A stretch of DNA of 64,000 bases from an uncultured bacterium (GTDB taxonomy: Bacteria; Verrucomicrobiota; Kiritimatiellia; CAIKKV01; CAIJXV01), in the NCBI GenBank assembly GCA_903824675.1, contig CAIJXV010000005.1, positions 1-64,000 of the forward strand. The letters are read 5' to 3'. The position numbers were made by a program, and so were the translations under genes. A model generated the notes under the pieces. It was not told the origin of the DNA. It ran no database searches and was given only the letters and a program-made list of their open reading frames with translations. Position 1 is the stretch's first letter. Each line of letters opens with the position of its first letter. Of the stretch, positions 1 to 64,000 are shown in pieces.

Positions 1-1
1 C

Positions 2-721
2 GCCTTGCGGCGGCACCCGCAATTCACAGCGGCAAAGGCTGGCGATCCAATCGCGGCCTTCGCGGTTGTGCGGGAACTCACCCGACAGGAGCGCATCACC
101 CGGCTTGCGTCAGAGCACCCCGGCGCGATCATCTGCCCGGTTCTCGCGATCGAACGCACAGGCATCAACATGCTCCCGCTCGCGTTCGCGAAGTTCGCGG
201 GATCGGTCGGCGGTCTGCGGGTTGAAACGGGAATCGTGCAGATCAACAAAACCCACCACACGGATTCGGACGCCATGCACCGGCTCTTGAATCGGCCCGA
301 ATTTGATGGCATAGTCATCCCCGGTCAGGAGTACATCGTCGTTGATGATGTCATCACCAGCGGATCCACGATTCAGGCGTTGCGCCTCTTTTTGGAATCG
401 CACGGCGCGCGGGTTGTGGCCTTCACCGCACTGGCCGGCAGCTTCAACATCATTACGGGATCATCGCTCGAAATCACTCTCACGGAGGAAACGCTTCATG
501 GCCTCGAAACCAAATTCGGCATCGCATACTTCACCCAGTTCTTGCGCCAGCACCACATCGCCCAGGCGCCGGCAGAACTCACCAACTGTCAGGCACGCTA
601 TCTCCTCTCGTTCCGAAACCTTGACTCCATCCGAAGTCGAATCGCTCCGCAGCACAGTCAGGTCCGCCTCGAAGAAACTCGATCAACTTCTCACCAGCAA
701 ATGATGCTGGCTTTTGCGTGA
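2..721 (+). CDS. Phosphoribosyltransferase-domain protein, 5' end outside window
   Basis: The reading frame is open to the left edge, so the true start is not seen; 239 codons are present. The key motif is a PRPP-binding loop, VVDDVITSGST, at about residues 111-121 of the visible part, preceded by an IVIPGQEY strand and followed by a helix starting IQALR. This is the type I phosphoribosyltransferase fold. The N-terminal stretch with HPQFTAAKAGD resembles phosphoribosyltransferase domains found in phage and plasmid proteins, where the substrate is usually unknown. It is encoded opposite to the replication genes that follow and converges on them. The biochemical role is not assigned. The family call is fairly sure; substrate and full length are not. 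Confidence 0.7.
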   Translation, partial: ALRRHPQFTAAKAGDPIAAFAVVRELTRQERITRLASEHPGAIICPVLAIERTGINMLPLAFAKFAGSVGGLRVETGIVQINKTHHTDSDAMHRLLNRPEFDGIVIPGQEYIVVDDVITSGSTIQALRLFLESHGARVVAFTALAGSFNIITGSSLEITLTEETLHGLETKFGIAYFTQFLRQHHIAQAPAELTNCQARYLLSFRNLDSIRSRIAPQHSQVRLEETRSTSHQQMMLAFA

Positions 722-1008
722 TCCGGCTTCGCCGGGTCGGGTCGCCATCGGGCGCACCCGGCCCGGCTTTACGTCTCTTCCGTCTTCCCGTACTCCAGCC
801 CTCTCCCCCATATCCTGGCCCCCCGTGGGGGCCCCCCGCCTGCTTTTACCTGAACAAAATCCCCTCGTAATCAATCGCAACACGCAATTTCACAAGGAGT
901 TAGGCGTAAAACCAGACATATTGGTTTTCAGTGACTACGCCCTGAAACCCTCTCCAAAAACGGCCCGTTCTGCAATGGATACCCCTGTTACCGACGCGCA
1001 CTCCCACC
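722..1008. other. Convergent intergenic region with two hairpins
   Basis: This 287-bp gap separates a plus-strand gene from a converging minus-strand gene. It holds a GC-rich hairpin at 817-833 (7-bp arms, 3-nt loop) and an AT-rich inverted repeat at 908-928 whose arms are AAAACCA and TGGTTTT around 7 bases. Because the second arm ends in a T run on both strands, it could serve as a weak bidirectional terminator. I see no coding signal that fits either strand. Confidence 0.4.
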
Positions 1009-1497
1009 TTACGACCCGCAAACGGTTACCGTTTTCGGCGCATCCCGCATCTTCTTCCGTGCCGTCTTCGCAATGAACAATTCGCGCAGTTCTGGGAACA
1101 ACCGCATCGCCCGCTTGTGCCGAGCTTCTGCTCCGGCAGTAGTGATCCGCTGTTTCCGTGCAATCTTCGGATACGTCAACCCTGTGAACCGCCAACACAC
1201 CACGTCTCGCAACTCCCGAGGAAGACTCAACAACCGGGCAACGAGTTCTTCCATCACGCCTACCGGCATTTTTGTTTCGGTCGCGTCCCCTTCCTCGGGG
1301 AAGGGATCCACGTCGTAGACCGGTTGGGAAGGTCCACCCTTGCCGGGATCATAAACCGGACGGTCCCGGTCAACCTCCATTGTGCGGATCGAAATTTCTC
1401 GCAACTCGCACTTGCCGCAAGGTGTCCGCCGAAAGCGCGTCTTGGCGTACTTACCCACTTCCAAGTCTTCGCGATGTTTGCACTTGTGACATTCCAT
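1009..1497 (-). CDS. Zinc-ribbon protein with C-terminal sigma-like HTH
   Basis: The 162-aa protein starts at the ATG that overlaps the resolvase stop codon (ATGA), which supports translational coupling. The N-terminus has two Cys pairs, MECHKC at residues 1-6 and CGKC at about 27-30, spaced like a zinc ribbon. The C-terminal 60 residues (MEELVARLLSLPRELRDVV then LTYPKIARKQRITTAGAEARHKRAM) have the layout of sigma-70 region 4 or a LuxR-type HTH: a leading helix, a GLTYPKIA turn, then a basic recognition helix. It is the last gene of the replication operon. It could be a phage late-transcription regulator or a terminase-small-subunit-like DNA binder. The HTH is well supported; the role is inference. 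Confidence 0.6.
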   Translation of the reverse strand: MECHKCKHREDLEVGKYAKTRFRRTPCGKCELREISIRTMEVDRDRPVYDPGKGGPSQPVYDVDPFPEEGDATETKMPVGVMEELVARLLSLPRELRDVVCWRFTGLTYPKIARKQRITTAGAEARHKRAMRLFPELRELFIAKTARKKMRDAPKTVTVCGS

Positions 1498-1961
1498 CAG
1501 TCCACCCCTCCATCCGTTCCGGCCATCCCGAATTTCCACGTCAGCAACCCCAGCGCGTCCGCTGTGTCCAGCGTAACGCGCAGATGGGGATACCGACGCG
1601 CCATCAGTTCTCGGATCATCCGCTTTCGGTCCGCTTTTTCCTTCGGCAAAACACCAAGGCTCTTCATCCACACGCACGGCGCCACGGCCTCAAAAGGAAT
1701 TCCAAGCGTGTAGAGTGCCGCTTCGATCTGACCGCAATGCCGAGCGAACTTCGTCGCCGCGTTCGGATGGTCGCCAGGCATCCAGAGCCCGACCTTCTCG
1801 ATCACGCACGCGATCCCCGGCAACCCCGTCGCCAATTCTCGCAACCGGTCCACCATCGCCGTCATCCCTTCCGGAATGCTCTCCGCCCGGACAACTCCAT
1901 CACCATCCAGCCAGGCAAACCCGCCGCTGGCCCCCGGATCGATCGCCAATAATATCTTCAT
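1497..1961 (-). CDS. RuvC-like Holliday junction resolvase (phage type)
   Basis: This 154-aa protein opens with MKILLAIDPGASGG, the first RuvC/RNase H-fold strand carrying the catalytic Asp. An Asp pair near the C-terminus (LDTADALGLL) matches the last acidic motif, and VIEKVG supplies the middle Glu. The length fits phage and bacterial RuvC. The start was chosen at 1961 because GGAGGG lies 8 bases upstream; an in-frame ATG at 1976 lacks this spacing. The gene overlaps the next one by four bases. It would resolve recombination or replication branches of the element. Confident on family. Confidence 0.8.
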   Translation of the reverse strand: MKILLAIDPGASGGFAWLDGDGVVRAESIPEGMTAMVDRLRELATGLPGIACVIEKVGLWMPGDHPNAATKFARHCGQIEAALYTLGIPFEAVAPCVWMKSLGVLPKEKADRKRMIRELMARRYPHLRVTLDTADALGLLTWKFGMAGTDGGVD

Positions 1962-1973
1962 GTTCCAACCCTC

Positions 1974-2249
1974 CATGACGGCATGACGCTTGATTTCGCA
2001 AAATCCCGCCTACCGGCCGGTTTCGCCTTCACGCCGTGTTCTCGATGTTTCACGCTTGCTGATTTCCCCTTATCCCTCCATTTTGAGGAATTAAGTGTCA
2101 TAGTGTCATGCAACTCCGCTTCCCTTTGATTCCCAACGACTTCCGCCATGACGGCACTGCCGTCATGTCCCGTCATGGAAGCGTCATGCCCATGACGCTC
2201 ATGACGCCCATGACGCACCCCATGACACCACCGAAGCACTAGTGTCATG
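1974..2249. repeat. CATGACG / CGTCATG repeat array, candidate origin
   Basis: The hexamer CATGAC or its complement occurs twelve times: at 1974, 1982, 2105, 2147, 2162, 2172, 2183, 2191, 2200, 2209, 2221 and 2244. Most copies extend to CATGACG. Both orientations occur, with the densest cluster at 2147-2249 on a roughly 9-10 base period. The array fills the gap between the resolvase and the primase/helicase gene. A minus-strand frame through it has low-complexity composition and is probably not coding. Iterated sites next to a replication initiator or helicase are typical of origins or binding arrays. Confidence 0.6.
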
Positions 2250-2252
2250 CGT

Positions 2253-4379
2253 TCAGAACGGAACATCAGACACCCCCTCCCGCCCCCAGAATTTCTCGAT
2301 GTCCACCCGCCAGAAACGCGCGGTCATGTTGCGCTCAAAGCGCAGGTATCCGCTGCCCTCCAGCTTGGCGAGCAACCGCCCAATCCGGCTGGGCGTGATG
2401 TCGCGGAGCAGGGGACCAAACCCCTCCACGCCGGCCAACTGCGCCATGAGATCCGTCGCCGTCCCAGCCCATTCCGACGTCTTCTCCGGCAACTGCTTAA
2501 GGAAAGCGCCCAACAACTCCTCGAATTGCGCCGTATCCGAACTCTGCCGCGCTTCGGCCAACAGCGATTCCTCGATATACGGCTTCACCCCATACCGGAC
2601 CGACCCCACGACCTCTTTCGGCATTTCCCAGTCGTACAACCATCGCCCCAGATAGGGCAATTCGCCTGTGATGATCTCCACCACATTCGCGGGAAACTCC
2701 CGTTCCATCGTGCGCACCCGGAACAGACAGACCTTGTCCTGGTTGCTCACGTCCAGCGCCGGCAGGATACGGATGGACTCCGGGTCCAGGTTCGTCGTCA
2801 CGATGATCCGGCCGCACCACTCAACGGTCTGGACCTTCTTGAACTTCTCGTCCGCGCTGAAAATCCGGTTCGCCACCATCTTCTTGAGCAGCGCCGTGTA
2901 ATGCCGGTGCTTCGCCGCATCGGCGAGAGGCGTAACGTCATCCATGGTCCAAAGCGGCATCTCGAAGAAACTGCCGGAAAACTTCGTCTGACCCGTCAGG
3001 TAGTCCGCCGCATCCACATGTCCGCCGACCAGCTTGGACACGATCACGTTCGACAGCAGGTTCTTTCCCTGATCCTTCTCCCCGCAGAGGAAAGTTGCCT
3101 GTCCGGGCAGGAGTGCCCGCCGCCAGCCCGTCTCATAGAAGCGCTTCAGCCACGCCAGGAAAAAATCGAGTTGTTCCTGGGGTTCAAAGAACCCATCCAA
3201 AAATGCCGCGATCCAGGGAAAACCTTCACCCCACTTCAGAGGTCCCGGTGCGGGTTCGATCACCCGCACCGTACTGACATTCAATACGGCCTGACCGCTC
3301 ACGCGGATCAGTCCGATCGGCTTGAGCACCGCCGGTGCCGCGCAAACCACCCGTTTGTTCTCCTGAACCATCCGCAGGGCATGATCCACTTCCGAGCAAC
3401 TTTCACCCCGCGGCACGCTGGCGCTCAAAGCGTGTTTTGACTTCAGCCAAAGCCGCATATCTTCCCGGCCAAGTGACTGGAATCGCCCGTCGTCCCCCTG
3501 TCGCCAATACTCCCGCCCATCAAACCAAAGCGTCGCGATCACCCGGCCCAGCCGGTCCGCCTCATATTCCTCGACGAACCGTCTCCCGAGAATCGCGCCC
3601 CAGGGCACGAATGCCGATGGCCCGGTGAAACATTGCATCCCGCTCTCGCGCACGACGGCCGATGTCTCGTTATCCGCCGTAAAGTCCCAAAACCGGACCC
3701 CGCGCGCCCCGAGTTCGAACGACCCCTGCCACCTCCCCGGATACTGCCGGACAACCTCCTCAGCGACCTTCTCGACAGGAATCGCCGTATGCAGCTTGTC
3801 CCACCGCATCCCTTCGCCGCTTTGCGCCATCCATTGCCAGACCAGGTTACGGGGGACCACATCCTCGCTCAACCGAACCCATTCAACCCCGGCTTCGTAA
3901 TACGTCGCCGGGTTGCAGAGTGCCTCCTCATCCAAACCCGGAAAGATCGCGCCGACCTTCATCTTCTTCCGAAAGACCTTGAGGAACGCCTTCGCCGCCT
4001 CATTCGACGGCACACACACCGGCTCCTCGAACGCCCATATCAGCCGGGCCCCCCCGGAGAAAGTCCGGCTTACCCACTGCGGCCTGAACTCCACCTTCAC
4101 CTTTTCCAACACCGCCGCCCGCTCTTCGACCGTGATCGAGGCGTCGTAATCCGCCACGACCCCGTGCAGCACCACGGCCTTGTTGCTCTCCGTCACCCGC
4201 AAGAGCGGGTCCAGGCCCTCGAAGGCGGAGTAGTGCAAATGCTTCGTGCTGGGTTTCTTCCGATACTCCAGGAACGCATCCTTATCCGAGAATCCTTCCA
4301 TCGCCCGGTTCGGGAAGGTCCACGGCTCCGCTATGCGGGCCGTCTGACTAACCAGGTTGTCGATCGCGTAGAGCTTCAT
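2253..4379 (-). CDS. Primase/SF3-type helicase replication protein
   Basis: This 708-aa protein combines an N-terminal primase-polymerase-like region with a C-terminal superfamily 3 helicase-like ATPase. In the N-terminal third, VVADYDAS and FSGGARLIWAFEEP resemble the catalytic Asp pair and basic strand of archaeo-eukaryotic primases. The ATPase has a Walker A, CGEKDQGKN (about residue 425), a Walker B in PLWTMDDV, and sensor 1 in RIIVTTNLD. The layout resembles the DUF5906/VapE helicases of phages and islands. GGAGG sits 6 bases before the ATG at 4379. The protein would initiate and unwind element DNA, and the repeat array directly downstream is a plausible target. The ATPase is clear; the primase part is less so. 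Confidence 0.75.
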   Translation of the reverse strand: MKLYAIDNLVSQTARIAEPWTFPNRAMEGFSDKDAFLEYRKKPSTKHLHYSAFEGLDPLLRVTESNKAVVLHGVVADYDASITVEERAAVLEKVKVEFRPQWVSRTFSGGARLIWAFEEPVCVPSNEAAKAFLKVFRKKMKVGAIFPGLDEEALCNPATYYEAGVEWVRLSEDVVPRNLVWQWMAQSGEGMRWDKLHTAIPVEKVAEEVVRQYPGRWQGSFELGARGVRFWDFTADNETSAVVRESGMQCFTGPSAFVPWGAILGRRFVEEYEADRLGRVIATLWFDGREYWRQGDDGRFQSLGREDMRLWLKSKHALSASVPRGESCSEVDHALRMVQENKRVVCAAPAVLKPIGLIRVSGQAVLNVSTVRVIEPAPGPLKWGEGFPWIAAFLDGFFEPQEQLDFFLAWLKRFYETGWRRALLPGQATFLCGEKDQGKNLLSNVIVSKLVGGHVDAADYLTGQTKFSGSFFEMPLWTMDDVTPLADAAKHRHYTALLKKMVANRIFSADEKFKKVQTVEWCGRIIVTTNLDPESIRILPALDVSNQDKVCLFRVRTMEREFPANVVEIITGELPYLGRWLYDWEMPKEVVGSVRYGVKPYIEESLLAEARQSSDTAQFEELLGAFLKQLPEKTSEWAGTATDLMAQLAGVEGFGPLLRDITPSRIGRLLAKLEGSGYLRFERNMTARFWRVDIEKFWGREGVSDVPF

Positions 4380-4417
4380 CCATTACCTCCGGTTCATCCT
4401 TCATCCATTGCCCGGCG

Positions 4418-6262
4418 CTACTTCTGGTAACGCGGCGCAATGGCGCTTTCCACCGCCAGCGGCAAACGCTTCATCCATGCCGGCGGCGTTCTCATGATTC
4501 CTTCGATCTCCCGCCGGACCTCCTCCGCTCGGTCCGCCGGAGCGTGACAAATCACCTCGTCATGCACATGGAAGACGATCTCGATTCCCGCGTCCCGCAG
4601 CCGCAGGAGGATGTCCGCGAAAACCTCACGCGCCGTTCCCTGGACAAGGTTCTCCACCAACTTCGCCCCATACATCCGCTCGCGGTTACCACCACGCTCC
4701 GTGCAGGCCGAATAGCTCCGCGTCTTCGGGTCATATCCCACGTCGAAGTAACGCACGATTCGGCCCGAGGGGAGTTCCATCTCGAAATGCTTGTCCGTCC
4801 GGGCCGCTTCCGCGATGGCCCGGTCGAACCGCGCCCATAATCGGGTGATGAGCGGGTTCATCTTCCGGAAATCCTTCACCGTCCGCCGGCATTCCTCCGG
4901 TGAAAGGTCCAACCCGGCCAAATTCTTCGCCACCTTCGCAAAACGATCCGCCGAACATCCGTACCCGAGGCCCAGCACCCGGGCCTTTGCCAGCGCATAC
5001 AATTTGGGATCGGCCTTCTTCAGCGGCAGGTCCGGACCGTTTTGCCCGTTCTGTCCGTTTCCCATACCTTCCACCTCCCAACTCACACCTTCCACCCGCC
5101 CCGGCGGCCATCCCATCGTCTCCCGCGCGTGGGCTTCATAGAGGGGCATGCCATTGCCCAGGTCGGCGAGCAGTCGCTCGTTGCCGCAAAGGTACGCCAG
5201 GATTCGCGGCTCGATCTGTGCCAGGTCGGCGATCACGAACACGTGGCCCGGTTTGGCCACGATGCAGTTCCGGAGTGATACCCCGAAAATGTCCTCACGC
5301 GGCAGGTTCTGGAGGTTCACCAGGTCGCCGGACCACCGCCCGGTGTGCGGCGCTCCGCAATACCGCAGGATTGCCGGGATCGTTCCATCCTCGCGGCGCA
5401 TGGCCCGCATCAACTCCAACTTTTTCAACAGGATGTTCGTCCGGCGCCAGATTCGGATCGCGCCGACAAACGGATACTTCTCACCGTACTGATCTTCCCA
5501 CTCAACGCATTCCTCGCTGTCCTTCGCCAGCGATGCCGGAGCGGGAATGCCAAGTTCCCGGCACTTCTCCCGCACGGCGATGGACGAGAGGGGCGGCTTG
5601 CCATCTTCCGCCCAGGGGATTTTCTGCTCCGCTTCCCAGTTCAGTCGTTTCAGCCCGTCAATGGATCGGTCCAATAAGGCCCAATCCACCCACACACCCC
5701 GGTTCGCCATCTGCAACGTCATCAAAGCGAGGTTCCGCTCATGCAGCGGCCACTCGCGTCCATAACGCTTCCATATCTCCAAACACGCCCGCGCATCGGC
5801 CAAACCGGCCTTGCGGACGATCTCCAGGTCGTAGGCCATCAACTCATTCGCGTGTTTGCCCTTCATCATGTCGCGATAACTCTTCGGCACGTCCATCCCG
5901 AGCAATGCCCGCGCCGCACCTGCCAAGTTCCGCGCCGCCTGTAGGAACACCGCCAGGTTAGCCGTACAGTACCAATGCGGCATCTCCGGTGTGCTCACGC
6001 CCGGCAAAGTGCCCCGCAACTTAGCCCAAACCACCGCATCGAAGAGGACGTTATGCGAGACCCATACGCATCCATCGATCCGCTCCCAGGGGGCGTCCTT
6101 TGGTTCACCGACCCATTCAAAAGGCCGATCCTCCCGGTCCTTCCCGCATATTGCTACCTGGTAACACTCGAAACGCGGATCCTCGACATACGCCCACGGC
6201 CCCGCGTCCGTCACCGCGTAGTCCTTCGCCCAATACGTTTCAAAATCGATTGCCACAGTCAT
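4418..6262 (-). CDS. Family A DNA polymerase (phage-type, with 3'-5' exonuclease)
   Basis: The 614-aa protein begins with MTVAIDFETYW, the DxE motif of a DnaQ/DEDD proofreading exonuclease; SHNVLFDAVVW fits a later exonuclease motif. The polymerase domain follows: motif A ADLAQIEPRILAYLCGN (about residue 350), motif B around YGCSADRFAK, and motif C HVHDEV near the C-terminus. No 5' nuclease domain is present, as in phage DNA polymerases. The start at 6262 has GGAGG 6 bases upstream; an upstream in-frame codon at 6319 adds a non-homologous stretch. It sits next to the primase/helicase and should be the replicative polymerase of the element. Confidence 0.9.
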   Translation of the reverse strand: MTVAIDFETYWAKDYAVTDAGPWAYVEDPRFECYQVAICGKDREDRPFEWVGEPKDAPWERIDGCVWVSHNVLFDAVVWAKLRGTLPGVSTPEMPHWYCTANLAVFLQAARNLAGAARALLGMDVPKSYRDMMKGKHANELMAYDLEIVRKAGLADARACLEIWKRYGREWPLHERNLALMTLQMANRGVWVDWALLDRSIDGLKRLNWEAEQKIPWAEDGKPPLSSIAVREKCRELGIPAPASLAKDSEECVEWEDQYGEKYPFVGAIRIWRRTNILLKKLELMRAMRREDGTIPAILRYCGAPHTGRWSGDLVNLQNLPREDIFGVSLRNCIVAKPGHVFVIADLAQIEPRILAYLCGNERLLADLGNGMPLYEAHARETMGWPPGRVEGVSWEVEGMGNGQNGQNGPDLPLKKADPKLYALAKARVLGLGYGCSADRFAKVAKNLAGLDLSPEECRRTVKDFRKMNPLITRLWARFDRAIAEAARTDKHFEMELPSGRIVRYFDVGYDPKTRSYSACTERGGNRERMYGAKLVENLVQGTAREVFADILLRLRDAGIEIVFHVHDEVICHAPADRAEEVRREIEGIMRTPPAWMKRLPLAVESAIAPRYQK

Positions 6263-6384
6263 GGTGATCCTCCATCTATCTTCAGTTCCCAGTCCGTGCG
6301 GGCATCGGCCGGTGTGCACCCCGGCCTTCGCCTTTACGGATGTCTGATCACTGAAAACTGTTCACTGTCTGGACTCACTCACCG

Positions 6385-7149
6385 CTACGCGGTGTAGACC
6401 CCCGCCAGGAACTTCTGGAACGCTTCGTCCGTCTTCCCGCTCGCGCGGAAACACGGAACGAAATACATCCCCTTCGGTCCCTGCCGCTTGGCAACCGATA
6501 CTTGCCACACCCCAGTCCGGTACCCGTCCCGGAGGAATGTCGCCCGTGCCGTCAGGACGGTCCGGCCTGCGCTCGTGAACGCCGACTTGCTCAAAGTCCA
6601 CACGGCGGCGGCATACGCCTTGCCGTTGAACTGGAAGGGGAACAGTGACGTATCCGCGCCTTCCGGCGCTTCCAACGCGCAGATCACATCCAGCCTGGGT
6701 GCCCACGGCGGCGCTTCGCGCTTGCCGCTATCGCTATCCCGCCAATCGATCCAGCCCCCAAGGGCCTTCACCTCGTCCAACGTGTCAACGACTTGGCCCA
6801 TCTCGTCGGACCCGAACTCGGTGTTCTCCTGGTAACGCTTCTGCGCGTGCAGGATCACCATGTTCAGCGGTGCCAAACCATCCTTCCAGAGCACCTGCTC
6901 CTTCTGGAACACGATCACCCCCGGCCCGAACTGGTCGCCCAGTTCGCCGACCTTCTGCGTCAGGTTGATTCGAGGCAGAACCAGGTCATCCCCCTGAATC
7001 TCGCCCACCAGATCGTCATACTGCCCACGCACCGCCAGAGCCTGCCCTGAGCCAGCCGTGGGCTTCGCTTCGCGGACCGCTACCGCTGTCGCCGTTGGCG
7101 CAACGGAGGGTTCTTTACTCTCAACCGATTCATTGAAACTTAACTTCAC
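6385..7149 (-). CDS. Phage replication-module protein of unknown function
   Basis: A GTG at 7149 with GAGGAG about 8 bases upstream gives 254 aa; ATG codons at 7170 and 7200 are alternatives. After a low-complexity N-terminus comes LVLPRINLTQKVGELGDQFGPGVIVF, a stretch I associate with phage single-strand-DNA-handling or recombination-associated proteins, but I cannot name the family with certainty. The middle carries APPWAPRLDVICALE and the C-terminus KGMYFVPCFRASGKTDEAF. There are no membrane segments. Its place between the nuclease and polymerase genes argues for a replication or recombination role. Part of the N-terminus is encoded by a repeat also present in the neighbouring nuclease gene (7071-7087). 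Confidence 0.55.
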   Translation of the reverse strand: MKLSFNESVESKEPSVAPTATAVAVREAKPTAGSGQALAVRGQYDDLVGEIQGDDLVLPRINLTQKVGELGDQFGPGVIVFQKEQVLWKDGLAPLNMVILHAQKRYQENTEFGSDEMGQVVDTLDEVKALGGWIDWRDSDSGKREAPPWAPRLDVICALEAPEGADTSLFPFQFNGKAYAAAVWTLSKSAFTSAGRTVLTARATFLRDGYRTGVWQVSVAKRQGPKGMYFVPCFRASGKTDEAFQKFLAGVYTA

Positions 7150-7345
7150 TGTCTCTTCTCCTCTGCGCATTCTGCGCACTGATAACTGTTCACTGATCAC
7201 TGTTTACTGTCTTCACCCCCCGCGCACCCGCGCGAGGTAGTACATCTCGGCTCCCGTTGCCAGGATGCCCATATCCGTCAGCCTTTCGTTTAGCGCCTCC
7301 TTTTGTTTCGTTTTTTCCCCGCGCTTCGCGCGGACCGCTACCGCT
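7071..7345. repeat. 17-bp repeat in two adjacent genes
   Basis: The sequence CGCGGACCGCTACCGCT occurs at 7071-7087 and again at 7329-7345, each preceded by a CTTCG-rich stretch. Both copies lie inside coding sequence, and both are read in the frame that gives AVAVR on the minus strand. It looks like a small dispersed repeat that tolerates insertion into genes. Confidence 0.45.
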
Positions 7346-8298
7346 TCCTCCAACTTCGCCACACTCACCGGACCGCACACGGCCAGGAAATCCTCAAGCG
7401 TCAACTCGTCCTTCATCGCCGCCCACGCCGCCAGGATGTCCTTGATCTCCCGTTTCCCCGACTTCGACTTCAACTCGAAGCCCGGAATCGTTTGCCCGGC
7501 CTCCGTCACGAACTGCATGTTGTGCGCCTTCACACTCTCAACCCATTTTTCAAGCACCAACGCCAGTCGGCGTCCGATGGAATGCTCCTCAGGTGTGGTC
7601 CAGGTGGAGGGATGGAATTGGGACGGGATTTCCAGCACTGCGTCGCTGTAGTTCTGCGCAACGACCAGCGCCTTGCTGTACAACGCCGGACACGTTCCCC
7701 GATTCCCGCAGTACCGGCAGATTTCGTCGGTTGCATTCAGCAGGTCCTCGCGACCCTCGTCGAACAACGCCGCCCTCCGCGCCAGGATCGTCTCGATCCG
7801 CGTCTCCAACCGCGGAATGTCCGACCGCGTGAACTCGCCCCGGCTGATCTCGTTGCAACGCGGCGAAACAAACAAGATGACCACCCGATCCATGTCGGCC
7901 ATACCGTGGAGGATCGCCAGCGCATACGCTTGCCCCTGGTTATTAATCTCCGCGTCATCCACCGGATTCCACCCGAACTTCCAGTCGATCGCGTAGACCG
8001 TCCGGCCCTTCATGATCAGTCGGTCCACGATCCCGCGCCGCTTGATGATCGGCACCGGGAAGTCCTGCTCCCGCAGATCGCGCTGCGCGCCAGGCAGAAG
8101 GGGAGCCACCACACCCAGGCACTTCTCGACCAGTTCCCGCTGGTCGTCGTTCAGGCCGGCCATGTCGCCGGTCTCGCACGCCTTGTGCAGCCGTTTCCCT
8201 TCGTCCGCGAACGCCTGATCCCCCTCCTTGTCATTCGCGAATCCCGGACAGATCTCCACGTACTTCAACCCGCTCGCGGTAATGTCAGTTCTTTTCAT
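7213..8298 (-). CDS. DUF2800 / RecB-like PD-(D/E)XK nuclease
   Basis: This 361-aa protein carries the nuclease core GIVDRLIMKGRTVYAIDWKFG at about residues 88-109, in which the Asp of VD, the Asp of AIDWK and the Lys form the PD-(D/E)XK set. A Cys cluster near residue 210, CRYCGNRGTCP, recalls the iron-sulfur-binding cysteines of Cas4/AddB-type nucleases. The N-terminal MKRTDITASGLKYVEICPG is typical of the DUF2800 phage family. It probably acts as a recombination exonuclease of the element. A 17-bp repeat is embedded in its 3' part. Confidence 0.8.
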   Translation of the reverse strand: MKRTDITASGLKYVEICPGFANDKEGDQAFADEGKRLHKACETGDMAGLNDDQRELVEKCLGVVAPLLPGAQRDLREQDFPVPIIKRRGIVDRLIMKGRTVYAIDWKFGWNPVDDAEINNQGQAYALAILHGMADMDRVVILFVSPRCNEISRGEFTRSDIPRLETRIETILARRAALFDEGREDLLNATDEICRYCGNRGTCPALYSKALVVAQNYSDAVLEIPSQFHPSTWTTPEEHSIGRRLALVLEKWVESVKAHNMQFVTEAGQTIPGFELKSKSGKREIKDILAAWAAMKDELTLEDFLAVCGPVSVAKLEEAVAVRAKRGEKTKQKEALNERLTDMGILATGAEMYYLARVRGG

Positions 8299-8308
8299 GA
8301 TTTTGCCC

Positions 8309-8512
8309 TCATTCGCGGATGAGTTTGCTCATCCAGAAAACCCCAAGCACAATCGGCACATCGCCGAAATGACCCTTCGTTTGCAGCATGTAGACATAGC
8401 CCCCGATGACCATCGCTGTGCCGCAAGTCATCCTGAAGAAAAGCCACAAGAACTTCATAAACTCCAAATGCCGTCTCATCGTCTCGTTCAACTTGTCCTG
8501 ATCACCATTCAT
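8309..8512 (-). CDS. Small two-helix membrane protein
   Basis: A 67-aa protein with a charged N-terminus (MNGDQDKLNETMRRHLEFMK) followed by two hydrophobic segments, about residues 20-43 and 51-65, and a basic end. It lies 10 bases upstream of the nuclease gene and 62 bases downstream of the helicase gene, on the same strand. No family is recognised. In phage early operons such small membrane proteins are common, but nothing in the sequence tells its job. Confidence 0.5.
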   Translation of the reverse strand: MNGDQDKLNETMRRHLEFMKFLWLFFRMTCGTAMVIGGYVYMLQTKGHFGDVPIVLGVFWMSKLIRE

Positions 8513-8574
8513 CGCAACCGTCCTTTCCGCACATTACGTGCATTTACTGTTTCACAACTGCTCGACACGCATCT

Positions 8575-9948
8575 TCATGCCGGCACCACCTCTCTGCCGC
8601 CGTCCAGACCCGCCGCAAGGTCGCCGTCGTTGAGGACAGCCATATTTGCGAGCTTCGCCCGGACCGCCTCGCACGCCCGCTCCTCCACCGTCCCCGCCGC
8701 AAACACAATCCGCTGCACACTCTTGCTCCTGGCATTCGCCCGATGCACCCGCCCCAGCGCCTGCTTCAACTGCACCGCACTGAACCCCGGCGAGATCAAC
8801 GTCAAACGCGGGAACTCCCCCCTCAGATCCTGTAACCCATCCAGCCCTTCACTGGCCGTCGCCAGATTCACCGCCACGATCCGGACCTCATCCGCGCCAA
8901 ATCGGCGCAGGATGTTGGCCCGTTCATCCATGGGCGTCTCGCCCTCGATCACCGGCAGGTCCGGTAAGAGCTTCCGCAACGTCGCCAATGTCGCGCGGAA
9001 GTTCACAAAGATCACCACCGACTGGCCTTCCTCGACGCCATCGGTCGCCATCTCCGCCAGCCCCGGCGCCTTGAGAAGCTCCGCCGCTTGCCTCGCCCTC
9101 AGCGCCACCACCAGTGGGTTCAAAAGTCCGTGTTCGTCCGTTGTGTCCGTGGCATTCAGAACGCCGGCGTAGGCCTCCGCCACCTCATCCCCGAAGTCAT
9201 ACGCCTCCGCTGTCACCAGCGTCGGGGGAAAAGCGTCACCCAGGTCCGCGATCCGGACTCTCGTGCCGCGCGGGGGAATGCCATTTCCACGGAAGATGCC
9301 GTCATGCAGACGCGCAAGACCCTGGCGGGCCCGCGCAATCTGGAGTGCCCGCCGACTGCCATCCCGAGCCGAACCCTTTGGGAATTCAATCCCACCCCAG
9401 AAATTCCGCACGCATCCATGGGTTGAACAGAACCGCCAGAAAGTCTCCCCGTCATCGTGCAATCGCAGCACAAAGCCCAGCGCCCGTAGTTTCAGCGGCG
9501 ACTCCGCCGCCGTCGCCGAAAGGCATATCGTGGGGATTCCATAACGGCGGACCGCCGCAAGCATCTTGGAATTCAGAGAATCCTGCCCAGCACATCGGTG
9601 GACCTCATCGAGTACGAGCAGGGTCCCGACCGGCAGCCGCCAGGATGCCGTCCGAGTTCGTCCGTGCGTTGTCCAAGTCAGAAAAGGCGTCCGCCCCGCT
9701 CGAATCCCCTCGTAGTTCAGAACGAAAACCGGATCAGGCAAACCCCAGTCGCGGCACGCCTTGCGCCAGACCGGGATCAGGTTCTTCGGACACACGATCG
9801 CCGGTCGCAGCCCCAGTTCTTTGCAGACCGCGCACGCCACATGCGTCTTGCCGACGCCCGTGTCGCTCGCATCAAGGCCCACGCAATGCGTGCGTACCGC
9901 TGCGGCCAGCCGCTCAAAGGAAGCAAGTTGATAGGGGAGCAGGTTCAC
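8575..9948 (-). CDS. SNF2-like DEAD/DEAH-box helicase
   Basis: The 457-aa protein starts with NLLPYQLASFERL, the entry motif of SNF2 helicases. Walker A is DTGVGKTHVA (about residue 30) and Walker B is LVLDEVHRC (about 112). The C-terminal RecA domain carries SVVIFVNFRATL, the LATASEGLDGLQ motif V and the ALGRVHRANA motif VI with its arginines. GTG is the start because it overlaps the stop of the HTH gene upstream (GTGA). The size fits the short phage SNF2 proteins that accompany DUF2800 nucleases. Likely a recombination or replication helicase of the element. Confidence 0.85.
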   Translation of the reverse strand: MNLLPYQLASFERLAAAVRTHCVGLDASDTGVGKTHVACAVCKELGLRPAIVCPKNLIPVWRKACRDWGLPDPVFVLNYEGIRAGRTPFLTWTTHGRTRTASWRLPVGTLLVLDEVHRCAGQDSLNSKMLAAVRRYGIPTICLSATAAESPLKLRALGFVLRLHDDGETFWRFCSTHGCVRNFWGGIEFPKGSARDGSRRALQIARARQGLARLHDGIFRGNGIPPRGTRVRIADLGDAFPPTLVTAEAYDFGDEVAEAYAGVLNATDTTDEHGLLNPLVVALRARQAAELLKAPGLAEMATDGVEEGQSVVIFVNFRATLATLRKLLPDLPVIEGETPMDERANILRRFGADEVRIVAVNLATASEGLDGLQDLRGEFPRLTLISPGFSAVQLKQALGRVHRANARSKSVQRIVFAAGTVEERACEAVRAKLANMAVLNDGDLAAGLDGGREVVPA

Positions 9949-10526
9949 GCGACACCGTCCGATTCCGCGATAGCGGAATCGCCGCGCCGTAGTTCGCCTG
10001 GGTGAGCAGGCGTCGAAGGCGGGCCAACAAACCGGCCCGCAGCATGATCGTAATCAAATTCTCGGAAAAGATCGCCGACCGCGTTCTCGTCCCCTTCATC
10101 CACCAGCGCCTTCAATTGCTGAAAGCGCGGATCGCCCGTTCTGTCCGTTTCCGTCCGTTTTTGCCTTCTGCCTACTGCCTTCCGCCTACTCGCCTTCTTG
10201 GCCACCTGGCCCCGCCGCGATTTCTTGCCACTGGAACCGAACTCTCCAGCCGCCAGCGCCACCAGGTCCTCGCGCCGCACTCGGAATGACCCCGGAAAGA
10301 GTTCAACTTTTGCGATAGTTCCGGCTTGAATGATGCGCCACAACGTCGACCTGCTGACGCCCAGGAATTCCGAAGCCGCATTCATCCCCAGGAGAAGGGG
10401 GCCCTTGCCCTGAACCGTGCTCCGCTCTGGTTCAGGGTCACCCCGTAGGACCTTAAGGGCTGATTCCTTCCGTTCTGGCGTAGCCGCCACCACCGCCGCG
10501 AGGAGATCATTCGTGAGATCACTCAT
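9945..10526 (-). CDS. Excisionase-like HTH DNA-binding protein
   Basis: The 193-aa protein has an excisionase/MerR-type winged HTH at about residues 45-90: GMNAASEFLGVSRSTLWRIIQAGTIAKVELFPGSFRVRREDL. A Lys/Arg-rich linker follows, then a 35-residue motif (DPRFQQLKALVDEGDENAVGDLF and on) that recurs in the neighbouring 73-aa protein. The last residues are encoded by a palindromic repeat also found at the end of that neighbour. The gene overlaps its upstream partner by 8 bases and the helicase downstream by 4. It may regulate the operon or assist excision; the integrase lies 20 kb away. Confidence 0.65.
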   Translation of the reverse strand: MSDLTNDLLAAVVAATPERKESALKVLRGDPEPERSTVQGKGPLLLGMNAASEFLGVSRSTLWRIIQAGTIAKVELFPGSFRVRREDLVALAAGEFGSSGKKSRRGQVAKKASRRKAVGRRQKRTETDRTGDPRFQQLKALVDEGDENAVGDLFREFDYDHAAGRFVGPPSTPAHPGELRRGDSAIAESDGVA

Positions 10527-10592
10527 CCCTCACCTCCGATTCCGCGACGGAATCGCCGCGCCGTAGCCCTGCAGAGCGGGCGTAGGCGGGCC
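9959..10592. repeat. Two REP-like palindromic repeats at adjacent gene ends
   Basis: Copy A spans about 9959-10025 and copy B about 10537-10592. Both contain the inverted repeat GATTCCGC / GGAATC, the stretch GCCGCGCCGTAG, a second small hairpin (GCCTG/CAGGC in A, GCCC/GGGC in B), and end in AGGCGGGCC. The hairpin arms differ in sequence but still pair. Each copy sits at the 3' end of a gene and is read in the same frame, giving both proteins a LRRGDS tail. Confidence 0.6.
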
Positions 10593-10740
10593 GGTGAAAA
10601 TCGAAGTGGTACTCCAGCCATAGGTCATGCACCGCCTCCTCGTTTCCTTCTGAGGCCAAGTGCAAGAGTTCGTAGTAGCGAGGGTTGCGCTTCGTCGTTT
10701 TATGTTTTTGAGCTATTTTTTCTTTGTTACTGATTGCCAC
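10519..10740 (-). CDS. Small protein sharing a motif with the HTH gene product
   Basis: A 73-aa protein starting at GTG 10740, with AGGAG 7 bases upstream. A Lys-rich N-terminus leads into NPRYYELLHLASEGNEEAVHD and LWLEYHFDFH, which aligns with DPRFQQLKALVDEGDENAVGD and LFREFDYDH in the next gene. The tail LRRGDSVAESEVRDE comes from the shared palindromic repeat. It has no known family. It looks like the first gene of the replication operon and may be a partner or decoy of the HTH protein. Confidence 0.5.
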   Translation of the reverse strand: MAISNKEKIAQKHKTTKRNPRYYELLHLASEGNEEAVHDLWLEYHFDFHRPAYARSAGLRRGDSVAESEVRDE

Positions 10741-10810
10741 GATGCTTCTCCTGTTTATTCACAGGCGAGACCATCTCGCTGTGTGGCAGGAACGCAGGAT
10801 TTCATCGGGC

Positions 10811-10845
10811 AATAAAAAAGGGGTTGCGATTGCTCGCAACCCCTT
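10811..10845 (-). terminator. Rho-independent terminator
   Basis: A perfect 12-bp stem (10818-10829 with 10834-10845, loop TTGC) is followed on the minus strand by a T-rich run (10811-10817). It ends the transcript of the 857-aa protein gene, whose stop is 25 bases upstream, and insulates the replication operon from it. Confidence 0.85.
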
Positions 10846-10869
10846 GGCAGGCAGACACTTTCAGTGATT

Positions 10870-13443
10870 TCAGGCAGATTTCATCGGAAAGCGTTTCATG
10901 TATTTCTTGGACTCTTCTTCGATACCGGGCTTCGTTTTATGGAAGAATGCCTTGTCAGCGGCGGATGCAGCCAAATAAGCCCCAATCGTAGTGTCACGGT
11001 CGGTGGGGTCCTCGGCCCAGTCACGTTCAACTGGGGAGAGTTCCTCTGGATGGGTTCTTCCTTCGTCGTTTTCGTGACCGCCGCTTTTGGTGAACCGGAT
11101 TGCTGGGCCTGATGCGTCACAGGGCGGAAGGCCGTTCTCGCGCAATTTTATATTGATCTCTGAAACGCGCCGGCTGAGAGTCGGCGTGCTGTTTACGATG
11201 CCGGATTGCCGCAGCGAAGGGAGCGCGTCTTTCTGGCTTCCGTCGGCATTGCGAACGGCGCGCCAAATCGCCTGTTCCTCTACCGTCAAGATGTCGGCAA
11301 TCTTGTTTTGTATCTCGAGGGCCAAGGCCTCAGGAACCAACCGCGCCTCAGCAAGTTCGGTCTGCAAAAACGGAACTCCGCGCACATGACGCTGCACGAT
11401 CTCTACACCCGCTCCTAACTTTACGATGGCGCCGGGCAAAAGACCGGTCGTGTTCTTAATAATCTGCACATCAGCATGTATCGCGTCCAGCTTCGCTGCT
11501 TCGACAGCCGTTCCAGGGGCCTGTTGCCCGTGGGTGCCAGGTGCAGTTTGTGCCGCAACCACAGGCAATGTGGCGCGCCGTTCCTTCCCATACTTCGTAA
11601 AACTTATCGCAAGCGCAGCGGGGTCGCCTTTGACCGCCAGCGTGATTTCCTTGCCAGGACCAAGATCCACACCAGGCTCGGCGCTTATGCCAGGCAATTC
11701 ATCTGCCGGCACCAACCGAATTGATCGGGCCGAACCAATGCCCACATTGGTAATCACAATCTTCCCGTTCTGTCGCACCGGAGTCATCAATGGCCACAGG
11801 GGGAGTCCAAAATGTCTCAACACCTCCGCATCGAGCGCTGCCAGATCATTCACGGGGTCCCTCAGCACCTTGTTCCCATCCCCGACAGACATCGGTACTT
11901 TCCCCTCTATGATAAGCCGTAGCGATACCGGGCATTCCGCATGATTTGCTGGCAACGCCTTGGCGGCATCAACGCACCAGTTAAACTTGTTCAAAAGCAG
12001 GCCGACGTCTCCTACCACGCTCGTCAGTCTCGCATGAACCTGGTCCATTAGATTCGCCACCACCTTCATTCGTAGACCAAGGGTCATGCTGTCAAGTCGC
12101 CCACGCCATTGCTGCACAGAGATTTCGTCGGTATCGGCATCCACATCCCAACCATCCTTCTCTCGTTCCCCCGCCCAGGCCAGAAATGCCCCCTCCACCT
12201 GCGCCCGCGTTTCGGCGGGTACAAAATGCAGTTTCGCGCACACGATGGCCGCGGTAATCGCCCCGAGACGTGACAACCTTGCGTCAAGTCGGCACACATC
12301 CAGCAGTTTAGCAGCCATCAGCGGATTTCCGGTAGCCATGTCGTCCAGCAGACTCTTGACATGCACGCTCACCACATCAGTCAAAAGCAGTTGGTCAATA
12401 GCCAATAGATGCGGTCCCCATTCGGTTTTGGGTTCGTTCAAGTTCAACCCTGCAAAGAACTCCTCCCTGCTCGCGGGCTTGTTCAGTACCTTCCGGAATG
12501 ACGCGAGGTCAACCGTCTCTGGAAATAGATCCGGTTTCGTATGCAAAAACTCCAGTGAATCCTGGTTTTCCTGGTAGTAATTTTCATCAAGTATGGAGTC
12601 CCTGGTCACATTGACTATCCGATAAAATGCTTCCGCCTGTTTATCTGGTTTCGTTGTTCCAACCCGGAGAATGAGTTTTGGAAACCGTAATCGCAGGGCG
12701 CCGGAAAGCCCTCTGATGAAGAAACGCACCCGTACAGGCACTGAAAGGTCACTGGATTTTACTTCGATGTCCGAGTCAAAGGACTCGATTTTCACCTGTT
12801 TATCGGCCCAGACCTCTTTCATTCGTGGGGCATCGGGATCGATGTGTTCCCGGCTCTGGAAGAGCGCATGATCAATACTGCGGTACTCCTTGCCGGAAGG
12901 GTCCGTAAATCGCACCATAAAGAGACGGCTTACAAAACGGCTGAAGCATAAATTACGCAATTTCGCTAAGTCGAATTGTTGCTTGGTGACGGCGTTTGGC
13001 GGGATTCCTAAATAAACATTATTGAACTTCTCCAGTTTTTCTTCCGAGATCCTCCGTCCGCCGCCCGTGGTGATGAACCACAGCAACCCGTCTCTGCCTC
13101 GATAGTACCGTATGGACGCGGTTTCCACGACTACATCCTTCCAGGAGTACCACAGCGGCGTTCGTTCCTCGTAATTGTAAGTGCGCACCGTGAGTTGATC
13201 CTGAAGCCCGAGCACAGCGGAACATCCACCTTCCTCTGAGGAGGAACTGCGGGAAAATACACCAAACCGAGTGGTAGGGGAAAGCCATGCCGCCCCTAAG
13301 CATGCATCCAACTTGGCAAAATCAAACGGCACTGTCGTCTGATAGGACTGAATCGTGATCTCACGCTGGTCGAGGATTCCCTCGGCGCGTGGCGCTATCT
13401 CCACCGATTCAATATGGTCTTTCGGTTCGTATCGGATGGCCAT
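10870..13443 (-). CDS. Unrecognised 857-aa protein with C-terminal HTH-like segment
   Basis: TAGGAG lies 6 bases before the ATG, and a strong terminator follows the stop, so this is a monocistronic gene. I recognise no family. There is no signal peptide or membrane segment. The first 250 residues look beta-rich (FGVFSRSSSSEEGGC, TPLWYSWKDVVVETASIRYYRG). A middle part after about residue 550 is Ala/Val-rich. Near residues 720-800, LTVEEQAIWRAVRN and PTLSRRVSEINIKLRENGLPP have the look of a winged helix. The gene separates the replication module from restriction genes, which suggests cargo, perhaps defence, but that is position only. Confidence 0.6.
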   Translation of the reverse strand: MAIRYEPKDHIESVEIAPRAEGILDQREITIQSYQTTVPFDFAKLDACLGAAWLSPTTRFGVFSRSSSSEEGGCSAVLGLQDQLTVRTYNYEERTPLWYSWKDVVVETASIRYYRGRDGLLWFITTGGGRRISEEKLEKFNNVYLGIPPNAVTKQQFDLAKLRNLCFSRFVSRLFMVRFTDPSGKEYRSIDHALFQSREHIDPDAPRMKEVWADKQVKIESFDSDIEVKSSDLSVPVRVRFFIRGLSGALRLRFPKLILRVGTTKPDKQAEAFYRIVNVTRDSILDENYYQENQDSLEFLHTKPDLFPETVDLASFRKVLNKPASREEFFAGLNLNEPKTEWGPHLLAIDQLLLTDVVSVHVKSLLDDMATGNPLMAAKLLDVCRLDARLSRLGAITAAIVCAKLHFVPAETRAQVEGAFLAWAGEREKDGWDVDADTDEISVQQWRGRLDSMTLGLRMKVVANLMDQVHARLTSVVGDVGLLLNKFNWCVDAAKALPANHAECPVSLRLIIEGKVPMSVGDGNKVLRDPVNDLAALDAEVLRHFGLPLWPLMTPVRQNGKIVITNVGIGSARSIRLVPADELPGISAEPGVDLGPGKEITLAVKGDPAALAISFTKYGKERRATLPVVAAQTAPGTHGQQAPGTAVEAAKLDAIHADVQIIKNTTGLLPGAIVKLGAGVEIVQRHVRGVPFLQTELAEARLVPEALALEIQNKIADILTVEEQAIWRAVRNADGSQKDALPSLRQSGIVNSTPTLSRRVSEINIKLRENGLPPCDASGPAIRFTKSGGHENDEGRTHPEELSPVERDWAEDPTDRDTTIGAYLAASAADKAFFHKTKPGIEEESKKYMKRFPMKSA

Positions 13444-13863
13444 TTCTTGCTCCTATTTACCCTCAACTCCGCATCTACTTCTGGCATTCTATCGCTGGCA
13501 AACGAAAGCCCCGGAGGCGTCAAAAGCGTACCGGGGCAGCAAAAGGCTCACTCGTGATAACTCGGGGACGCTAACAGAATACGATTTAAAAGGAAAGCAC
13601 CGCTTTCCCATATTCCAGCCAGCACATCTGTTTTCAATTTCCTCCGAGGTGGGGTGGGCGTCCCTGCCCTGAGCCTGCTTGCAGTGAGCGTGTCGAACCC
13701 GTCGAAGGTCCTTCCGCGCCGTATTCTCCGCTTAGCGACCTTGGTGTTCAAAAGTAGATAATAACGGAAACGGATTGAAAAGCGCTTCCTATAGGAGTAA
13801 CTTCTTCCCTATTCGTGCTGCCCGGCCCCCGGGTGCCGTAAAAGGCGTGAAACCGGAAGGAAT
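13444..13863. other. Intergenic region between divergent genes
   Basis: This 420-bp gap holds the upstream regions of a minus-strand and a plus-strand gene. Around 13665-13710 is a stretch containing CCTGAGCCTGCTTGCAG and TGTCGAACCCGTCGAAGG, a type of dispersed intergenic sequence found in many bacterial genomes. I see no convincing promoter match, and the short minus-strand frame across it (13548-13751) reads through this repeat and is not supported. Confidence 0.4.
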
Positions 13864-14100
13864 ATGCCAACACTCGACTGGATCGAAAAGAAAGCGGTTC
13901 TGAACCACCACAACGAGGTGCCTTTCCACTTCTTGCAGGATGTGCCCGACCTTTCCGTAGGCGACTCAGGGTCCGGCAACCTTCGCGTCGAGGCCGATAA
14001 CCTCCTCGGGCTCAAAGCCCTCCTCCCGTATTACTCGCGCCTGGTCAAGTGCATGTGCCAAATACCGGCAGTCGAGCATCAAGAGACTGACGAACTGTAA
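13864..14100 (+). pseudogene. N-terminal remnant of type III methyltransferase Mod
   Basis: The first 63 residues (MPTLDWIEKKAVLNHHNEVP, then SGNLRVEADNLLGLKALLPYYSRLVKC) match the N-terminus of type III restriction-modification Mod proteins. In intact relatives this stretch is followed directly by the catalytic DPPY motif. Here homology stops after VKC, and 15 unrelated residues lead to a stop codon. The fragment lacks the whole methyltransferase fold and the target recognition domain. Together with the Res remnant 2.4 kb downstream it marks a locus whose interior was replaced. Confidence 0.8.
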
Positions 14101-14154
14101 TAAACTTGAGTATGGTGTCCCTGGAATCCTCCAGAGCGAAGGGAACCGCGAAGA

Positions 14155-15354
14155 ATGCAAAACAAGTCACTGAATCGAAACCTGCACGCCGCGAGGGCGG
14201 CCAAGCAGGACGAGTTCTACACCCAGTACGTCGACATCCAGAAAGAGGTCGAGGCTTACCTGGAGTTCGACCGCGACACCTTCCGCGGCAAGGTCGTCTA
14301 TTGCAACTGCGACGACCCCTTCGAGAGCAACTTCTTCAAGTACTTCGCCGCCAACTTCAACAAGCTCGGCCTCAACAAACTCGTCACCACCAGCTACGAC
14401 GGCTCCCCCATCGCCGGCCAACTCACGTTATTCCCGGAATATAACGAGGGGAATGGCAAGCGCAAGAAGCCCAAAGCGCTCGCCGTCACCCTCGACCGTG
14501 TCAAAGACGAGGACGGAGACGGCGCTGCGAACGTGACCGACGTCGAGCTTTTCCTCAAACGGAACAAGGCCGCCAGGATACCGCTGAAAGGAGACGACAA
14601 ATACCCCGGGGGCGATTTCCGCAGCACCGAGTGCATCGCACTCCTGAAACAGGCGGACATTGTCGTCACCAACCCGCCCTTCTCCCTCTTCCGCGAATAC
14701 GTGGCCCAACTTATGGGGCACGGAAAGAAGTTCATCATCATCGGCCCCAAGAACGCTATCACCTACAAGGAGATATTTTCGCTTATCAAGGACACAAAAC
14801 TATGGCTCGGGACAGGATTCTCCAATGGTAACGCGTACTTCAGTATTCCTGCCGGGAGTAGTCGGGAGTTTGCGGACGGCGTCTATGACGAGAGCACGGG
14901 ACTCGTCAAGTTTCGCAATGTGGGCTGGTTCACAAACCTCGACCACGGACGCCGCCACCAGGAGCTGCCCCTCATGACCATGTCAGACAACTTGAAGTTC
15001 AGCAAGCACAAGGAGATCAAGGGCAAGGCGGCCTACGACCGGTACGACAATTACGACGCCATCGAGGTGCCCTTCACTGACGCGATCCCAAGCGACTACG
15101 TAGGTGCCATGGGCGTCCCGATCACTTTCCTTGATAGGTACAACCCCGACCAGTTTGAGATTTTGGGAATTACCGACCGTGACAATAACTCCGGCGTCAA
15201 AACTAAGGAATACACCGAGGCAGACGTACCGAATTGTGGCGATCTTAATCGCCGAGGAGTTGTCCGAGTTGGCAACGAGTATAAGCCAATTTACGCTCGC
15301 CTCATCATCCGCCACCGCCGCGTTGACCGGCGCGCAAGAGGGACGATAAAGTGA
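14155..15354 (+). CDS. EcoRI-type adenine-specific DNA methyltransferase
   Basis: The 399-aa protein matches the EcoRI-family adenine methyltransferase layout: an N-terminal [19 protein letters not shown] and [13 protein letters not shown], the SAM-side motif [20 protein letters not shown] (about residues 40-60), and the catalytic motif [14 protein letters not shown] (about 170-185). It methylates adenine in a sequence-specific site. The stop codon overlaps the GTG start of the DUF262-HNH gene (GTGA), so the two are translated as a pair. The protein has its own complete fold and is not part of the broken type III system that surrounds it. Confidence 0.9.
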
Positions 15355-16517
15355 ATACCAAGCTGAGAACCGACATCACCGTCGCCGACATATGCGCCGG
15401 GTTTGTGTACAACCAGTTGGAGGGCAAAGGGCTGTTCGGGTTGGGAGGGAAGCTAACCATCCAGCCGGAGTACCAACGCAACTACATCTATGCGGATGGT
15501 GGCGGGAAGAAAGAGCAAGCGGTTATCGAATCGCTCCTAAAGGGGTATCCGCTGGGACTGATCTATTTCAACAAAGTTGCGAAGGACAAGTTCGAGGTGC
15601 TGGACGGCCAGCAACGTATCACCAGTATCGGACGGTTCGTTACGAACAAGTTCGCGATCATGGATAACGCCAATCCGAAGAACTTCGACAGCCTGCCCGC
15701 CGACCAGCGGACCAAGATTCTCCGCTCGGGATTGCTGATTTACGAGTGCGAGGGGACCGAGACCGAGATCAAGCAGTGGTTCGAGACGATCAACATCGCG
15801 GGGGTGCCGCTCAATCCCCAAGAGCTCTTGAATGCCATTTACTCGGGGCCGTTCGTGACGTTGGCGAAGGCCGAGTTTAGCAACAGCCAGAACGCGAACA
15901 TCCAGAAATGGAGCGCGTACGTCAGGGGCAGCGCCAACCGGCAGGAGTTCTTGGAGCGGGCGCTGGACTGGGTGAGCAAGGGCGATAACGGCGGCTACAT
16001 GAGCGCTCATCGCAATGACAACAACATCAATGAGCTCAAGACCTACTTCAACAGCGTGATCGACTGGGTTTCGACCGTCTTCATTGACGTTCACAAGGAA
16101 ATGCAGGGATTGGAGTGGGGCAGACTTTACGAGGAGTATCACGGCAAGTCCTACGATCCGAAGAAGATGTCCATCGATGTGAATGGGCTCGCCGCCGATT
16201 CGTATGTGACGAATCGAAAAGGGATCTTCGAGTATCTCTTAGGCGGGTCGGTAGACAAAAAGTTGTTGGCGGTTCGGGTGTTCGATGAAAAGGTAAAGCG
16301 CGTCGCCTACGCTAAGCAGAAGCAAGCAGCCGAGGACAAGGGCAAGTCCAACTGTCCGCTCTGCGCGACAGGGACCAACGCGAACAAGAGCAGAATCTAT
16401 AAGTTCGAGGAAATGGACGCCGACCACGTTTCCGCGTGGAGCAAAGGCGGCGACAGTTCGGCCAAGAACTGCCAGATGCTCTGCATTACCCACAATCGGG
16501 CCAAAGGTAATCGATAG
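15351..16517 (+). CDS. DUF262 (GmrSD/ParB-like) and HNH endonuclease
   Basis: The 388-aa protein starts at a GTG that overlaps the methyltransferase stop. The N-terminal DUF262 domain shows [11 protein letters not shown] (about residues 38-48) and [17 protein letters not shown] (about 79-95), the DGQQR nucleotide-binding signature. The C-terminal 70 residues form an HNH nuclease: two Cys in CPLCATGT, then [19 protein letters not shown], then [14 protein letters not shown] with a final Cys and His. Such proteins cut DNA, often in an NTP- or modification-dependent way. Paired with an EcoRI-type methyltransferase it probably forms a complete restriction-modification unit. Confidence 0.88.
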
Positions 16518-16807
16518 TGTACTGGGTCCGCAATCTGGAACGACAGGAAGAGTTCTCGTTCTGGCTCCAGACCGCCAGCGATAAATTCTACCCCGATTTC
16601 GTTTGCAAACTCACCGGGGATCGTTTCCTCGTTGTGGAATACAAGGGGGCCGACCGATGGAGCAACGACGATTCCAAGGAGAAACGTCGCCTGGGCGAAC
16701 TCTGGGCACTGAAGAGCGCCGGCCGCTGCCTCTTCATCATGCCCAAAGGCAAGGACTTCGACGCCATCCGCGCCTTGCTGACCCACTCATCCAGGGGAAT
16801 TAAATGA
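16517..16807 (+). pseudogene. C-terminal remnant of type III restriction subunit Res
   Basis: The 96-residue frame matches the end of type III Res proteins: YWVRNLERQEEFSFWLQTASDKFYPDF, then VVEYKGADRWSNDDSKEKRRLGELW, then CLFIMPKGKDF. It retains the PD-(D/E)XK nuclease residues (PDF...VEYKG) but the entire helicase part of about 800 residues is missing. The first codon, GTG, overlaps the stop of the DUF262-HNH gene, so it may still be translated. It is best read as the downstream scar of the replacement event, though a nuclease fragment with function cannot be excluded. Confidence 0.8.
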
Positions 16808-16827
16808 TGGAAGAACAGGATTAACCT

Positions 16828-17598
16828 ATGCCGAAATTCATCGGATTAGCAGGCGATTTTCAGAAAGAGAAGGCGTTCAACCGCCGGTTGAACGCCATGA
16901 TGGCCTTTTTCATCCTCTTCGCGGTCACCACCTTTGTTCTGGGCTGGGTCTCCGGATTCATCTGGGGACGGCGCAGCTTGTGGAGTTACCTCTTGGCATT
17001 CATCGCCTTCGCCGTGGCCGTGCCGGCCTACAAATTGTTTGAGAAACTTTTCGACAAGCAAATCCGTACCGCCCGGTTGGAGGAGGTCGGCGCGGATGGG
17101 GAGCGCGAGTTCCTGAAGTTCTTGAAAGACCTGCCCGACACCTACACTGTCATCAGCGACCTCGACTTTGCTGACAGTTACGGCAACATCGACCATCTAA
17201 TCATCGGCCCGACCGGAGTATTTGCCATTGATGTGAAGAGTTGGCGCGGCACAGTCACGTCAGATGGAAAAGGCGAACTCCTTCTCAACGCGAACCCAAC
17301 AGACAAGCCACAAGTAAAATACTTTACCCGTCGCGTAATGGACCTAAGGTCTCGCCTGAATGCCTTGACCAAACTCGAACCATTCGTCCAATGTCTTTTT
17401 GTCTTCACCCACACCCATATCAAAGCCAAATGGGGTACAACCGGCCATGTCCATTGCATCAGCGGCGAGCAAATTGACGAATACATCACCGGTTTCCGTG
17501 GCGCAAAACCCATTCCCCCCGCCGACATCCCCCGTCTCATCGCCGGGGCCAAAGCCCTCAAGGATTCCATCGCCGTCAAAGAAAACCCCAAGTCATGA
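16828..17598 (+). CDS. Membrane-anchored NERD-domain nuclease-like protein
   Basis: The 256-aa protein has two hydrophobic helices (about residues 22-45 and 52-72) followed by a NERD domain at about 90-215. Its core is VISDLDFADSYGNIDHLIIGPTGVFAIDVKSWRG, in which the Asp of NIDH, the Asp of IDVK and the Lys form a PD-(D/E)XK-like site. NERD proteins are predicted nucleases often found near restriction and other defence genes. It lies 21 bases after the Res remnant on the same strand. Whether it acts in defence or nucleic-acid turnover is unknown. Confidence 0.8.
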   Translation: MPKFIGLAGDFQKEKAFNRRLNAMMAFFILFAVTTFVLGWVSGFIWGRRSLWSYLLAFIAFAVAVPAYKLFEKLFDKQIRTARLEEVGADGEREFLKFLKDLPDTYTVISDLDFADSYGNIDHLIIGPTGVFAIDVKSWRGTVTSDGKGELLLNANPTDKPQVKYFTRRVMDLRSRLNALTKLEPFVQCLFVFTHTHIKAKWGTTGHVHCISGEQIDEYITGFRGAKPIPPADIPRLIAGAKALKDSIAVKENPKS

Positions 17599-17728
17599 TA
17601 TGTGTTAAGCCAACTCATGTGATTGAACACAATCGATTAGCGTGCGTCGGCACTGAAATGGCTTCGGTCTTCGGACCAGACCCCGCCACTATGACGACCT
17701 TCGAAAGCCTTGAAATGAGGTGGAAACT

Positions 17729-18532
17729 ATGACAGATTGCCCCGTTATGGACGTTAAGAGATACCGCAAACCGCCGCTCACGGAACGTGTTGTTTCATTG
17801 GGATTTTCCATGGACGAGGAGAACTTTCAGACAAAACTCGATTCTTGGACCGCGATTATGCGCCAGGCATTCCCAGAATCCGAGATTCATACCCAATGGG
17901 AGATTCAGGTCGCTGAAAAGAACGGCATGCCTTATATCCCCAAAGATAAGCAGAAAATCACCACAAAGTATCAGTTCTGGCAACGCAAAGGGCCGCAAAA
18001 GGACCGATGTATACAAGTTTGGCGCGACAGGATTTCGTTTAATCTCCTTAGTCCGATAGGGGATCCGCGTTCATACCAAGACCTTCAGGCCCTCTATGCG
18101 GAGTGGTGCCCCAAATGGGCCGACCACTTTTCCGTTCGCTCGGTCAGTGGAGTTAACTTGGAATACGTCAATATTCTTTCAAAAGAAACCGTTCCGTCTT
18201 TCTGCCAAGCAAGCCGTATCAATATCGGGGAGATTCTAACGGCATTTTGCGCGCCTGGCCCATTGAAAAATCTCATCCCGCCATTCAAGTTCCAGTTCAA
18301 TTTCGACGCAAGCACACAAGACTTTCCAATGCACGTTCGAGTGGCGCTCACAAATCAGAAGACGGAGGAAATTTCCCTGCGGCTCCTTTTTCGAGCCGCG
18401 ACTGAAAAGCCGGGGCGCGAAGTTTCGCTTGACGCCATACCACTGGAAATGGATACTGCTCACTCGATCATTTTGGCTGAGTTCGATGCCTTTTTCACCG
18501 AAAAGGCGAAAACAAGCTTTGAACCCGTATGA
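17729..18532 (+). CDS. TIGR04255-like protein, first gene of a three-gene unit
   Basis: GAGGTGG is 5 bases before the ATG at 17729, giving 267 aa. The N-terminus RYRKPPLTERVVSLGFSMDE and the later YQFWQRKGPQKDRCIQVWRDRISFNLLS match the pattern of the TIGR04255 family (PPL-E-V start, aromatic core). Members are of unknown biochemical function and occur in defence islands and toxin-like neighbourhoods. The stop overlaps the start of the next gene (ATGA). No transmembrane segments. The family assignment is by eye. Confidence 0.65.
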   Translation: MTDCPVMDVKRYRKPPLTERVVSLGFSMDEENFQTKLDSWTAIMRQAFPESEIHTQWEIQVAEKNGMPYIPKDKQKITTKYQFWQRKGPQKDRCIQVWRDRISFNLLSPIGDPRSYQDLQALYAEWCPKWADHFSVRSVSGVNLEYVNILSKETVPSFCQASRINIGEILTAFCAPGPLKNLIPPFKFQFNFDASTQDFPMHVRVALTNQKTEEISLRLLFRAATEKPGREVSLDAIPLEMDTAHSIILAEFDAFFTEKAKTSFEPV

Positions 18533-19200
18533 TTCTGACCCAGCATAGCGGAAGCTCAGATTACGCCACTTGCGCAATCCACGAAGCTGAGCGTACCCCC
18601 ATCCCCATCGTTGCACAGGGCAGCCCGTTAGATTTCGACGAACCTGTCGAAATCAACTTTAAGCGCCGCTTCCTTTCGTGTGGCGGTCACCACATCAGCC
18701 TTGCCGCGGATCTCACCGCCGAAGCGTTCCTCAACGCCGGAGTATTTCGGATAAAAGGCTGGGGGGTTCAGTTCGGCTTATACGATGAAAACCGCTTCAA
18801 TATTGATCGTGTCCTCCTGCGCAAGTTCTTGGATCTCTATAGCAAGGCTGAGGCAGGATGCCTCAAAGACGATGAACGGAACCAATGGATATCGATATCT
18901 ACCCTGGTGGATTATCAGCGCTTTTGCGCTGAACGTTCGCCTGAAGTCTACGTGGAAGGAACTCTTTTGGGCCGGGAACAAGACGCCTGGCGCGTAAGGT
19001 GGCATGACGGCACTGAACAACGTATCGATATCGTTGTCGGCAGGCCCCTCGAAATAATCGATGTTGGCCAGCGTTTTGGGGCCATGATCCGCATGGGCAA
19101 AGGCAACACTATCGTTTCCGTCACAAACATTTCGTTTGTTGCCGAGCCCGCGGCCACAAGTGAGGAACTCTGGCAATCATGGCCTACGGTGAACTCCTAG
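18529..19200 (+). CDS. Unknown protein, middle gene of the three-gene unit
   Basis: This 223-aa protein overlaps its upstream neighbour by 4 bases and the next gene by 22, so co-translation is likely. I recognise no family. It looks soluble and beta-rich at both ends: an N-terminal stretch ending FKRRFLSCGGHHISLAADLTAEAF, a helical middle (DRVLLRKFLDLYSKAEAG) and a C-terminal beta part (WRVRWHDGTEQRIDIVVGR, FGAMIRMGKGNTIVSVTNI). No obvious catalytic motif is seen. Confidence 0.65.
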   Translation: MILTQHSGSSDYATCAIHEAERTPIPIVAQGSPLDFDEPVEINFKRRFLSCGGHHISLAADLTAEAFLNAGVFRIKGWGVQFGLYDENRFNIDRVLLRKFLDLYSKAEAGCLKDDERNQWISISTLVDYQRFCAERSPEVYVEGTLLGREQDAWRVRWHDGTEQRIDIVVGRPLEIIDVGQRFGAMIRMGKGNTIVSVTNISFVAEPAATSEELWQSWPTVNS

Positions 19201-20162
19201 TTGATTTCTGGGAAGTGGGCCAAGGTGATTGCACGGTGATCCACCTTCCAAGTGGCCAACTTATTCTTATCGACGTAGGGCCCCTTGGTTCGCCTGTTGT
19301 GGAATGGCTGGCCAGACAACCGGGGTACCGGATTCATTCGATAATCATCACGCACAACGACAGTGACCACGCAGGTTCACTGACCTCCCTCGTTGAGTGT
19401 TGTCGAAAAAGAATCGGCAGCGTTTTTGTAATGGCCGACCGTAACGTTCACGACCCGAAATTCCGGGATCTCTTTCGAAGAGTAGATCAGGCTTGGAAAG
19501 CAAAGGAGATTGATGACCTCCGACGTCTCGAAGCACCAATGCAGATTTGGCCTGACAGCAATTCGCCATCAACAGACAATCGAATCGGTCTAAGCCTCAA
19601 TGTTCGCCATCCAACGCTATCTGCCAATGTTTTATCTGGATCACCCAACGAAACCTCATCGATCATCACCCTCACTTCGCTGACATCTGAGACGATCCTA
19701 TGGGCCGGTGACACGACCATCGAAAATGTGGCTGCGGTTGCAACTGGAAGTCATCCGGCTTTTATGCTGGGCCCGCATCATGGCGCCCCAGAGGATCGTC
19801 AAAAACCACAATTCCCCGCACTCCTAAAGAGCGTCAGTCCCCACACCATTGTTGCGTCGGTGGGCACAGGGAACCGCTACGACCATCCGTGTGTCAGTTA
19901 TATTAAACATGCAAAACGTGCCGGAGCATCGTTCACCTGCACCCAGCTGACGAAAAATTGCGAAAAACCAGGACGCCTCCACACTGTTTTCAATGGTGCG
20001 GCTTATCTCGGTTTGCCCCAAACACGTAAAGGATTTGCATGCCGCGGCACCTTCCGGCTGACATTCAATGGCACCAGATTCGTGACTGACCCACTTGCCG
20101 ACGCACAACACCTGGCGGCAGTCCAGAAACTAGCACGCCCTAAATGTACGCGGTCTTACTGA
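19179..20162 (+). CDS. Metallo-beta-lactamase-fold hydrolase (ComEC/Rec2-like)
   Basis: The 327-aa protein has the MBL-fold elements in order: FWEVGQGDCTVIHLPSGQLILIDVG at residues 10-34, the metal motif THNDSDHAGS (HxDxDH) near 57-66, ILWAGDT (third metal site Asp) near 180, and PHHGAPED (metal His) near 206. The VGQGDC entry is typical of ComEC-like MBL proteins, which cut nucleic acid or phosphodiesters. Here the domain stands alone with no membrane part. It is the last gene of the overlapping trio. An enzyme role, perhaps nuclease, is likely. Confidence 0.85.
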   Translation: MAYGELLVDFWEVGQGDCTVIHLPSGQLILIDVGPLGSPVVEWLARQPGYRIHSIIITHNDSDHAGSLTSLVECCRKRIGSVFVMADRNVHDPKFRDLFRRVDQAWKAKEIDDLRRLEAPMQIWPDSNSPSTDNRIGLSLNVRHPTLSANVLSGSPNETSSIITLTSLTSETILWAGDTTIENVAAVATGSHPAFMLGPHHGAPEDRQKPQFPALLKSVSPHTIVASVGTGNRYDHPCVSYIKHAKRAGASFTCTQLTKNCEKPGRLHTVFNGAAYLGLPQTRKGFACRGTFRLTFNGTRFVTDPLADAQHLAAVQKLARPKCTRSY

Positions 20163-20201
20163 AGGGCCGTCCCTACCGTTTATCGTATCCCGTCCGCCCC
20201 A

Positions 20202-20516
20202 TCATCCCGTTTCGCCTGACATCGCAACCGTCGCGTATACCAGTCGCAAGAATGCCGACCCCGGCATCGGCTGTGGTTCTACGAGCGAGAAGTACAACAA
20301 CCAGGACTCCAGATACTTCGCGTCCGTGATCACGATATGTTGGTCCACGTTCCCGGCGGCATCGTGGTTGTAGAAGACCTTTTCCGATGCGCCATAACTC
20401 GCCTGCACCAGCCGGTGTTGGGCGTCGTAGGTGTAGGTGATCGAATTAGCTCGAACTGCAAACGGAACCAACAGCAGGCCGATTAGAAAACCCGTCAATG
20501 CCATCTTGGTCGTCAT
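20202..20516 (-). CDS. Secreted orphan YD-repeat fragment
   Basis: A 104-aa protein with an N-terminal signal peptide (MTTKMALTGFLIGLLLVPFAVRA) followed by a single YD repeat, SITYTYDAQHRLVQASYG and VFYNHDAAGN, and an unmatched C-terminus. The start overlaps the stop of the immunity candidate (ATGA), so it is the fourth gene of the RHS operon. Being too short to form a shell, it may be a decayed RHS copy or a displaced tip. Its function is not evident. Confidence 0.55.
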   Translation of the reverse strand: MTTKMALTGFLIGLLLVPFAVRANSITYTYDAQHRLVQASYGASEKVFYNHDAAGNVDQHIVITDAKYLESWLLYFSLVEPQPMPGSAFLRLVYATVAMSGETG

Positions 20517-20803
20517 TCCTCGTCCCCTTTTCGTTGTTTGTTCTTATCGCCCGATAAATGCCCCTTTTCGCGCCGCTCGGCGTTGAAATTCCATTTGTCA
20601 TGCGTCAAGAAGATTTGGGCAATTTGGTCCTCCATGAATGGGATATCGGCAAGTCCCCGTACCTGTGTTATCCGGCCTTCAACAACGGCGATTTGGTCGA
20701 ATCTTCTGCCGTCTTTGAGAATGACACTGACAACTTGATAACCCATACCCGTTTCCGGCTTGTCCACGAGTACCGCCAACCATTTTGGAGATAGCTCGAT
20801 CAT
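20513..20803 (-). CDS. Putative immunity protein for the RHS toxin
   Basis: A 96-aa soluble, charged protein beginning 2 bases after the RHS stop. Motifs: WLAVLVDKPETGMGYQVVSV, ILKDGRRFDQIAVVEGRITQV, IPFMEDQIAQIFLTHDKWNF. I recognise this pattern from small proteins that directly follow RHS or other large secreted genes, without a known function. In polymorphic toxin loci the gene right after the toxin is normally the cognate immunity protein; that is the basis for the call. The C-terminus is Lys-rich. Confidence 0.5.
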   Translation of the reverse strand: MIELSPKWLAVLVDKPETGMGYQVVSVILKDGRRFDQIAVVEGRITQVRGLADIPFMEDQIAQIFLTHDKWNFNAERREKGHLSGDKNKQRKGDEE

Positions 20804-20805
20804 GG

Positions 20806-23800
20806 TCAGTACCCCATCCAGAAGTTTACTTCGTTGCCTGTTCCGCCAGCAACTGGACGCGGTCCAATGATCGGTGTTCCCGCAGGCGGTGTTAGAGTGA
20901 TAGCATTTGGCCGAGGAATCTCAGGACTTGGCAGATTGTAGGTCGGGACACGCTCAGCGACAGGAACTATTCCTTCACTTGCTGGAGCAGCGAATGTCCC
21001 AGGTGTCACACCGCCTGGGGGGGTGATTCTTGTGAAAGCCGGATTGCCTGATTCATACCTGATGAACGTCTCGCCCGGTGCAGTCACACGATAAGTACTA
21101 AGCGCCGTTGAACTCTCTGCGGCCGTCGCAGCGCGACCGACAGCAATGGGAACGGCTATGTTAACTGCTGTTCCGATTAAGAACTCATTTACGCCGGCCG
21201 TCGATTGGTCCACCGCATAGAACGGCGAGGCGGGGTCTGCGGGGACCCCGAAATTTAAATCCGTGACCTGTTGTACGTTATCATTCTGCGGTGCGCTGAG
21301 TGTGTCTTGGGAATAGTACGGTTGCGGACGGCCTTGCAAGTAGTATCCGTCCGAGCAGAGACCGTACGGATCATGCCAGAGGAGCGGGTTCCCGTTGCCA
21401 TACATGAAGAGGTTCCCACCTCCGCCTAGCCCGATGGGATCGGCGGAAACGAAGCGCATGAGGCCCGGATGGTAGTAACGGTGCCGCATAAAAAAGAGTC
21501 CGGACGCGTCGGCTCGGACGGCGTAACCCCCGAGCCAGACAAAGGGTGTCACGGTGGTGCCGGTGCGATTAAGCGTCTGGCCGTAAGGACTCAAGAACCA
21601 TTGGTCCGTAAGCGTGCCCGCATTGTCGGTCAAGGCCAGCGTGGAACCCTGGCCGTCGGCATGAAAGTAGCGAATAGTCCCGTTTGTCTCGACTTGGGCT
21701 ACGAGTCCACGCCCCCAAACAAAGTACCGGATCGGATTGCCAGCCGAATCCAGTTCCGCCAGCGGACGGCGGAGCGGGTCGGCATAATCCAGAACGAACC
21801 ACGTCACATTGGTCTGGCCAGCCGTAATGGCGACCAACTTGACCCGGCTACCCTGGCCATCATAGGTCGCGACGGTCGTAGTGGAACCGGACACCGCGTT
21901 GGTCAACCGGTTCTCGAAATCGTAAGCCAGCAGCATCCCGGCGGCATTGGTAAGGTTGCCGTTGGGGTCCCCGGCGCAAAGACTGGTCGCCCACGCAGGC
22001 GCGTCAGGCGTCGCCTTTCCCGAGATTTGGGACAACTCGTCCGCCTCATTCTGGCTGAATTGCTGGATGGCGGCCGTCAGTTGCGGCAGCAACCCTGCGG
22101 CAACGTCCATCGCCGTGCTGTCGCCCGCCAAAGCGTAGGTGTAGGTCCGATCGATGAAGTTACTTCCGCCGCCCGCGTAACGGATACGCGACAGCCGGTT
22201 GGCGTCATCCCAGTCCCATGTGCCGCTCGCGCTATTCGGATACGCGATGCCCGTCTTTCTACTCAGCGTGTCGTAGGTGAAACCCGTTTTCCGGGAAGCC
22301 CAGTCGGTAACGTTCGTGACGCGGTTCAGTGGATCGAACTGGTAGGCGACCAGCTTGCTATCCGCAAAGGTGACCGCAGTCCGGTTCCCGGCAAGATCGT
22401 AGGCGTAGGCGACTTGTCGAGTCGGCGCACCAGCGCCGGATGCGACAACGTTCGTGAGCCGGTTCATGCGGTCATACTGCCAGCGGTTGGTGCCGATCGT
22501 GTCCACCATGTTTGTCGGCAGTCGGTTGCCGTTGTAGGCAAAGCGCACCGTGATACTGCCCGGATAGGTGATGTTGGTCAGGTTGTTAACGGAATCGTAC
22601 CGGTACTGGGTGGTAGTGCCGTTCGCATCCAGCCGGCTGAGCCGGTTGCCGACGGAATCGAAGGAGTAGGACGCGGCATTACCGACGGCGTTAGTGGTTG
22701 CTCGGTGCCGGTTCATCGCATCGTAGGCGAAGGCCATTCGCTTGCCTTCTCCGTTCACGAACGCTGTGAGATTATTGAGCGCGTCATATTCAAAGTGCTC
22801 GGACGAGCCATCGGGCTTGATCAAAGCCGTTTTCCGGTGGAGGGCATCGTATTGGAATTGCGTGGTAAAGCCATCGGCATCGGTGGTACTGATGAGTCGG
22901 CCCGCCGCGTCGAAGACGGACGCGACGGTGCGCGTCCCTCCGGGAAGAACGTCCCACGTGTTGGTGGGCCGATTAAGGGGGTCGAACGCGTAATGCGTCA
23001 CATGACCGAGTGCGTTGGTCTGCGCGGTCACGTTGCCGTTGGCGTCGAGGGCGAATGAAGTCTGGTTGCCCAGCGCATCGATGACCGCGATCCGGCGTCC
23101 CGCTTTATCGAACCGGTTGCTTGTAACATGACTGAGCGGGTCGGTTACGGAAACGAGCCCATCGCGGGAATCGTAGCGGTTCTGAATCGTACCTCCGTTG
23201 GCGAGCGTGATGGCGTTCGGCTTGTAGGTCGCCGTATAGCTGGTCTGGTTGGTGTTTCCATTGCGGTCAATGGTCTTGGTGGGCAACCCGGCGGCATCAA
23301 AAACATTGCTCGCCGTGAATCCGGCCGCGTCGATGTCGGAAGTCAGCAAGCGCCGCTTGTCCCAGGTGAAGCGGTTGGTCCGACCGTTCGCATCCACCGT
23401 CGCGACGAGGTTGCCGGCCGAATCGTACTGGTTGCTGATCGTACCGCCGTCAGTGCGGGCAAGCGTGATCTGATTTCCGTAGGAGTCATAGGTGTAAGCG
23501 GCTGTGCGGCGGCCGTTGCCTTCCGTGAGTTGCTGCAAAAGGCCTTTCGATGTGTAGCCCATCGTGGAAACGTTGTTCAACGCATCGGTGATGTTGGTTA
23601 CGTGGTGCTTCGAGTCGTACCCGTAACGCGTGATGTTCCCGAGCGGATCGGTCACGGATGTCAGCCGGAACTGGCTGTCGTAGGCGTAGGCCGTGCGGTT
23701 GCCCAAGGCGTCGATCCGGTTCGTGACGTTGTGATCGTTATCGTACTGAAAAACCGTGGCGTAACCGCGGGCATCGATGTTGGTGATGAGATGGCCCTGG

Positions 23801-26790
23801 GCATCGTAGATGCGGTAGGTCCGATTGCTGAGCGCGTCCTGGGTGCCCAGGTTCCGGCCGTCGTCATCGAAGTAGTGGACGGTGCGCCCGCCCTGCGGGT
23901 CTTCCTCCACACCCCGCCAGCCGCTGATGTAAAAGTTCCAGACATTGCTCGCGCCATTCATCTGGCTCTCGACTTGCCCGAGACCGTTGTAGGCGTTGCT
24001 GACGGTGAGACGGGAAAGCGGGTCGCGGGTTACCTTCAACCAGTTGTTCGTATCGTAGGTGTAGGTCCAGGCGTTGGCGCCGGGATCGACGTAAGTGACG
24101 AGATTGCTGGCCGAATACAGGTAACCAACGGATCGCCCCGTGCCTTCGACCACGTTGGTCAGCAGTCCGGAGGCGGAATAGAGGAAGGAGAGCGTGCGGC
24201 CGAAACTGTTGGACACGCTCGTAACGTTCGTTGAAGCGTTGTAAGCATAACGGACCGTATTGCTGTCCGCATCCTGCCGCAGGGCAAGCGTGCCGTTCGT
24301 GTTAAACGTCCAGCGGGTGCCGTAGCGCTCGTCCAGGACGAACTGTCCGACTTGTTTCGCCAGGGTTGCGGTAACGCCCGGCGGCGCCACGTATGAACCG
24401 TCGGGCAGATGCGCGAACTCTAAAGCGCGGTCGCCCAACTGCACGAGCACGCTGCCCTCGATGGCCTGGTCCATGCCCCATTTCGTGGCCAGGGCGGCGG
24501 CAGTCCACTGCTTCACATCGGGCGTCCCTCGCAAGAGGTCAAGCGTGACGAAACCCTGGGCCATGAGGGCAACGGCTTCCACCGGTCGGCGTTCGCCGAA
24601 AGCGAGGTCGCCATGGCTCAGGGTGTTTGCCCGGATGTCGTGGTTGTGAGTCCACCCCAACCCCACGGGACCGTTGACCGACGCTCGTCCGCTGTTGTAC
24701 TTGCGGGTGAGTCCGAGACTGCCGGCGCCATCCGACCCGACGGTCAAGTCGCCCCGCTCCGCCAGGAATTCGCCGGTGTGCAAGTCGATCGGATCGAGCG
24801 ATGTCGTCACAGGAACCGAGTAGGGCTGTGCGTCGTACGCATTGAAGCAGATATTCCGGGCGACACTCGACGCGTACAGTCCGACCGTCGTGCCATAGCC
24901 TCCGTTCAAGCCGCCGCTGATCGTCGCCAGTATCGTGCTGCCGGAAAATTGAAAGTAGCCGACGCCATGCCAGGAGCGAACGACATTCGACCCCTGTTGT
25001 GGAAGAAGGAGCATGTTGCCGGGCGTGCCCATCCAGGTGTTGAGCGACGCAAGGCTCGCGTAGTTCGTCAAAGCGGGGCGAACCACCGAACTCCAGTTGT
25101 TGGATGTGGCCAGGAAGGTTTTGAAGCCATTGGTGTTGTTGATTTGGAGCAGTTTGATCGTCGATACACAGGACCGCGACTTGTCTTGCGTCTGCTCAAG
25201 AACGCCGTGCTCCAAGGAGCTGGCGCAAAATATGGCGGCGCGTTTCCAAGCGTTCGCATCCTCGGTTGAGCCGGTCTCCGACTGCTGGGACACGCCTACG
25301 CCAACATCAACGAAATAGCTGCTCTCCTGTCCGATGACTCCAACGAAGAAGTGCGCCAGACTAACGCAATGCGTGAGCCTGCCGAGCATCTGGCGGGAGA
25401 GTTGCCATTGCCGCAGCGCCGACAATCCGGCCACATGAAGGCCCCCGGCCAGCACCGTTTCGTCGGTTGCGGGTCGCCCCGCGAGCAGATTCCGGGAGAG
25501 ACTGCGATTGTACTTCGCCACCAAACAGGGGGAACTCCCCTCGAAATCGCAGATGAGGACGTAGGTGGAACCACTCCTCAATGTGAGCAATGCCGTTTTG
25601 TCCGCGTATCCGGCCACCACGTAAGGATTGTCGACGTCAACCCTGAGCGTGTAAGCATTGCTGACGACGGTAGCGCCGCCGGTCGCCATGAGTTTTCCAT
25701 CGAGCCACAACTGGGGCTTGTAGCTATCGGTGGCGTTGTGGGTCAACGACAGCCGACGGGCAGCCATCGCGGGACCTTTTAACGTGGTATCGATCCCCGC
25801 GTACTGGATTCTAACTGTCGCCACAAGGTTGGTTTGAAAGTGATCCACCGTGTTGACGTCGGTCACGGCCAACGCATGCGGCAAGTTGGTGCCGAGGGGA
25901 GCGAGCGGGATCGGGACCGCCTTACGACCATCCAGCAATTCGGACAGATTCGCATCGGGGGCAGTGGCCTTTATAGATGCCAGGAGGTTCGTAGAATAGG
26001 TCGTCAACGCGGAGGCGATGTTGGTCTCGTTCAGGTTCTGAACGTAGTCCGTTGTAGACGTTGCGCCTTGCAGGGCCATGGACATAAATTGTGTCTGGCT
26101 GTACCCCATCGCGGAGGCGAGATCGAGGCTGTTGACCGAATTGAACTCCTTGAATGCCGGATCGAGCCGGTACCAAGTGTTGCTGAGGAGAATCTCCACC
26201 CAGAACCGGGTCATCACGTAGTTGGTCCCCGAACTGCCCACTTGCGGATTCCCTGCATTGTATACCAGCGTTGGCACATACGACTCTCCGACACCCAACC
26301 ACCGCGCCAGATCGGCCTTGGCATAGGTCACCTGGCCCTGGGCGAACCGAGTGGTATAGCCGGCGACACGCAGGAGAGAGGCGAGAAGGGCGGACTCGTC
26401 GGCGTCATTGCCACGCCCCGCCATGAGACATCCATGGGCGCCATTATGTATCCCGTAGGTCGGCGGTCCGAACTGAATATGGTTGCGCACATACTCATAG
26501 ATGAGGAGCGGGTCATACTGGAGGGCTCGTGCGCACGCGACAATCTCGGCCGTGGCCTCCGTCTCATTGGTCGTCACCGTAGTCCCTGGCGCATCGCTGA
26601 AGGATTTATTGCCTGGCATATTGGTGGTCTCGGTCGTCAGTTCCAGGAAGTCCCAGCCCAACTCGTCCTGAGCCATGAGCCGATGGGCGAGCAGAAAACA
26701 GACAACCATAATCGCACCCACCAACCGCGACCCCGCAACCGGTATTCTTGTCTGGCCCGCGTTTTTCTTCATGGTCTCCCCCTTCGTCAT
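20806..26790 (-). CDS. Giant secreted RHS/YD-repeat protein with candidate C-terminal toxin
   Basis: The 1,994-aa protein has a signal peptide (about residues 18-41, ending RLMAQ). A transglutaminase-like domain follows (about 85-225), but the usual Cys position in GRGNDADESALLASLLR lacks Cys. YD repeats fill about residues 690-1780. The conserved RHS core end, RYYHPGLMRFVSADPIG, is near 1790 and is followed by DPYGL near 1811. The last 183 residues are variable; the final 95 (TYRVTAPGETFIRYESG to NEVNFWMGY) look like a separate small domain of NAD-glycohydrolase/ADP-ribosyltransferase style, which is only a guess. The start overlaps the stop of the LamG gene (ATGA). Likely surface or released toxin-delivery shell. 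Confidence 0.85.
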   Translation of the reverse strand: MTKGETMKKNAGQTRIPVAGSRLVGAIMVVCFLLAHRLMAQDELGWDFLELTTETTNMPGNKSFSDAPGTTVTTNETEATAEIVACARALQYDPLLIYEYVRNHIQFGPPTYGIHNGAHGCLMAGRGNDADESALLASLLRVAGYTTRFAQGQVTYAKADLARWLGVGESYVPTLVYNAGNPQVGSSGTNYVMTRFWVEILLSNTWYRLDPAFKEFNSVNSLDLASAMGYSQTQFMSMALQGATSTTDYVQNLNETNIASALTTYSTNLLASIKATAPDANLSELLDGRKAVPIPLAPLGTNLPHALAVTDVNTVDHFQTNLVATVRIQYAGIDTTLKGPAMAARRLSLTHNATDSYKPQLWLDGKLMATGGATVVSNAYTLRVDVDNPYVVAGYADKTALLTLRSGSTYVLICDFEGSSPCLVAKYNRSLSRNLLAGRPATDETVLAGGLHVAGLSALRQWQLSRQMLGRLTHCVSLAHFFVGVIGQESSYFVDVGVGVSQQSETGSTEDANAWKRAAIFCASSLEHGVLEQTQDKSRSCVSTIKLLQINNTNGFKTFLATSNNWSSVVRPALTNYASLASLNTWMGTPGNMLLLPQQGSNVVRSWHGVGYFQFSGSTILATISGGLNGGYGTTVGLYASSVARNICFNAYDAQPYSVPVTTSLDPIDLHTGEFLAERGDLTVGSDGAGSLGLTRKYNSGRASVNGPVGLGWTHNHDIRANTLSHGDLAFGERRPVEAVALMAQGFVTLDLLRGTPDVKQWTAAALATKWGMDQAIEGSVLVQLGDRALEFAHLPDGSYVAPPGVTATLAKQVGQFVLDERYGTRWTFNTNGTLALRQDADSNTVRYAYNASTNVTSVSNSFGRTLSFLYSASGLLTNVVEGTGRSVGYLYSASNLVTYVDPGANAWTYTYDTNNWLKVTRDPLSRLTVSNAYNGLGQVESQMNGASNVWNFYISGWRGVEEDPQGGRTVHYFDDDGRNLGTQDALSNRTYRIYDAQGHLITNIDARGYATVFQYDNDHNVTNRIDALGNRTAYAYDSQFRLTSVTDPLGNITRYGYDSKHHVTNITDALNNVSTMGYTSKGLLQQLTEGNGRRTAAYTYDSYGNQITLARTDGGTISNQYDSAGNLVATVDANGRTNRFTWDKRRLLTSDIDAAGFTASNVFDAAGLPTKTIDRNGNTNQTSYTATYKPNAITLANGGTIQNRYDSRDGLVSVTDPLSHVTSNRFDKAGRRIAVIDALGNQTSFALDANGNVTAQTNALGHVTHYAFDPLNRPTNTWDVLPGGTRTVASVFDAAGRLISTTDADGFTTQFQYDALHRKTALIKPDGSSEHFEYDALNNLTAFVNGEGKRMAFAYDAMNRHRATTNAVGNAASYSFDSVGNRLSRLDANGTTTQYRYDSVNNLTNITYPGSITVRFAYNGNRLPTNMVDTIGTNRWQYDRMNRLTNVVASGAGAPTRQVAYAYDLAGNRTAVTFADSKLVAYQFDPLNRVTNVTDWASRKTGFTYDTLSRKTGIAYPNSASGTWDWDDANRLSRIRYAGGGSNFIDRTYTYALAGDSTAMDVAAGLLPQLTAAIQQFSQNEADELSQISGKATPDAPAWATSLCAGDPNGNLTNAAGMLLAYDFENRLTNAVSGSTTTVATYDGQGSRVKLVAITAGQTNVTWFVLDYADPLRRPLAELDSAGNPIRYFVWGRGLVAQVETNGTIRYFHADGQGSTLALTDNAGTLTDQWFLSPYGQTLNRTGTTVTPFVWLGGYAVRADASGLFFMRHRYYHPGLMRFVSADPIGLGGGGNLFMYGNGNPLLWHDPYGLCSDGYYLQGRPQPYYSQDTLSAPQNDNVQQVTDLNFGVPADPASPFYAVDQSTAGVNEFLIGTAVNIAVPIAVGRAATAAESSTALSTYRVTAPGETFIRYESGNPAFTRITPPGGVTPGTFAAPASEGIVPVAERVPTYNLPSPEIPRPNAITLTPPAGTPIIGPRPVAGGTGNEVNFWMGY

Positions 26791-29700
26791 GGCTCCGCCT
26801 CCACCCTCAGGTCGTCCAGCACAAGAGGCCCCCCTGTGCCATCCCTGATATTAATGGCTCGCAATCGGGCCGGGGTGTCGTCTTTGAACTTGAGTCCAGT
26901 CAATTTTTCGATGCCGTTCACGTAAAGATTCCACGTCTTGGTAGCGTAGTTCTGCTCGACTTTGAGCGCGACCCACTGGGATACGAGTAGCGTGTTTGAA
27001 GCGGCAACCCACGTTCCGCCTCCCTGGCCATCTCCGTCAAAGGCGACGACCCCTGCAGTCGCATTGAAACTGACAAGCGCGGTGGCCCCACTGGGCAGGT
27101 TGGTGGGCGGCACGGTTTGTGTTGGGTTCCAGTAGACCCATGTCTCCGCCGTGACAACGGTAGCCGTCGAAGCCAATCCATGGACGTATGTCGCGGCGAG
27201 GCCGGCACTTTGCACGGCTTGGAAACCGGATCGGGCGGCAAAGGATTGAACGGCTACCCCTTCTGTCGCCGTCCACCCTTGCTGACCATCCAGAATGCCC
27301 GCAACATAGCCGTTCGTGCTTTCAAACCCGGCGGTGAAGGGCAGTATCGAATTGAGCATGTGTAAGGGGTCTGTCCCAAACACATGGACTTCCGCGCCGT
27401 CGGAAATGCCGTCGCCATCCGTGTCCGAGTTAGTGGGGCAGGTTCCCGCATGGAACTCGTCAAAATTGGAGAGCCCGTCTAGGTCGAAATCCGCCCCCAG
27501 TTGCCAGATCGCCACCACCTGGTTGCTAGACCATTCCATCCCATGGACCCGCACGTCGTCCATGGAACCTGCCCAGTAATTCGAAGGCGTCGCCCCGGTG
27601 GTCGCTCCCAGTCGGGGTTTCGTGGCATCCTGATCCACGTATCCGAACGATGTCCCCCACTCGAAGTTCGTCTCGGCCCTCAATATCCCATCCACGTAGA
27701 GCCGTAACGCCTGGCCGCCGTAGGTCCCCGCTATGTGCCTCCACTGGCTGTTGGTGAGCGTACAGGCATATTGTGCCGATTTGGCCCCCGATGCGCAGAT
27801 CCTGAAGGTCAACTTGCCCTGCTCGTACAGGAGTTCGTACCCGGTATTCGTGCCCACCGGCTTCTTGCTGTAGAATACTGCCGTGCCATTGGTCAAAGTC
27901 AGGCTCGGTTTGGCCCAGAGCCCCACGCTCACGTAACCCGGCTTCAGGCTGGTACTGTCATTAAACTGGACATAATCATCGGTTCCGTCAAAAGCCAAGG
28001 CGTTGCTGATCACGCCCATACCCCAACTATTGGAAGCCATGTTGCACTGCCAGCCCTGGTTCGAAGCCGACGTGGAGTCCGCCACGTTCGTCCCCGTCGC
28101 TTCGTCCAACTTCCACCAGGCACCCGGCACATCCTCCCCGCCATAGTCGGGATCAAGCCCGTAATCCAGTTCCCACCAGTCCGGCAATCCATCGTTGTCG
28201 GTGTCCGGATCAGCCAGGGTAATATCGATCCCCGTGACATTGGTGTTCAAATCCACTGGATTGTTCGCATATTCCGCCCGCGCTTCCCAATAATCGTTCG
28301 ACGCATTCCCGTTCGAGTCCCGAAAGGCTTCAACACAATAGTTCGAGTAAGGATGCAGGTGCGTGATGGCATATGAACCCGGCGCTTCCAGCACGTCGGC
28401 CCCAATAACCGTTCCATCGCCATCCGACAAGGTCGCCACGACCCAAATCACCCCCGTCTGGCCGCCAGTGTAGCCCACCGTCCCGTTGATATTCCAAGGA
28501 TGGCTTTCTTCGTCCTGAGGATCGGTGTCCGCCGCGTACTCCTCGCCGCTGGTGTATTCATCCCCATCCGGGTCCAAAGCCGCATCCGCCGCATTGGTCG
28601 GTGATAGGCCGTTTGCCGATTCCCACCAGTCCGGCAGTCCATCACTGTCAGAATCGGGATCCAGGAGCGTCACATCGACGCCGATCACGCGGTTGGTGAT
28701 CCAAAGCGAGTTGCTGGTTATTCCGTTCGCTTCCATCGCACTAAACGTCGAATTTCCGTCGCTGTCCCGGTAGGACCGAATCCAGTAGTTGGTTCCCGGC
28801 AGGTTGACAAGGCGGTACAACCCCGGCTCGCACAACACCTGGCAATGATTGGTCGCCCAACTCGTATCGTTTGTCACCGCCACCACCCAGACCATCCCGG
28901 TCTGACGTCCCGCATAGAAGATCGCGCCGGAAACATTAGGCGGGTCATTCGGGTCCAAAGGATTGTGCCCGTTCGACACCTCCCAGCCGTCACCCATGCC
29001 ATCATCGTCAGTATCGCTGTTGAGAACGTCCGTATACCAGGTGAGTTCCCCTTCCACGTAGGTCCCGCCATTAGTTCGGGCGCCACCGGGATAAACATTG
29101 GTCCCCACGACCCCACTATATCCATCCACCAGTCCGTCACTGTCGCTGTCCCGCTCGGTCATGCTCGACCCGTAAAGATATTTCTCACGCCCGTCGACCA
29201 AACCATCCCCATCAGTATCGAGGTCGGCATTCCCGGCCGCATAGAACCGCCGGAAATAATTCGTGGTCCCCGTGTCCGTCCAGAATATCGCGTTGGTCCC
29301 TGTCGTTGCGAGATTCGTGGCCGCCAGCGACCAGTCGTAATCGGAAAGGTTGGTGGTAGCGTAGATCTCCAGCCGGTTGGTAAAATCGTTCGGGTAGGCA
29401 ATTTCCAATTTGACGTTGTTCGAGACCACTGACGCCGACTGGATGATGATGTCGGTCTCCGCAGCCAGGAGCCGCATCAGCAGCATTTCCCCGCCTCCAT
29501 TGGACTTGGCGGCCATGAGCGACGCATTTGCCTCCTCCGGAACGTATACCAGTTCTTGGAGTTGACGGTCCAAAATGAGGTTATACCGGATCACGAGCCG
29601 CGACGAATCGAACATTCCTGTATACCGCCGCCAGTCATCCCCGGACCAGGCCGCACGATCCGCATCATTGAATAAAGCATAAACCCACCAAGTCGGATCA

Positions 29701-30146
29701 TAATCCCGCTCCGCCGGTAACGAGGCGATTTCTTCTTGGTTTGCATTTACAAACACCCGGTCCCGCGTCTTGGGGTCTTCCCAGACATATACAGGAAACA
29801 CCATCACTCCGTTGAGATGGCGCGGCAATAATCCTTTAAAAAAGGTTTTCGGAAACCCGGCCGGGTCAAACGGCATCGGATTCGGGTCTGCCACCTGCGT
29901 CCACCCCCAGGGCACATCCTCCGGAAAGGCGAGAGGCATCCAGGCCCATTGCTGGGCCACATAATCGGACGCCAGGTCCTGAAGCGAAGCGACTTCGTAA
30001 TCCTTATAATAGAGATAAGTATCCCAATCGTAGTACCCGGGTCGATCCAACTCACTTGGCAACTCGGCTTCTTGACCCGTCACAGAAAGAGCCACCAGTA
30101 CAAAAACCAGCACGGCTTGACACCAGCCCTTAACCCATTGCTTCAT
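26787..30146 (-). CDS. Secreted Ca-repeat and LamG-domain surface protein
   Basis: The start is set at ATG 30146, with AGGAG 6 bases upstream, giving 1,119 aa that open with a signal peptide (MKQWVKGWCQAVLVFVLVALSVTGQ). Several Asp-rich thrombospondin type 3/dockerin-like repeats follow, such as DTDGDGLVDGREKYLYG, DSDSDGLPDWWESANGL and DPDGDEYTSGEEY, which bind calcium. Two repeats of a SdrD-B/carboxypeptidase-like fold (IFYAGRQTGMVWVVA, VGYTGGQTGVIWVVA) are present. A LamG/concanavalin-like domain lies around residues 700-900. It heads the operon ending in the RHS protein and may be its anchor or carrier; that is inference. Confidence 0.8.
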   Translation of the reverse strand: MKQWVKGWCQAVLVFVLVALSVTGQEAELPSELDRPGYYDWDTYLYYKDYEVASLQDLASDYVAQQWAWMPLAFPEDVPWGWTQVADPNPMPFDPAGFPKTFFKGLLPRHLNGVMVFPVYVWEDPKTRDRVFVNANQEEIASLPAERDYDPTWWVYALFNDADRAAWSGDDWRRYTGMFDSSRLVIRYNLILDRQLQELVYVPEEANASLMAAKSNGGGEMLLMRLLAAETDIIIQSASVVSNNVKLEIAYPNDFTNRLEIYATTNLSDYDWSLAATNLATTGTNAIFWTDTGTTNYFRRFYAAGNADLDTDGDGLVDGREKYLYGSSMTERDSDSDGLVDGYSGVVGTNVYPGGARTNGGTYVEGELTWYTDVLNSDTDDDGMGDGWEVSNGHNPLDPNDPPNVSGAIFYAGRQTGMVWVVAVTNDTSWATNHCQVLCEPGLYRLVNLPGTNYWIRSYRDSDGNSTFSAMEANGITSNSLWITNRVIGVDVTLLDPDSDSDGLPDWWESANGLSPTNAADAALDPDGDEYTSGEEYAADTDPQDEESHPWNINGTVGYTGGQTGVIWVVATLSDGDGTVIGADVLEAPGSYAITHLHPYSNYCVEAFRDSNGNASNDYWEARAEYANNPVDLNTNVTGIDITLADPDTDNDGLPDWWELDYGLDPDYGGEDVPGAWWKLDEATGTNVADSTSASNQGWQCNMASNSWGMGVISNALAFDGTDDYVQFNDSTSLKPGYVSVGLWAKPSLTLTNGTAVFYSKKPVGTNTGYELLYEQGKLTFRICASGAKSAQYACTLTNSQWRHIAGTYGGQALRLYVDGILRAETNFEWGTSFGYVDQDATKPRLGATTGATPSNYWAGSMDDVRVHGMEWSSNQVVAIWQLGADFDLDGLSNFDEFHAGTCPTNSDTDGDGISDGAEVHVFGTDPLHMLNSILPFTAGFESTNGYVAGILDGQQGWTATEGVAVQSFAARSGFQAVQSAGLAATYVHGLASTATVVTAETWVYWNPTQTVPPTNLPSGATALVSFNATAGVVAFDGDGQGGGTWVAASNTLLVSQWVALKVEQNYATKTWNLYVNGIEKLTGLKFKDDTPARLRAINIRDGTGGPLVLDDLRVEAEP

Positions 30147-30335
30147 AAAGCGCTCCTGGCTCAGCCACCTGTTGTTTCCCAAACACGCGCCCGATCCCGC
30201 CCCACTGGAATTTCTCGGCACTGGCAGTACCGCCTCAGCCCTCGAACCCGATCCTTCATCAATTCCTGTCACTTTACGCTTCACACTCCGGGATGCAAAC
30301 TATATCCGTGTAAGATTGCGGGCTCTTCGGTCAAC

Positions 30336-31679
30336 TCACATCTCTTTCACCAGCGCTGCGATCCGCTCCGCGTCTTTCTTCCACGTTTCCGCAGTCATCT
30401 CCGCGCAGATGCTGAGTACCTGCTCTTTGGAACTCTTGCTTTTGCCGTCGTCATTCCCATTCGTCAGCAGCCGTGGCAGGGCTCCTTCAAGTGCCGCCCG
30501 GACTTGTTCCTGTCCCGGGCGGAAATAGTGCGTGGTAACGACCTCGACGGTCCGGTGTCCGCTGATGAGTTTGACGGTTTCAATGGGGACTCCGCGCGAA
30601 AGCGCCTCGGTGATCCACGTCGTACGGAGGGAGTGGAAATCCAGCACCGATGCCTTTCGCGCGCACTGCGCGCGTGTTGCATGGATCTTGGCATCCTTGA
30701 ATCCTGCCAGGTCGAACGCCTTCCGCAGACGCCAGGTGATGCCCTGCTGGTTCTCCATCTGCATCGCAGCCACATTAGGCCAGACATACTCGCTCTTGCC
30801 ATTTCGCCGCTCGTGGGCCAGGGCCAGTTCCCCCATGAGGTGCTCGTAGATTGGAATGCAGACCGTTTCCCCGGTCTTACTGGTCTTGATCGTGATACTG
30901 GGGTGGGGGCCCTTCATGTTCACGTCCTCCCACTTGAGCAGACAGCAATCGCCCCGCCGCATGGCCGTGCTCAGTCCGCAAACGATGATCGGACGGCAGA
31001 ACTCGTCATCCTTCACCGCATCCAGAAGCTTCTGAACTTCCGCCATGGTGAACGGCTTGCGGTGAATGTGGTGTTCCTCGTGCGCCGTGATCCCATCGAA
31101 AGGATTCCGCAGAACCCCGTATTCGACCTGAAGGAACTTGAAGATAGCCCGCATGCGTTTCAGGGAATCGTTCCAAGTTTTCGGCGCTACCTTACGGCCG
31201 GCCTCCACTTCCATGAATCCCCGAGCCATCTCACGGGTCACCTGAGCGGCCTCTAATAATTCTGGGTTTTTCACCTGGACATATTCCACGAACCGTTTGA
31301 TCGTGGCATGCACATCTGTGACGTAGCGGGGGTGGAGTGTCCGTCGTTTCTTGGGCATCCGATCCCAGGCGCTTTGAAGGTCGGCAATAGGGAAGGTGAG
31401 GATCTTCGAACCGTACTTGATCTCGTGAAGGTTCTGAACCAGAGATTCCGCTGACTTCTGGCTCCGGGCGTCTGTGATCAACTGCTCCAGCTTCGATTGC
31501 GCCTGACCACGGGACCGCTCGAACGCCGTGTCGCCTTCCTCACGCAAAGATTCCGGCGGCAAACCCTTGACTTCTACGCCTAAATTCGTAGCATACCGGT
31601 TCCCATTGACCATGTATGCACCATACCACCATTTGGACTTGAGAGTGCCATCCGGTTTCCGTCGGAGTTCCAGGGGCAT
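30336..31679 (-). CDS. Tyrosine recombinase (integrase) of the element
   Basis: The 447-aa protein has an N-terminal arm/core-binding part (HPRYVTDVHATIKRFVEYVQ near residues 120-140) and the catalytic domain with Arg in LSTAMRRGDCCLLKWED, His-x-x-Arg in DFHSLRTTWITEAL, His in ISGHRTVEVV, and the nucleophile Tyr in THYFRPG. AGGAGG lies 5 bases before the ATG. The gene is 124 bases from tRNA-Gly and is transcribed away from it. It would insert and excise the element on its left; tRNA genes are usual targets. It is the strongest sign of mobility here. Confidence 0.9.
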   Translation of the reverse strand: MPLELRRKPDGTLKSKWWYGAYMVNGNRYATNLGVEVKGLPPESLREEGDTAFERSRGQAQSKLEQLITDARSQKSAESLVQNLHEIKYGSKILTFPIADLQSAWDRMPKKRRTLHPRYVTDVHATIKRFVEYVQVKNPELLEAAQVTREMARGFMEVEAGRKVAPKTWNDSLKRMRAIFKFLQVEYGVLRNPFDGITAHEEHHIHRKPFTMAEVQKLLDAVKDDEFCRPIIVCGLSTAMRRGDCCLLKWEDVNMKGPHPSITIKTSKTGETVCIPIYEHLMGELALAHERRNGKSEYVWPNVAAMQMENQQGITWRLRKAFDLAGFKDAKIHATRAQCARKASVLDFHSLRTTWITEALSRGVPIETVKLISGHRTVEVVTTHYFRPGQEQVRAALEGALPRLLTNGNDDGKSKSSKEQVLSICAEMTAETWKKDAERIAALVKEM

Positions 31680-31687
31680 TGTGACCT

Positions 31688-31956
<269 letters not shown>

Positions 31957-32096
31957 GCATAGATACACAAAAGAGCCCTTTTAGGCAGTCAAATTGTCAC
32001 CAAATTATCAACAGAATTCCTTCCCTTCGGAATCGGTCAATAGTTAAGAAAACGGATATTGGCGCCCATCTGCACAGCACCCAGCCAGTCCGAGGC

Positions 32097-32140
32097 GAAA
32101 AAACGCCAGCTCCCCCTATTACGGGAATCGCCGGCGTTCC
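32097..32140 (-). terminator. Rho-independent terminator on minus strand
   Basis: Arms 32102-32107 (AACGCC) and 32133-32138 (GGCGTT) pair, with an inner GC/CCC-GGG stem, and on the minus strand the hairpin is followed by six T (32098-32103). It follows the short minus-strand frame that ends at 32157, which otherwise has no clear start. Confidence 0.65.
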
Positions 32141-32156
32141 AGGTTTAACGACTCAC

Positions 32157-32336
32157 TCAACCCGCCTGCTCCATGCAGCGGACCAGCCGATAGCTCCGCG
32201 TCATCCAGTTTGAACGCACCTGTCGCGCCCAATCCGGTTCACGGACCGCGCTATCTGCGTCTTCGCCCCAGGCTTCCCGAATACCATCGGCTGCCTCTCG
32301 GCGTATCGTATAGTTATAATGCGTTTTGATGACTTC
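32157..32336 (-). pseudogene. Probable gene remnant on minus strand
   Basis: An open frame of 59 codons ends at 32157 just before a terminator. Its composition is protein-like (REAADGIREAWGEDADS, DWARQVRSNWMTRSYRLVRC) but it has no ATG, GTG or TTG start with a ribosome site; a stop lies directly upstream. It may be the 3' end of a gene cut by recombination at the island edge. No family recognised. Confidence 0.3.
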
Positions 32337-32366
32337 TTAAGGAGGTGGGGTAGACTAGGGAGATTG

Positions 32367-32390
32367 ACCTGTGGAACGAATTCCACAGGT
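32367..32390. promoter_or_regulatory. Perfect 10-bp inverted repeat upstream of the Mrr gene
   Basis: ACCTGTGGAA, four bases, then TTCCACAGGT. It lies 160 bases before the Mrr start and lacks a T run on either side, so it fits an operator better than a terminator. GGAGGTGGGG sits 20 bases before it without a start codon in range. Confidence 0.45.
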
Positions 32391-32551
32391 GGCGGAATGG
32401 GTGCTATAGCGACATATTCCACCGTCGGAATGGAGTTATTTCGCCTGCCTATCTTCCAGAATTGAAAGATGCGGGATCCGGGGTCCTCCTTGACGGCAGG
32501 GTGGGTGGGTGTCAATATGACGGGGATCGCAATGCAAAAAAGAGGCTCTTA

Positions 32552-33430
32552 ATGGCTATTAAAAAAGAAGGCACGCAGTTTCTCCGCTGGTTCGGACCTT
32601 TACTCGATGCGCTTCGTGCATTGGGAGGGTCTGGTACTCCAGAGGAAGCGGTGGACAAAGTCGCTGAACTCTCCAAAGTGCCGGAATCAATACAGAATGA
32701 ATTGATGGAATCCGGGCAACCCAGGTTCAGGAACCAAGTGGCTTGGGCGCGATTTTATTTAAAACGGGAAGGCTTACTCGATTCTTCAACACGCGGAGTT
32801 TGGCGACTGACAGAGAAGGGGCAGAAGACGAACCTGACCTATGCTCAGGCGCAGGAAATATTCCGTAAACAGGTCAAGATTGATTCGGATGCGCGAAAAG
32901 AGAAGGCCAAAGAACATCCATCTGAACCAGAACGGGATACCCCCGAAGAAGTTGACCTGACCATTGCTGCGGATTATCGGGATCGGCTCTTGGAAACGAT
33001 TCAAGATCTCCCTTCTGGCGGGTTTGAGCGCCTATGTCAGCGGTTATTGCGCGAAGCGGGATTCCAGCAGGTTACGGTCACAGGTCAGAGCGGTGACAAT
33101 GGAATCGACGGGCATGGCATTTTGGAGCTCAATGCCTTTGTTACCTTCAAAGTTTTGTTCCAATGCAAGCGGTATAAGGGAAGCGTTACGACTTCCCAGA
33201 TTCGGGATTTCCGTGGGGCTATGGAGGGCCGGGCTGATAAAGGGATCATTCTCACCACGGGTACGTTCACGCAGGATGCCCGGCGAGAGGCGAGGAGGGA
33301 TGGAGCCCGGCCTATTGAATTGGTTGATGGTGATAAACTGGTCGATATGTTCGAGAAGCTGGAACTTGGTCTGAAACCCAAGACGGTTTTTGAAGTGGAC
33401 GATGCGTTCTTTGATGAGTTTCGCAAATAA
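32552..33430 (+). CDS. Mrr-type restriction endonuclease
   Basis: The start at 32552 has AGAGG 6 bases upstream and gives 292 aa; a TTG at 32462 would add a non-homologous stretch. The N-terminal winged-helix region (about 1-95) resembles Mrr_N: TPEEAVDKVAELSKVPE, WARFYLKREGLLD, RGVWRLTEKG. The C-terminal Mrr_cat nuclease has GGFERLCQRLLREAGF, the Asp in GDNGIDGHG and the QCKRYKG motif, which together form the PD-(D/E)XK site. Mrr enzymes cut methylated DNA and need no partner methylase. A GIY-YIG gene follows 9 bases downstream. Confidence 0.9.
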   Translation: MAIKKEGTQFLRWFGPLLDALRALGGSGTPEEAVDKVAELSKVPESIQNELMESGQPRFRNQVAWARFYLKREGLLDSSTRGVWRLTEKGQKTNLTYAQAQEIFRKQVKIDSDARKEKAKEHPSEPERDTPEEVDLTIAADYRDRLLETIQDLPSGGFERLCQRLLREAGFQQVTVTGQSGDNGIDGHGILELNAFVTFKVLFQCKRYKGSVTTSQIRDFRGAMEGRADKGIILTTGTFTQDARREARRDGARPIELVDGDKLVDMFEKLELGLKPKTVFEVDDAFFDEFRK

Positions 33431-33718
<288 letters not shown>

Positions 33719-33745
33719 TAAGGCACACGGGTGCCCAGTTGCCTA

Positions 33746-34476
33746 CAAGAATCTTGCACCTGACCGTCCATTCGTTATCGGAGCCACACGCAGTACGGCC
33801 GCGCAATTCGGGCTATTGCAACAACTTTACGATAACGGGATTTCATTTTTTCGGGGTGCGCCGTCATATCTTTCTTAACTGTGCATATAGTCGAACAGCC
33901 GAGTATGAACCTTAAGGGCTTCTGAATATCTGCTAAGTCTCCGTAATTCCACAAATCCAATAGTCCACTGACTTCGGTTGTCAGCATATCGAAAACAAGG
34001 GCAGCCGCACTGTTGTCCAACTTTCCTGTGACAGGACTTATGTCTTTCGGGAGGGGGAGCCATACCTCTCGATTTTCAGCGTACTCGCTGGCTACTTCCT
34101 CCGTTGTGGTCGGGCGTGCGCCACCCTTTGACGCGGGAGAAATGAATATCGCGTATGCCGGAGCGGTCTGGCAGATTCCCTGGACTTGAAGGGGCCGTGC
34201 TTTGGGCGATCTCATGAGCCAGAAGGTTTTGCCGGTACGGTCAATATCCGCTGTTTTTCTCTGGAATATCTTATCAACTCCTTCACGGGCATGGTCTCCC
34301 ATCACGCTTATTACACACCGGGAGCAGTTCAGTGCATCTTCAAGTAGCTGCATATTCATCCCTTTTGTCAGTAAATCCCCGTTCAACGTCGATACTCTAC
34401 TCCCGGCATCGCGGGCCTGTCTAGCCTTTCGCGGCCAGCCAGGGTCCGGTCACCAGCAAGATTCTTGCACCTGGCC
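33746..34476. repeat. 20-bp direct repeats flanking an unknown gene
   Basis: CAAGAATCTTGCACCTGACC at 33746-33765 and CAAGATTCTTGCACCTGGCC at 34457-34476 differ at two positions. Each starts with a small palindrome (CAAGA-N-TCTTG). They bracket the minus-strand gene at 33775-34353 with 711 bases between their starts, so gene plus one repeat could have moved as a unit. Confidence 0.55.
33775..34353 (-). CDS. Unknown protein in a repeat-flanked cassette
   Basis: The likely start is ATG 34353, with AAGGG 6 bases upstream (ATG 34359 is also possible), giving 192 aa. No family is recognised. Segments seen: LEDALNCSRCVISVMGDHAREGVDK, KTFWLMRSPKARPLQVQGI, TTTEEVASEYAENREVWLPLPKDIS, and a basic C-terminus with two Cys. 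There are no membrane segments. It stands between a nuclease pair and a noncoding stretch, and is framed by 20-bp direct repeats, so it is probably acquired cargo. Confidence 0.55.
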   Translation of the reverse strand: MQLLEDALNCSRCVISVMGDHAREGVDKIFQRKTADIDRTGKTFWLMRSPKARPLQVQGICQTAPAYAIFISPASKGGARPTTTEEVASEYAENREVWLPLPKDISPVTGKLDNSAAALVFDMLTTEVSGLLDLWNYGDLADIQKPLRFILGCSTICTVKKDMTAHPEKMKSRYRKVVAIARIARPYCVWLR

Positions 34477-34511
34477 TATGACAGTCGAGGTTCGCCCGGA
34501 CAACCTCGGTG

Positions 34512-34538
34512 GCGCGATTAACATCGCGCTTGTGTTTT
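34512..34538 (+). terminator. Terminator-like hairpin
   Basis: GCGCGAT, loop TAAC, ATCGCGC (34512-34529), then a T-rich run TTGTGTTTT. No plus-strand gene is seen upstream; a second hairpin (CGAGGTT/AACCTCG, about 34486-34508) precedes it. Confidence 0.5.
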
Positions 34539-34926
34539 AGACCTTGCTCGGGCACGCTTTTTTCAATGAAAGCGCTTCTTCATACTTGCCTCCTCGGGCG
34601 GGTTCCCATATTCCTGGGCCGGACACGCGGGCACTGTCGAGTCGGCCTGGATCATGGCGTTCAAGATCCGGTCGATGCCGGCGTCAGGGTCTAGCCTATT
34701 CCGCGATGCTCGGAGGCAGGTGAGACGCTGACACATGCTTCTATGTCATGAATTACGGACTACTTGGGAAATGCGATATCGAGGTCGTGACGATCGGCAC
34801 CAGCCATCCATATTCCGTGCTTAAAATCGGTGTGGATCTCCCATTAAATCCTAGATCTAACGCATTTATGCGAAATAACCCATGCGTGAGTCTCGTTATT
34901 TAGCGCTTATTGGGCTAATTCTGCAG

Positions 34927-34943
34927 TTGGCATGGCACCTGCT
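34927..34943 (+). promoter_or_regulatory. Sigma-54-type promoter
   Basis: TTGGCATGGCACCTGCT carries the invariant GG (34929-34930) and GC (34941-34942) exactly 12 bases apart, with one mismatch in each half of the consensus TGGCAC-N5-TTGCA/T. Transcription would start near 34954 on the plus strand. No gene with a ribosome site follows before the terminator at 35067. Confidence 0.6.
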
Positions 34944-34953
34944 ATTTATGTAA

Positions 34954-35094
34954 TTGTCCTAAGATTGGTTGGATAAAACGGCATGGGCCACGCGCCTTAT
35001 AAAACCGTTCCTTCTGGTCGAATGGAGTGCCAGCAGAGCAGGCGAAATAGCTCTGAAAACGCAAGAGGCCGGGTTGCCCGGCCTTTTGTGTTTT
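34954..35094 (+). ncRNA. Candidate small RNA under sigma-54 control
   Basis: Between a sigma-54-like promoter (TSS about 34954) and a strong terminator (35067-35083 stem with 7-bp arms, loop TTG, then TTTTGTGTTTT) lies about 140 bases without a convincing reading frame. The one open frame here starts with TTG, lacks a ribosome site and reads through the terminator. The transcript boundaries are inferred; no known RNA family is recognised. Confidence 0.4.
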
Positions 35095-35381
35095 AGAGGA
35101 CAATTTGCCGACGGCGGGGGGGGACGAGATTGGGAATGTGGTTGCCGCGCAGGCCTTGTTTTGCGACCTGGACTCCGCCTCAGTTGGGCACTCGACCGCA
35201 TGGCATCAGACTGCGGAATGGGCTGAAAAGGGCGACAGCCAATCAGCCGAAGAAGGCAAAAGCAGGTAACGATGTCGGGAAAGTGTTGGATCCGGATTTC
35301 TGAGGCGTTAACAGACTTTCACTTTGCCTTTTTGATGGTCTCAGACCATTACCCACGGAACTCCCGTTCCATCCTTCGTCG
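35095..35381. other. Noncoding or decayed stretch
   Basis: This 287-bp stretch has one plus-strand frame ending at 35269 with protein-like composition (VVAAQALFCDLDSASVGHS) but only a TTG start at about 35105 behind AGAGGA. No homology is recognised. It may be a remnant; nothing else is visible. Confidence 0.3.
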
Positions 35382-35605
35382 GGCGCATCTGCGATTCGGT
35401 GAAAATTCACCTATTTCCTTGATAACCGCCCCAGATGGGGCTTCGCCCGTAACCCGATTCCCCGTTGTTGTGGGCCGGGCCTCTGCGCCCGGCGTCCGCG
35501 GATCCATCTCCCGACGCCCGCCACAGAGGGCAGGCCGACATCGATTGAAAACGGTTGGGTAAACGCCCTTTAGGCGGTTTCTGTACACCGAATCGCAGAT
35601 GCGCC
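35382..35605. mobile_element. MITE-like element with 20-bp terminal inverted repeats
   Basis: The ends 35382-35401 and 35586-35605 are perfect inverted complements (GGCGCATCTGCGATTCGGTG and its reverse complement). Outside them the 12-mer CCATCCTTCGTC occurs at 35369-35380 and 35604-35615, like a long target duplication. The 184-base interior contains a GC-rich hairpin (GCCGGGC/GCCCGGC) and no supported gene. The layout is that of a small non-autonomous element. Confidence 0.5.
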
Positions 35606-35637
35606 ATCCTTCGTCCCCTGTCCGCTTTTCGACTTGC

Positions 35638-35664
35638 AATACCCCCGATAGACGGGTATTTTTA
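35638..35664 (+). terminator. Terminator-like hairpin before the TPR gene
   Basis: AATACCC (35638-35644) pairs with GGGTATT (35654-35660) and is followed by TTT. It would stop plus-strand transcription entering from the junction region before the biotin operon. Confidence 0.5.
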
Positions 35665-35703
35665 AAGACAGTTTTTGGGTAACGTCCAGCACGGGTTATA
35701 TTT

Positions 35704-36411
35704 ATGGAAAAAGAAGAACAAACGACTGAATCCTTGGAATCGGCTGCCTCCGTAAAGGAGACCCCGTCGATTCGTGAACTTGAAGTGCTCAAGTCCTATT
35801 TTTTTGAACGGGGTTGGCGTTGGGTGGTGGTTATCGTCCTGGCGCTCCTGGCCATGGGCGGGTATCAGATGTACCGGGTGAATCAACGAGCCCAGATCGA
35901 ACGGGCCTCGGCGATGCTCATGTCTGCATCCAACCTGACGACGTTACAGGATATCGTCAAACAGTATCCGACCACGCCGGCTGCGCCGATCTCTTTACTC
36001 CTGCTGGCCCGTTCGCATTTTGACAGCGGGAATTATGCCTTGGCCGATGGAGCCTATGCCGATTTTCAGCTGCGTTATCCGACCCATTTCATGGCCCTTT
36101 CGGCGGAATTAGGGCGAATCAATTGTATGGAAGCCCTGGGTCAGGTGGAAGGCGCCTTGGATGGTTATGCCGGGTTCGTTCGGGCGAATCCAACCCATTT
36201 TCTGGCTCCCCTGGCTCTGTTGGGTAAGGCGCGGGCCTTGACCATTCTGGGACGGTATGGGGAAGCGCGTATCGATTATGAAAATTTCATCGCGGCGCAT
36301 CCCGATAGCCAGTGGGCTCAGGAGGCCGAAGCGGCCCTGTCCCTTCTCGATCGCTCGCGCCCGACGCCGGACGCTCCCGTCAAGCCGGCGGAAGCGCCCG
36401 ATAAGACCTGA
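35704..36411 (+). CDS. Membrane-anchored TPR protein (YfgM/BamD-like)
   Basis: The 235-aa protein has a 37-residue acidic cytoplasmic N-terminus, one transmembrane helix (about residues 38-57, WVVVIVLALLAMGGYQMY), and a periplasmic TPR array with repeats such as ISLLLLARSHFDSGNYALADGAYADF and LALLGKARALTILGRYGEARIDYENFIAAHP. It resembles YfgM-like or tol-pal-associated TPR proteins that scaffold envelope complexes. No Shine-Dalgarno sequence is seen before the ATG. It lies 5 bases upstream of bioF, so it is probably cotranscribed, but a link to biotin is not known. Confidence 0.75.
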   Translation: MEKEEQTTESLESAASVKETPSIRELEVLKSYFFERGWRWVVVIVLALLAMGGYQMYRVNQRAQIERASAMLMSASNLTTLQDIVKQYPTTPAAPISLLLLARSHFDSGNYALADGAYADFQLRYPTHFMALSAELGRINCMEALGQVEGALDGYAGFVRANPTHFLAPLALLGKARALTILGRYGEARIDYENFIAAHPDSQWAQEAEAALSLLDRSRPTPDAPVKPAEAPDKT

Positions 36412-36416
36412 TCCGG

Positions 36417-37604
36417 ATGAATTTCAGAGCCGAAAGCTGGATACCCCAAGTTTTGGCTGAACGGCGCGCCCAAGGGTTGGGGCGGCATCTGGTCCAGATG
36501 CCCCGTGCCGGGGGCAAATTCTTTTCCGATGGGCGCGAATGGCTCAACTTTGCATCGAACGATTATCTCAATCTGGCGGGCCATCCCGCGGTTCTAGCGG
36601 CATCGCGGAAAGCCTTGGATGCGTATGGTGCGGGTGCAGGGGCCTCACGCCTCGTTTCGGGTAATCTTCCCATTCATGAGGAGTTGGAAACCCGCCTGGC
36701 TGAATTAAAGGGATATCCTTCCGCCTTGGTTTTTGGCAGTGGTTTTCTCGCCAATGCCGGCATCATCCCCGCTCTCGTTGGATCGGGTGACACCCTCTTT
36801 GCCGATCGTCTTTCGCATGCCAGTCTCCTCGATGCGGCCCTGTTGTCCCGTGCCCGGCTTCATCGGTTCCGACATAATGATCCCGGGCACCTACAGGTTT
36901 TATTGGAACGTCATGGCGGGGGAGCCGGTCGTCGGTTGATTGTGAGTGAATCGGTTTTTAGCATGGATGGGGATCGGGCGCCGCTCGAGGCCCTGATCGG
37001 ATTGGCCGAACGCCATAATGCCCTGCTTATGATCGATGAAGCGCATGCCACGGGAGTACTGGGTGAGGAGGGTGCCGGTGCCTGTCATGCGGTTGGCGGC
37101 CATTGCCCGGTGAATCTGGCCATGGGGACCCTAAGCAAGGCGCTGGGAAATTACGGTGGATTTGTCGCCTGTTCCCCCTCCATGCGCGATTATTTGATCA
37201 ACCATTCCCGCGCCTTGATCTATACCACGGCCTTGCCTCCTGCGGTGGTCGGCGGGGCCCTCGGCGCGTTGGACGTGCTTCGGGAAAATCCCCGGATGGG
37301 GAGTGAACTGCTCGAACGCGCTGATTATTTTCGCCAGCGTCTGATCCAGGCCGGTTTCCGGGTGGGCGATTCGACGACCCAGATCATTCCGGTCATTCTC
37401 GGCGGGGCCGAGCGGATGGTTCAATGGTCCGCTCGCCTTCGCGAGGTGGGGGTGATGGTTCCGGCCATTCGCGCGCCGACCGTGCCGGTCGGCACTGAAC
37501 GGTTACGTTTTTCCATCACCCTGGCGCATACTCGTGCGGATCTTGAGCGGGCTGTCCAGGCGTTGTGTGACACCTCACCGGTTGTTCAGGGTGGGGACTC
37601 ATGA
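36417..37604 (+). CDS. bioF: 8-amino-7-oxononanoate synthase
   Basis: This 395-aa pyridoxal-phosphate enzyme joins pimeloyl-ACP and alanine in biotin synthesis. Seen: NFASNDYLNLAGHP and GAGAGASRLVSGN in the N-terminal third, DEAHATGVLGEEGAG near residue 205 (PLP-ring Asp), and the PLP-lysine motif MGTLSKALGNYGGF near 235. Length is typical. Its stop overlaps the bioC start (ATGA), coupling the two biotin genes. Distinguishing it from kbl (2-amino-3-ketobutyrate ligase) rests on the bioC neighbour. Confidence 0.88.
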   Translation: MNFRAESWIPQVLAERRAQGLGRHLVQMPRAGGKFFSDGREWLNFASNDYLNLAGHPAVLAASRKALDAYGAGAGASRLVSGNLPIHEELETRLAELKGYPSALVFGSGFLANAGIIPALVGSGDTLFADRLSHASLLDAALLSRARLHRFRHNDPGHLQVLLERHGGGAGRRLIVSESVFSMDGDRAPLEALIGLAERHNALLMIDEAHATGVLGEEGAGACHAVGGHCPVNLAMGTLSKALGNYGGFVACSPSMRDYLINHSRALIYTTALPPAVVGGALGALDVLRENPRMGSELLERADYFRQRLIQAGFRVGDSTTQIIPVILGGAERMVQWSARLREVGVMVPAIRAPTVPVGTERLRFSITLAHTRADLERAVQALCDTSPVVQGGDS

Positions 37605-38434
37605 ACACGGAGGGATCGATGACTCCAGGCCGGCGCTTCTCGGCAGCGGCCGAAACGTATGAGAATTTTGCCGGGGTCCAGAACCGGGTGGCCATTCGTT
37701 TGTTGGAATTGGCTCAAAACGAGATGCCGCGGGGTGGGCCATCCCGGATTTTGGAAATCGGATGTGGAACGGGAGTGTTGACCCGTCTTTTACTGGAAAC
37801 TTTTCCTGCAAGCCGTCTGCTGGCGCTGGACCTTTCCCCGGGCATGATCTGCGCGGCTCGCAAACGGATCGCCAACCCGTTGGATACCCTGGGCTGGGTG
37901 GTTGGAGATGCCGGGGATCTGCCCGTCCATTCTGTCTTTGATGCCGTCTTCAGTAGTTCCGTTTTGCATTGGGCTGACTCCCCGCAGGCGGCCATGCGGG
38001 AAATCGCGCGGAGTCTGAATCCCGGCGGAGTGGCGGCACTCGCGGTCATGACCAAGGGAACCCTGGCTGAATTGCACGCCGTTCGGCGCCGGATAGCTCC
38101 CGATAACCTTCCGTCAGCAGATCTCCCGTCGCCGGATCTCCTCCGCGATGCGATAGGCGACGCGGGTCTGGTAATCCGGAAGGAGGCGCCGGTCGAAATC
38201 CTCGTTACCTATCCTTCTGCCCATTCCCTGTTGAATGCCTTGCATGACCAGGGTTTGACGGGAGGCCGGTTTTCGACATCCGGTCGTCCGCTCTCCCGCA
38301 CCCAATTGCGAAATCTGATCGCAGCGTATGATCGCGATTATTCCGGTCCGGAAGGGGTTCAGGCGACGTACCGGATTCTATGTCTGATCGCTGAAAAATC
38401 GTCGCCTTGCCGTTGTCCAGGCGATCTCTGGTGA
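37601..38434 (+). CDS. bioC: Malonyl-ACP O-methyltransferase BioC
   Basis: The 277-aa class I SAM methyltransferase has ILEIGCGTGVLTRLLLE (residues about 47-63, SAM loop), LLALDLSPGM (acidic strand end) and VFSSSVLHWADSP, the post-motif typical of BioC. It methylates malonyl-ACP so that fatty-acid synthesis can build the pimeloyl chain. Coupled to bioF by a 4-base overlap. No bioH-like esterase gene is visible next to it. Confidence 0.85.
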   Translation: MNTEGSMTPGRRFSAAAETYENFAGVQNRVAIRLLELAQNEMPRGGPSRILEIGCGTGVLTRLLLETFPASRLLALDLSPGMICAARKRIANPLDTLGWVVGDAGDLPVHSVFDAVFSSSVLHWADSPQAAMREIARSLNPGGVAALAVMTKGTLAELHAVRRRIAPDNLPSADLPSPDLLRDAIGDAGLVIRKEAPVEILVTYPSAHSLLNALHDQGLTGGRFSTSGRPLSRTQLRNLIAAYDRDYSGPEGVQATYRILCLIAEKSSPCRCPGDLW

Positions 38435-38468
38435 CCGGTGGGCGATGAACTTGGCGAGGGGAGAGAAG

Positions 38469-39356
38469 ATGATTGCGACTCTTATAAATCCGAAATTGAC
38501 GGTTGAAATCGACACCCGTGGGGCGGAATTATTGCGGATTCGATCGAGTGACGGCTGTGATTATCTCTGGCCCGGCGATCCTGCGGTCTGGGCCGATCGG
38601 GCCCCTCTTTTATTTCCGATTGTCGGGGGTCTTTGGCAGAATACTTATCGGTTGGCCGAACGCGCTTTTATCCTTGAACAGCATGGGTTTGCCCGGCAGA
38701 TGCCCTTTGAACTTCATGACCTTTCAGATCGGCACGCGACCTATGTGCTGACGGATACCGCGGTTACCCGGCTCCAGTATCCTTTCGCCTTTCGGCTGGA
38801 AGTCCGGTATTCCCTTGAAGGCGCCACGGTGTCCGTCGAATATCGATTGACCCATCCCCAGACCGAACCCCTGCCATTTTCAATCGGTGCCCATCCCGGC
38901 TTTCTTTGCCGGTGGCAGGCGGGAGACACGATGGAACACTATTATTTGGAATGGGAAAAAACCGAAACGGCTGACGCGCATGTTTTAAAAAACGGATATC
39001 TAACCGGCGAGCGACGCTGCGTATTCGAGGGCCGTCGGCAATTGCCATTGAAGGCTGAATTATTCGCCCGTGAGGCATTGGTCTTCACCACCCATCAATC
39101 CCGGTCCGTGCGCTTGCGCCGAAGGGATGATTCACGGTTTGTCGAGGTGGAGTTCAAAGGGTTTCCCTTCTTGGGCATCTGGTCCCGACCCGGGGCGTCG
39201 TTTGTCTGCATTGAACCCTGGTACGGTTTTTCAGATCCCGTTGGATATATCGGTGATTTCAGCGAAAAACCGGGGATTCAACTCCTGGAACCGGGTGCCG
39301 TGTTTTCATGTTGTTACCGGATCAAAATTGGACAGGAGATCGACCCGATTTTCTAA
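38469..39356 (+). CDS. Aldose 1-epimerase family protein (LacX-like)
   Basis: The start at 38469 with GGGGAGAG just upstream gives 295 aa; ATG 38445 is an alternative. The galactose-mutarotase fold is indicated by LTVEIDTRGAELLRIRSSDGCDYLWPGDPAVW, HGFARQMPFEL with the first His, and SIGAHPGFLCRW with the second His of the site; FLGIWSRPGASFVCIEPWYG carries the C-terminal Glu. This is the LacX/YihR-like branch. It probably interconverts sugar anomers; substrate unknown. Confidence 0.85.
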   Translation: MIATLINPKLTVEIDTRGAELLRIRSSDGCDYLWPGDPAVWADRAPLLFPIVGGLWQNTYRLAERAFILEQHGFARQMPFELHDLSDRHATYVLTDTAVTRLQYPFAFRLEVRYSLEGATVSVEYRLTHPQTEPLPFSIGAHPGFLCRWQAGDTMEHYYLEWEKTETADAHVLKNGYLTGERRCVFEGRRQLPLKAELFAREALVFTTHQSRSVRLRRRDDSRFVEVEFKGFPFLGIWSRPGASFVCIEPWYGFSDPVGYIGDFSEKPGIQLLEPGAVFSCCYRIKIGQEIDPIF

Positions 39357-39380
39357 GTCCTCGGTGCGAAAACAGATAGT

Positions 39381-39409
39381 TTGCATTAAAACGCCGGAAT
39401 TTGTATAGT
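39381..39409 (+). promoter_or_regulatory. Sigma-70 promoter of infA
   Basis: -35 TTGCAT (39381-39386), 17-base spacer, -10 TATAGT (39404-39409). Start near 39416, giving a leader of about 48 bases before the infA ATG. One mismatch from consensus in the -10 and two in the -35. Confidence 0.75.
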
Positions 39410-39463
39410 TCGCACGTTTGTTATCCGGCGGGCAGGGGCGGGTTTGAATTCAAGGAAAAGTTT

Positions 39464-39706
39464 ATGACTACAGAAACTGAAGGCGGGAAAAAGGACGAAG
39501 CGATCCGCGTCGAAGGCGTGGTGCTTAAAGTTTTGCCGGCGACCATGTATCGGGTCCGGCTGGAAAATGGGCATGAATTATTGGCTCACATTTCCGGTAA
39601 AATGCGCAAGAACTTCATCAAGATCACGACCGGCGACAAAGTGACAGTGGAAATTTCGCCTTACGATTTGACCAAGGGTCGGATCACCTTCCGGCATCGC
39701 ACCTAA
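39464..39706 (+). CDS. infA: Translation initiation factor IF-1
   Basis: The 80-aa protein with AAGGAAAAG before the ATG. The OB fold is clear: [66 protein letters not shown] spans almost the whole length, with the family-typical [12 protein letters not shown] 10-residue acidic/basic N-terminal extension is slightly longer than in E. coli. It binds the 30S A site during initiation. It has its own promoter and terminator, so it is monocistronic. Confidence 0.95.
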
Positions 39707-39749
39707 ACCGGCTTCGCCTGTGAACGAATAAAACCCGTGTCTTGAAAAA

Positions 39750-39785
39750 AGCGGGTTTCCCTGACTCTAACCCGCTCCATTTTTG
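39750..39785 (+). terminator. Rho-independent terminator after infA
   Basis: AGCGGGTT (39750-39757) pairs with AACCCGCT (39769-39776), then CCATTTTT. An overlapping alternative hairpin, AAACCCG (39731-39737) with CGGGTTT (39752-39758), is followed on the minus strand by a T run and may end the converging pseudouridine-synthase operon. Confidence 0.75.
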
Positions 39786-39870
39786 GGGCTTGGGTGCCTT
39801 TACTTAAGCCCGCATATTCATCGTTCTGTCGTTTAGCGGCATTGATGTCCCCACGACAATCCAGAAAAAA

Positions 39871-40704
39871 TCAGGTCAGATGCAAACTTTTCAGGCAGGC
39901 TTTGAAATCCGAGGGGAGAGCGGATTCCACTCGAATTCGTTTATTTAAAACCGGGTGTGGAAAGTCGATGATGGCCGCGTGGAGCATCTGGCGGGCGACC
40001 TTGCGCAACGCGTCTGGCAGGGCTTTGCGGGTCCCATAGGCGGCATCGCCCACGAGGGGATGTCGCAGGGTTTGCAGATGGCGCCGGATTTGGTGAGTGC
40101 GTCCGGTTTCGATTTTAACGCGGAGATGGGATGCCTGGGGATTTGAATCCAGAACCCGCAAATGAGTGATGGCCGGTTGACCATCCAACGGTTCACGGAT
40201 GACTTGTTCACGGGGTTCCACGGTGCCCCGAACCACGGCATGATACAGTTTTAAGATTCGCTGATCCTTAAACAAGGGGATCATGGCATCGAAAGCGCTT
40301 GCCGTCAGGGCCACCACGAGACAACCGGTGGTGTCCCGGTCCAGCCGATGGACCACTCGCAGGTCGTCCGTTTTACGGATCGAGCGCATCAAGGCCTCGA
40401 TTCCCTTGTCCCCCGTGGTTTCGATCCCGGCGGGTTTGTCGATGACCAGGTAATCGGCGTCTTCATGGAGGATTCGGGGCACGAAATGGGTGGGGGCGCC
40501 GGTGTCGACTCCGAAAAATTCGATGCGATCCCGGGGTTTGAGCGGATGCCGACTCATCCAGATCCGGCGTCCATTGACAAACACCCGGCGTTCATCGATG
40601 AGCCGTTTGGCGTGGTTACGGGACAAGCCCGTGCTGGCCGCAAGAAAATCCTGCAACGTGGCGCCCTTGGTCTGGGCGGGGACGATCCATTCACGGGGTT
40701 TCAT
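39871..40704 (-). CDS. RluA-family pseudouridine synthase
   Basis: The 277-aa protein carries an N-terminal S4 RNA-binding domain (TLQDFLAASTGLSRNHAKRLIDERRVFVNGRRI, about residues 16-48) and the RluA catalytic motif VVHRLDRDTTGCLVVALT near 145-160, where the Asp is the nucleophile. The ending is ETGRTHQIRRHL...VGDAAYG, also conserved. It isomerises uridine in rRNA or tRNA; the exact target (RluD- or RluC-like) cannot be read. Cotranscribed with the ThuA-like gene. Confidence 0.9.
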   Translation of the reverse strand: MKPREWIVPAQTKGATLQDFLAASTGLSRNHAKRLIDERRVFVNGRRIWMSRHPLKPRDRIEFFGVDTGAPTHFVPRILHEDADYLVIDKPAGIETTGDKGIEALMRSIRKTDDLRVVHRLDRDTTGCLVVALTASAFDAMIPLFKDQRILKLYHAVVRGTVEPREQVIREPLDGQPAITHLRVLDSNPQASHLRVKIETGRTHQIRRHLQTLRHPLVGDAAYGTRKALPDALRKVARQMLHAAIIDFPHPVLNKRIRVESALPSDFKACLKSLHLT

Positions 40705-40705
40705 C

Positions 40706-41395
40706 TCAGGTCACCCTGCCGGTGGCCGCCCACTCGCATCCCCGCAGGAGAAGCTTCTGGAACTCGGGATTGATGAAAGTATCCATGACATGTCCTTCCC
40801 AGACATGTCCCAGGATGCAGTGAAAAATACGGCCTTTGCCGTAGGATTTGACGATCACGACGGGTTCGTCACGGCCCGTCCCGCCCGACTCGGGAGACGA
40901 GAAAGCCGTTGCGAGGGTTTGAAACGGGGTGTGGTGCATATGGACGAGACGGTGATAGAGCTCGTCCGGGTGGTTTTTCAGGACCCCCGGCAGGTTCTGG
41001 GTGATCGGATGGGTCGGGTCGGTGATTTTGATGTCGAAATTATGATAGGCACCATGAGCTGTGCCTTCCCGCCAGGTCAAGGCGCACATTTCTTCAAATT
41101 CATGCCAGCCTTCGAAGGCGTTATTGGTGGCATGCAGGATGCAGACACCGGCCCCGTTCCGGACGGCTTGGACAAAATTCTGTTGCGCCGTATCACCCCA
41201 CGACGGGCCATTATAGTCGATGAAAAATAACTGGACCCGTTTCAAGGCGCCGGCATCGGCCAGCGTTTCGATCGGAGTGGTCGTCAGCGTCACCTCGAAG
41301 CGCCCTGTTTTTTGCATCAGTTCCTGGCAGAACGGGGCGGAACGGGACCAATCATGATTGTTAGCACCCGTGATCAGCAGGGTTGCGATGGACAT
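40706..41395 (-). CDS. ThuA-like (glutamine-amidotransferase fold) protein
   Basis: The 229-aa protein begins with IATLLITGANNHDWSRSAPFCQELMQ, the ThuA start, and shows GAGVCILHATNNAFEGWHEFEEM and the metal/His-rich ITDPTHPITQNLP, then IFHCILGHVWEGHV. The ThuA fold resembles class I amidotransferases but lacks their catalytic set. Such proteins are very abundant in PVC bacteria and are linked to trehalose or other sugar use. Function is unknown here. It precedes the pseudouridine synthase by one base. Confidence 0.85.
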   Translation of the reverse strand: MSIATLLITGANNHDWSRSAPFCQELMQKTGRFEVTLTTTPIETLADAGALKRVQLFFIDYNGPSWGDTAQQNFVQAVRNGAGVCILHATNNAFEGWHEFEEMCALTWREGTAHGAYHNFDIKITDPTHPITQNLPGVLKNHPDELYHRLVHMHHTPFQTLATAFSSPESGGTGRDEPVVIVKSYGKGRIFHCILGHVWEGHVMDTFINPEFQKLLLRGCEWAATGRVT

Positions 41396-41476
41396 GTCGA
41401 CTCCGGATGAGGAGGGTTGGCAAAACGATGAATATTAGGAACACGGGGATGATTGAATCCGAAAACGGCTTGCGAA

Positions 41477-42751
41477 TCAAGTTATCGTTTTCCAGAGGAG
41501 GATCAGGTTCAGACAGATGACCACGATGGCAATCATCCAAAGCCAGATTTTCCCCCAAGAAGTGTTGGCATGAGATCCCATCACCTGGGGCGATGAGGTC
41601 AGGTAAATCTGGAGTACGATGGTGAACGGCAGTTGGATGCTTAACAGGACTTGCGAGAGAATCAGGGCCTGGAACGTGTTGGTGACGAACATGACTCCGA
41701 GCAATGCCAGCCCGACGGTAAGTCCCACTCCCATTCGGGACGGGGTGTTTTGAATATCATAATGCCGGCCGAACAATCCGGAAAAAATGGAACCGCCGGC
41801 CATTCCCGCCGTGACGGTTGCCGTTAGTCCGGCACAGAGCAGGGCGAGGGCGAAAACGGTGGCGGCCAGGGGACCGTTATGTCCCAGGATGGGGTAAAGC
41901 ATTTTTTCGGCCTGTTCCAGGGAGGTCACGACTGTTTTTTCTCTGAAAAAGGTCGCGGCGGCCAGCAGGATCATGGCGCTGTTGATCATCCATCCCACGA
42001 TCATCGATACCAAAGTGTCCAGCCATTCGAATTTCAGGTGGCTTATAATCGCGTGTTCGCCCTGGGTATGCCATTCCCGATTTTGGATCACTTCCGAATG
42101 CAAGAACAGATTGTGCGGCATCACCACCGCGCCCAATACGCTCATGATAATCAGGATCGATTCGGGGGGTAGGGCGGGGGTCACCCAGCCGGCTACCGCG
42201 GCACCCCACCGGGTATCGACCAGCGTCAGTTCAAACAGAAAGGCAAGCCCGATCAAGGACACAAACCCCACGATGAGTTTTTCCAGGCGCCGGTAGGAAT
42301 TCCAGATGAGCAGCCCCGCCACCACCAGGGCAGTCAAGGTGGCCCCGATTTTGAGCGGGAGATGAAACAGCATCTGAAGCGCAATGCCCCCCCCTAGGAT
42401 CTCAGCGAATGCCGTGGCGATGGAGGCTAGAACCGCCGACCCCAGGACCGGACGCGATATCCAGCGCGGAAGGTGAGAGGTGGCTGACTCGGCCAGACAG
42501 GATCCGGTGACGATTCCCAGATGGGCGGCATTATGTTGCAGGACGATGAGCATGATTGTGCTCAGCGTGACCACCCATAAGAGCTGGTACCCATACTGGG
42601 AGCCGGCGGCGACATTCGAGGCCCAGTTCCCGGGATCGATGAAACCAACCGTCACCAGTAGGCCGGGGCCCAGGAACCGGAGCGCATTCAACGCGCCGAC
42701 CATTTGTTTTCTCCCCACCCAATGCTGGCGAAGATGTTCAGTCAGTCCCAT
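41477..42751 (-). CDS. Nramp-family divalent metal transporter
   Basis: The start at 42751 gives 424 aa, with GAGGCGG upstream; a TTG- or ATG-initiated longer frame to 43036 adds non-homologous residues. The family motif FIDPGNWASNVAAGSQYGY (metal-binding DPGN in TM1) is at about residues 39-57, and the TM6 motif shows as VVMPHNLFLHSE (MPH). About 11 membrane helices are seen. It imports Mn2+ or Fe2+ with protons. It may be called mntH-like, but the metal is not proven by sequence. Confidence 0.88.
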   Translation of the reverse strand: MGLTEHLRQHWVGRKQMVGALNALRFLGPGLLVTVGFIDPGNWASNVAAGSQYGYQLLWVVTLSTIMLIVLQHNAAHLGIVTGSCLAESATSHLPRWISRPVLGSAVLASIATAFAEILGGGIALQMLFHLPLKIGATLTALVVAGLLIWNSYRRLEKLIVGFVSLIGLAFLFELTLVDTRWGAAVAGWVTPALPPESILIIMSVLGAVVMPHNLFLHSEVIQNREWHTQGEHAIISHLKFEWLDTLVSMIVGWMINSAMILLAAATFFREKTVVTSLEQAEKMLYPILGHNGPLAATVFALALLCAGLTATVTAGMAGGSIFSGLFGRHYDIQNTPSRMGVGLTVGLALLGVMFVTNTFQALILSQVLLSIQLPFTIVLQIYLTSSPQVMGSHANTSWGKIWLWMIAIVVICLNLILLWKTIT

Positions 42752-43065
42752 GGGGATATCCGCCTCGTGGTAACACGTTGTTGTGCTGATAACAGGGACG
42801 ATGCCCGAAGGAGGCGATAAAATCAAGACTGCAATTGAAATCGGGTGGCCGGCCTGGAACCATTGGGCCGTTTTTGAATGATAAGGAGGAGAACCTTGAC
42901 GGCATCCCCCTCTGCTCAACGGGTTCCACGTTGTTCGCCTCGATTTCGATGTTGAGCCCCGGTTTCGACCGACTCTGGCCTGCTGTTGGCCCGCGGGTGT
43001 ATAACCCCATCGGCCGTTCGTTTCAATCGATGCCATGCCGCTGAAATGAGATTCCGCTCCGGACC
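42752..43065. other. Leader region of the Nramp gene
   Basis: This 314-bp gap separates the transporter start from the PPC gene stop. The minus-strand Shine-Dalgarno GAGGCG (42761-42766) is complementary to CGCCTC at 42811-42816 of the same transcript, a possible short occluding stem. No riboswitch class or Fur/MntR site is recognisable. Confidence 0.3.
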
Positions 43066-43539
43066 TTATTTCTTTCGCTTAACGCGCCTTCCTCCCGTGG
43101 GGTCCAATAGTTTGAAGCCGGTGGTGGAATCCAGCATACGACGGGCTTGATTGGGGCCGAGTTCGAGCAGGACAATTTCAAGGACTTGCCATACTTTAAC
43201 TCCCGCACGGACACAGCCGGTGATCGTTTTTGTTCGTCGCCCCGCGGCGATATGCATATGCAAAATGGCGGTTCCCCCGGCATCTGGAAACAACGTGCCG
43301 ACGCCGGCAATTTCATGGGCGTCGGGGAGGCGTGTGAACATCGGCGTGACGGGGCGTGCGGCGCGATGGCGGGGGCCGACAACCAGACGGGAATCGATAT
43401 CGGCGCCCCCCACCGCCCAGAGAACTGCGGCGGAAATCCCGTGATCCTTTGCAAATTGCTCGACGATTTCGTGCAGGATTTCATCCTGCTCCAATCGCAG
43501 GATGAACACCCGGTTCAAAGTGGTCTGTGTGTATTTCAT
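43066..43539 (-). CDS. PPC-domain (DUF296) DNA-binding protein
   Basis: ATG 43539 gives 157 aa; a TTG-started longer form reaches 43590. The PPC fold shows as YTQTTLNRVFILRLEQDEILHEIVEQFAKDHGISAAVLWAVGGAD at the N-terminus and ILHMHIAAGRRTKTITGCVRAGVKVWQVLEIVLLEL in the middle, with the metal-type His pair HMH. Known from plant AT-hook proteins; in bacteria the function is open. A Lys/Arg-rich tail ends the protein. It is a single gene, divergent from the hydrolase gene. Confidence 0.85.
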   Translation of the reverse strand: MKYTQTTLNRVFILRLEQDEILHEIVEQFAKDHGISAAVLWAVGGADIDSRLVVGPRHRAARPVTPMFTRLPDAHEIAGVGTLFPDAGGTAILHMHIAAGRRTKTITGCVRAGVKVWQVLEIVLLELGPNQARRMLDSTTGFKLLDPTGGRRVKRKK

Positions 43540-43608
43540 TGATTCTTCGCTTGATTTTGAGACCGGGGCTGTCCTACGCTTGATGGCCAACCGATAAGGA
43601 GATGCCCC

Positions 43609-44664
43609 ATGTCATTCCGCAACTTGAGTCCACAGGATATGTTCTTCAAACTGGCGCTTGAAAACAAGCCCCGATTTAAATTCGATCCCCGGAAAAACTC
43701 AAACTTCAAGGCCTGGAAAGCACAGGCGATCCCCGCGGTGAAAGCCTGCCTCGGCCGCTTTCCGGATCGCGTGCCGGTGAATGCTCAATTGATGGCCGAG
43801 TGGGAGCACGACGGTCTGATCAAACAGCGTTGGTTGATTGATGTGCAACGCCATATTTCCGCCATCCTGCTGGTGAACCGTCCCCAGTCGATCAAGCCCC
43901 GGGAAAAACGTCCGGCGATCCTCTGTTGGCACGGGCATGGTGCCTTCGGCAAGGAACCGGTGATGGGTAACTGTTTTTCGCCCGAGGTCCGGCAGAGTGA
44001 AGCCAACCATAATTATTCCTATGGGCACCAAATGGCCAAACAGGGGTTTGTGACCTATGCCATCGACTGGATCGGGTGCGGGGAACGCAATGACGACAAT
44101 AAACCCAATTTTAAAAACAATCGCGGCAATCGCGATTGGTGCAATCTCTACTATTTGCACGCCACGATGCTGGGGATGACCTCGATTTCGATTAATGTGA
44201 CCCATGGAATGGCGGCGACCGATTTTGTCAGCACCCTGCCGTTTGTCGATGGGCGTCGGTTGGGGGTTATGGGGCTCAGCGGCGGAGGAACGATGACGGT
44301 TTGGACGGCCTTTTGCGATCCGCGGTTTTCGGCGGTAGAAATCATCTGTTACAGCGACCTGTGGCCCTATTTCGGCATCCGCGATCTCAATTATTGCGGG
44401 ATGCAGGTGGCGCCGGGTCTTTTTACCCTGGTGGATCTGCCCGATCTGCAGGGATTATTGGCGCCCAAACCCCTGTTGGTGGACATCGCGGCCAATGACA
44501 CCTGTTTCGTGATCGATACCGCCATGACTTGCTTCAAGCAGGTCCAAGGTATTTACAAAGCCGCCGGAGCTGCCAAAAATCTGGAATTGGATCTTTTTCC
44601 CGGCGAACACAGTTGGGGTGGGAATAAATCCGTCGCTTTCTTCCGCAAACACCTGAAGGGTTGA
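43609..44664 (+). CDS. Alpha/beta hydrolase, dienelactone/acetyl-xylan-esterase type
   Basis: AAGGAG lies ahead of the ATG. The 351-aa protein shows the fold landmarks: [14 protein letters not shown] (oxyanion strand), nucleophile elbow [14 protein letters not shown] (about residue 224), Asp in [13 protein letters not shown], and His in GEHSWGG. The N-terminus has no signal peptide, so it acts in the cytoplasm. It resembles the CE7/acetyl-xylan-esterase-like hydrolases common in PVC bacteria. Substrate not known. The endonuclease IV gene follows after 2 bases. Confidence 0.8.
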
Positions 44665-44666
44665 CT

Positions 44667-45518
44667 ATGAAATGGGTCGGCGCCCATGTCAGCATTGGGG
44701 GAGGAGTCTCCAACGCCCCGATCAACGCGGCGGCGATCGGGGCGACGGCTTTTGGCCTGTTCACCAAGAACCAGCGCCAATGGGCGGCTCCTCCTTGTCC
44801 GGATGAACAGGCTCAAGCCTTCAAATCAGGTTGCGCGGAAAAAGGATTTCAGTCGGCGCAAATCCTGGCCCACGATAGCTACCTCATCAATCTTGCCAGC
44901 CCAGACGCCGAGGCGCGGGAAAAGTCCTACAAGGCGTTTTTAGACGAGATGCAGCGATGCGCGCAACTGGGTATTTCCCTGCTGAATTTTCATCCGGGAA
45001 GTCATTTGAACCAGATTCCACTTGAAAAAGCACTGGCTTTTGTGGCTGACAACATCAATCGGGTCCTGTCCGCTACTCGTGGGGTCACCGCGGTCATTGA
45101 AAATACGGCCGGGCAGGGGTCCAATATCGGTCGTAGTTTTGAAGAACTAGCCGAGATCATTGCTCAAGTTGACGACAAAAAACGCGTGGGCGTTTGTATC
45201 GACACCTGTCATGCCTTTGCCGCGGGATACGATTGGCGATCCCCTGCGTCGTATGCGGCGACCTGGAAGGCCTTCGAGTCGATTATCGGGCTTAAATATT
45301 TGCGCGGGATGCATCTGAATGATTCCAAGGGGGAATTCAACAACCATTTGGATCGTCATGCCTCGCTGGGCGCCGGAACCCTGGGTTGGCCTGTTTTCAA
45401 ACGATTGATGCAGGATTCGCGATTGGACAAAATCCCGCTCATTCTGGAAACGCCCGACGATTCAATCTGGGCAGAAGAAATTCGGACGCTTGCTGAGTTT
45501 GAGCGTGCAGCGGGATAA
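44667..45518 (+). CDS. nfo: Endonuclease IV (AP endonuclease)
   Basis: The ATG at 44667 gives 283 aa. Metal ligands and strands of the TIM barrel are visible: [18 protein letters not shown] at the N-terminus, [26 protein letters not shown] with Glu, [43 protein letters not shown], and [10 protein letters not shown] at the end. It nicks DNA 5' to abasic sites in base-excision repair. It starts 2 bases after the hydrolase stop, so the two share a transcript. Confidence 0.95.
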
Positions 45519-45556
45519 CCCCTAGCTCATCGGCATAAGATCTGGAAGGAGCCTTC

Positions 45557-46561
45557 ATCAACTCGAGAGAACGAATTCACGCAGCCATGGACCACAAACC
45601 GGCCGATCGTGTTCCTGCCCGTTTAAATGCCTATGGCCCCGAGCCCGAAGCCCTGGCAAAGAATCTGGGGATCCCCCTCACGGGCAACTGGCTCATTCGC
45701 CTGCATGAACGCCTGCGGATCGACATGGTCAAGGTGGAGCCCTGGATGACTCCTGCGGTTGAAGCCCTCCATATCCCGGAGTGTGATGGTCCCTGGCAGG
45801 CGCTGGAACGCTTGGATCAGGTCGATCGTCGATGGGCGGATCTTCATCGTCATCCCGACAGCTTTAATTATGATCATTTGCCGGCTTTCATTGAGAGTTG
45901 GGACGCTACGGGGAATCCCCCGGCGATTCAACTGGGACTGGGGGGGCTGTTCGGCGTTGTCCGTCGGCTTCGCGGCGATACGCAGGCCCTGATCGATCTC
46001 GCCGAGGGGCATGAGATCATGATCCATATTCTCGATACCCTGGAGAACTATTGTTCCGGTCTTATCGACAAGGCCCATTCGGCGTTGGGCGGGAGGATCG
46101 ATCAAATCTATGTGGGAGACGAATTGGGAATGCAGACCGGCCTGATGTATTCACCGGCCAGTATTCGCGAATTCTTTTTTCCGCGCTTCAAGCGCCTCTT
46201 CGCGCGTTGCCATCGTTACGGTTACCGGACTTTTTATCATAGTTGTGGCGCCATCGAACCGCTGATTCCTGATTTAATCGATCTGGGCGTCGATGTGCTC
46301 AATCCCATTCAGCCGTATGTGCCCGGCATGGACCCCGAAGGTCTCGCTGCCAAGTATGGCGGACGAATCTGCTTTTGCGGCGGATTGGACATGCAACGCC
46401 TGATGCCGTTTGGGACTCCCGCCGAAATTCGTGCTGAGGCGCGGCGTTATATGAAATGCCTTTCGCCCGGCTATATTCTGGATTACGCGAATGTTTTACA
46501 TCCGGATATCCCGACGGAAAACAGCCTCGCTTTGTACGACGCTCCGAGGACTGATTTTTAA
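45557..46561 (+). CDS. Uroporphyrinogen decarboxylase (URO-D) family protein
   Basis: The URO-D/MtaA/CmuA TIM-barrel family: GDELGMQTGLMYSP, FYHSCGAIEPLIPDLIDLGVDVLNPIQPYVPGMDPEGLAAKYGGRICFCGGLDMQ. In such non-heme relatives the HSCG motif binds zinc, pointing to a methyltransferase-like enzyme. The first ATG (45587) would drop NSRERIHAA, a typical family start, whereas in frame upstream an AAGGAG at 45546-45551 is followed 5 bases on by ATC 45557. The coordinates given use that ATC; from the ATG the length is 324 aa instead of 334. Substrate unknown. Confidence 0.8.
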   Translation: MNSRERIHAAMDHKPADRVPARLNAYGPEPEALAKNLGIPLTGNWLIRLHERLRIDMVKVEPWMTPAVEALHIPECDGPWQALERLDQVDRRWADLHRHPDSFNYDHLPAFIESWDATGNPPAIQLGLGGLFGVVRRLRGDTQALIDLAEGHEIMIHILDTLENYCSGLIDKAHSALGGRIDQIYVGDELGMQTGLMYSPASIREFFFPRFKRLFARCHRYGYRTFYHSCGAIEPLIPDLIDLGVDVLNPIQPYVPGMDPEGLAAKYGGRICFCGGLDMQRLMPFGTPAEIRAEARRYMKCLSPGYILDYANVLHPDIPTENSLALYDAPRTDF

Positions 46562-46640
46562 TCTGAACGTCTTACCTTCAAAATTCGGACCTCATCATTC
46601 GTCAATCTGCGGTTTGAATGCGATCCAGAATTCCGCGCGC

Positions 46641-47846
46641 TCACTCCCCGGCTGTCCAGTGTCCCCGTTTAAGCGACTCCCGCCCGAAGCGGCTACGGAT
46701 TCTGTCGACGGCTCGGTCCAGCGCTCCATCGCGACGGTGGGTTGTCGGAGGCGGAGCGAATTCCGGGAAGAGCAGCAGTTCCGATGGCGGACATTGGCCC
46801 GGAACACTCAGATGGGAGACGCCCACGCCGAGCAAGCGGATCGCTTGTTGGGGATTGAGTCGTTCGAACAACTCCATCACACAATGCAGAAGGGCTCGAT
46901 CGGTATTGATCGGTTCGGGCAGCGTCATTTGTCGGGTCAGGGTCTTGAAGTCGGAATAGCGCACTTTGATCTGGGCCGTGCGGGCGACCCAGCCTCCTGC
47001 GCGCAGGCGCGAAGCCACCTCTTCGGATAGTTCAAGCAGGACTTGCCGCCAGGCCGTCGCGTCGGTGGAATCCACGTCAAACGTGGTCTCGTTGGAAATG
47101 CTTTTTTCTTCGCGACGGGGGTCCAGATTGCGCTCGTCGAGTCCATCCGCCAGTCCCTTGAGATGCGCGGCTAGCCCTTTGCCCAGGATGGACTCCAAAT
47201 GGCGTTCCTCAAAACGCTGAACATCACCGATGGTTTTCAGGCCGACTTTCAGCAGAACGGATTCGGTGACCCGGCCCACTCCCCAAAGACGCCCGATGGG
47301 CAGAAGGGCGAGAAACCTGCGGATAGTGTCGGGATCGTCGGGGATGATAGTCAGCCCGTCCGGTTTATTGAAATCACTGGCCACTTTGGCGAGGAACTTA
47401 TTGCGGGCAATACCGATCGAGGCGGTGAGTCCGAGCTCCTTCCGAATTTTAGCTTTAAGGGTCTGTGCGAGGTGTTCCATAGACGGCCAGAGATGACGGA
47501 TTCCAGCCAGATCGATGAAGGCTTCATCGACCGAAACCGGCTCGATGTCGGGCGAAAACGTTTCGAGCAGCGTCATCAGCTGATGGGAGACTTCTTCGTA
47601 ACGATGCATCCGGGGTTTGACAAAAATACCCTGGGGACAGAGTTTGCCTGCGGTTCGGGATGGCATGGCCGAACGCACTCCGAAAACCCGCGCTTCATAA
47701 GAGCAGGTTGAAATGACTCCGCGTCGATCGGGGGGGGAACCGACAATGACCGGTTTGCCGCGCCATTCAGGATGGTCGCGTTGTTCAATAGCCGCGAAGA
47801 AGGCGTCCATGTCGAGATGAAGAAAGGAACGGAGGGGGACGGTCAT
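46641..47846 (-). CDS. dinB: DNA polymerase IV (Y family)
   Basis: The 401-aa protein starts TVPLRSFLHLDMDAFFAAIEQRD with the catalytic Asp pair; SVDEAFIDLAGI near residue 105 supplies the next acidic residues. GKPVIVGSPPDRRGVISTCSYEARVFGVRSAMPS is the DinB finger/palm signature. It makes translesion synthesis. Its start overlaps the mutY stop by 4 bases, in the order mfd-mutY-dinB, so all three repair genes are cotranscribed. Confidence 0.95.
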   Translation of the reverse strand: MTVPLRSFLHLDMDAFFAAIEQRDHPEWRGKPVIVGSPPDRRGVISTCSYEARVFGVRSAMPSRTAGKLCPQGIFVKPRMHRYEEVSHQLMTLLETFSPDIEPVSVDEAFIDLAGIRHLWPSMEHLAQTLKAKIRKELGLTASIGIARNKFLAKVASDFNKPDGLTIIPDDPDTIRRFLALLPIGRLWGVGRVTESVLLKVGLKTIGDVQRFEERHLESILGKGLAAHLKGLADGLDERNLDPRREEKSISNETTFDVDSTDATAWRQVLLELSEEVASRLRAGGWVARTAQIKVRYSDFKTLTRQMTLPEPINTDRALLHCVMELFERLNPQQAIRLLGVGVSHLSVPGQCPPSELLLFPEFAPPPTTHRRDGALDRAVDRIRSRFGRESLKRGHWTAGE

Positions 47847-49018
47847 GGAGCTTGATCTTTCGAGATACGCTTGATGCGCGGCCTCAAAGAAGGCGAGCGA
47901 TTCGGTGAGTAATATTCAGATGGGTCCATCTGGATGGCTGTGGCGATGCGTCGATTGGCGCGGGGCATGGGGTAACGGTTCAACTCGGCGGGTTTGATCC
48001 AGCGTAAGGCGGATGAAGAATGAGGGGCCGCCCGCCCGGCGATCCAACGGCACCTAAAGGCGGTCAACGTGATGCGAAAATGGCTATAGGCCTGTTGCAA
48101 AGTGAGATACGGCTTATCGATGGTGACCGTCAAACCGGTTTCCTCATGAATTTCACGAATGGCGGTTTGGGCGAGAGATTCGCGGCCTTCTCGTTTCCCT
48201 CCGGGAAATTCCCATAATCCACCTAACATTTGACTTTCCTTGCGTCGGGCGATGAGAATCTGGCCTTCCTTCCAGATGATTCCAACGGCGATACGATAAT
48301 GAGGAATTGTCCGGGACGGCGTGGATGGCTTTGCCGGCGGGTTCGCTGTGTCAAATGCACAATATTTACGAATGGGGCATGCAGGGCAATCTGGTTGACG
48401 GGGGATGCATATCAGTGCGCCCAGTTCCATGAGGGCTTGGGTAAAATCAGAAGGGGGCTGGCTGGCGAGGGCCGGTTCAAGAAATGCCGTCACTCCGGCC
48501 AATGTGCGCACGGATCGGTCGGGTAGGGGCTGTCCCCGCAGGCGTCCGACGACGCGCAGAACATTGCCGTCGATTGCGGGGGCGGGACGATGGAAAGCGA
48601 TTGCCATCACTGCGCCGACGGTGTAGGGGCCGAATCCCGGAAGACTGCGCAAGGCCTCGGGATCAGACGGAATGATGCCGTTGTGATTTTGAATAATCAG
48701 TTGGGCAGTCCGATGGAGATTCCGGGCGCGGGCATAATAACCGAGTCCTTCCCAGAGCTTGAGTACTGACTCAAGCCGGGCCTGGGCCAGACTTTGGAGG
48801 GTCGGAAATCGTTGAATGAATCGTTCGAAATAGGGAATAACCGTGTTCACCTGGGTTTGTTGGAGCATGAATTCGCTGACGACGACTTTGTAGGGGGCAG
48901 GATCGTCTCTCCAGGGCATGGGCCGGTGATCCTGTTGGAACCAACGGACCAGCGCAGAAGACCAAGGGGGCGGGCGGGGCTGTTTCGGAGCAGATCTTGA
49001 AGGTGCGGTTGTTTTCAT
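47843..49018 (-). CDS. mutY: A/G-specific adenine glycosylase MutY
   Basis: The 391-aa protein has the HhH motif LRSLPGFGPYTVGAVMAIAFHRPAPAIDGNVLRVVGRL with catalytic Asp, then the 4Fe-4S cluster C-x6-C-x2-C-x5-C (CIPRQPDCPACPIRKYC, about residues 205-221). A C-terminal Nudix-like domain with IIWKEGQILIARRKESQMLGGLWEFPGGKREG recognises 8-oxoguanine. It removes A mispaired with 8-oxoG. ATG overlaps the mfd stop (ATGA). Confidence 0.95.
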   Translation of the reverse strand: MKTTAPSRSAPKQPRPPPWSSALVRWFQQDHRPMPWRDDPAPYKVVVSEFMLQQTQVNTVIPYFERFIQRFPTLQSLAQARLESVLKLWEGLGYYARARNLHRTAQLIIQNHNGIIPSDPEALRSLPGFGPYTVGAVMAIAFHRPAPAIDGNVLRVVGRLRGQPLPDRSVRTLAGVTAFLEPALASQPPSDFTQALMELGALICIPRQPDCPACPIRKYCAFDTANPPAKPSTPSRTIPHYRIAVGIIWKEGQILIARRKESQMLGGLWEFPGGKREGRESLAQTAIREIHEETGLTVTIDKPYLTLQQAYSHFRITLTAFRCRWIAGRAAPHSSSALRWIKPAELNRYPMPRANRRIATAIQMDPSEYYSPNRSPSLRPRIKRISKDQAP

Positions 49019-52000
49019 AATTGTCCAACGATGCGGATCAGTTCACGAAGACGGGCAGCGGGCGCCTTGGTTTTAAGACGCGGTAAAAGTCCGTCTTCAA
49101 GCAGGGCGAGTTGGCCACCCCGGGATGCGAGAATCCGTTCCTCCCGGGTCTCGAGCGATGTGAGACCTCTTCCGGCGGCGGCAATGCGAAGGCGCGCCAT
49201 TAACAAGAGGCGTTCGACGGCGGGGGGGCGGGGACCGAACCGGTCGGCAAATTCGTCCCGCAGTCGATCCACCTCGGTGGCGCGGCTACATTCGGCAATC
49301 TTCCGGTAGAGACTGACCCGAAGGCGTTCATCATCGATATAATCGACCGGAATAGCGGCCGAGTTGTCGGCGGCGGCCGATGCGGGGGTAAGGTCGATAA
49401 AGTCGAGGCGCAACTCGATTTCAGCGAGAGGGGGAAGGGTTTCGCCTTTCTGTCGGGCAATGGTGCGTTTCAGCAGTTGGCAATAGAGCCCGAATCCGAC
49501 CGCGCCAATGTGGCCGCTTTGTTCGGAGCCCAGCAGATTCCCGGCGCCGCGGATTTCAAGATCGCGCAGAGCGAGGCGGAATCCGGCGCCCAGCGCCGAA
49601 TGCTGCGTGATGGCTTGAATCCGTTTGCGGGCGATGGGGTCGATCCCGGCTTGATTGGGCAGAAGCAAATAGGCATAAGCTTGGCAGCTCGCCCGGCCGA
49701 CGCGGCCCCGCAATTGATAAAGTTCGGCGAGTCCGAACCGGTCGGCGCGGTCGATGAGGATCGTGTTGGCATTGGGGATATCCATGCCGCTTTCGACAAT
49801 GGTGGTGCTGAGGAGAATATCGCACTCATTGCGAACAAACCGTTCCATGATTTCCGCCAGAGCGGCGGCGGGCATCTGGCCGTGGGCAATTTCGATCCGG
49901 GCTTCCGGCACCAGGCGATGCAATCGTTCCCGGACCCGGTCGATGCTCAGGATGCGATTATGAATAAAAAAAACCTGCCCTTCCCGGTTGAGTTCACGAA
50001 GGATGGCCGAGCGCAGGACTTCGTCTGAATCCCGGGCCACGATGGTTTCGACGGCCTGGCGTTCCTGGGGCGGGGTCTGGATGGTGCTCAGATCGCGGGC
50101 GCCGGTCAGGCTTAGATAGAGCGTTCGGGGAATGGGGGTGGCGGTCAGCGTCAGGACATCGACCATGCGGCGGATCTGTTTGAATCGTTCCTTGTGTCGG
50201 ACGCCGAAACGTTGCTCTTCATCGATGATGACAAACCCGAGATCGCGGAAGACGATGCCCGGCTGTAGCAGTCCATGGGTTCCGATGACGATATCGATGG
50301 ATCCGTCGCGCAATCCGGCCAGGACACGTGCGCGTTCCGTTGGAGTACAGAAACGGCTCAGCATGGCCACGGCGACCGGGAAGGGAGCCATCCGTTCGCG
50401 GAAGGTATCGAAATGTTGCTGGGCGAGGACGGTGGTGGGAACCAGGACGGCGACCTGGCGGGCCGAAAGGACGGCCTTGAACGCCGCGCGCAAGGCCACT
50501 TCTGTTTTACCGTAGCCGGCATCACCGCAGATCAGGCGATCCATGGGCCGCGGCTTTTCCATGTCGCCTTTGGTATCGATGATGGCTCGATCCTGATCGG
50601 GTGTTTCCGCGAAAGGGAATGAGGCTTCAAATTCATGCTGCCAGGCGGTGTCCGGGGCGAAGGCGGTACCCACTTGACTTTCGCGGGCGGCCTGGGTTTC
50701 GAGCAACTCCGCGGCCATGTCTTCAATGGCGCGTTCGGCGGAGGCTTTTTCGCGTGCCCATCGTTTCCCTCCGAGGGCGTGGAGCGGGGCGGATCGTTTA
50801 CCGACGCCCACATACCGGGTCAGCAGATGGGCCTGGGAGACCGGGACATACAATTTGGCCTCATCGGCGTATTCAATGGCTAAAACTTCCTGCAGGGTGT
50901 TGTTCAGGGAGATTTCGCGCAGACCCAAGTAGCGTCCAATTCCGTTTTCCACATGGACCACCAGGTCTCCGGGCTCCATATCGGTCCAGTCGGTGATTCG
51001 CGCGCCACCGGGGGTGTCGCTCCGCCGGACGGAAGAGCGCCGCCGTTGGACTTTTTGGCCGTACAAATCGGATTCGGCCACCACCCAGAGATTCAAGGCC
51101 GGGCTATGGAATCCACCGGAGAGCGGTTGCTGGGGCTGAATTCCGGGATGAAGGATCGGCGGGGCTGTTTCTTTGAACCGTTCAGCCGTTCCGGGCGTAT
51201 CAAAAAACAGGAGTACAGATTGGCCGCGCCCCGCTTGCTGCGCGAGGTCCTCAAGCAAATGGTTTCGGGCGGCTGTGACGGCGTCGGGTGGCAGCGCGTT
51301 CCGGGCTTGGGCGCCCAGCGCCGGAATGGGCTTGAAATCGAGATCAAGGGGCGCACATTCGGTTGCGGATGGACCCGCGCCGATATAACAGTGTTGGAGG
51401 GTGTCATGGGCGGCACAGCGGGCCAGTAAATCATCAAACGCCAGACGGGGTTGCGTGGAGGAGACCGGCGCCTGATCGAAAAGTTCTGCGTGATGTTCAA
51501 TGGACGGGTAATCGGACCAGACCAGGATGGGATTATTAGCGAGATGATCGAGGAGGAAGCCCCACTCACCGCCTTTTTCTGCAGTGAAAGGGAGGATTCG
51601 GATTCGTTCAAGCCGGACTTGCGAGCGTTGGGAGAGAGGATCGAAGGTTCGAAGCGATTCCACGGTATTTCCGACGAATTCAATCCGGAGAGGTTCGGTT
51701 CGGTTGGGCGGCCAGAGGTCGACGATTCCGCCCCGGGCTGCGGCATCACCGGACGACTGGGCTTCAGGATTGAAGTGGAAACCGAAGGAGAGGAGGGTTT
51801 GAAGAAATTCTTCCCGCCGACAGGCTTGGCCCGGTGCGAGCTCGATGGCCCGGGCTTGGAGCGCGGATTGGGCCGGAACGGTTTGCAAGAGGCCCTGGAT
51901 GCAAGTGGCGATGACCGGTGCGGATTGCCCCTCAAGGGTTTCGAGAGCGGCCAGACGGGGACCATTGGCATCGGCATCCGCCGCCGAAGACGGGGTCGCC

Positions 52001-52281
52001 GGGCCGCGAAGTTCGGCCATGGGAAACAGGGTCGGTTCGGGATGGGTTGGGGGGCGCAGAGAGAGGAGGTCCCGGTGAAAATGATCCAGGGAACGGGGGC
52101 CGTCCCCGATCCAGAGAATTGGACGGCGGAGCGCGAGTGCGAGACCCCAGACCCAGAAAGCTTCAGCGCTGGTGGGGAGATCAGGGATCAGGGGGGGCAG
52201 ATCGGGTCGGGCCGAATCAAGGAATCGGCGACCAATCCAATTGACTAGAGGAGGGGTCCACATGGGTTGAAAGGATAGCAT
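49015..52281 (-). CDS. mfd: Transcription-repair coupling factor Mfd
   Basis: The 1,088-aa protein contains a UvrB-like N-terminal part (QSSGDAAARGGIVDLWPPNRTEPLRIEFVGN), the RNA-polymerase-binding CarD-like domain (MEPGDLVVHVENGIGRYLGL), and the RecG-type helicase: Walker A GDAGYGKTEVALRAAFK, DEEQRFGVRHKE, TATPIPRTL, QLRGRVGRASCQAYAYLL. It removes stalled RNA polymerase and recruits UvrA. Somewhat shorter than the 1,148 residues of E. coli, mostly in the N-terminal part. Confidence 0.95.
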   Translation of the reverse strand: MLSFQPMWTPPLVNWIGRRFLDSARPDLPPLIPDLPTSAEAFWVWGLALALRRPILWIGDGPRSLDHFHRDLLSLRPPTHPEPTLFPMAELRGPATPSSAADADANGPRLAALETLEGQSAPVIATCIQGLLQTVPAQSALQARAIELAPGQACRREEFLQTLLSFGFHFNPEAQSSGDAAARGGIVDLWPPNRTEPLRIEFVGNTVESLRTFDPLSQRSQVRLERIRILPFTAEKGGEWGFLLDHLANNPILVWSDYPSIEHHAELFDQAPVSSTQPRLAFDDLLARCAAHDTLQHCYIGAGPSATECAPLDLDFKPIPALGAQARNALPPDAVTAARNHLLEDLAQQAGRGQSVLLFFDTPGTAERFKETAPPILHPGIQPQQPLSGGFHSPALNLWVVAESDLYGQKVQRRRSSVRRSDTPGGARITDWTDMEPGDLVVHVENGIGRYLGLREISLNNTLQEVLAIEYADEAKLYVPVSQAHLLTRYVGVGKRSAPLHALGGKRWAREKASAERAIEDMAAELLETQAARESQVGTAFAPDTAWQHEFEASFPFAETPDQDRAIIDTKGDMEKPRPMDRLICGDAGYGKTEVALRAAFKAVLSARQVAVLVPTTVLAQQHFDTFRERMAPFPVAVAMLSRFCTPTERARVLAGLRDGSIDIVIGTHGLLQPGIVFRDLGFVIIDEEQRFGVRHKERFKQIRRMVDVLTLTATPIPRTLYLSLTGARDLSTIQTPPQERQAVETIVARDSDEVLRSAILRELNREGQVFFIHNRILSIDRVRERLHRLVPEARIEIAHGQMPAAALAEIMERFVRNECDILLSTTIVESGMDIPNANTILIDRADRFGLAELYQLRGRVGRASCQAYAYLLLPNQAGIDPIARKRIQAITQHSALGAGFRLALRDLEIRGAGNLLGSEQSGHIGAVGFGLYCQLLKRTIARQKGETLPPLAEIELRLDFIDLTPASAAADNSAAIPVDYIDDERLRVSLYRKIAECSRATEVDRLRDEFADRFGPRPPAVERLLLMARLRIAAAGRGLTSLETREERILASRGGQLALLEDGLLPRLKTKAPAARLRELIRIVGQL

Positions 52282-52466
52282 GTCGAGGGTCCCAGAACAA
52301 CTAAATGCCCTTTTTAAGGCATTATCGGCCTGTAATTTTCCTGTTTCCCCGGCTTGCCAACCGCAGGGCTCTTCGATAACATCCCCTTTTCCGAAAACGC
52401 CCGATTTGACTGTTGGGTTGGGATGAGGTGCATTGAAATGGCGGAACTGAAGGCAGGGAGGTATTG

Positions 52467-53744
52467 ATGCCCAATACAGTGTTGATTGGCGCCCAGTGGG
52501 GCGATGAAGGCAAGGGTAAAATCGTGGACGTTTTGTCCCGCGAAGCGGATGTTGTGGTCCGCTACCAAGGGGGCAGCAATGCCGGCCATACGATTGAAAT
52601 CGGGCCAGAGCGATATGTTTTGCACTTGGTCCCCTCTGGAATCCTGCATGCGGATAAAATCAATGTCATCGGCAACGGATTGGTGATCGATCCCATCGCG
52701 CTGGTATCCGAGATCCGGGATTTGCTTAAACGCGGGATTCAAGCCGCTGGCCGGTTATGGATCAGCGACCGCGCGCATCTCGCATTAGCCTATCACCAGG
52801 CGGTGGATGCTTCCCGGGAAGGACGGGCGGAGGGCGACCAGAAAATCGGGACCACCAAACGGGGTATCGGGCCAACTTATAGCGACAAGATGATGCGGAT
52901 TGGTTTGCGAATGGGGGACCTGGTTTCGGATGATTATCGCCGTTTGATCCCCCAGCGGTTGGAGGAGAAGAATCGCCAGCTTTGCGCCATGGGGGCCGCT
53001 CCTCTCGATTCTGCAGAGTTGGTGGCCCAGTTGGCCGAGGCTGCGGCCTTTCTGGCGCCCTATATCACCGACACCATTGTGCTTTTGAACCAGGCCTATC
53101 GGGCTGGGAAAAACATCCTGTTTGAAGGTGCACAGGGGACCATGCTGGATATTGATTTTGGGACCTATCCTTATGTCACCTCGTCCAATTCGACGTCGGG
53201 TGGCGCCTGTACAGGGACCGGACTTCCGCCGCAGTCGATTCAACGCGTGGTCGGAGTGATCAAGGCCTACACCACCCGGGTCGGCGAAGGGCCGTTCCCC
53301 ACCGAGTTGAATGATGCGACGGGTGAATTCATCCGCCAGCAAGGCCGTGAATTTGGCGCGACCACCGGGCGTCCGCGCCGGTGTGGCTGGTTTGACGCCG
53401 TGGTGGCCCGCTATGCGGCCATGATCAATGGTATTGATTGTTGGGCCATGACCAAAATTGACGTACTCGATCAGGTGAAGACCCTCCGGATCTGCACGGC
53501 TTACGAGGCCCATGGCCGCCGCTATGAGACCGTCCCGGCTGACATCCGGCTCCTGGCTGCCTGCAAGCCGGTGTATGAAGATTTCGAGGGCTGGCAGTCC
53601 AAGACCAGCGACATTAACCGATATGAGGACCTGCCCGTGCGTGCCCGGGCCTATATCGACCGGCTCTGTGCCATTACCGGGGTTCCCGCGGGCATCGTTT
53701 CCGTGGGTCCGCGCCGGGACAGCACTTTTCGCCTGACTCTTTGA
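52467..53744 (+). CDS. purA: Adenylosuccinate synthetase
   Basis: GGGAGG lies 6 bases before the ATG at 52467. The 425-aa GTP-dependent enzyme has GAQWGDEGKGKIVDVL, then GGSNAGHTI, GTTKRGIGPTYSDKMMR, LFEGAQGTMLDIDFGTYPYVTSSN, and TTGRPRRCGWFD. It joins IMP and Asp in AMP synthesis. It is the first gene of the run purA-uppS-cdsA-dxr-rseP-ispG, overlapping or lying only tens of bases from each next gene; having purA here is unusual compared with the common pyrH-frr-uppS order. Confidence 0.95.
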   Translation: MPNTVLIGAQWGDEGKGKIVDVLSREADVVVRYQGGSNAGHTIEIGPERYVLHLVPSGILHADKINVIGNGLVIDPIALVSEIRDLLKRGIQAAGRLWISDRAHLALAYHQAVDASREGRAEGDQKIGTTKRGIGPTYSDKMMRIGLRMGDLVSDDYRRLIPQRLEEKNRQLCAMGAAPLDSAELVAQLAEAAAFLAPYITDTIVLLNQAYRAGKNILFEGAQGTMLDIDFGTYPYVTSSNSTSGGACTGTGLPPQSIQRVVGVIKAYTTRVGEGPFPTELNDATGEFIRQQGREFGATTGRPRRCGWFDAVVARYAAMINGIDCWAMTKIDVLDQVKTLRICTAYEAHGRRYETVPADIRLLAACKPVYEDFEGWQSKTSDINRYEDLPVRARAYIDRLCAITGVPAGIVSVGPRRDSTFRLTL

Positions 53745-53764
53745 TGACCTGGGGAGGATCGACC

Positions 53765-54520
53765 GTGACGGATGCCACCAAGACCGGGACTCCATCCGGA
53801 GCCGTTGTCACCTCGATTCCCCGCCATGTGGCCATCATCATGGATGGAAATGGGCGCTGGGCTCGGCAGAAGGGATGGACGCGTCTAAAAGGTCACGAGG
53901 CGGGCGCCGAATCCGTTCGGGTGATCCTTCGTTGTTGCCGGGAGTGGGGCATCCACTATCTGACCCTGTATGCCTTCAGCGTCGAAAACTGGGTGCGACC
54001 TAAGCCGGAAATCGAAGGGTTGATGCGGTTGTTGGTCCATTTTCTCCGGAGTCGGGAATCGGAATTGCATGAACACCGCGTGCGGTTGAGGGCGATCGGA
54101 CGCCTGACCGATTTGCCCCTATCGGTGCAAACCGAATTGAAACGGGTGGAAGCTGCTACGGCTGCCTATACGGATGGGGAGTTGATCCTGGCGTTGAGTT
54201 ATGGGGGGCGGACGGAAATTGCCCAGGCGACCCGTGAAATCGGGCGCAAGGTCAAGGCCGGTGAGATCGATCCGGAAACCATCGATGAACGGACCGTGGC
54301 GGCCCATCTGTACGCTCCGGATATCCCGGATCCGGACCTGATGATCCGGACCAGTGGCGAAATGCGGTTGAGTAATTTTCTGCTCTGGCAGTTATCCTAT
54401 ACAGAGCTTTATGTGGCCGGTGTGATGTGGCCGGATTTTCGCGAGGCGGAATTCCGCATGGCCATTGAGGCGTATGGCGCTCGGCAGCGCCGGTTTGGCG
54501 ATACGGAAGTGAAGCACTAA
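53765..54520 (+). CDS. uppS: Isoprenyl transferase (undecaprenyl diphosphate synthase)
   Basis: GGGGAGG lies 7 bases before the GTG at 53765, giving 251 aa; an ATG at 53744 that overlaps the purA stop would extend it. The signature HVAIIMDGNGRWARQKGWTRLKGHEAGAESV (residues about 21-51) has the catalytic Asp. The later LRLSNFLLWQLSYTELYV and IRTSGEMRLSN are also typical. It makes the carrier lipid for peptidoglycan. Confidence 0.95.
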   Translation: MTDATKTGTPSGAVVTSIPRHVAIIMDGNGRWARQKGWTRLKGHEAGAESVRVILRCCREWGIHYLTLYAFSVENWVRPKPEIEGLMRLLVHFLRSRESELHEHRVRLRAIGRLTDLPLSVQTELKRVEAATAAYTDGELILALSYGGRTEIAQATREIGRKVKAGEIDPETIDERTVAAHLYAPDIPDPDLMIRTSGEMRLSNFLLWQLSYTELYVAGVMWPDFREAEFRMAIEAYGARQRRFGDTEVKH

Positions 54521-54536
54521 ACCCTGAGAGGGCGGG

Positions 54537-55436
54537 ATGCTCAACCAACGATTGATTAGTGGAGGTTTGCTGGGGAGCTCTTTTCTGCTCGCCGTCTTTT
54601 TTTTACCGGCCTTCTGTGTGGGTCCGGTTATGATGGCCCTGGTGAGTTTTGCCCTCTGGGAGTTTTACGGCTTGCTGGCGGCGGCGGGCATTCCCTCCTT
54701 TCGGGTGATCGGAACCGCCACCGGCGCGGCCTGGGTTGGGTTGACCGCGATCGGTTATCTGACGCCCGGCCGACTCCCCGGTTTCCTGGCGTCCGGCGAA
54801 GCCGAAATGTTTCTGCTGGCCCTGTTGGTGGTTGTGATTTGCGTCCGGATTTTTCCCCAAAAGAACAATGTCCAACCCCTCATGACCCTGGCCTGTACGG
54901 TTTTCGGGGTCCTCTACGTGGCTTTTTTTCTCAATTACATCCTGAAAATTGTGCTGGCGTGGGATACGCCCGTCTGGTCGGCGCACATCGGACGCACCGG
55001 GCGGATTTACGCCCTTTTCCTGGTCGTGGTGGTCAAGGTCACGGATATCGGTGCCTTTTTTGTCGGCCGCTCGCTGGGACGTCACAAGATGTTTCCCCGG
55101 ATCTCGCCGGGTAAGAGTTGGGAAGGATTGGCGGGTGGCCTGTTAAGCGGGGTGGCGGTCGGATTGGTTCTTTACGGTTTCTTCCGACTCCCCGGCGCCG
55201 ATGGCGTTATCCGGTTCGGCATGATTTCCATGACTTGGATCCAGGCCGGAGTGTTGAGCCTCATGCTTTCTGGAGTGGGCGTGCTTGGCGATCTGGTCGA
55301 GTCCTTATTGAAGCGGGCGACCAGCGCCAAGGATTCAGGGACGTTGATTCCCGGCATGGGTGGAATTCTTGACGTGCTGGACAGTCTGTTGCTCGGGGCT
55401 CCCTGTCTTTATTATTGTTTTCGCGTCTTATCCTAA
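54537..55436 (+). CDS. cdsA: Phosphatidate cytidylyltransferase
   Basis: The 299-aa integral membrane protein has about 8 helices and the CDS signature KVTDIGAFFVGRSLGRHKMFPRISPGKSWEGLAGGL near residues 165-200, with the Asp pair later (KRATSAKDSGTLIPGMGGILDVLDSLLL). It makes CDP-diacylglycerol for phospholipids. Located 16 bases after uppS. Confidence 0.95.
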   Translation: MLNQRLISGGLLGSSFLLAVFFLPAFCVGPVMMALVSFALWEFYGLLAAAGIPSFRVIGTATGAAWVGLTAIGYLTPGRLPGFLASGEAEMFLLALLVVVICVRIFPQKNNVQPLMTLACTVFGVLYVAFFLNYILKIVLAWDTPVWSAHIGRTGRIYALFLVVVVKVTDIGAFFVGRSLGRHKMFPRISPGKSWEGLAGGLLSGVAVGLVLYGFFRLPGADGVIRFGMISMTWIQAGVLSLMLSGVGVLGDLVESLLKRATSAKDSGTLIPGMGGILDVLDSLLLGAPCLYYCFRVLS

Positions 55437-55452
55437 TCGACGGGAAATCAAC

Positions 55453-56610
55453 GTGATCCCCCCCCAAAAAATCGTCATTTTAGGTAGTACCGGTTCGATC
55501 GGGCAGAGTACTCTCAGGGTGTGCGCTGCTCTGCCGGAGCAATTTGAAGTGGTCGGCCTCGCGGCCATGAGCCGTATCGAACCCTTGATCGATCAGGCGC
55601 GGTTACACGGGGTCAAGACGATTGCGGTGGCGGATGTTCAGTCTGCCCGGATAGCGGCGGACCGGGCACCCGACTTGACCGTGTGGTCGGGCGCGGAAGG
55701 GATTGAACGGATGGCTGCGGGGGAAGGGGTCGATACCGTCTTGTGCGCGCTGGTTGGCATGGCGGGCTTGCGTCCCGTTTTGGCCGCCTTGGAGCGGGGT
55801 ACCGATGTGGCCTTGGCGACCAAAGAGGTGTTGGTGGCAGCCGGTGGACGGGTAACCGCATTGGCCCGGAGGACCGGCGCCCATATCTTGCCGGTGGACA
55901 GCGAGCATAGCGCCATTTTTCAATGCTTGCAGGGACAGTCCGTGGGCCGCGTCAAACGCCTGGTCCTGACGGCTTCCGGCGGGCCCTTTGCCGCCCGGGC
56001 GGATATCGATTTCGAGAAAGTAACCGTGGCGGAGGCGCTGAATCATCCGCGGTGGAACATGGGTAAAAAGGTGACCGTGGACTCGGCCACGCTGATGAAC
56101 AAGGGGCTGGAGATCATGGAAGCCCATTGGTTGTTCGATGTCCCCCTCGATCGCATTGACGTGGTGATTCATCCGGAAAGTATCGTCCATTCAATGGTGG
56201 AATTTATTGATGGGAGCGTGTTGGCCCAGATGAGTCCACCGGATATGCGGTATGCCATTCAATACGCCCTGACCTGGCCGGGGCGGTTCGATGGCGGTCT
56301 GCCGCCCCTGGATCTGGTCAAGGTCAGTCCGTTGCATTTCAAATCGCCGGATCCCTCCCGGTTCCCCGGTCTTTCCCTGGCGCGATCGGCGGCGGCGACG
56401 GGAGGGACGATGCCGGCTGTTTTGAATGCCGCAAATGAGGAGGCCGTGTCTCTTTTTCTGGAGGGACGGATTCCGTTTGCGGGGATTTGGCGAACCGTGG
56501 AAGTGGTGATGGCCCGGCACCATTCGATTCGCGATCCGGAGTTGGAGGCGATTTTAGACGCTGACCGGTGGGCCCGGACGGCTGCACGCGAGACGGTTAA
56601 TGCCCGGTAA
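55453..56610 (+). CDS. dxr: 1-deoxy-D-xylulose 5-phosphate reductoisomerase
   Basis: The likely start is GTG 55453, 16 bases after the cdsA stop, giving 385 aa; a longer in-frame form would overlap cdsA. NADPH motif KIVILGSTGSIGQSTLRV, then LATKEVLVAAG, VDSEHSAIFQCLQG, LTASGGPFAARADIDF, NMGKKVTVDSATLMNKGLEIMEAHWLF (metal and substrate residues). First committed step of the MEP isoprenoid pathway, whose later enzyme IspG is also in this operon. Confidence 0.95.
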   Translation: MIPPQKIVILGSTGSIGQSTLRVCAALPEQFEVVGLAAMSRIEPLIDQARLHGVKTIAVADVQSARIAADRAPDLTVWSGAEGIERMAAGEGVDTVLCALVGMAGLRPVLAALERGTDVALATKEVLVAAGGRVTALARRTGAHILPVDSEHSAIFQCLQGQSVGRVKRLVLTASGGPFAARADIDFEKVTVAEALNHPRWNMGKKVTVDSATLMNKGLEIMEAHWLFDVPLDRIDVVIHPESIVHSMVEFIDGSVLAQMSPPDMRYAIQYALTWPGRFDGGLPPLDLVKVSPLHFKSPDPSRFPGLSLARSAAATGGTMPAVLNAANEEAVSLFLEGRIPFAGIWRTVEVVMARHHSIRDPELEAILDADRWARTAARETVNAR

Positions 56611-56661
56611 GCCGGGATGTATTCAGGTGGCATCTCCGCGATGCCGCAGAAATGGTGATAT

Positions 56662-58131
56662 ATGTCAATTTTGATCGGTTTATATGTGGTTCTGGTTGTG
56701 GCCCTGCTTTTTGGCCTGTCAATTTTTGTCCACGAATTCGGTCATTATCTCGCGGCCCGGCTCTGCGGCCTCGTGGTGGAGACTTTTTCGATTGGGTTCG
56801 GACCGGCCCTATGGAAGCGCAAGGTAAACGGGATCACTTACAAAATCGGTTGTATTCCGGTTGGGGGGTATGTCTCCCTGCCTCAGTTGGATCCATCGGG
56901 GATGAAAACCATTCAGGGAGCGCCTGAATCGCCCGAAGGGTCGCCGGCTAAGAGCACCGAAAGGGTTCCCGAGGCGGCGTCGCTTCCTCTGCCCCCGGTG
57001 GCTCCCTGGAAAAAAATTGTTGTTTCACTGGCGGGTGCGACCGGCAACATGATCTTTGCCGGGCTTCTGGCGTGGATCGTTTTCGGCTTCCGCGGCACCT
57101 TGCCTTTGAATGAGAATAGCACCCAAATCGGCGATGTGGCGCTTACCTCACAAGCTTATGAACAGGGCTTGCGCCCCGGGGACACCGTTCTGTCTGTAAA
57201 TGGGAGCCGGGTGACGACCTGGCAGGAAATTTTGCAATTTGCGGCCCTTCATGACCGGGTGACTTTGCGGGTCCGTCCGCCGGATGGCGGAGTCGAGCGC
57301 GAATTGACCTTAACGCCCACTCCGGATCCGACTTTCGGAATACCCATCCTGGCCGGAGTTGAAGCCGGGCGGGTTTGCCAGGTTCACCAGGTGGTTGAAG
57401 GTTCAACTGCGGATCGGGCCGGGATCCAGCCGGGCGATATCATTCGAACTTTTGATGGCAGCCGGATTGCCACCGGCAATCAGCTGATTGAGCGGGTTCA
57501 ATCAGCTCAGGGGCGTGAAGTGGAGATCTCCCTGCTGCGCGATCGCGAGTTGCTCAACCTGAAGGTCACGCCGGTTCGCGACGAAACCGCAGGAATGATC
57601 CGGATCGGGATTGTCTTCGATCAGCGATCGGCTGATCTGATGATTGAAACCCTGACCCTCACCCCATTTGCCCAAATCAAATACGATGCCACGGCGATTG
57701 TCCGGATCCTGAAGGCACTGGTGACTCCGAAGCAGGCGGGGAAGGCCGCCCGGGGAATGGGTGGATTCGTGAGTATTTTTGCGGCTTTCTGGATTTATAC
57801 CCAGGCGGGGATTCTGATCGCTTTGGGGTTCACCCGGTTCCTGAATGTCAATCTGGCGATTTTAAATCTATTGCCGATTCCCGTTCTGGATGGGGGGCAT
57901 GTGGTGTTCTCGGTTTGGGAATGGGTTACCGGCAAGCCGATTCATGAGAAAGTCATCGGATGGCTGGTGAATATTTTTGCCAGTCTCCTGATCCTGGCCA
58001 TGGTGTTATTGACCTGGCAGGACATTTCACGGTGGGGGCGGATTCACCGCGAAGTGAAATCGGCAAGGGAGGCGGCCGCATTGGAAACAAACGCACCGGT
58101 GTCGGAGGCGAAGACGCATGTCGCTCCCTGA
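56662..58131 (+). CDS. rseP: Site-2 intramembrane metalloprotease RseP
   Basis: The 489-aa membrane protein carries the zinc motif FVHEFGHYLAARL (residues about 21-33) near the N-terminus and the third ligand in PIPVLDGGHVVFSVWEW near residue 410. Between are two PDZ domains: SQAYEQGLRPGDTVLSVNGSRV and ADRAGIQPGDIIRTFDGSRI. It cleaves anti-sigma factors inside the membrane, controlling envelope stress. Its end overlaps the ispG start by 14 bases. Confidence 0.92.
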   Translation: MSILIGLYVVLVVALLFGLSIFVHEFGHYLAARLCGLVVETFSIGFGPALWKRKVNGITYKIGCIPVGGYVSLPQLDPSGMKTIQGAPESPEGSPAKSTERVPEAASLPLPPVAPWKKIVVSLAGATGNMIFAGLLAWIVFGFRGTLPLNENSTQIGDVALTSQAYEQGLRPGDTVLSVNGSRVTTWQEILQFAALHDRVTLRVRPPDGGVERELTLTPTPDPTFGIPILAGVEAGRVCQVHQVVEGSTADRAGIQPGDIIRTFDGSRIATGNQLIERVQSAQGREVEISLLRDRELLNLKVTPVRDETAGMIRIGIVFDQRSADLMIETLTLTPFAQIKYDATAIVRILKALVTPKQAGKAARGMGGFVSIFAAFWIYTQAGILIALGFTRFLNVNLAILNLLPIPVLDGGHVVFSVWEWVTGKPIHEKVIGWLVNIFASLLILAMVLLTWQDISRWGRIHREVKSAREAAALETNAPVSEAKTHVAP

Positions 58132-59239
58132 CGCCATCCCGTCCTTCAGTTCTCCGATGGGGCTGCGACGGCCGACCCGGCGCATCCAAGTCGGTGCCGT
58201 GGCCGTTGGGAATGGCGCGCCGATCACCGTTCAGAGCATGACGAAAACCGATACCGCCGATATTGAGGCGACGTCGGGACAGATCGCTGAACTGGCGGCG
58301 TTGGGATGCGATATCATCCGCCTGGCGGTTCCCGATGAGCGTGCGGCGGGTGCTTTAAAAACGATTTGTGAGCGGTCGCCTCTTCCGGTTGTGGCCGATA
58401 TTCATTTTAATCATCGACTGGCGTTGATGGCTCTGGATGCCGGTGTGGCAGGTTTGCGGATCAATCCCGGTAACATTGGCGGGGAAGATCGGGTTCGCGA
58501 GGTGGTGCGGGCCGCGCAAGGGCGCAAAGTTCCCATCCGGATCGGCGTCAACGCAGGATCGTTGGAGAAGGATTTGCTCGCCCGTTTTGGCGGAGCCACC
58601 GCCGAAGCCTTGGTGGAAAGCGCTTTGGGCCATGTGCATTTGCTGGAAGCGGCCGGGTATCAAGAGATCAAGATTTCCGTCAAGGCCTCGGATGTTCATC
58701 GGACGGTGGCCGCTTACCGGCTTTTGTCACAGCGGACCCCGTACCCCCTTCATTTAGGCCTGACCGAGGCGGGAACCTTCATGGCCGGGACCGTTCGGTC
58801 CAGCGTGGCTCTGGGAATTCTGCTGGCCGAGGGGATTGGCGATACCATCCGTGTCTCCCTGACCGATCGACCCCATGAGGAGATCCGGGTCGGGTTGGAA
58901 TTGCTTCGGTGTCTGGGTTTGAGATCGCCGGGACCCCAGGTGACGTCCTGTCCGACCTGTGGCCGGATTCGGATCGACGTGATCCGGCTGGCCCGACAGG
59001 TGGAAGAGGCTCTGGAGGTCTTTTATCGGGCCCATCCCGGCCGGTCTTGTCCGCGGGTGGCGGTTATGGGATGCATGGTGAATGGGCCGGGGGAAGCCCG
59101 GGAAGCGGACATAGCGATAGCGGGCGGAGACGGCAAGGCGGCCTTGTACGTCAAGGGCCGTCCGGTGGCCACGGTTCCCGAAGACCAGGTGGTGGCGGCC
59201 ATTCTTGAGCAGGTCGAGCGATGGGGCCGGGTGGAGTGA
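58118..59239 (+). CDS. ispG: 4-hydroxy-3-methylbut-2-enyl diphosphate synthase
   Basis: The 373-aa protein shows MGLRRPTRRIQVGAVAVGNGAPITVQSMTKTDTADIEAT at the N-terminus and three cluster Cys ligands in CPTCGRI and VMGCMVNGPGEAREADIAIAG near the C-terminus. It reduces MEcPP with a 4Fe-4S cluster, the penultimate MEP step. It is the compact bacterial form without the extra domain of plants and some PVC relatives. Start overlaps rseP. Confidence 0.95.
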   Translation: MSLPDAIPSFSSPMGLRRPTRRIQVGAVAVGNGAPITVQSMTKTDTADIEATSGQIAELAALGCDIIRLAVPDERAAGALKTICERSPLPVVADIHFNHRLALMALDAGVAGLRINPGNIGGEDRVREVVRAAQGRKVPIRIGVNAGSLEKDLLARFGGATAEALVESALGHVHLLEAAGYQEIKISVKASDVHRTVAAYRLLSQRTPYPLHLGLTEAGTFMAGTVRSSVALGILLAEGIGDTIRVSLTDRPHEEIRVGLELLRCLGLRSPGPQVTSCPTCGRIRIDVIRLARQVEEALEVFYRAHPGRSCPRVAVMGCMVNGPGEAREADIAIAGGDGKAALYVKGRPVATVPEDQVVAAILEQVERWGRVE

Positions 59240-59338
59240 CGGGCGGACCGGATGCGGATCGAGGATCGGGCTTGATTACAGGGTCTAAAGTTTTTATCTT
59301 CTGCGAAGTTGATTCATTTGAAAACGGAAGGGTCTGAT

Positions 59339-60916
59339 ATGAAGAAAGTGCTGATTCCCACCAAGTTGGATAAGGCCGCGGTTGATTTGCTCCGGGCGAA
59401 TGGCGCCTACGAAGTCATCCAGACGGAAACCACCGATCTGCCCGCCCTGGCCGCCCAGCACCCGGACACCCATGCCTTGATCGTCCGCAGTGAACCGGTC
59501 AACGTGGCGGTCATCGACGCCCTGCCCAATTTGAAAGTGATCATTCGCGCCGGAGCCGGATTCAATACGATCGACACCCGGCATGCCCGCAAGAAGGGTA
59601 TTGATGTGATGAACACCCCGGGTGCCAATGCCAATGCCGTTGCGGAAGAGGTGGTGGCACTGATGTTGGCTGATGCCCGCCACCTGATCAAGGCGGATGC
59701 GTCTTGCCGCGACGGGCAGTGGGAAAAAACCGCGTTCATGGGGCGGGAAGTGGCTCATAAAACGGTGGGTATTGTGGGGTTGGGGAATATCGGTCGCCTG
59801 GTGGCCCAGCGTTTGTCGGGATTCGAGGTCAAATTGCTCGGATATGATCCGGTGATTGCCCGCGAACGCGCCGCTGAAATGGATGTGGAATTAACCGATC
59901 TCGCGACGATTTTCAGCCGGTGCGACTATGTCAGCCTGCATGTTCCCGAAAATGACGAGACCCGGAAAATGGTCAATCTGGATCTGTTGGGCAAGATGAA
60001 AAAAGGTGCGACCATCATCAATTGCGCTCGGGCCGGGATCATCGATGAAGATGCCCTGCGCAAGGTCAAGGCTGAAAAAGGATTGCGGTTTCTGAACGAT
60101 GTCTATCCGAAGGATGCAGCGGGACCCAAATCGGTTGCCGATATTGCCGACATCATGGTGCCGCATTTGGGGGCCAGCACCAAGGAGGCCAATTTGATGG
60201 CTGCGACGCGGTCGGCCGAACAATTGATCGAATACGATACCAAGGGGTTTTCCAGCTACATCGTCAACCGGGACATTCCCGAAGGGTTGGATCCCGCCTA
60301 TGGCGATCTGGCCTATTCCCTGGCCAAGGTGAGCCGTTTGTTATTGGGGGGAGATATCAAGTTAAGCGCTGTCGCCACCAGCTTTTACGGGTCATTAGAA
60401 CCCTTCAGCGATTGGCTTTTGGTGCCGACCGTAGCCGGTCTTTGGGCTGAATTTGAACGCGTAATGGATGCTCAGGCGGCCCTCCATTTCCTATCCGACC
60501 GGGGAATTGATTATCGCAACCGCGAAATCGATCGCAAAAAAGGATTTGAAAATTCCATTACGATCGATCTGACCGGCAGCGTCGATGCCTCTAATTTGCG
60601 CCAGGTCAGCATTCGGGGAACCGTGGCGGAAAAAACTCTGATGATCGCCCGGATCGATGAGTTCGAGAAACTTTATTTCGAACCGAAGGGTTTTACGGTT
60701 TTCTTTCAGTACAAGGATCGCCCCGGGGTGGTGGGGATCATCGGACACCGGCTGGCAGAAGCCGGGCTCAACATCGAGGATGTCCGGCATTCACACAATA
60801 CGGCCAGTGATCAATCGCTGGCGATCATGCGGGTGAACAAGCTGGTCCCCGAAGCGCTGGTTCTTAAGATCGCAACTGAAATCAAAGCGATCCGCGCCTT
60901 CAGTATGGAGCTTTGA
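59339..60916 (+). CDS. serA: D-3-phosphoglycerate dehydrogenase
   Basis: ATG 59339 with GGAAGGG upstream gives 525 aa. The NAD motif is VGIVGLGNIGRLVAQRL (about residues 142-158) and the catalytic Arg/His region is RAGAGFNTID and MVPHLGASTKEAN. The long C-terminus holds the intervening ASB domain and an ACT domain (FFQYKDRPGVVGIIGHRLAEAGLNIEDVRH), as in the long type of SerA feedback-controlled by serine. It starts the phosphoserine pathway. Own transcript, 99 bases after ispG. Confidence 0.92.
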   Translation: MKKVLIPTKLDKAAVDLLRANGAYEVIQTETTDLPALAAQHPDTHALIVRSEPVNVAVIDALPNLKVIIRAGAGFNTIDTRHARKKGIDVMNTPGANANAVAEEVVALMLADARHLIKADASCRDGQWEKTAFMGREVAHKTVGIVGLGNIGRLVAQRLSGFEVKLLGYDPVIARERAAEMDVELTDLATIFSRCDYVSLHVPENDETRKMVNLDLLGKMKKGATIINCARAGIIDEDALRKVKAEKGLRFLNDVYPKDAAGPKSVADIADIMVPHLGASTKEANLMAATRSAEQLIEYDTKGFSSYIVNRDIPEGLDPAYGDLAYSLAKVSRLLLGGDIKLSAVATSFYGSLEPFSDWLLVPTVAGLWAEFERVMDAQAALHFLSDRGIDYRNREIDRKKGFENSITIDLTGSVDASNLRQVSIRGTVAEKTLMIARIDEFEKLYFEPKGFTVFFQYKDRPGVVGIIGHRLAEAGLNIEDVRHSHNTASDQSLAIMRVNKLVPEALVLKIATEIKAIRAFSMEL

Positions 60917-61004
60917 ACCTCTGAATTCGTTTGATGTGTCCTGAGAAGACGCCCCTGCCTGGAAGAGGGATGTGTGGGGTGTGGATCCAGTCCGCCGGGG
61001 GATT

Positions 61005-62852
61005 TTACTCGCCCGATTCCGGAAAGAGCATGGCGCCCCCGAATTCCATCTGAAATTCGGGATCAAGCGACAGGTCTATGTGTCGGACTTTGCGTCCTAA
61101 TTCAGCGGCCCGCATCCGTTCGGATTCGGCGAGCAGGAGTCGCTTGGCGCCGAAAGAAGCGGCATTCCCAACAAATTGGATGCGCTCGGTGGGGATGGGG
61201 GGGAACATTCCGATTCGTTTGGCATTGTGGCGGCGAATATAGTTGCCGAACGCCCCGGCGAGCAGGACCTGGCCCAGTTGCTCGGGTTCGACTCCCGCCT
61301 GGCGCAAAAGAATATTGATACCGGCTCGAATGGCGCCATTGGCCAATTGGAGTTCCCGAATGTCGCGTTGGTAAAGCAACAAGGGCTTGCCGGATGCGGT
61401 TTCATCGGCCGTAGCCATCAAAAAATGGGTTTCAGCGCCATCGGTCACCAGCCGTTTCCGCAGGGATTGCGGAGTTTGGGCCGGCACTTCCTCCACGGGC
61501 AAAATTCGCCCGGTCGGATCAAGCAGTCCGGTTCGGAGCAGTTCAGCGGTCAAATCGATCAAACCTGTTCCGCAAAGTCCCACCGGGCGTGACCCGCCAA
61601 TCACCGACCAGTGCATGTCCCCATCAAAGGTAAACTTCTCGATGGCCCCGGCGGCGCCCCGCATGCCATTGACGATACGGGCACCCTCGAACGCGGGGCC
61701 GGCCGCGACGGAGGTGGCGGTTAGTTGGCCTTGATGAAACAAAACGATTTCACCGTTGGTGCCGATATCCACGAGTAGAACGGTCTCGCCGAAATGATCC
61801 ATGCGGGTGGCTAGAATCCCCGCGACGGTATCGCCGCCCACAAAGCCACCGACTTGGGGGAACACAGTAAATTGCGCCTCCGGATGAAGGGCCAGGCCCA
61901 ATTCCACAGCCCGTCCAGTCACCGTTTCCCGGAAGGCCGGCTGAAAAGGTAATTCGCCAAGGGCCGAAGGATCGATGCCCAGAAGTATTTCCTGCATGGT
62001 GGTATTGCCGGCAAAAACGACTTCATAGACCTTGTGCAAGTCGATTCCCGCGGTGGCGCCTAATTCGGTCAGCAAGGCGCGGATGGCGCCGATGACGGCG
62101 TCCTGAAGAGCCGCCAAGCCATGAGCGTCCGCGCGGCATTTGAGAATGCGGGTGACCACATCGTCGCCAAAAGAGGTTTGCGGATTCATCCGGGCGGCCA
62201 CCGCCAGTTCGGTGCCATCGGATAAACGAATCAGGGTTCCGACCAGGGTGGTGGTGCCGATATCGAAGGCGACGCCATAGAGGGCGGAGCGGGTGTCGCC
62301 TCCTTCGATTCCGATCAGATCGTTACCCACGGTCACAGCGGTGATTTGCCCGTTGTTTTTCCTCAGACAGCCCGGCAAGGCTTGCAAGGCCGATAATCGG
62401 GGAGTTAGCGGCTTAAAGGTTTGGACCAGCAATTCCAGATCCGATGCGGCGGCTTCCCGTTGAGCCGGGGCCAGGGATAGAAAATGCTTCTGAATTCGGG
62501 GATTCAGCGTGAGGTCGCCCTGGCTATCACCGGTCAAAATCTGGGCCCGGTTATCCAGCAGGGATCGTTCGGGGATATCGACGACCAGCGCGGCGGTAAC
62601 CTGGGTGTCACATGCCAGGCGATGGCCGTGGGCAATGGCATCTGCTCCGAGTAACCGGATTTCACTTTCGGAGGGGGGACAATGGGCGCCGTGGACACGG
62701 ACTTTGCACTTGCCGCAGGTTCCGCTTCCACCGCAAGGCGCATCCAGGGTGAAGCCGGCGGCGGCGGCGGCATCGATCAAGCGCGTTCCCGCCTCCACAT
62801 GAACCGTACGTCCGGTTGGTTGAAAAGTAACTTTAAATTTCCGGTGTGTCAT
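61005..62852 (-). CDS. Ferredoxin-ASKHA protein, corrinoid reductive activator (RamA/DUF4445-like)
   Basis: The 615-aa protein has an N-terminal plant-type [2Fe-2S] ferredoxin with CGGSGTCGKCKV (residues about 41-52) and a fourth Cys at RLACDTQV. The rest is an ASKHA ATPase: FDIGTTTLVGTLIRLSDG, LLVDIGTNGEIVLFHQG, GTGLIDLTAELLRTG, GAFGNYIRRHNA. The combination is that of activators that reduce cob(II)alamin in methyltransferases. No corrinoid protein is next to it; the URO-D-family protein 15 kb away might be a partner. Function inferred from domains. Confidence 0.85.
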   Translation of the reverse strand: MTHRKFKVTFQPTGRTVHVEAGTRLIDAAAAAGFTLDAPCGGSGTCGKCKVRVHGAHCPPSESEIRLLGADAIAHGHRLACDTQVTAALVVDIPERSLLDNRAQILTGDSQGDLTLNPRIQKHFLSLAPAQREAAASDLELLVQTFKPLTPRLSALQALPGCLRKNNGQITAVTVGNDLIGIEGGDTRSALYGVAFDIGTTTLVGTLIRLSDGTELAVAARMNPQTSFGDDVVTRILKCRADAHGLAALQDAVIGAIRALLTELGATAGIDLHKVYEVVFAGNTTMQEILLGIDPSALGELPFQPAFRETVTGRAVELGLALHPEAQFTVFPQVGGFVGGDTVAGILATRMDHFGETVLLVDIGTNGEIVLFHQGQLTATSVAAGPAFEGARIVNGMRGAAGAIEKFTFDGDMHWSVIGGSRPVGLCGTGLIDLTAELLRTGLLDPTGRILPVEEVPAQTPQSLRKRLVTDGAETHFLMATADETASGKPLLLYQRDIRELQLANGAIRAGINILLRQAGVEPEQLGQVLLAGAFGNYIRRHNAKRIGMFPPIPTERIQFVGNAASFGAKRLLLAESERMRAAELGRKVRHIDLSLDPEFQMEFGGAMLFPESGE

Positions 62853-62912
62853 AAGCCTGCTGAGAGGGTTCCCAAATCAGTCGGTTAAAAATACCCGAGA
62901 TGGGGACGGGGA

Positions 62913-63122
62913 TCAAGTGCTTAAAGTAACCCCATGTTCTCGCCTCAAGACACTCCGGCGAATGGCGACCACAGAATTTTCCGGTTGCCCATGCGGCTCG
63001 CAGAGACGCTTGCCCTCCAGTAGAATTTTCTCGCCTTGCTCGATGTCGTTTTTTTGGAGGGTGAACGTCCTCGTGAGCCACTGAGACGCAGTAGAGAACT
63101 TCAATATCTGAGTGCGGTGCAT
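62913..63122 (-). CDS. Small hypothetical protein
   Basis: A 69-aa frame with protein-like composition: TFTLQKNDIEQGEKILLEGKRLCEPHGQPENSVVAIRRSVLR. No ribosome site is clear and no family is recognised. It lies between the ASKHA gene and the subtilase, on the strand of both. It may be an unannotated small gene or a remnant. The rest of this 334-bp gap holds nothing recognisable. Confidence 0.3.
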   Translation of the reverse strand: MHRTQILKFSTASQWLTRTFTLQKNDIEQGEKILLEGKRLCEPHGQPENSVVAIRRSVLRREHGVTLST

Positions 63123-63186
63123 CGCTACGCGAGGATAAGGGGGGAACCCATCTTCGCCGGTAACGGGTAAGGACGGGTTAGGGTTC

Positions 63187-64000
63187 TCACGGCGTCTTGA
63201 AAAACCGCGTGATGGCTGCCTGGTCGAGAATACCGGATCCCCATCCATTGGTGGAGGATCCCGCGGGAACAGGCGACAGCGACCTCAAAAGACGGGTGAC
63301 CGCATCAGCCGGTGGCGTCTGGGGATGTTGTCCGAGGTAATTAGCCAGCGTTCGGGCCACAAAAACGGAGGAAATGGAGGTGCCGATGTAATCGCCGGGA
63401 GGTCCTTCATGCCCGATGGGAAGCGACGCAAAACCCGGCGCGGTCAGGTCGACAAAAGAACCCGAATTAGAATCGACCCAAAGCGATCCATCGGGGCCGG
63501 TTGCGGCAACTCCGATGACTCCGGGAATAGCTGCCGGGTACATGGCCTGTCCGGTGGGCTCATTGCCGACGGCGGCAACCATGAGGACCTGGGCATTCAG
63601 ACCCTGAGTGATGGCTTCTTCGAGAAAACCGCTGGCATCCTCGCTCCCCCAACTCATATTGATGACCTGGGCGCCATTGGCCACCGCATAATCCACGCTA
63701 CGAGTCAGGGTCAGGCTGGTCGCGTAGCCCTGATCGTCGAAGGTCCGGATCGGGATCAGCGGCACCGAACCGAGCCCGGGGCTGTCGACAATGCCGGCGG
63801 GATTGATGAGTCCACCTCCGATCAAGGCCATCTGGGTGCCGTGTCCTTGGGTGTCGCCCAAGGGGCGGGTGGGATCGGTGGAATCCAGCGAGGTCAGGAC
63901 CAAGCTTTTGAGGTCGTCGCGAAAGGTCAGTCCGGAATCGAGGATAGCCAGGGGCACTGAATGTCCATCGGTGAGGATGGATGCTTTTTCAGCATAGGCT
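63187..64000 (-). CDS. Subtilisin-like S8 serine peptidase, 5' end outside window
   Basis: The frame is open to the right edge, so the N-terminus is not seen; 270 residues remain. The catalytic triad is visible: Asp in PLAILDSGLTF, His in TQGHGTQMALIGG, and Ser in DYIGTSISSVFVARTL (GTSISS variant of GTSxA). GAQVINMSWGSEDASGF and VAAVGNEP with the oxyanion Asn complete the fold. It is probably secreted, but the signal peptide lies beyond the window. The C-terminus is short with no extra domain. Confidence 0.9.
   Translation of the reverse strand, partial: AYAEKASILTDGHSVPLAILDSGLTFRDDLKSLVLTSLDSTDPTRPLGDTQGHGTQMALIGGGLINPAGIVDSPGLGSVPLIPIRTFDDQGYATSLTLTRSVDYAVANGAQVINMSWGSEDASGFLEEAITQGLNAQVLMVAAVGNEPTGQAMYPAAIPGVIGVAATGPDGSLWVDSNSGSFVDLTAPGFASLPIGHEGPPGDYIGTSISSVFVARTLANYLGQHPQTPPADAVTRLLRSLSPVPAGSSTNGWGSGILDQAAITRFFKTP

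Follow-up and report, generated by a model that had tools for sequence, protein, structure and literature searches.

Near one end of the stretch of DNA analysed here (64 kb in all, referred to as the window), a short intergenic region behind a primase-helicase gene is crowded with copies of a single six-base word. What is this array for? Our preferred answer, to which we give a probability of about 78%, is that it is the origin from which an integrated phage-like element replicates, and that its repeats are iterons bound by the C-terminal winged helix of the adjoining primase-helicase; the case is built from sequence comparison and predicted structures. The array and the genes around it are as follows.

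1974-2249, no strand assigned: putative iteron array, 12 CATGAC in both orientations, the GTCATG units mostly reading G/C-C-G-T-C-A-T-G
CATGAC on the plus strand (seven copies): starts at 1974, 1982, 2147, 2191, 2200, 2209 and 2221
CATGAC on the minus strand (five copies): starts at 2105, 2162, 2172, 2183 and 2244
5-721, plus strand: phosphoribosyltransferase-like gene at the contig start (Pfam Pribosyltran, PHROG 22413)
1009-1497, minus strand: sigma-70 region-4-like protein (its Pfam match falls short of the cut-off in the window and passes it in a relative, L013)
1497-1961, minus strand: RuvC-like Holliday junction resolvase (PHROG 1770)
2253-4379, minus strand: P0001, a 708-aa primase-SF3 helicase and candidate initiator (Pfam DUF5906, above cut-off)
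4418-6319, minus strand: family A DNA polymerase
6385-7200, minus strand: 271-aa protein in the replication operon, function unassigned
7213-8298, minus strand: DUF2800/PD-(D/E)XK exonuclease
8575-9948, minus strand: SF2 helicase
9945-10526, minus strand: HTH_17 excisionase-like protein

An exact search of both strands of the 64 kb found CATGAC 46 times, 12 of them within 1974-2249, which agrees with the count of a sequence-only reading of the window. That reading had put the chance expectation below one, and the frequency in the rest of the window indeed predicts 0.15 copies in 276 bp (Poisson probability of 12 copies, ∼2e-19). A 13th copy lies at 2323, inside the primase gene. When 276-bp windows were taken every 20 bases along the 64 kb, with low-complexity words left out, no other 6-mer exceeded five copies. 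The start-to-start steps within the array are 8, 123, 42, 15, 10, 11, 8, 9, 9, 12 and 23; the densely packed part that had been described exists (2147-2226), with steps of 8-15 rather than a strict period of 9-10 bases. Wide dispersal of the array over the host genome had been named as an observation that would speak against an origin, and was not seen: in the 4,243,228-base genome a spaced triple CATGAC pattern matched the array only (three overlapping matches), the reversed control pattern gave 0 matches in the same 4.24 Mb, and no second such cluster was found. Likewise, a 311-bp array region searched against its own genome returned a single match, itself. The flanking genes had been named correctly as resolvase and primase/helicase. 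The array lies directly 3′ of the latter, all genes assigned between 1009 and 10526 are on the minus strand, and the element is cut by the contig end.

Relatives of the primase were present in 7 of 97 near genomes, in 17 of 345 from the class and in 24 of 387 sampled across the phylum (each count includes the genome of the window). They occupy 16 genome-contig loci, including Pontiella, Pontiellaceae, Verrucomicrobiaceae and an Akkermansia MAG, and occur in IMG/VR contigs as well, while a phage collection searched with the primase protein gave no match. One relative, G091, is a prophage with genes for terminase (TerL), portal, protease and major head protein. The family was assembled via the primase, so every array counted accompanies one. 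It comprises 29 distinct members, the window included, that have a complete primase end and enough DNA behind it, after removal of duplicates (> 98.5% identical in the last 250 residues), of truncated primases (L005, L007, L008, L051, L063, L065 and L066) and of L062 (91 bp downstream); a short C-terminal fragment, L083, which carries GGACAC eight times, was also kept out of the counts.

An array was scored where the top 6-mer occurred at least five times in the 400 bp behind the primase stop. By this measure 24 of the 29 members, window included, have one, as against 116 of 2788 other 400-bp windows from 39 loci. Among three members added later, L098 reaches five copies, L097 four and L099 three, which brings the number with an array immediately 3′ of the primase-helicase gene, the placement of SaPI/PICI type, to 25 of 32. 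Four of the members below threshold (L035, L009, L033 and L015) have 8-9 TGAC units per 450 bp (base shuffles gave 3.3-3.4, and were as high in 9-42 of 2000), and in the fifth, L038, the repeats come after a small ORF. Only two of nine distant SF3-only relatives, counted apart, reach five copies. The words themselves differ from the CATGAC of the window (ATGACG, GCGTCA, CGTCAC, ATGTCA, CGTCAG, GTGACA, GGACAC, AGTGCC and others; at unit level, for example GTGACGT, GCGTCAT, GGACAC and GCGGCAC). When each sequence was scanned with its own unit, a single cluster was found in 14 of 14 stretches of 7-64 kb. Short repeats of one sequence are clustered beside the candidate initiator gene, as expected of an iteron origin. 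Two genomes of the same taxonomic order as the window, G010 and G014, have 83% identical primases; their arrays are not visible because each contig breaks off within that gene, and neither genome gave a RuvC-like match.

Some other repeats were noted along the way. High-copy TTCCAA/TGGAAA words in the control windows of L034, L035 and L055, and GCATAC inside an ORF of L042, are other features and were rejected as arrays of this kind. The TTCCAA/TGGAAA arrays lie downstream of the sigma4-like gene in L034 (7800-8200) and L035 (9000-9400), with up to 11-12 copies per 400 bp, and are perhaps a packaging or regulatory site. The GGACAC arrays of L046, L048, L050 and L061 have alternating purine-pyrimidine tracts between their clusters (GTGCGTGCGCGC-like, then ATACATAT-like), which could favour Z-DNA or melting.

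Repeat sequence varies among the members, and layout is largely kept. The units of 10 out of 18 close relatives occupy almost the same places behind the primase stop: some of ∼3, 11 and 18, then an AT-rich tract, units on the other strand at ∼126 and 135, and further units at ∼168-170 and 180. Some other relatives keep the internal spacing, shifted as a block (e.g. L073 and L011), and the arrays of L057, L064 and L059 are irregular, displaced or interrupted. Read in the direction of this layout, the repeats fall into two main classes, G-T-G-A-C-(G/A)-T and G-C-G-T-C-A-(T/G). Between the classes a G and a C one base apart hold their position, and the bases between and around them change; viewed as TGAC, the difference looks like a flip of every repeat, and viewed within the layout it affects alternate positions. 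The units of the window are of the second kind (G-C-G-T-C-A-T type), in clusters that are more numerous than those of the relatives and differ from them in spacing and order. Across six regions profiled, AT fractions were 0.80-0.87 in the Pontiella-type L010, L013 and L034, and ≤ 0.63 in the window, L046 and L060. GC skew, which had been suggested as a check on the origin, gave no consistent signal: among two relatives' prophages and four viral contig stretches a cumulative maximum lay within ∼1 kb of the array in three of the six, and not in the other three or in the window.

What could read these repeats? The AlphaFold2 model of P0001 (mean pLDDT 77.9, pTM 0.47) has the SF3 helicase core fold shared with D5-like helicases, in line with the DUF5906 match, and ends in a predicted winged helix. 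The best fold match of its helicase half is the C-terminal region of NrS-1 PrimPol (Foldseek 2.2e-10; Z 17-18) at 11-15% sequence identity; other fold matches are the SaPI5 primase-helicase (Z 13.8), PriRep1 with dsDNA (Z 11.7) and poxvirus D5. By sequence, a search of the PDB with the primase profile gave nothing better than E 0.46. The N-terminal half, where the fold comparison barely covers residues 1-270, has conserved D77-Y-D79 and S108-G-G..R112, which may correspond to the hhDhD and other PrimPol catalytic motifs. Folded alone, the winged helix gave weak matches to PadR-like, Z-alpha, Cdt1 and other domains (Foldseek E 0.01 and weaker; Z ≤ 7.6). Its parts map to the DNA as follows.

2286-2474, minus strand: predicted C-terminal winged-helix domain, primase residues 636-698 (AlphaFold2 models)
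2319-2327, minus strand: wing-tip codons 685-687 (M, T, A), at the tip of the hairpin with strands 679-684 and 687-693 in the model

As a separate observation, the 13th CATGAC (2323-2328) falls in these wing-tip codons of the primase itself (N-M-T-A).

A link between wing and repeat was first noticed by eye and then formalized, by assigning the 18 close relatives to classes according to which dinucleotide most often follows TGAC. When the primase tree was built with the winged helix left out, the TGACGC class required five changes, and well supported branches force every one of them. Throughout the protein only two columns have no residue in common between the classes. They sit two residues apart at the wing tip, one H versus D/E/G/K/N/R and the other T versus K/R (window equivalents 685 and 687). 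Both columns agree with class in five of five independent pairs (sign test p 0.0625, the minimum possible with five). Leaving gaps out, 700 columns could be tested and these are the only 2 that separate the classes; labels assigned at random, which ignore relatedness, gave two or more in 7 of 2000 trials; counting gaps as letters led to the same outcome (8 of 3000). Among 2100 testable nucleotide columns 2 separate the classes, and as both are non-synonymous, linkage alone or joint transfer as a block is not a likely cause; no synonymous nucleotide column tracks class, and linkage was rejected as the cause of the association. The repeat sequence changes in step with two wing-tip residues across related phages. 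The window itself fits neither class: its M685 and A687 share with one of them only the lack of K/R at the second position, and form no H-x-T.

These results bear on the alternative that the array consists of operators through which one of the element's transcription regulators, either the sigma-70 region-4-like or the HTH protein, controls the downstream genes. The array does precede the sigma4-like gene in relatives and the RuvC-like gene in the window, and the AT-rich tract could hold a promoter. Yet the downstream gene varies among members (RuvC-like, sigma4-like or weakly HTH-like) while the array stays, and each of the 14 stretches scanned has one cluster only. The sigma-like neighbour also served as a control for the wing, and 0 of its 139 testable columns track iteron class in 15 rows (3 of the 18, L056, L057 and L064, had no match, and L011 and L015 were cut short). 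We regard operators as unlikely.

The location of the tracking residues speaks to a second alternative, in which the repeats mark places on a single-stranded template where the PrimPol domain begins a primer, in the way that NrS-1 PrimPol uses TTTGGTTA and GTGA. Several relatives carry GTGAC, and according to the available text of PMC8718748 NrS-1 PrimPol prefers GTGA/GTGG and ORF904 recognizes GTG. CATGAC and GTCATG, however, are without GTG, and the residues that track the repeats belong to the winged helix rather than to the N-terminal half expected to hold the primase. As the function of the array this is very improbable, although a primer-site role and an origin role could coexist.

Iteron arrays can serve as copy-number control loci, and the array might accordingly be a site for packaging, partition or copy number (incompatibility), to which the primase would bind for control only. 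It adjoins and tracks the initiator, however, and in the G091 prophage the terminase gene lies ∼3.5 kb further on; we find a pure control site barely plausible. That the array acts as RNA, its inverted units folding the transcript into hairpins that regulate expression, is scarcely credible: the transcript does fold better than all 200 shuffles (z -4.76), but strong folding is expected because the repeats stand in both orientations, positions 1-11000 contain no Rfam family, and it is a DNA-binding wing that tracks the repeat sequence.

The suggestion of origin iterons beside an initiator or helicase, made in the sequence-only reading, is therefore strengthened: the array accompanies the primase-helicase in most members, occurs once per element scanned and tracks the wing. 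In the chain of binding, melting, loading and origin firing that we infer for this origin, the predicted winged helix of the primase-helicase would bind the iterons, several copies of the protein would assemble on the repeat clusters and melt the adjacent DNA, and the enzyme would load itself as an SF3 ring helicase and make the primers from which the family A polymerase of the element starts DNA synthesis. Iteron sequence would drift between elements with the layout kept, because, as we propose, the wing of each initiator must match its own iterons. Among closely related initiators two wing residues switch together with three alternating iteron bases (G-T-G-A-C-G-T versus G-C-G-T-C-A-T, at the same positions), and these paired switches make a recognition code directly testable.

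The organization of array and primase-helicase appears to resemble the rep-ori units of SaPIs and PICIs, and would extend that layout to phage-like elements of Verrucomicrobiota. In the accessible text of PMC7581432 and PMC6092414, SaPI/PICI origins adjoin rep on its 3′ side and consist of an AT-rich region flanked by two sets of iterons, and SaPI Reps recognize the iterons just downstream of rep via their C-terminal domain; PMC6092414, in the part available, calls this rep-ori organization unique to PICIs. The likeness to these descriptions is in the short iterons directly 3′ of the primase-helicase/Rep gene. In contrast to them, the present family occurs in phage-like elements of Verrucomicrobiota that encode a family A polymerase themselves, its close relatives have three clusters at kept spacing, an ORF bridges the putative origin (see below), and the primase matches DUF5906, with NrS-1 as its nearest fold. 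We do not file the element as a PICI, a satellite needing a helper phage, because G091 carries terminase, portal, protease and head genes.

P4 alpha is a primase-helicase that recognizes short repeats, with P4 ori and crr apart; primase-helicase plus short repeats is also what it shares with the present system. It is cited as a parallel to PICIs in the available part of PMC6092414. Another parallel is SCCmec, where, following the accessible text of PMC7581432, the D5-like helicase Cch2 binds AAGTG direct repeats in the intergenic region behind its gene through its C-terminal domain, and the operon includes an A-family polymerase (CCPol). That system differs in having three iterons only and in making primers with the polymerase and a small partner protein, and phage head genes are not mentioned in this portion of PMC7581432. 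NrS-1 PrimPol, the best fold match of the helicase half, is likewise a phage enzyme with primase and ring-helicase domains; the available text of PMC8718748 mentions no iteron array beside its gene. For PLE, the consulted part of PMC8263062 describes iterons that can change and so escape a phage nuclease that mimics the initiator, and by analogy escape of this kind is a possible driver, one among others, of iteron turnover here.

A conserved protein encoded across the array had been named as a finding that would argue against an origin. An ORF does span it, in the window and in most members:

1958-2266, minus strand: bridge ORF of 102 codons in the +1 frame; a GGAGGGGG stretch precedes its ATG, which lies 11 nt ahead of the primase stop

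Its stop codon, TGA, overlaps the start of the RuvC-like gene (ATGA). We counted as a bridge any ATG ORF whose start is no more than 40 nt from the primase stop and which extends at least 200 nt beyond that stop. Such an ORF is present in 24 of the 29 members, related members being counted separately, versus 3.7 expected from dinucleotide-keeping shuffles: in the window (1 of 1; 0.31 expected), in 13 of 18 of the Pontiella type (2.1 expected) and in 10 of 10 of the GGACAC and related group (1.3 expected). The misses are L056 (199 nt), L011 and L054 (GTG start), L064 and L057. Fourteen of the 24 bridge ORFs end in ATGA, where the next ORF, of 77-198 codons, starts, and a Shine-Dalgarno core was found at 15 of the 24.

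The encoded sequence is another matter. In seven close pairs, picked from fifteen for little overlap, substitutions in the bridge ORF summed to 84/97/91 over the three codon positions, as against 66/41/190 for the last 300 nt of the primase in the identical pairs. The other eight pairs showed no clear third-position excess in the bridge ORF, so that codon positions in the fifteen pairs revealed no amino-acid-level purifying selection, and many of its indels are not multiples of three. With substitutions even over codon positions and non-triplet indels, the amino-acid sequence is not conserved, and the outcome of this check on the origin is mixed. The frame is kept open; the peptide is not. From this combination we infer a translated bridge across the origin that would keep the operon coupled, and the ORF may be translated to carry ribosomes across. 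The question that it raises is how transcription and translation of a phage operon pass through an origin that lies within that operon. A broader proposal has two parts: that the origin would lie inside a translated ORF of free sequence, selected only for its start beside the primase stop (often with a ribosome-binding site), its open frame over the iterons and often its stop at the start of the following gene, by which ribosomes would pass over the origin and downstream genes would stay coupled, and that wing and iterons, co-changing within a kept geometry, would form a natural series for an SF3 wing-base recognition code. We put this proposal at even odds. No description of the array or of an origin-bridging ORF was found in the literature searched, a body of text mostly without subscription papers and the original SaPI origin papers.

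Further observations concern the rest of the window and its genome. A tRNA-Gly(CCC) at 31803-31877 adjoins a phage-type integrase gene (30336-31679), and the tRNA region has an identical copy of 79 bp near a contig start elsewhere in the same genome (C62:877-955); the tRNA-Gly/integrase pair may be the attachment site of an element. Three genes on other contigs of this genome (C26, C98 and C118; L129-L131; 4.5-6.4 kb) are 62-63% identical to the Mu-like portal of G091, and the host seems to carry several related structural modules. A second module, on contig C56 (L134), comprises a sigma4-like gene with 41% identity, an ORF of 633 aa that by eye looks like the polymerase, and another ORF containing a stretch like the start of the HTH_17 protein of the window; in its first 12 kb no word reaches six copies per 300 bp. 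Within the window, an EcoRI-type adenine methylase gene followed by a GmrSD/HNH nuclease gene (14155-16517) is a probable restriction or defence pair, and 20806-26790 encodes a 1994-aa RHS-repeat protein with a transglutaminase-like domain.
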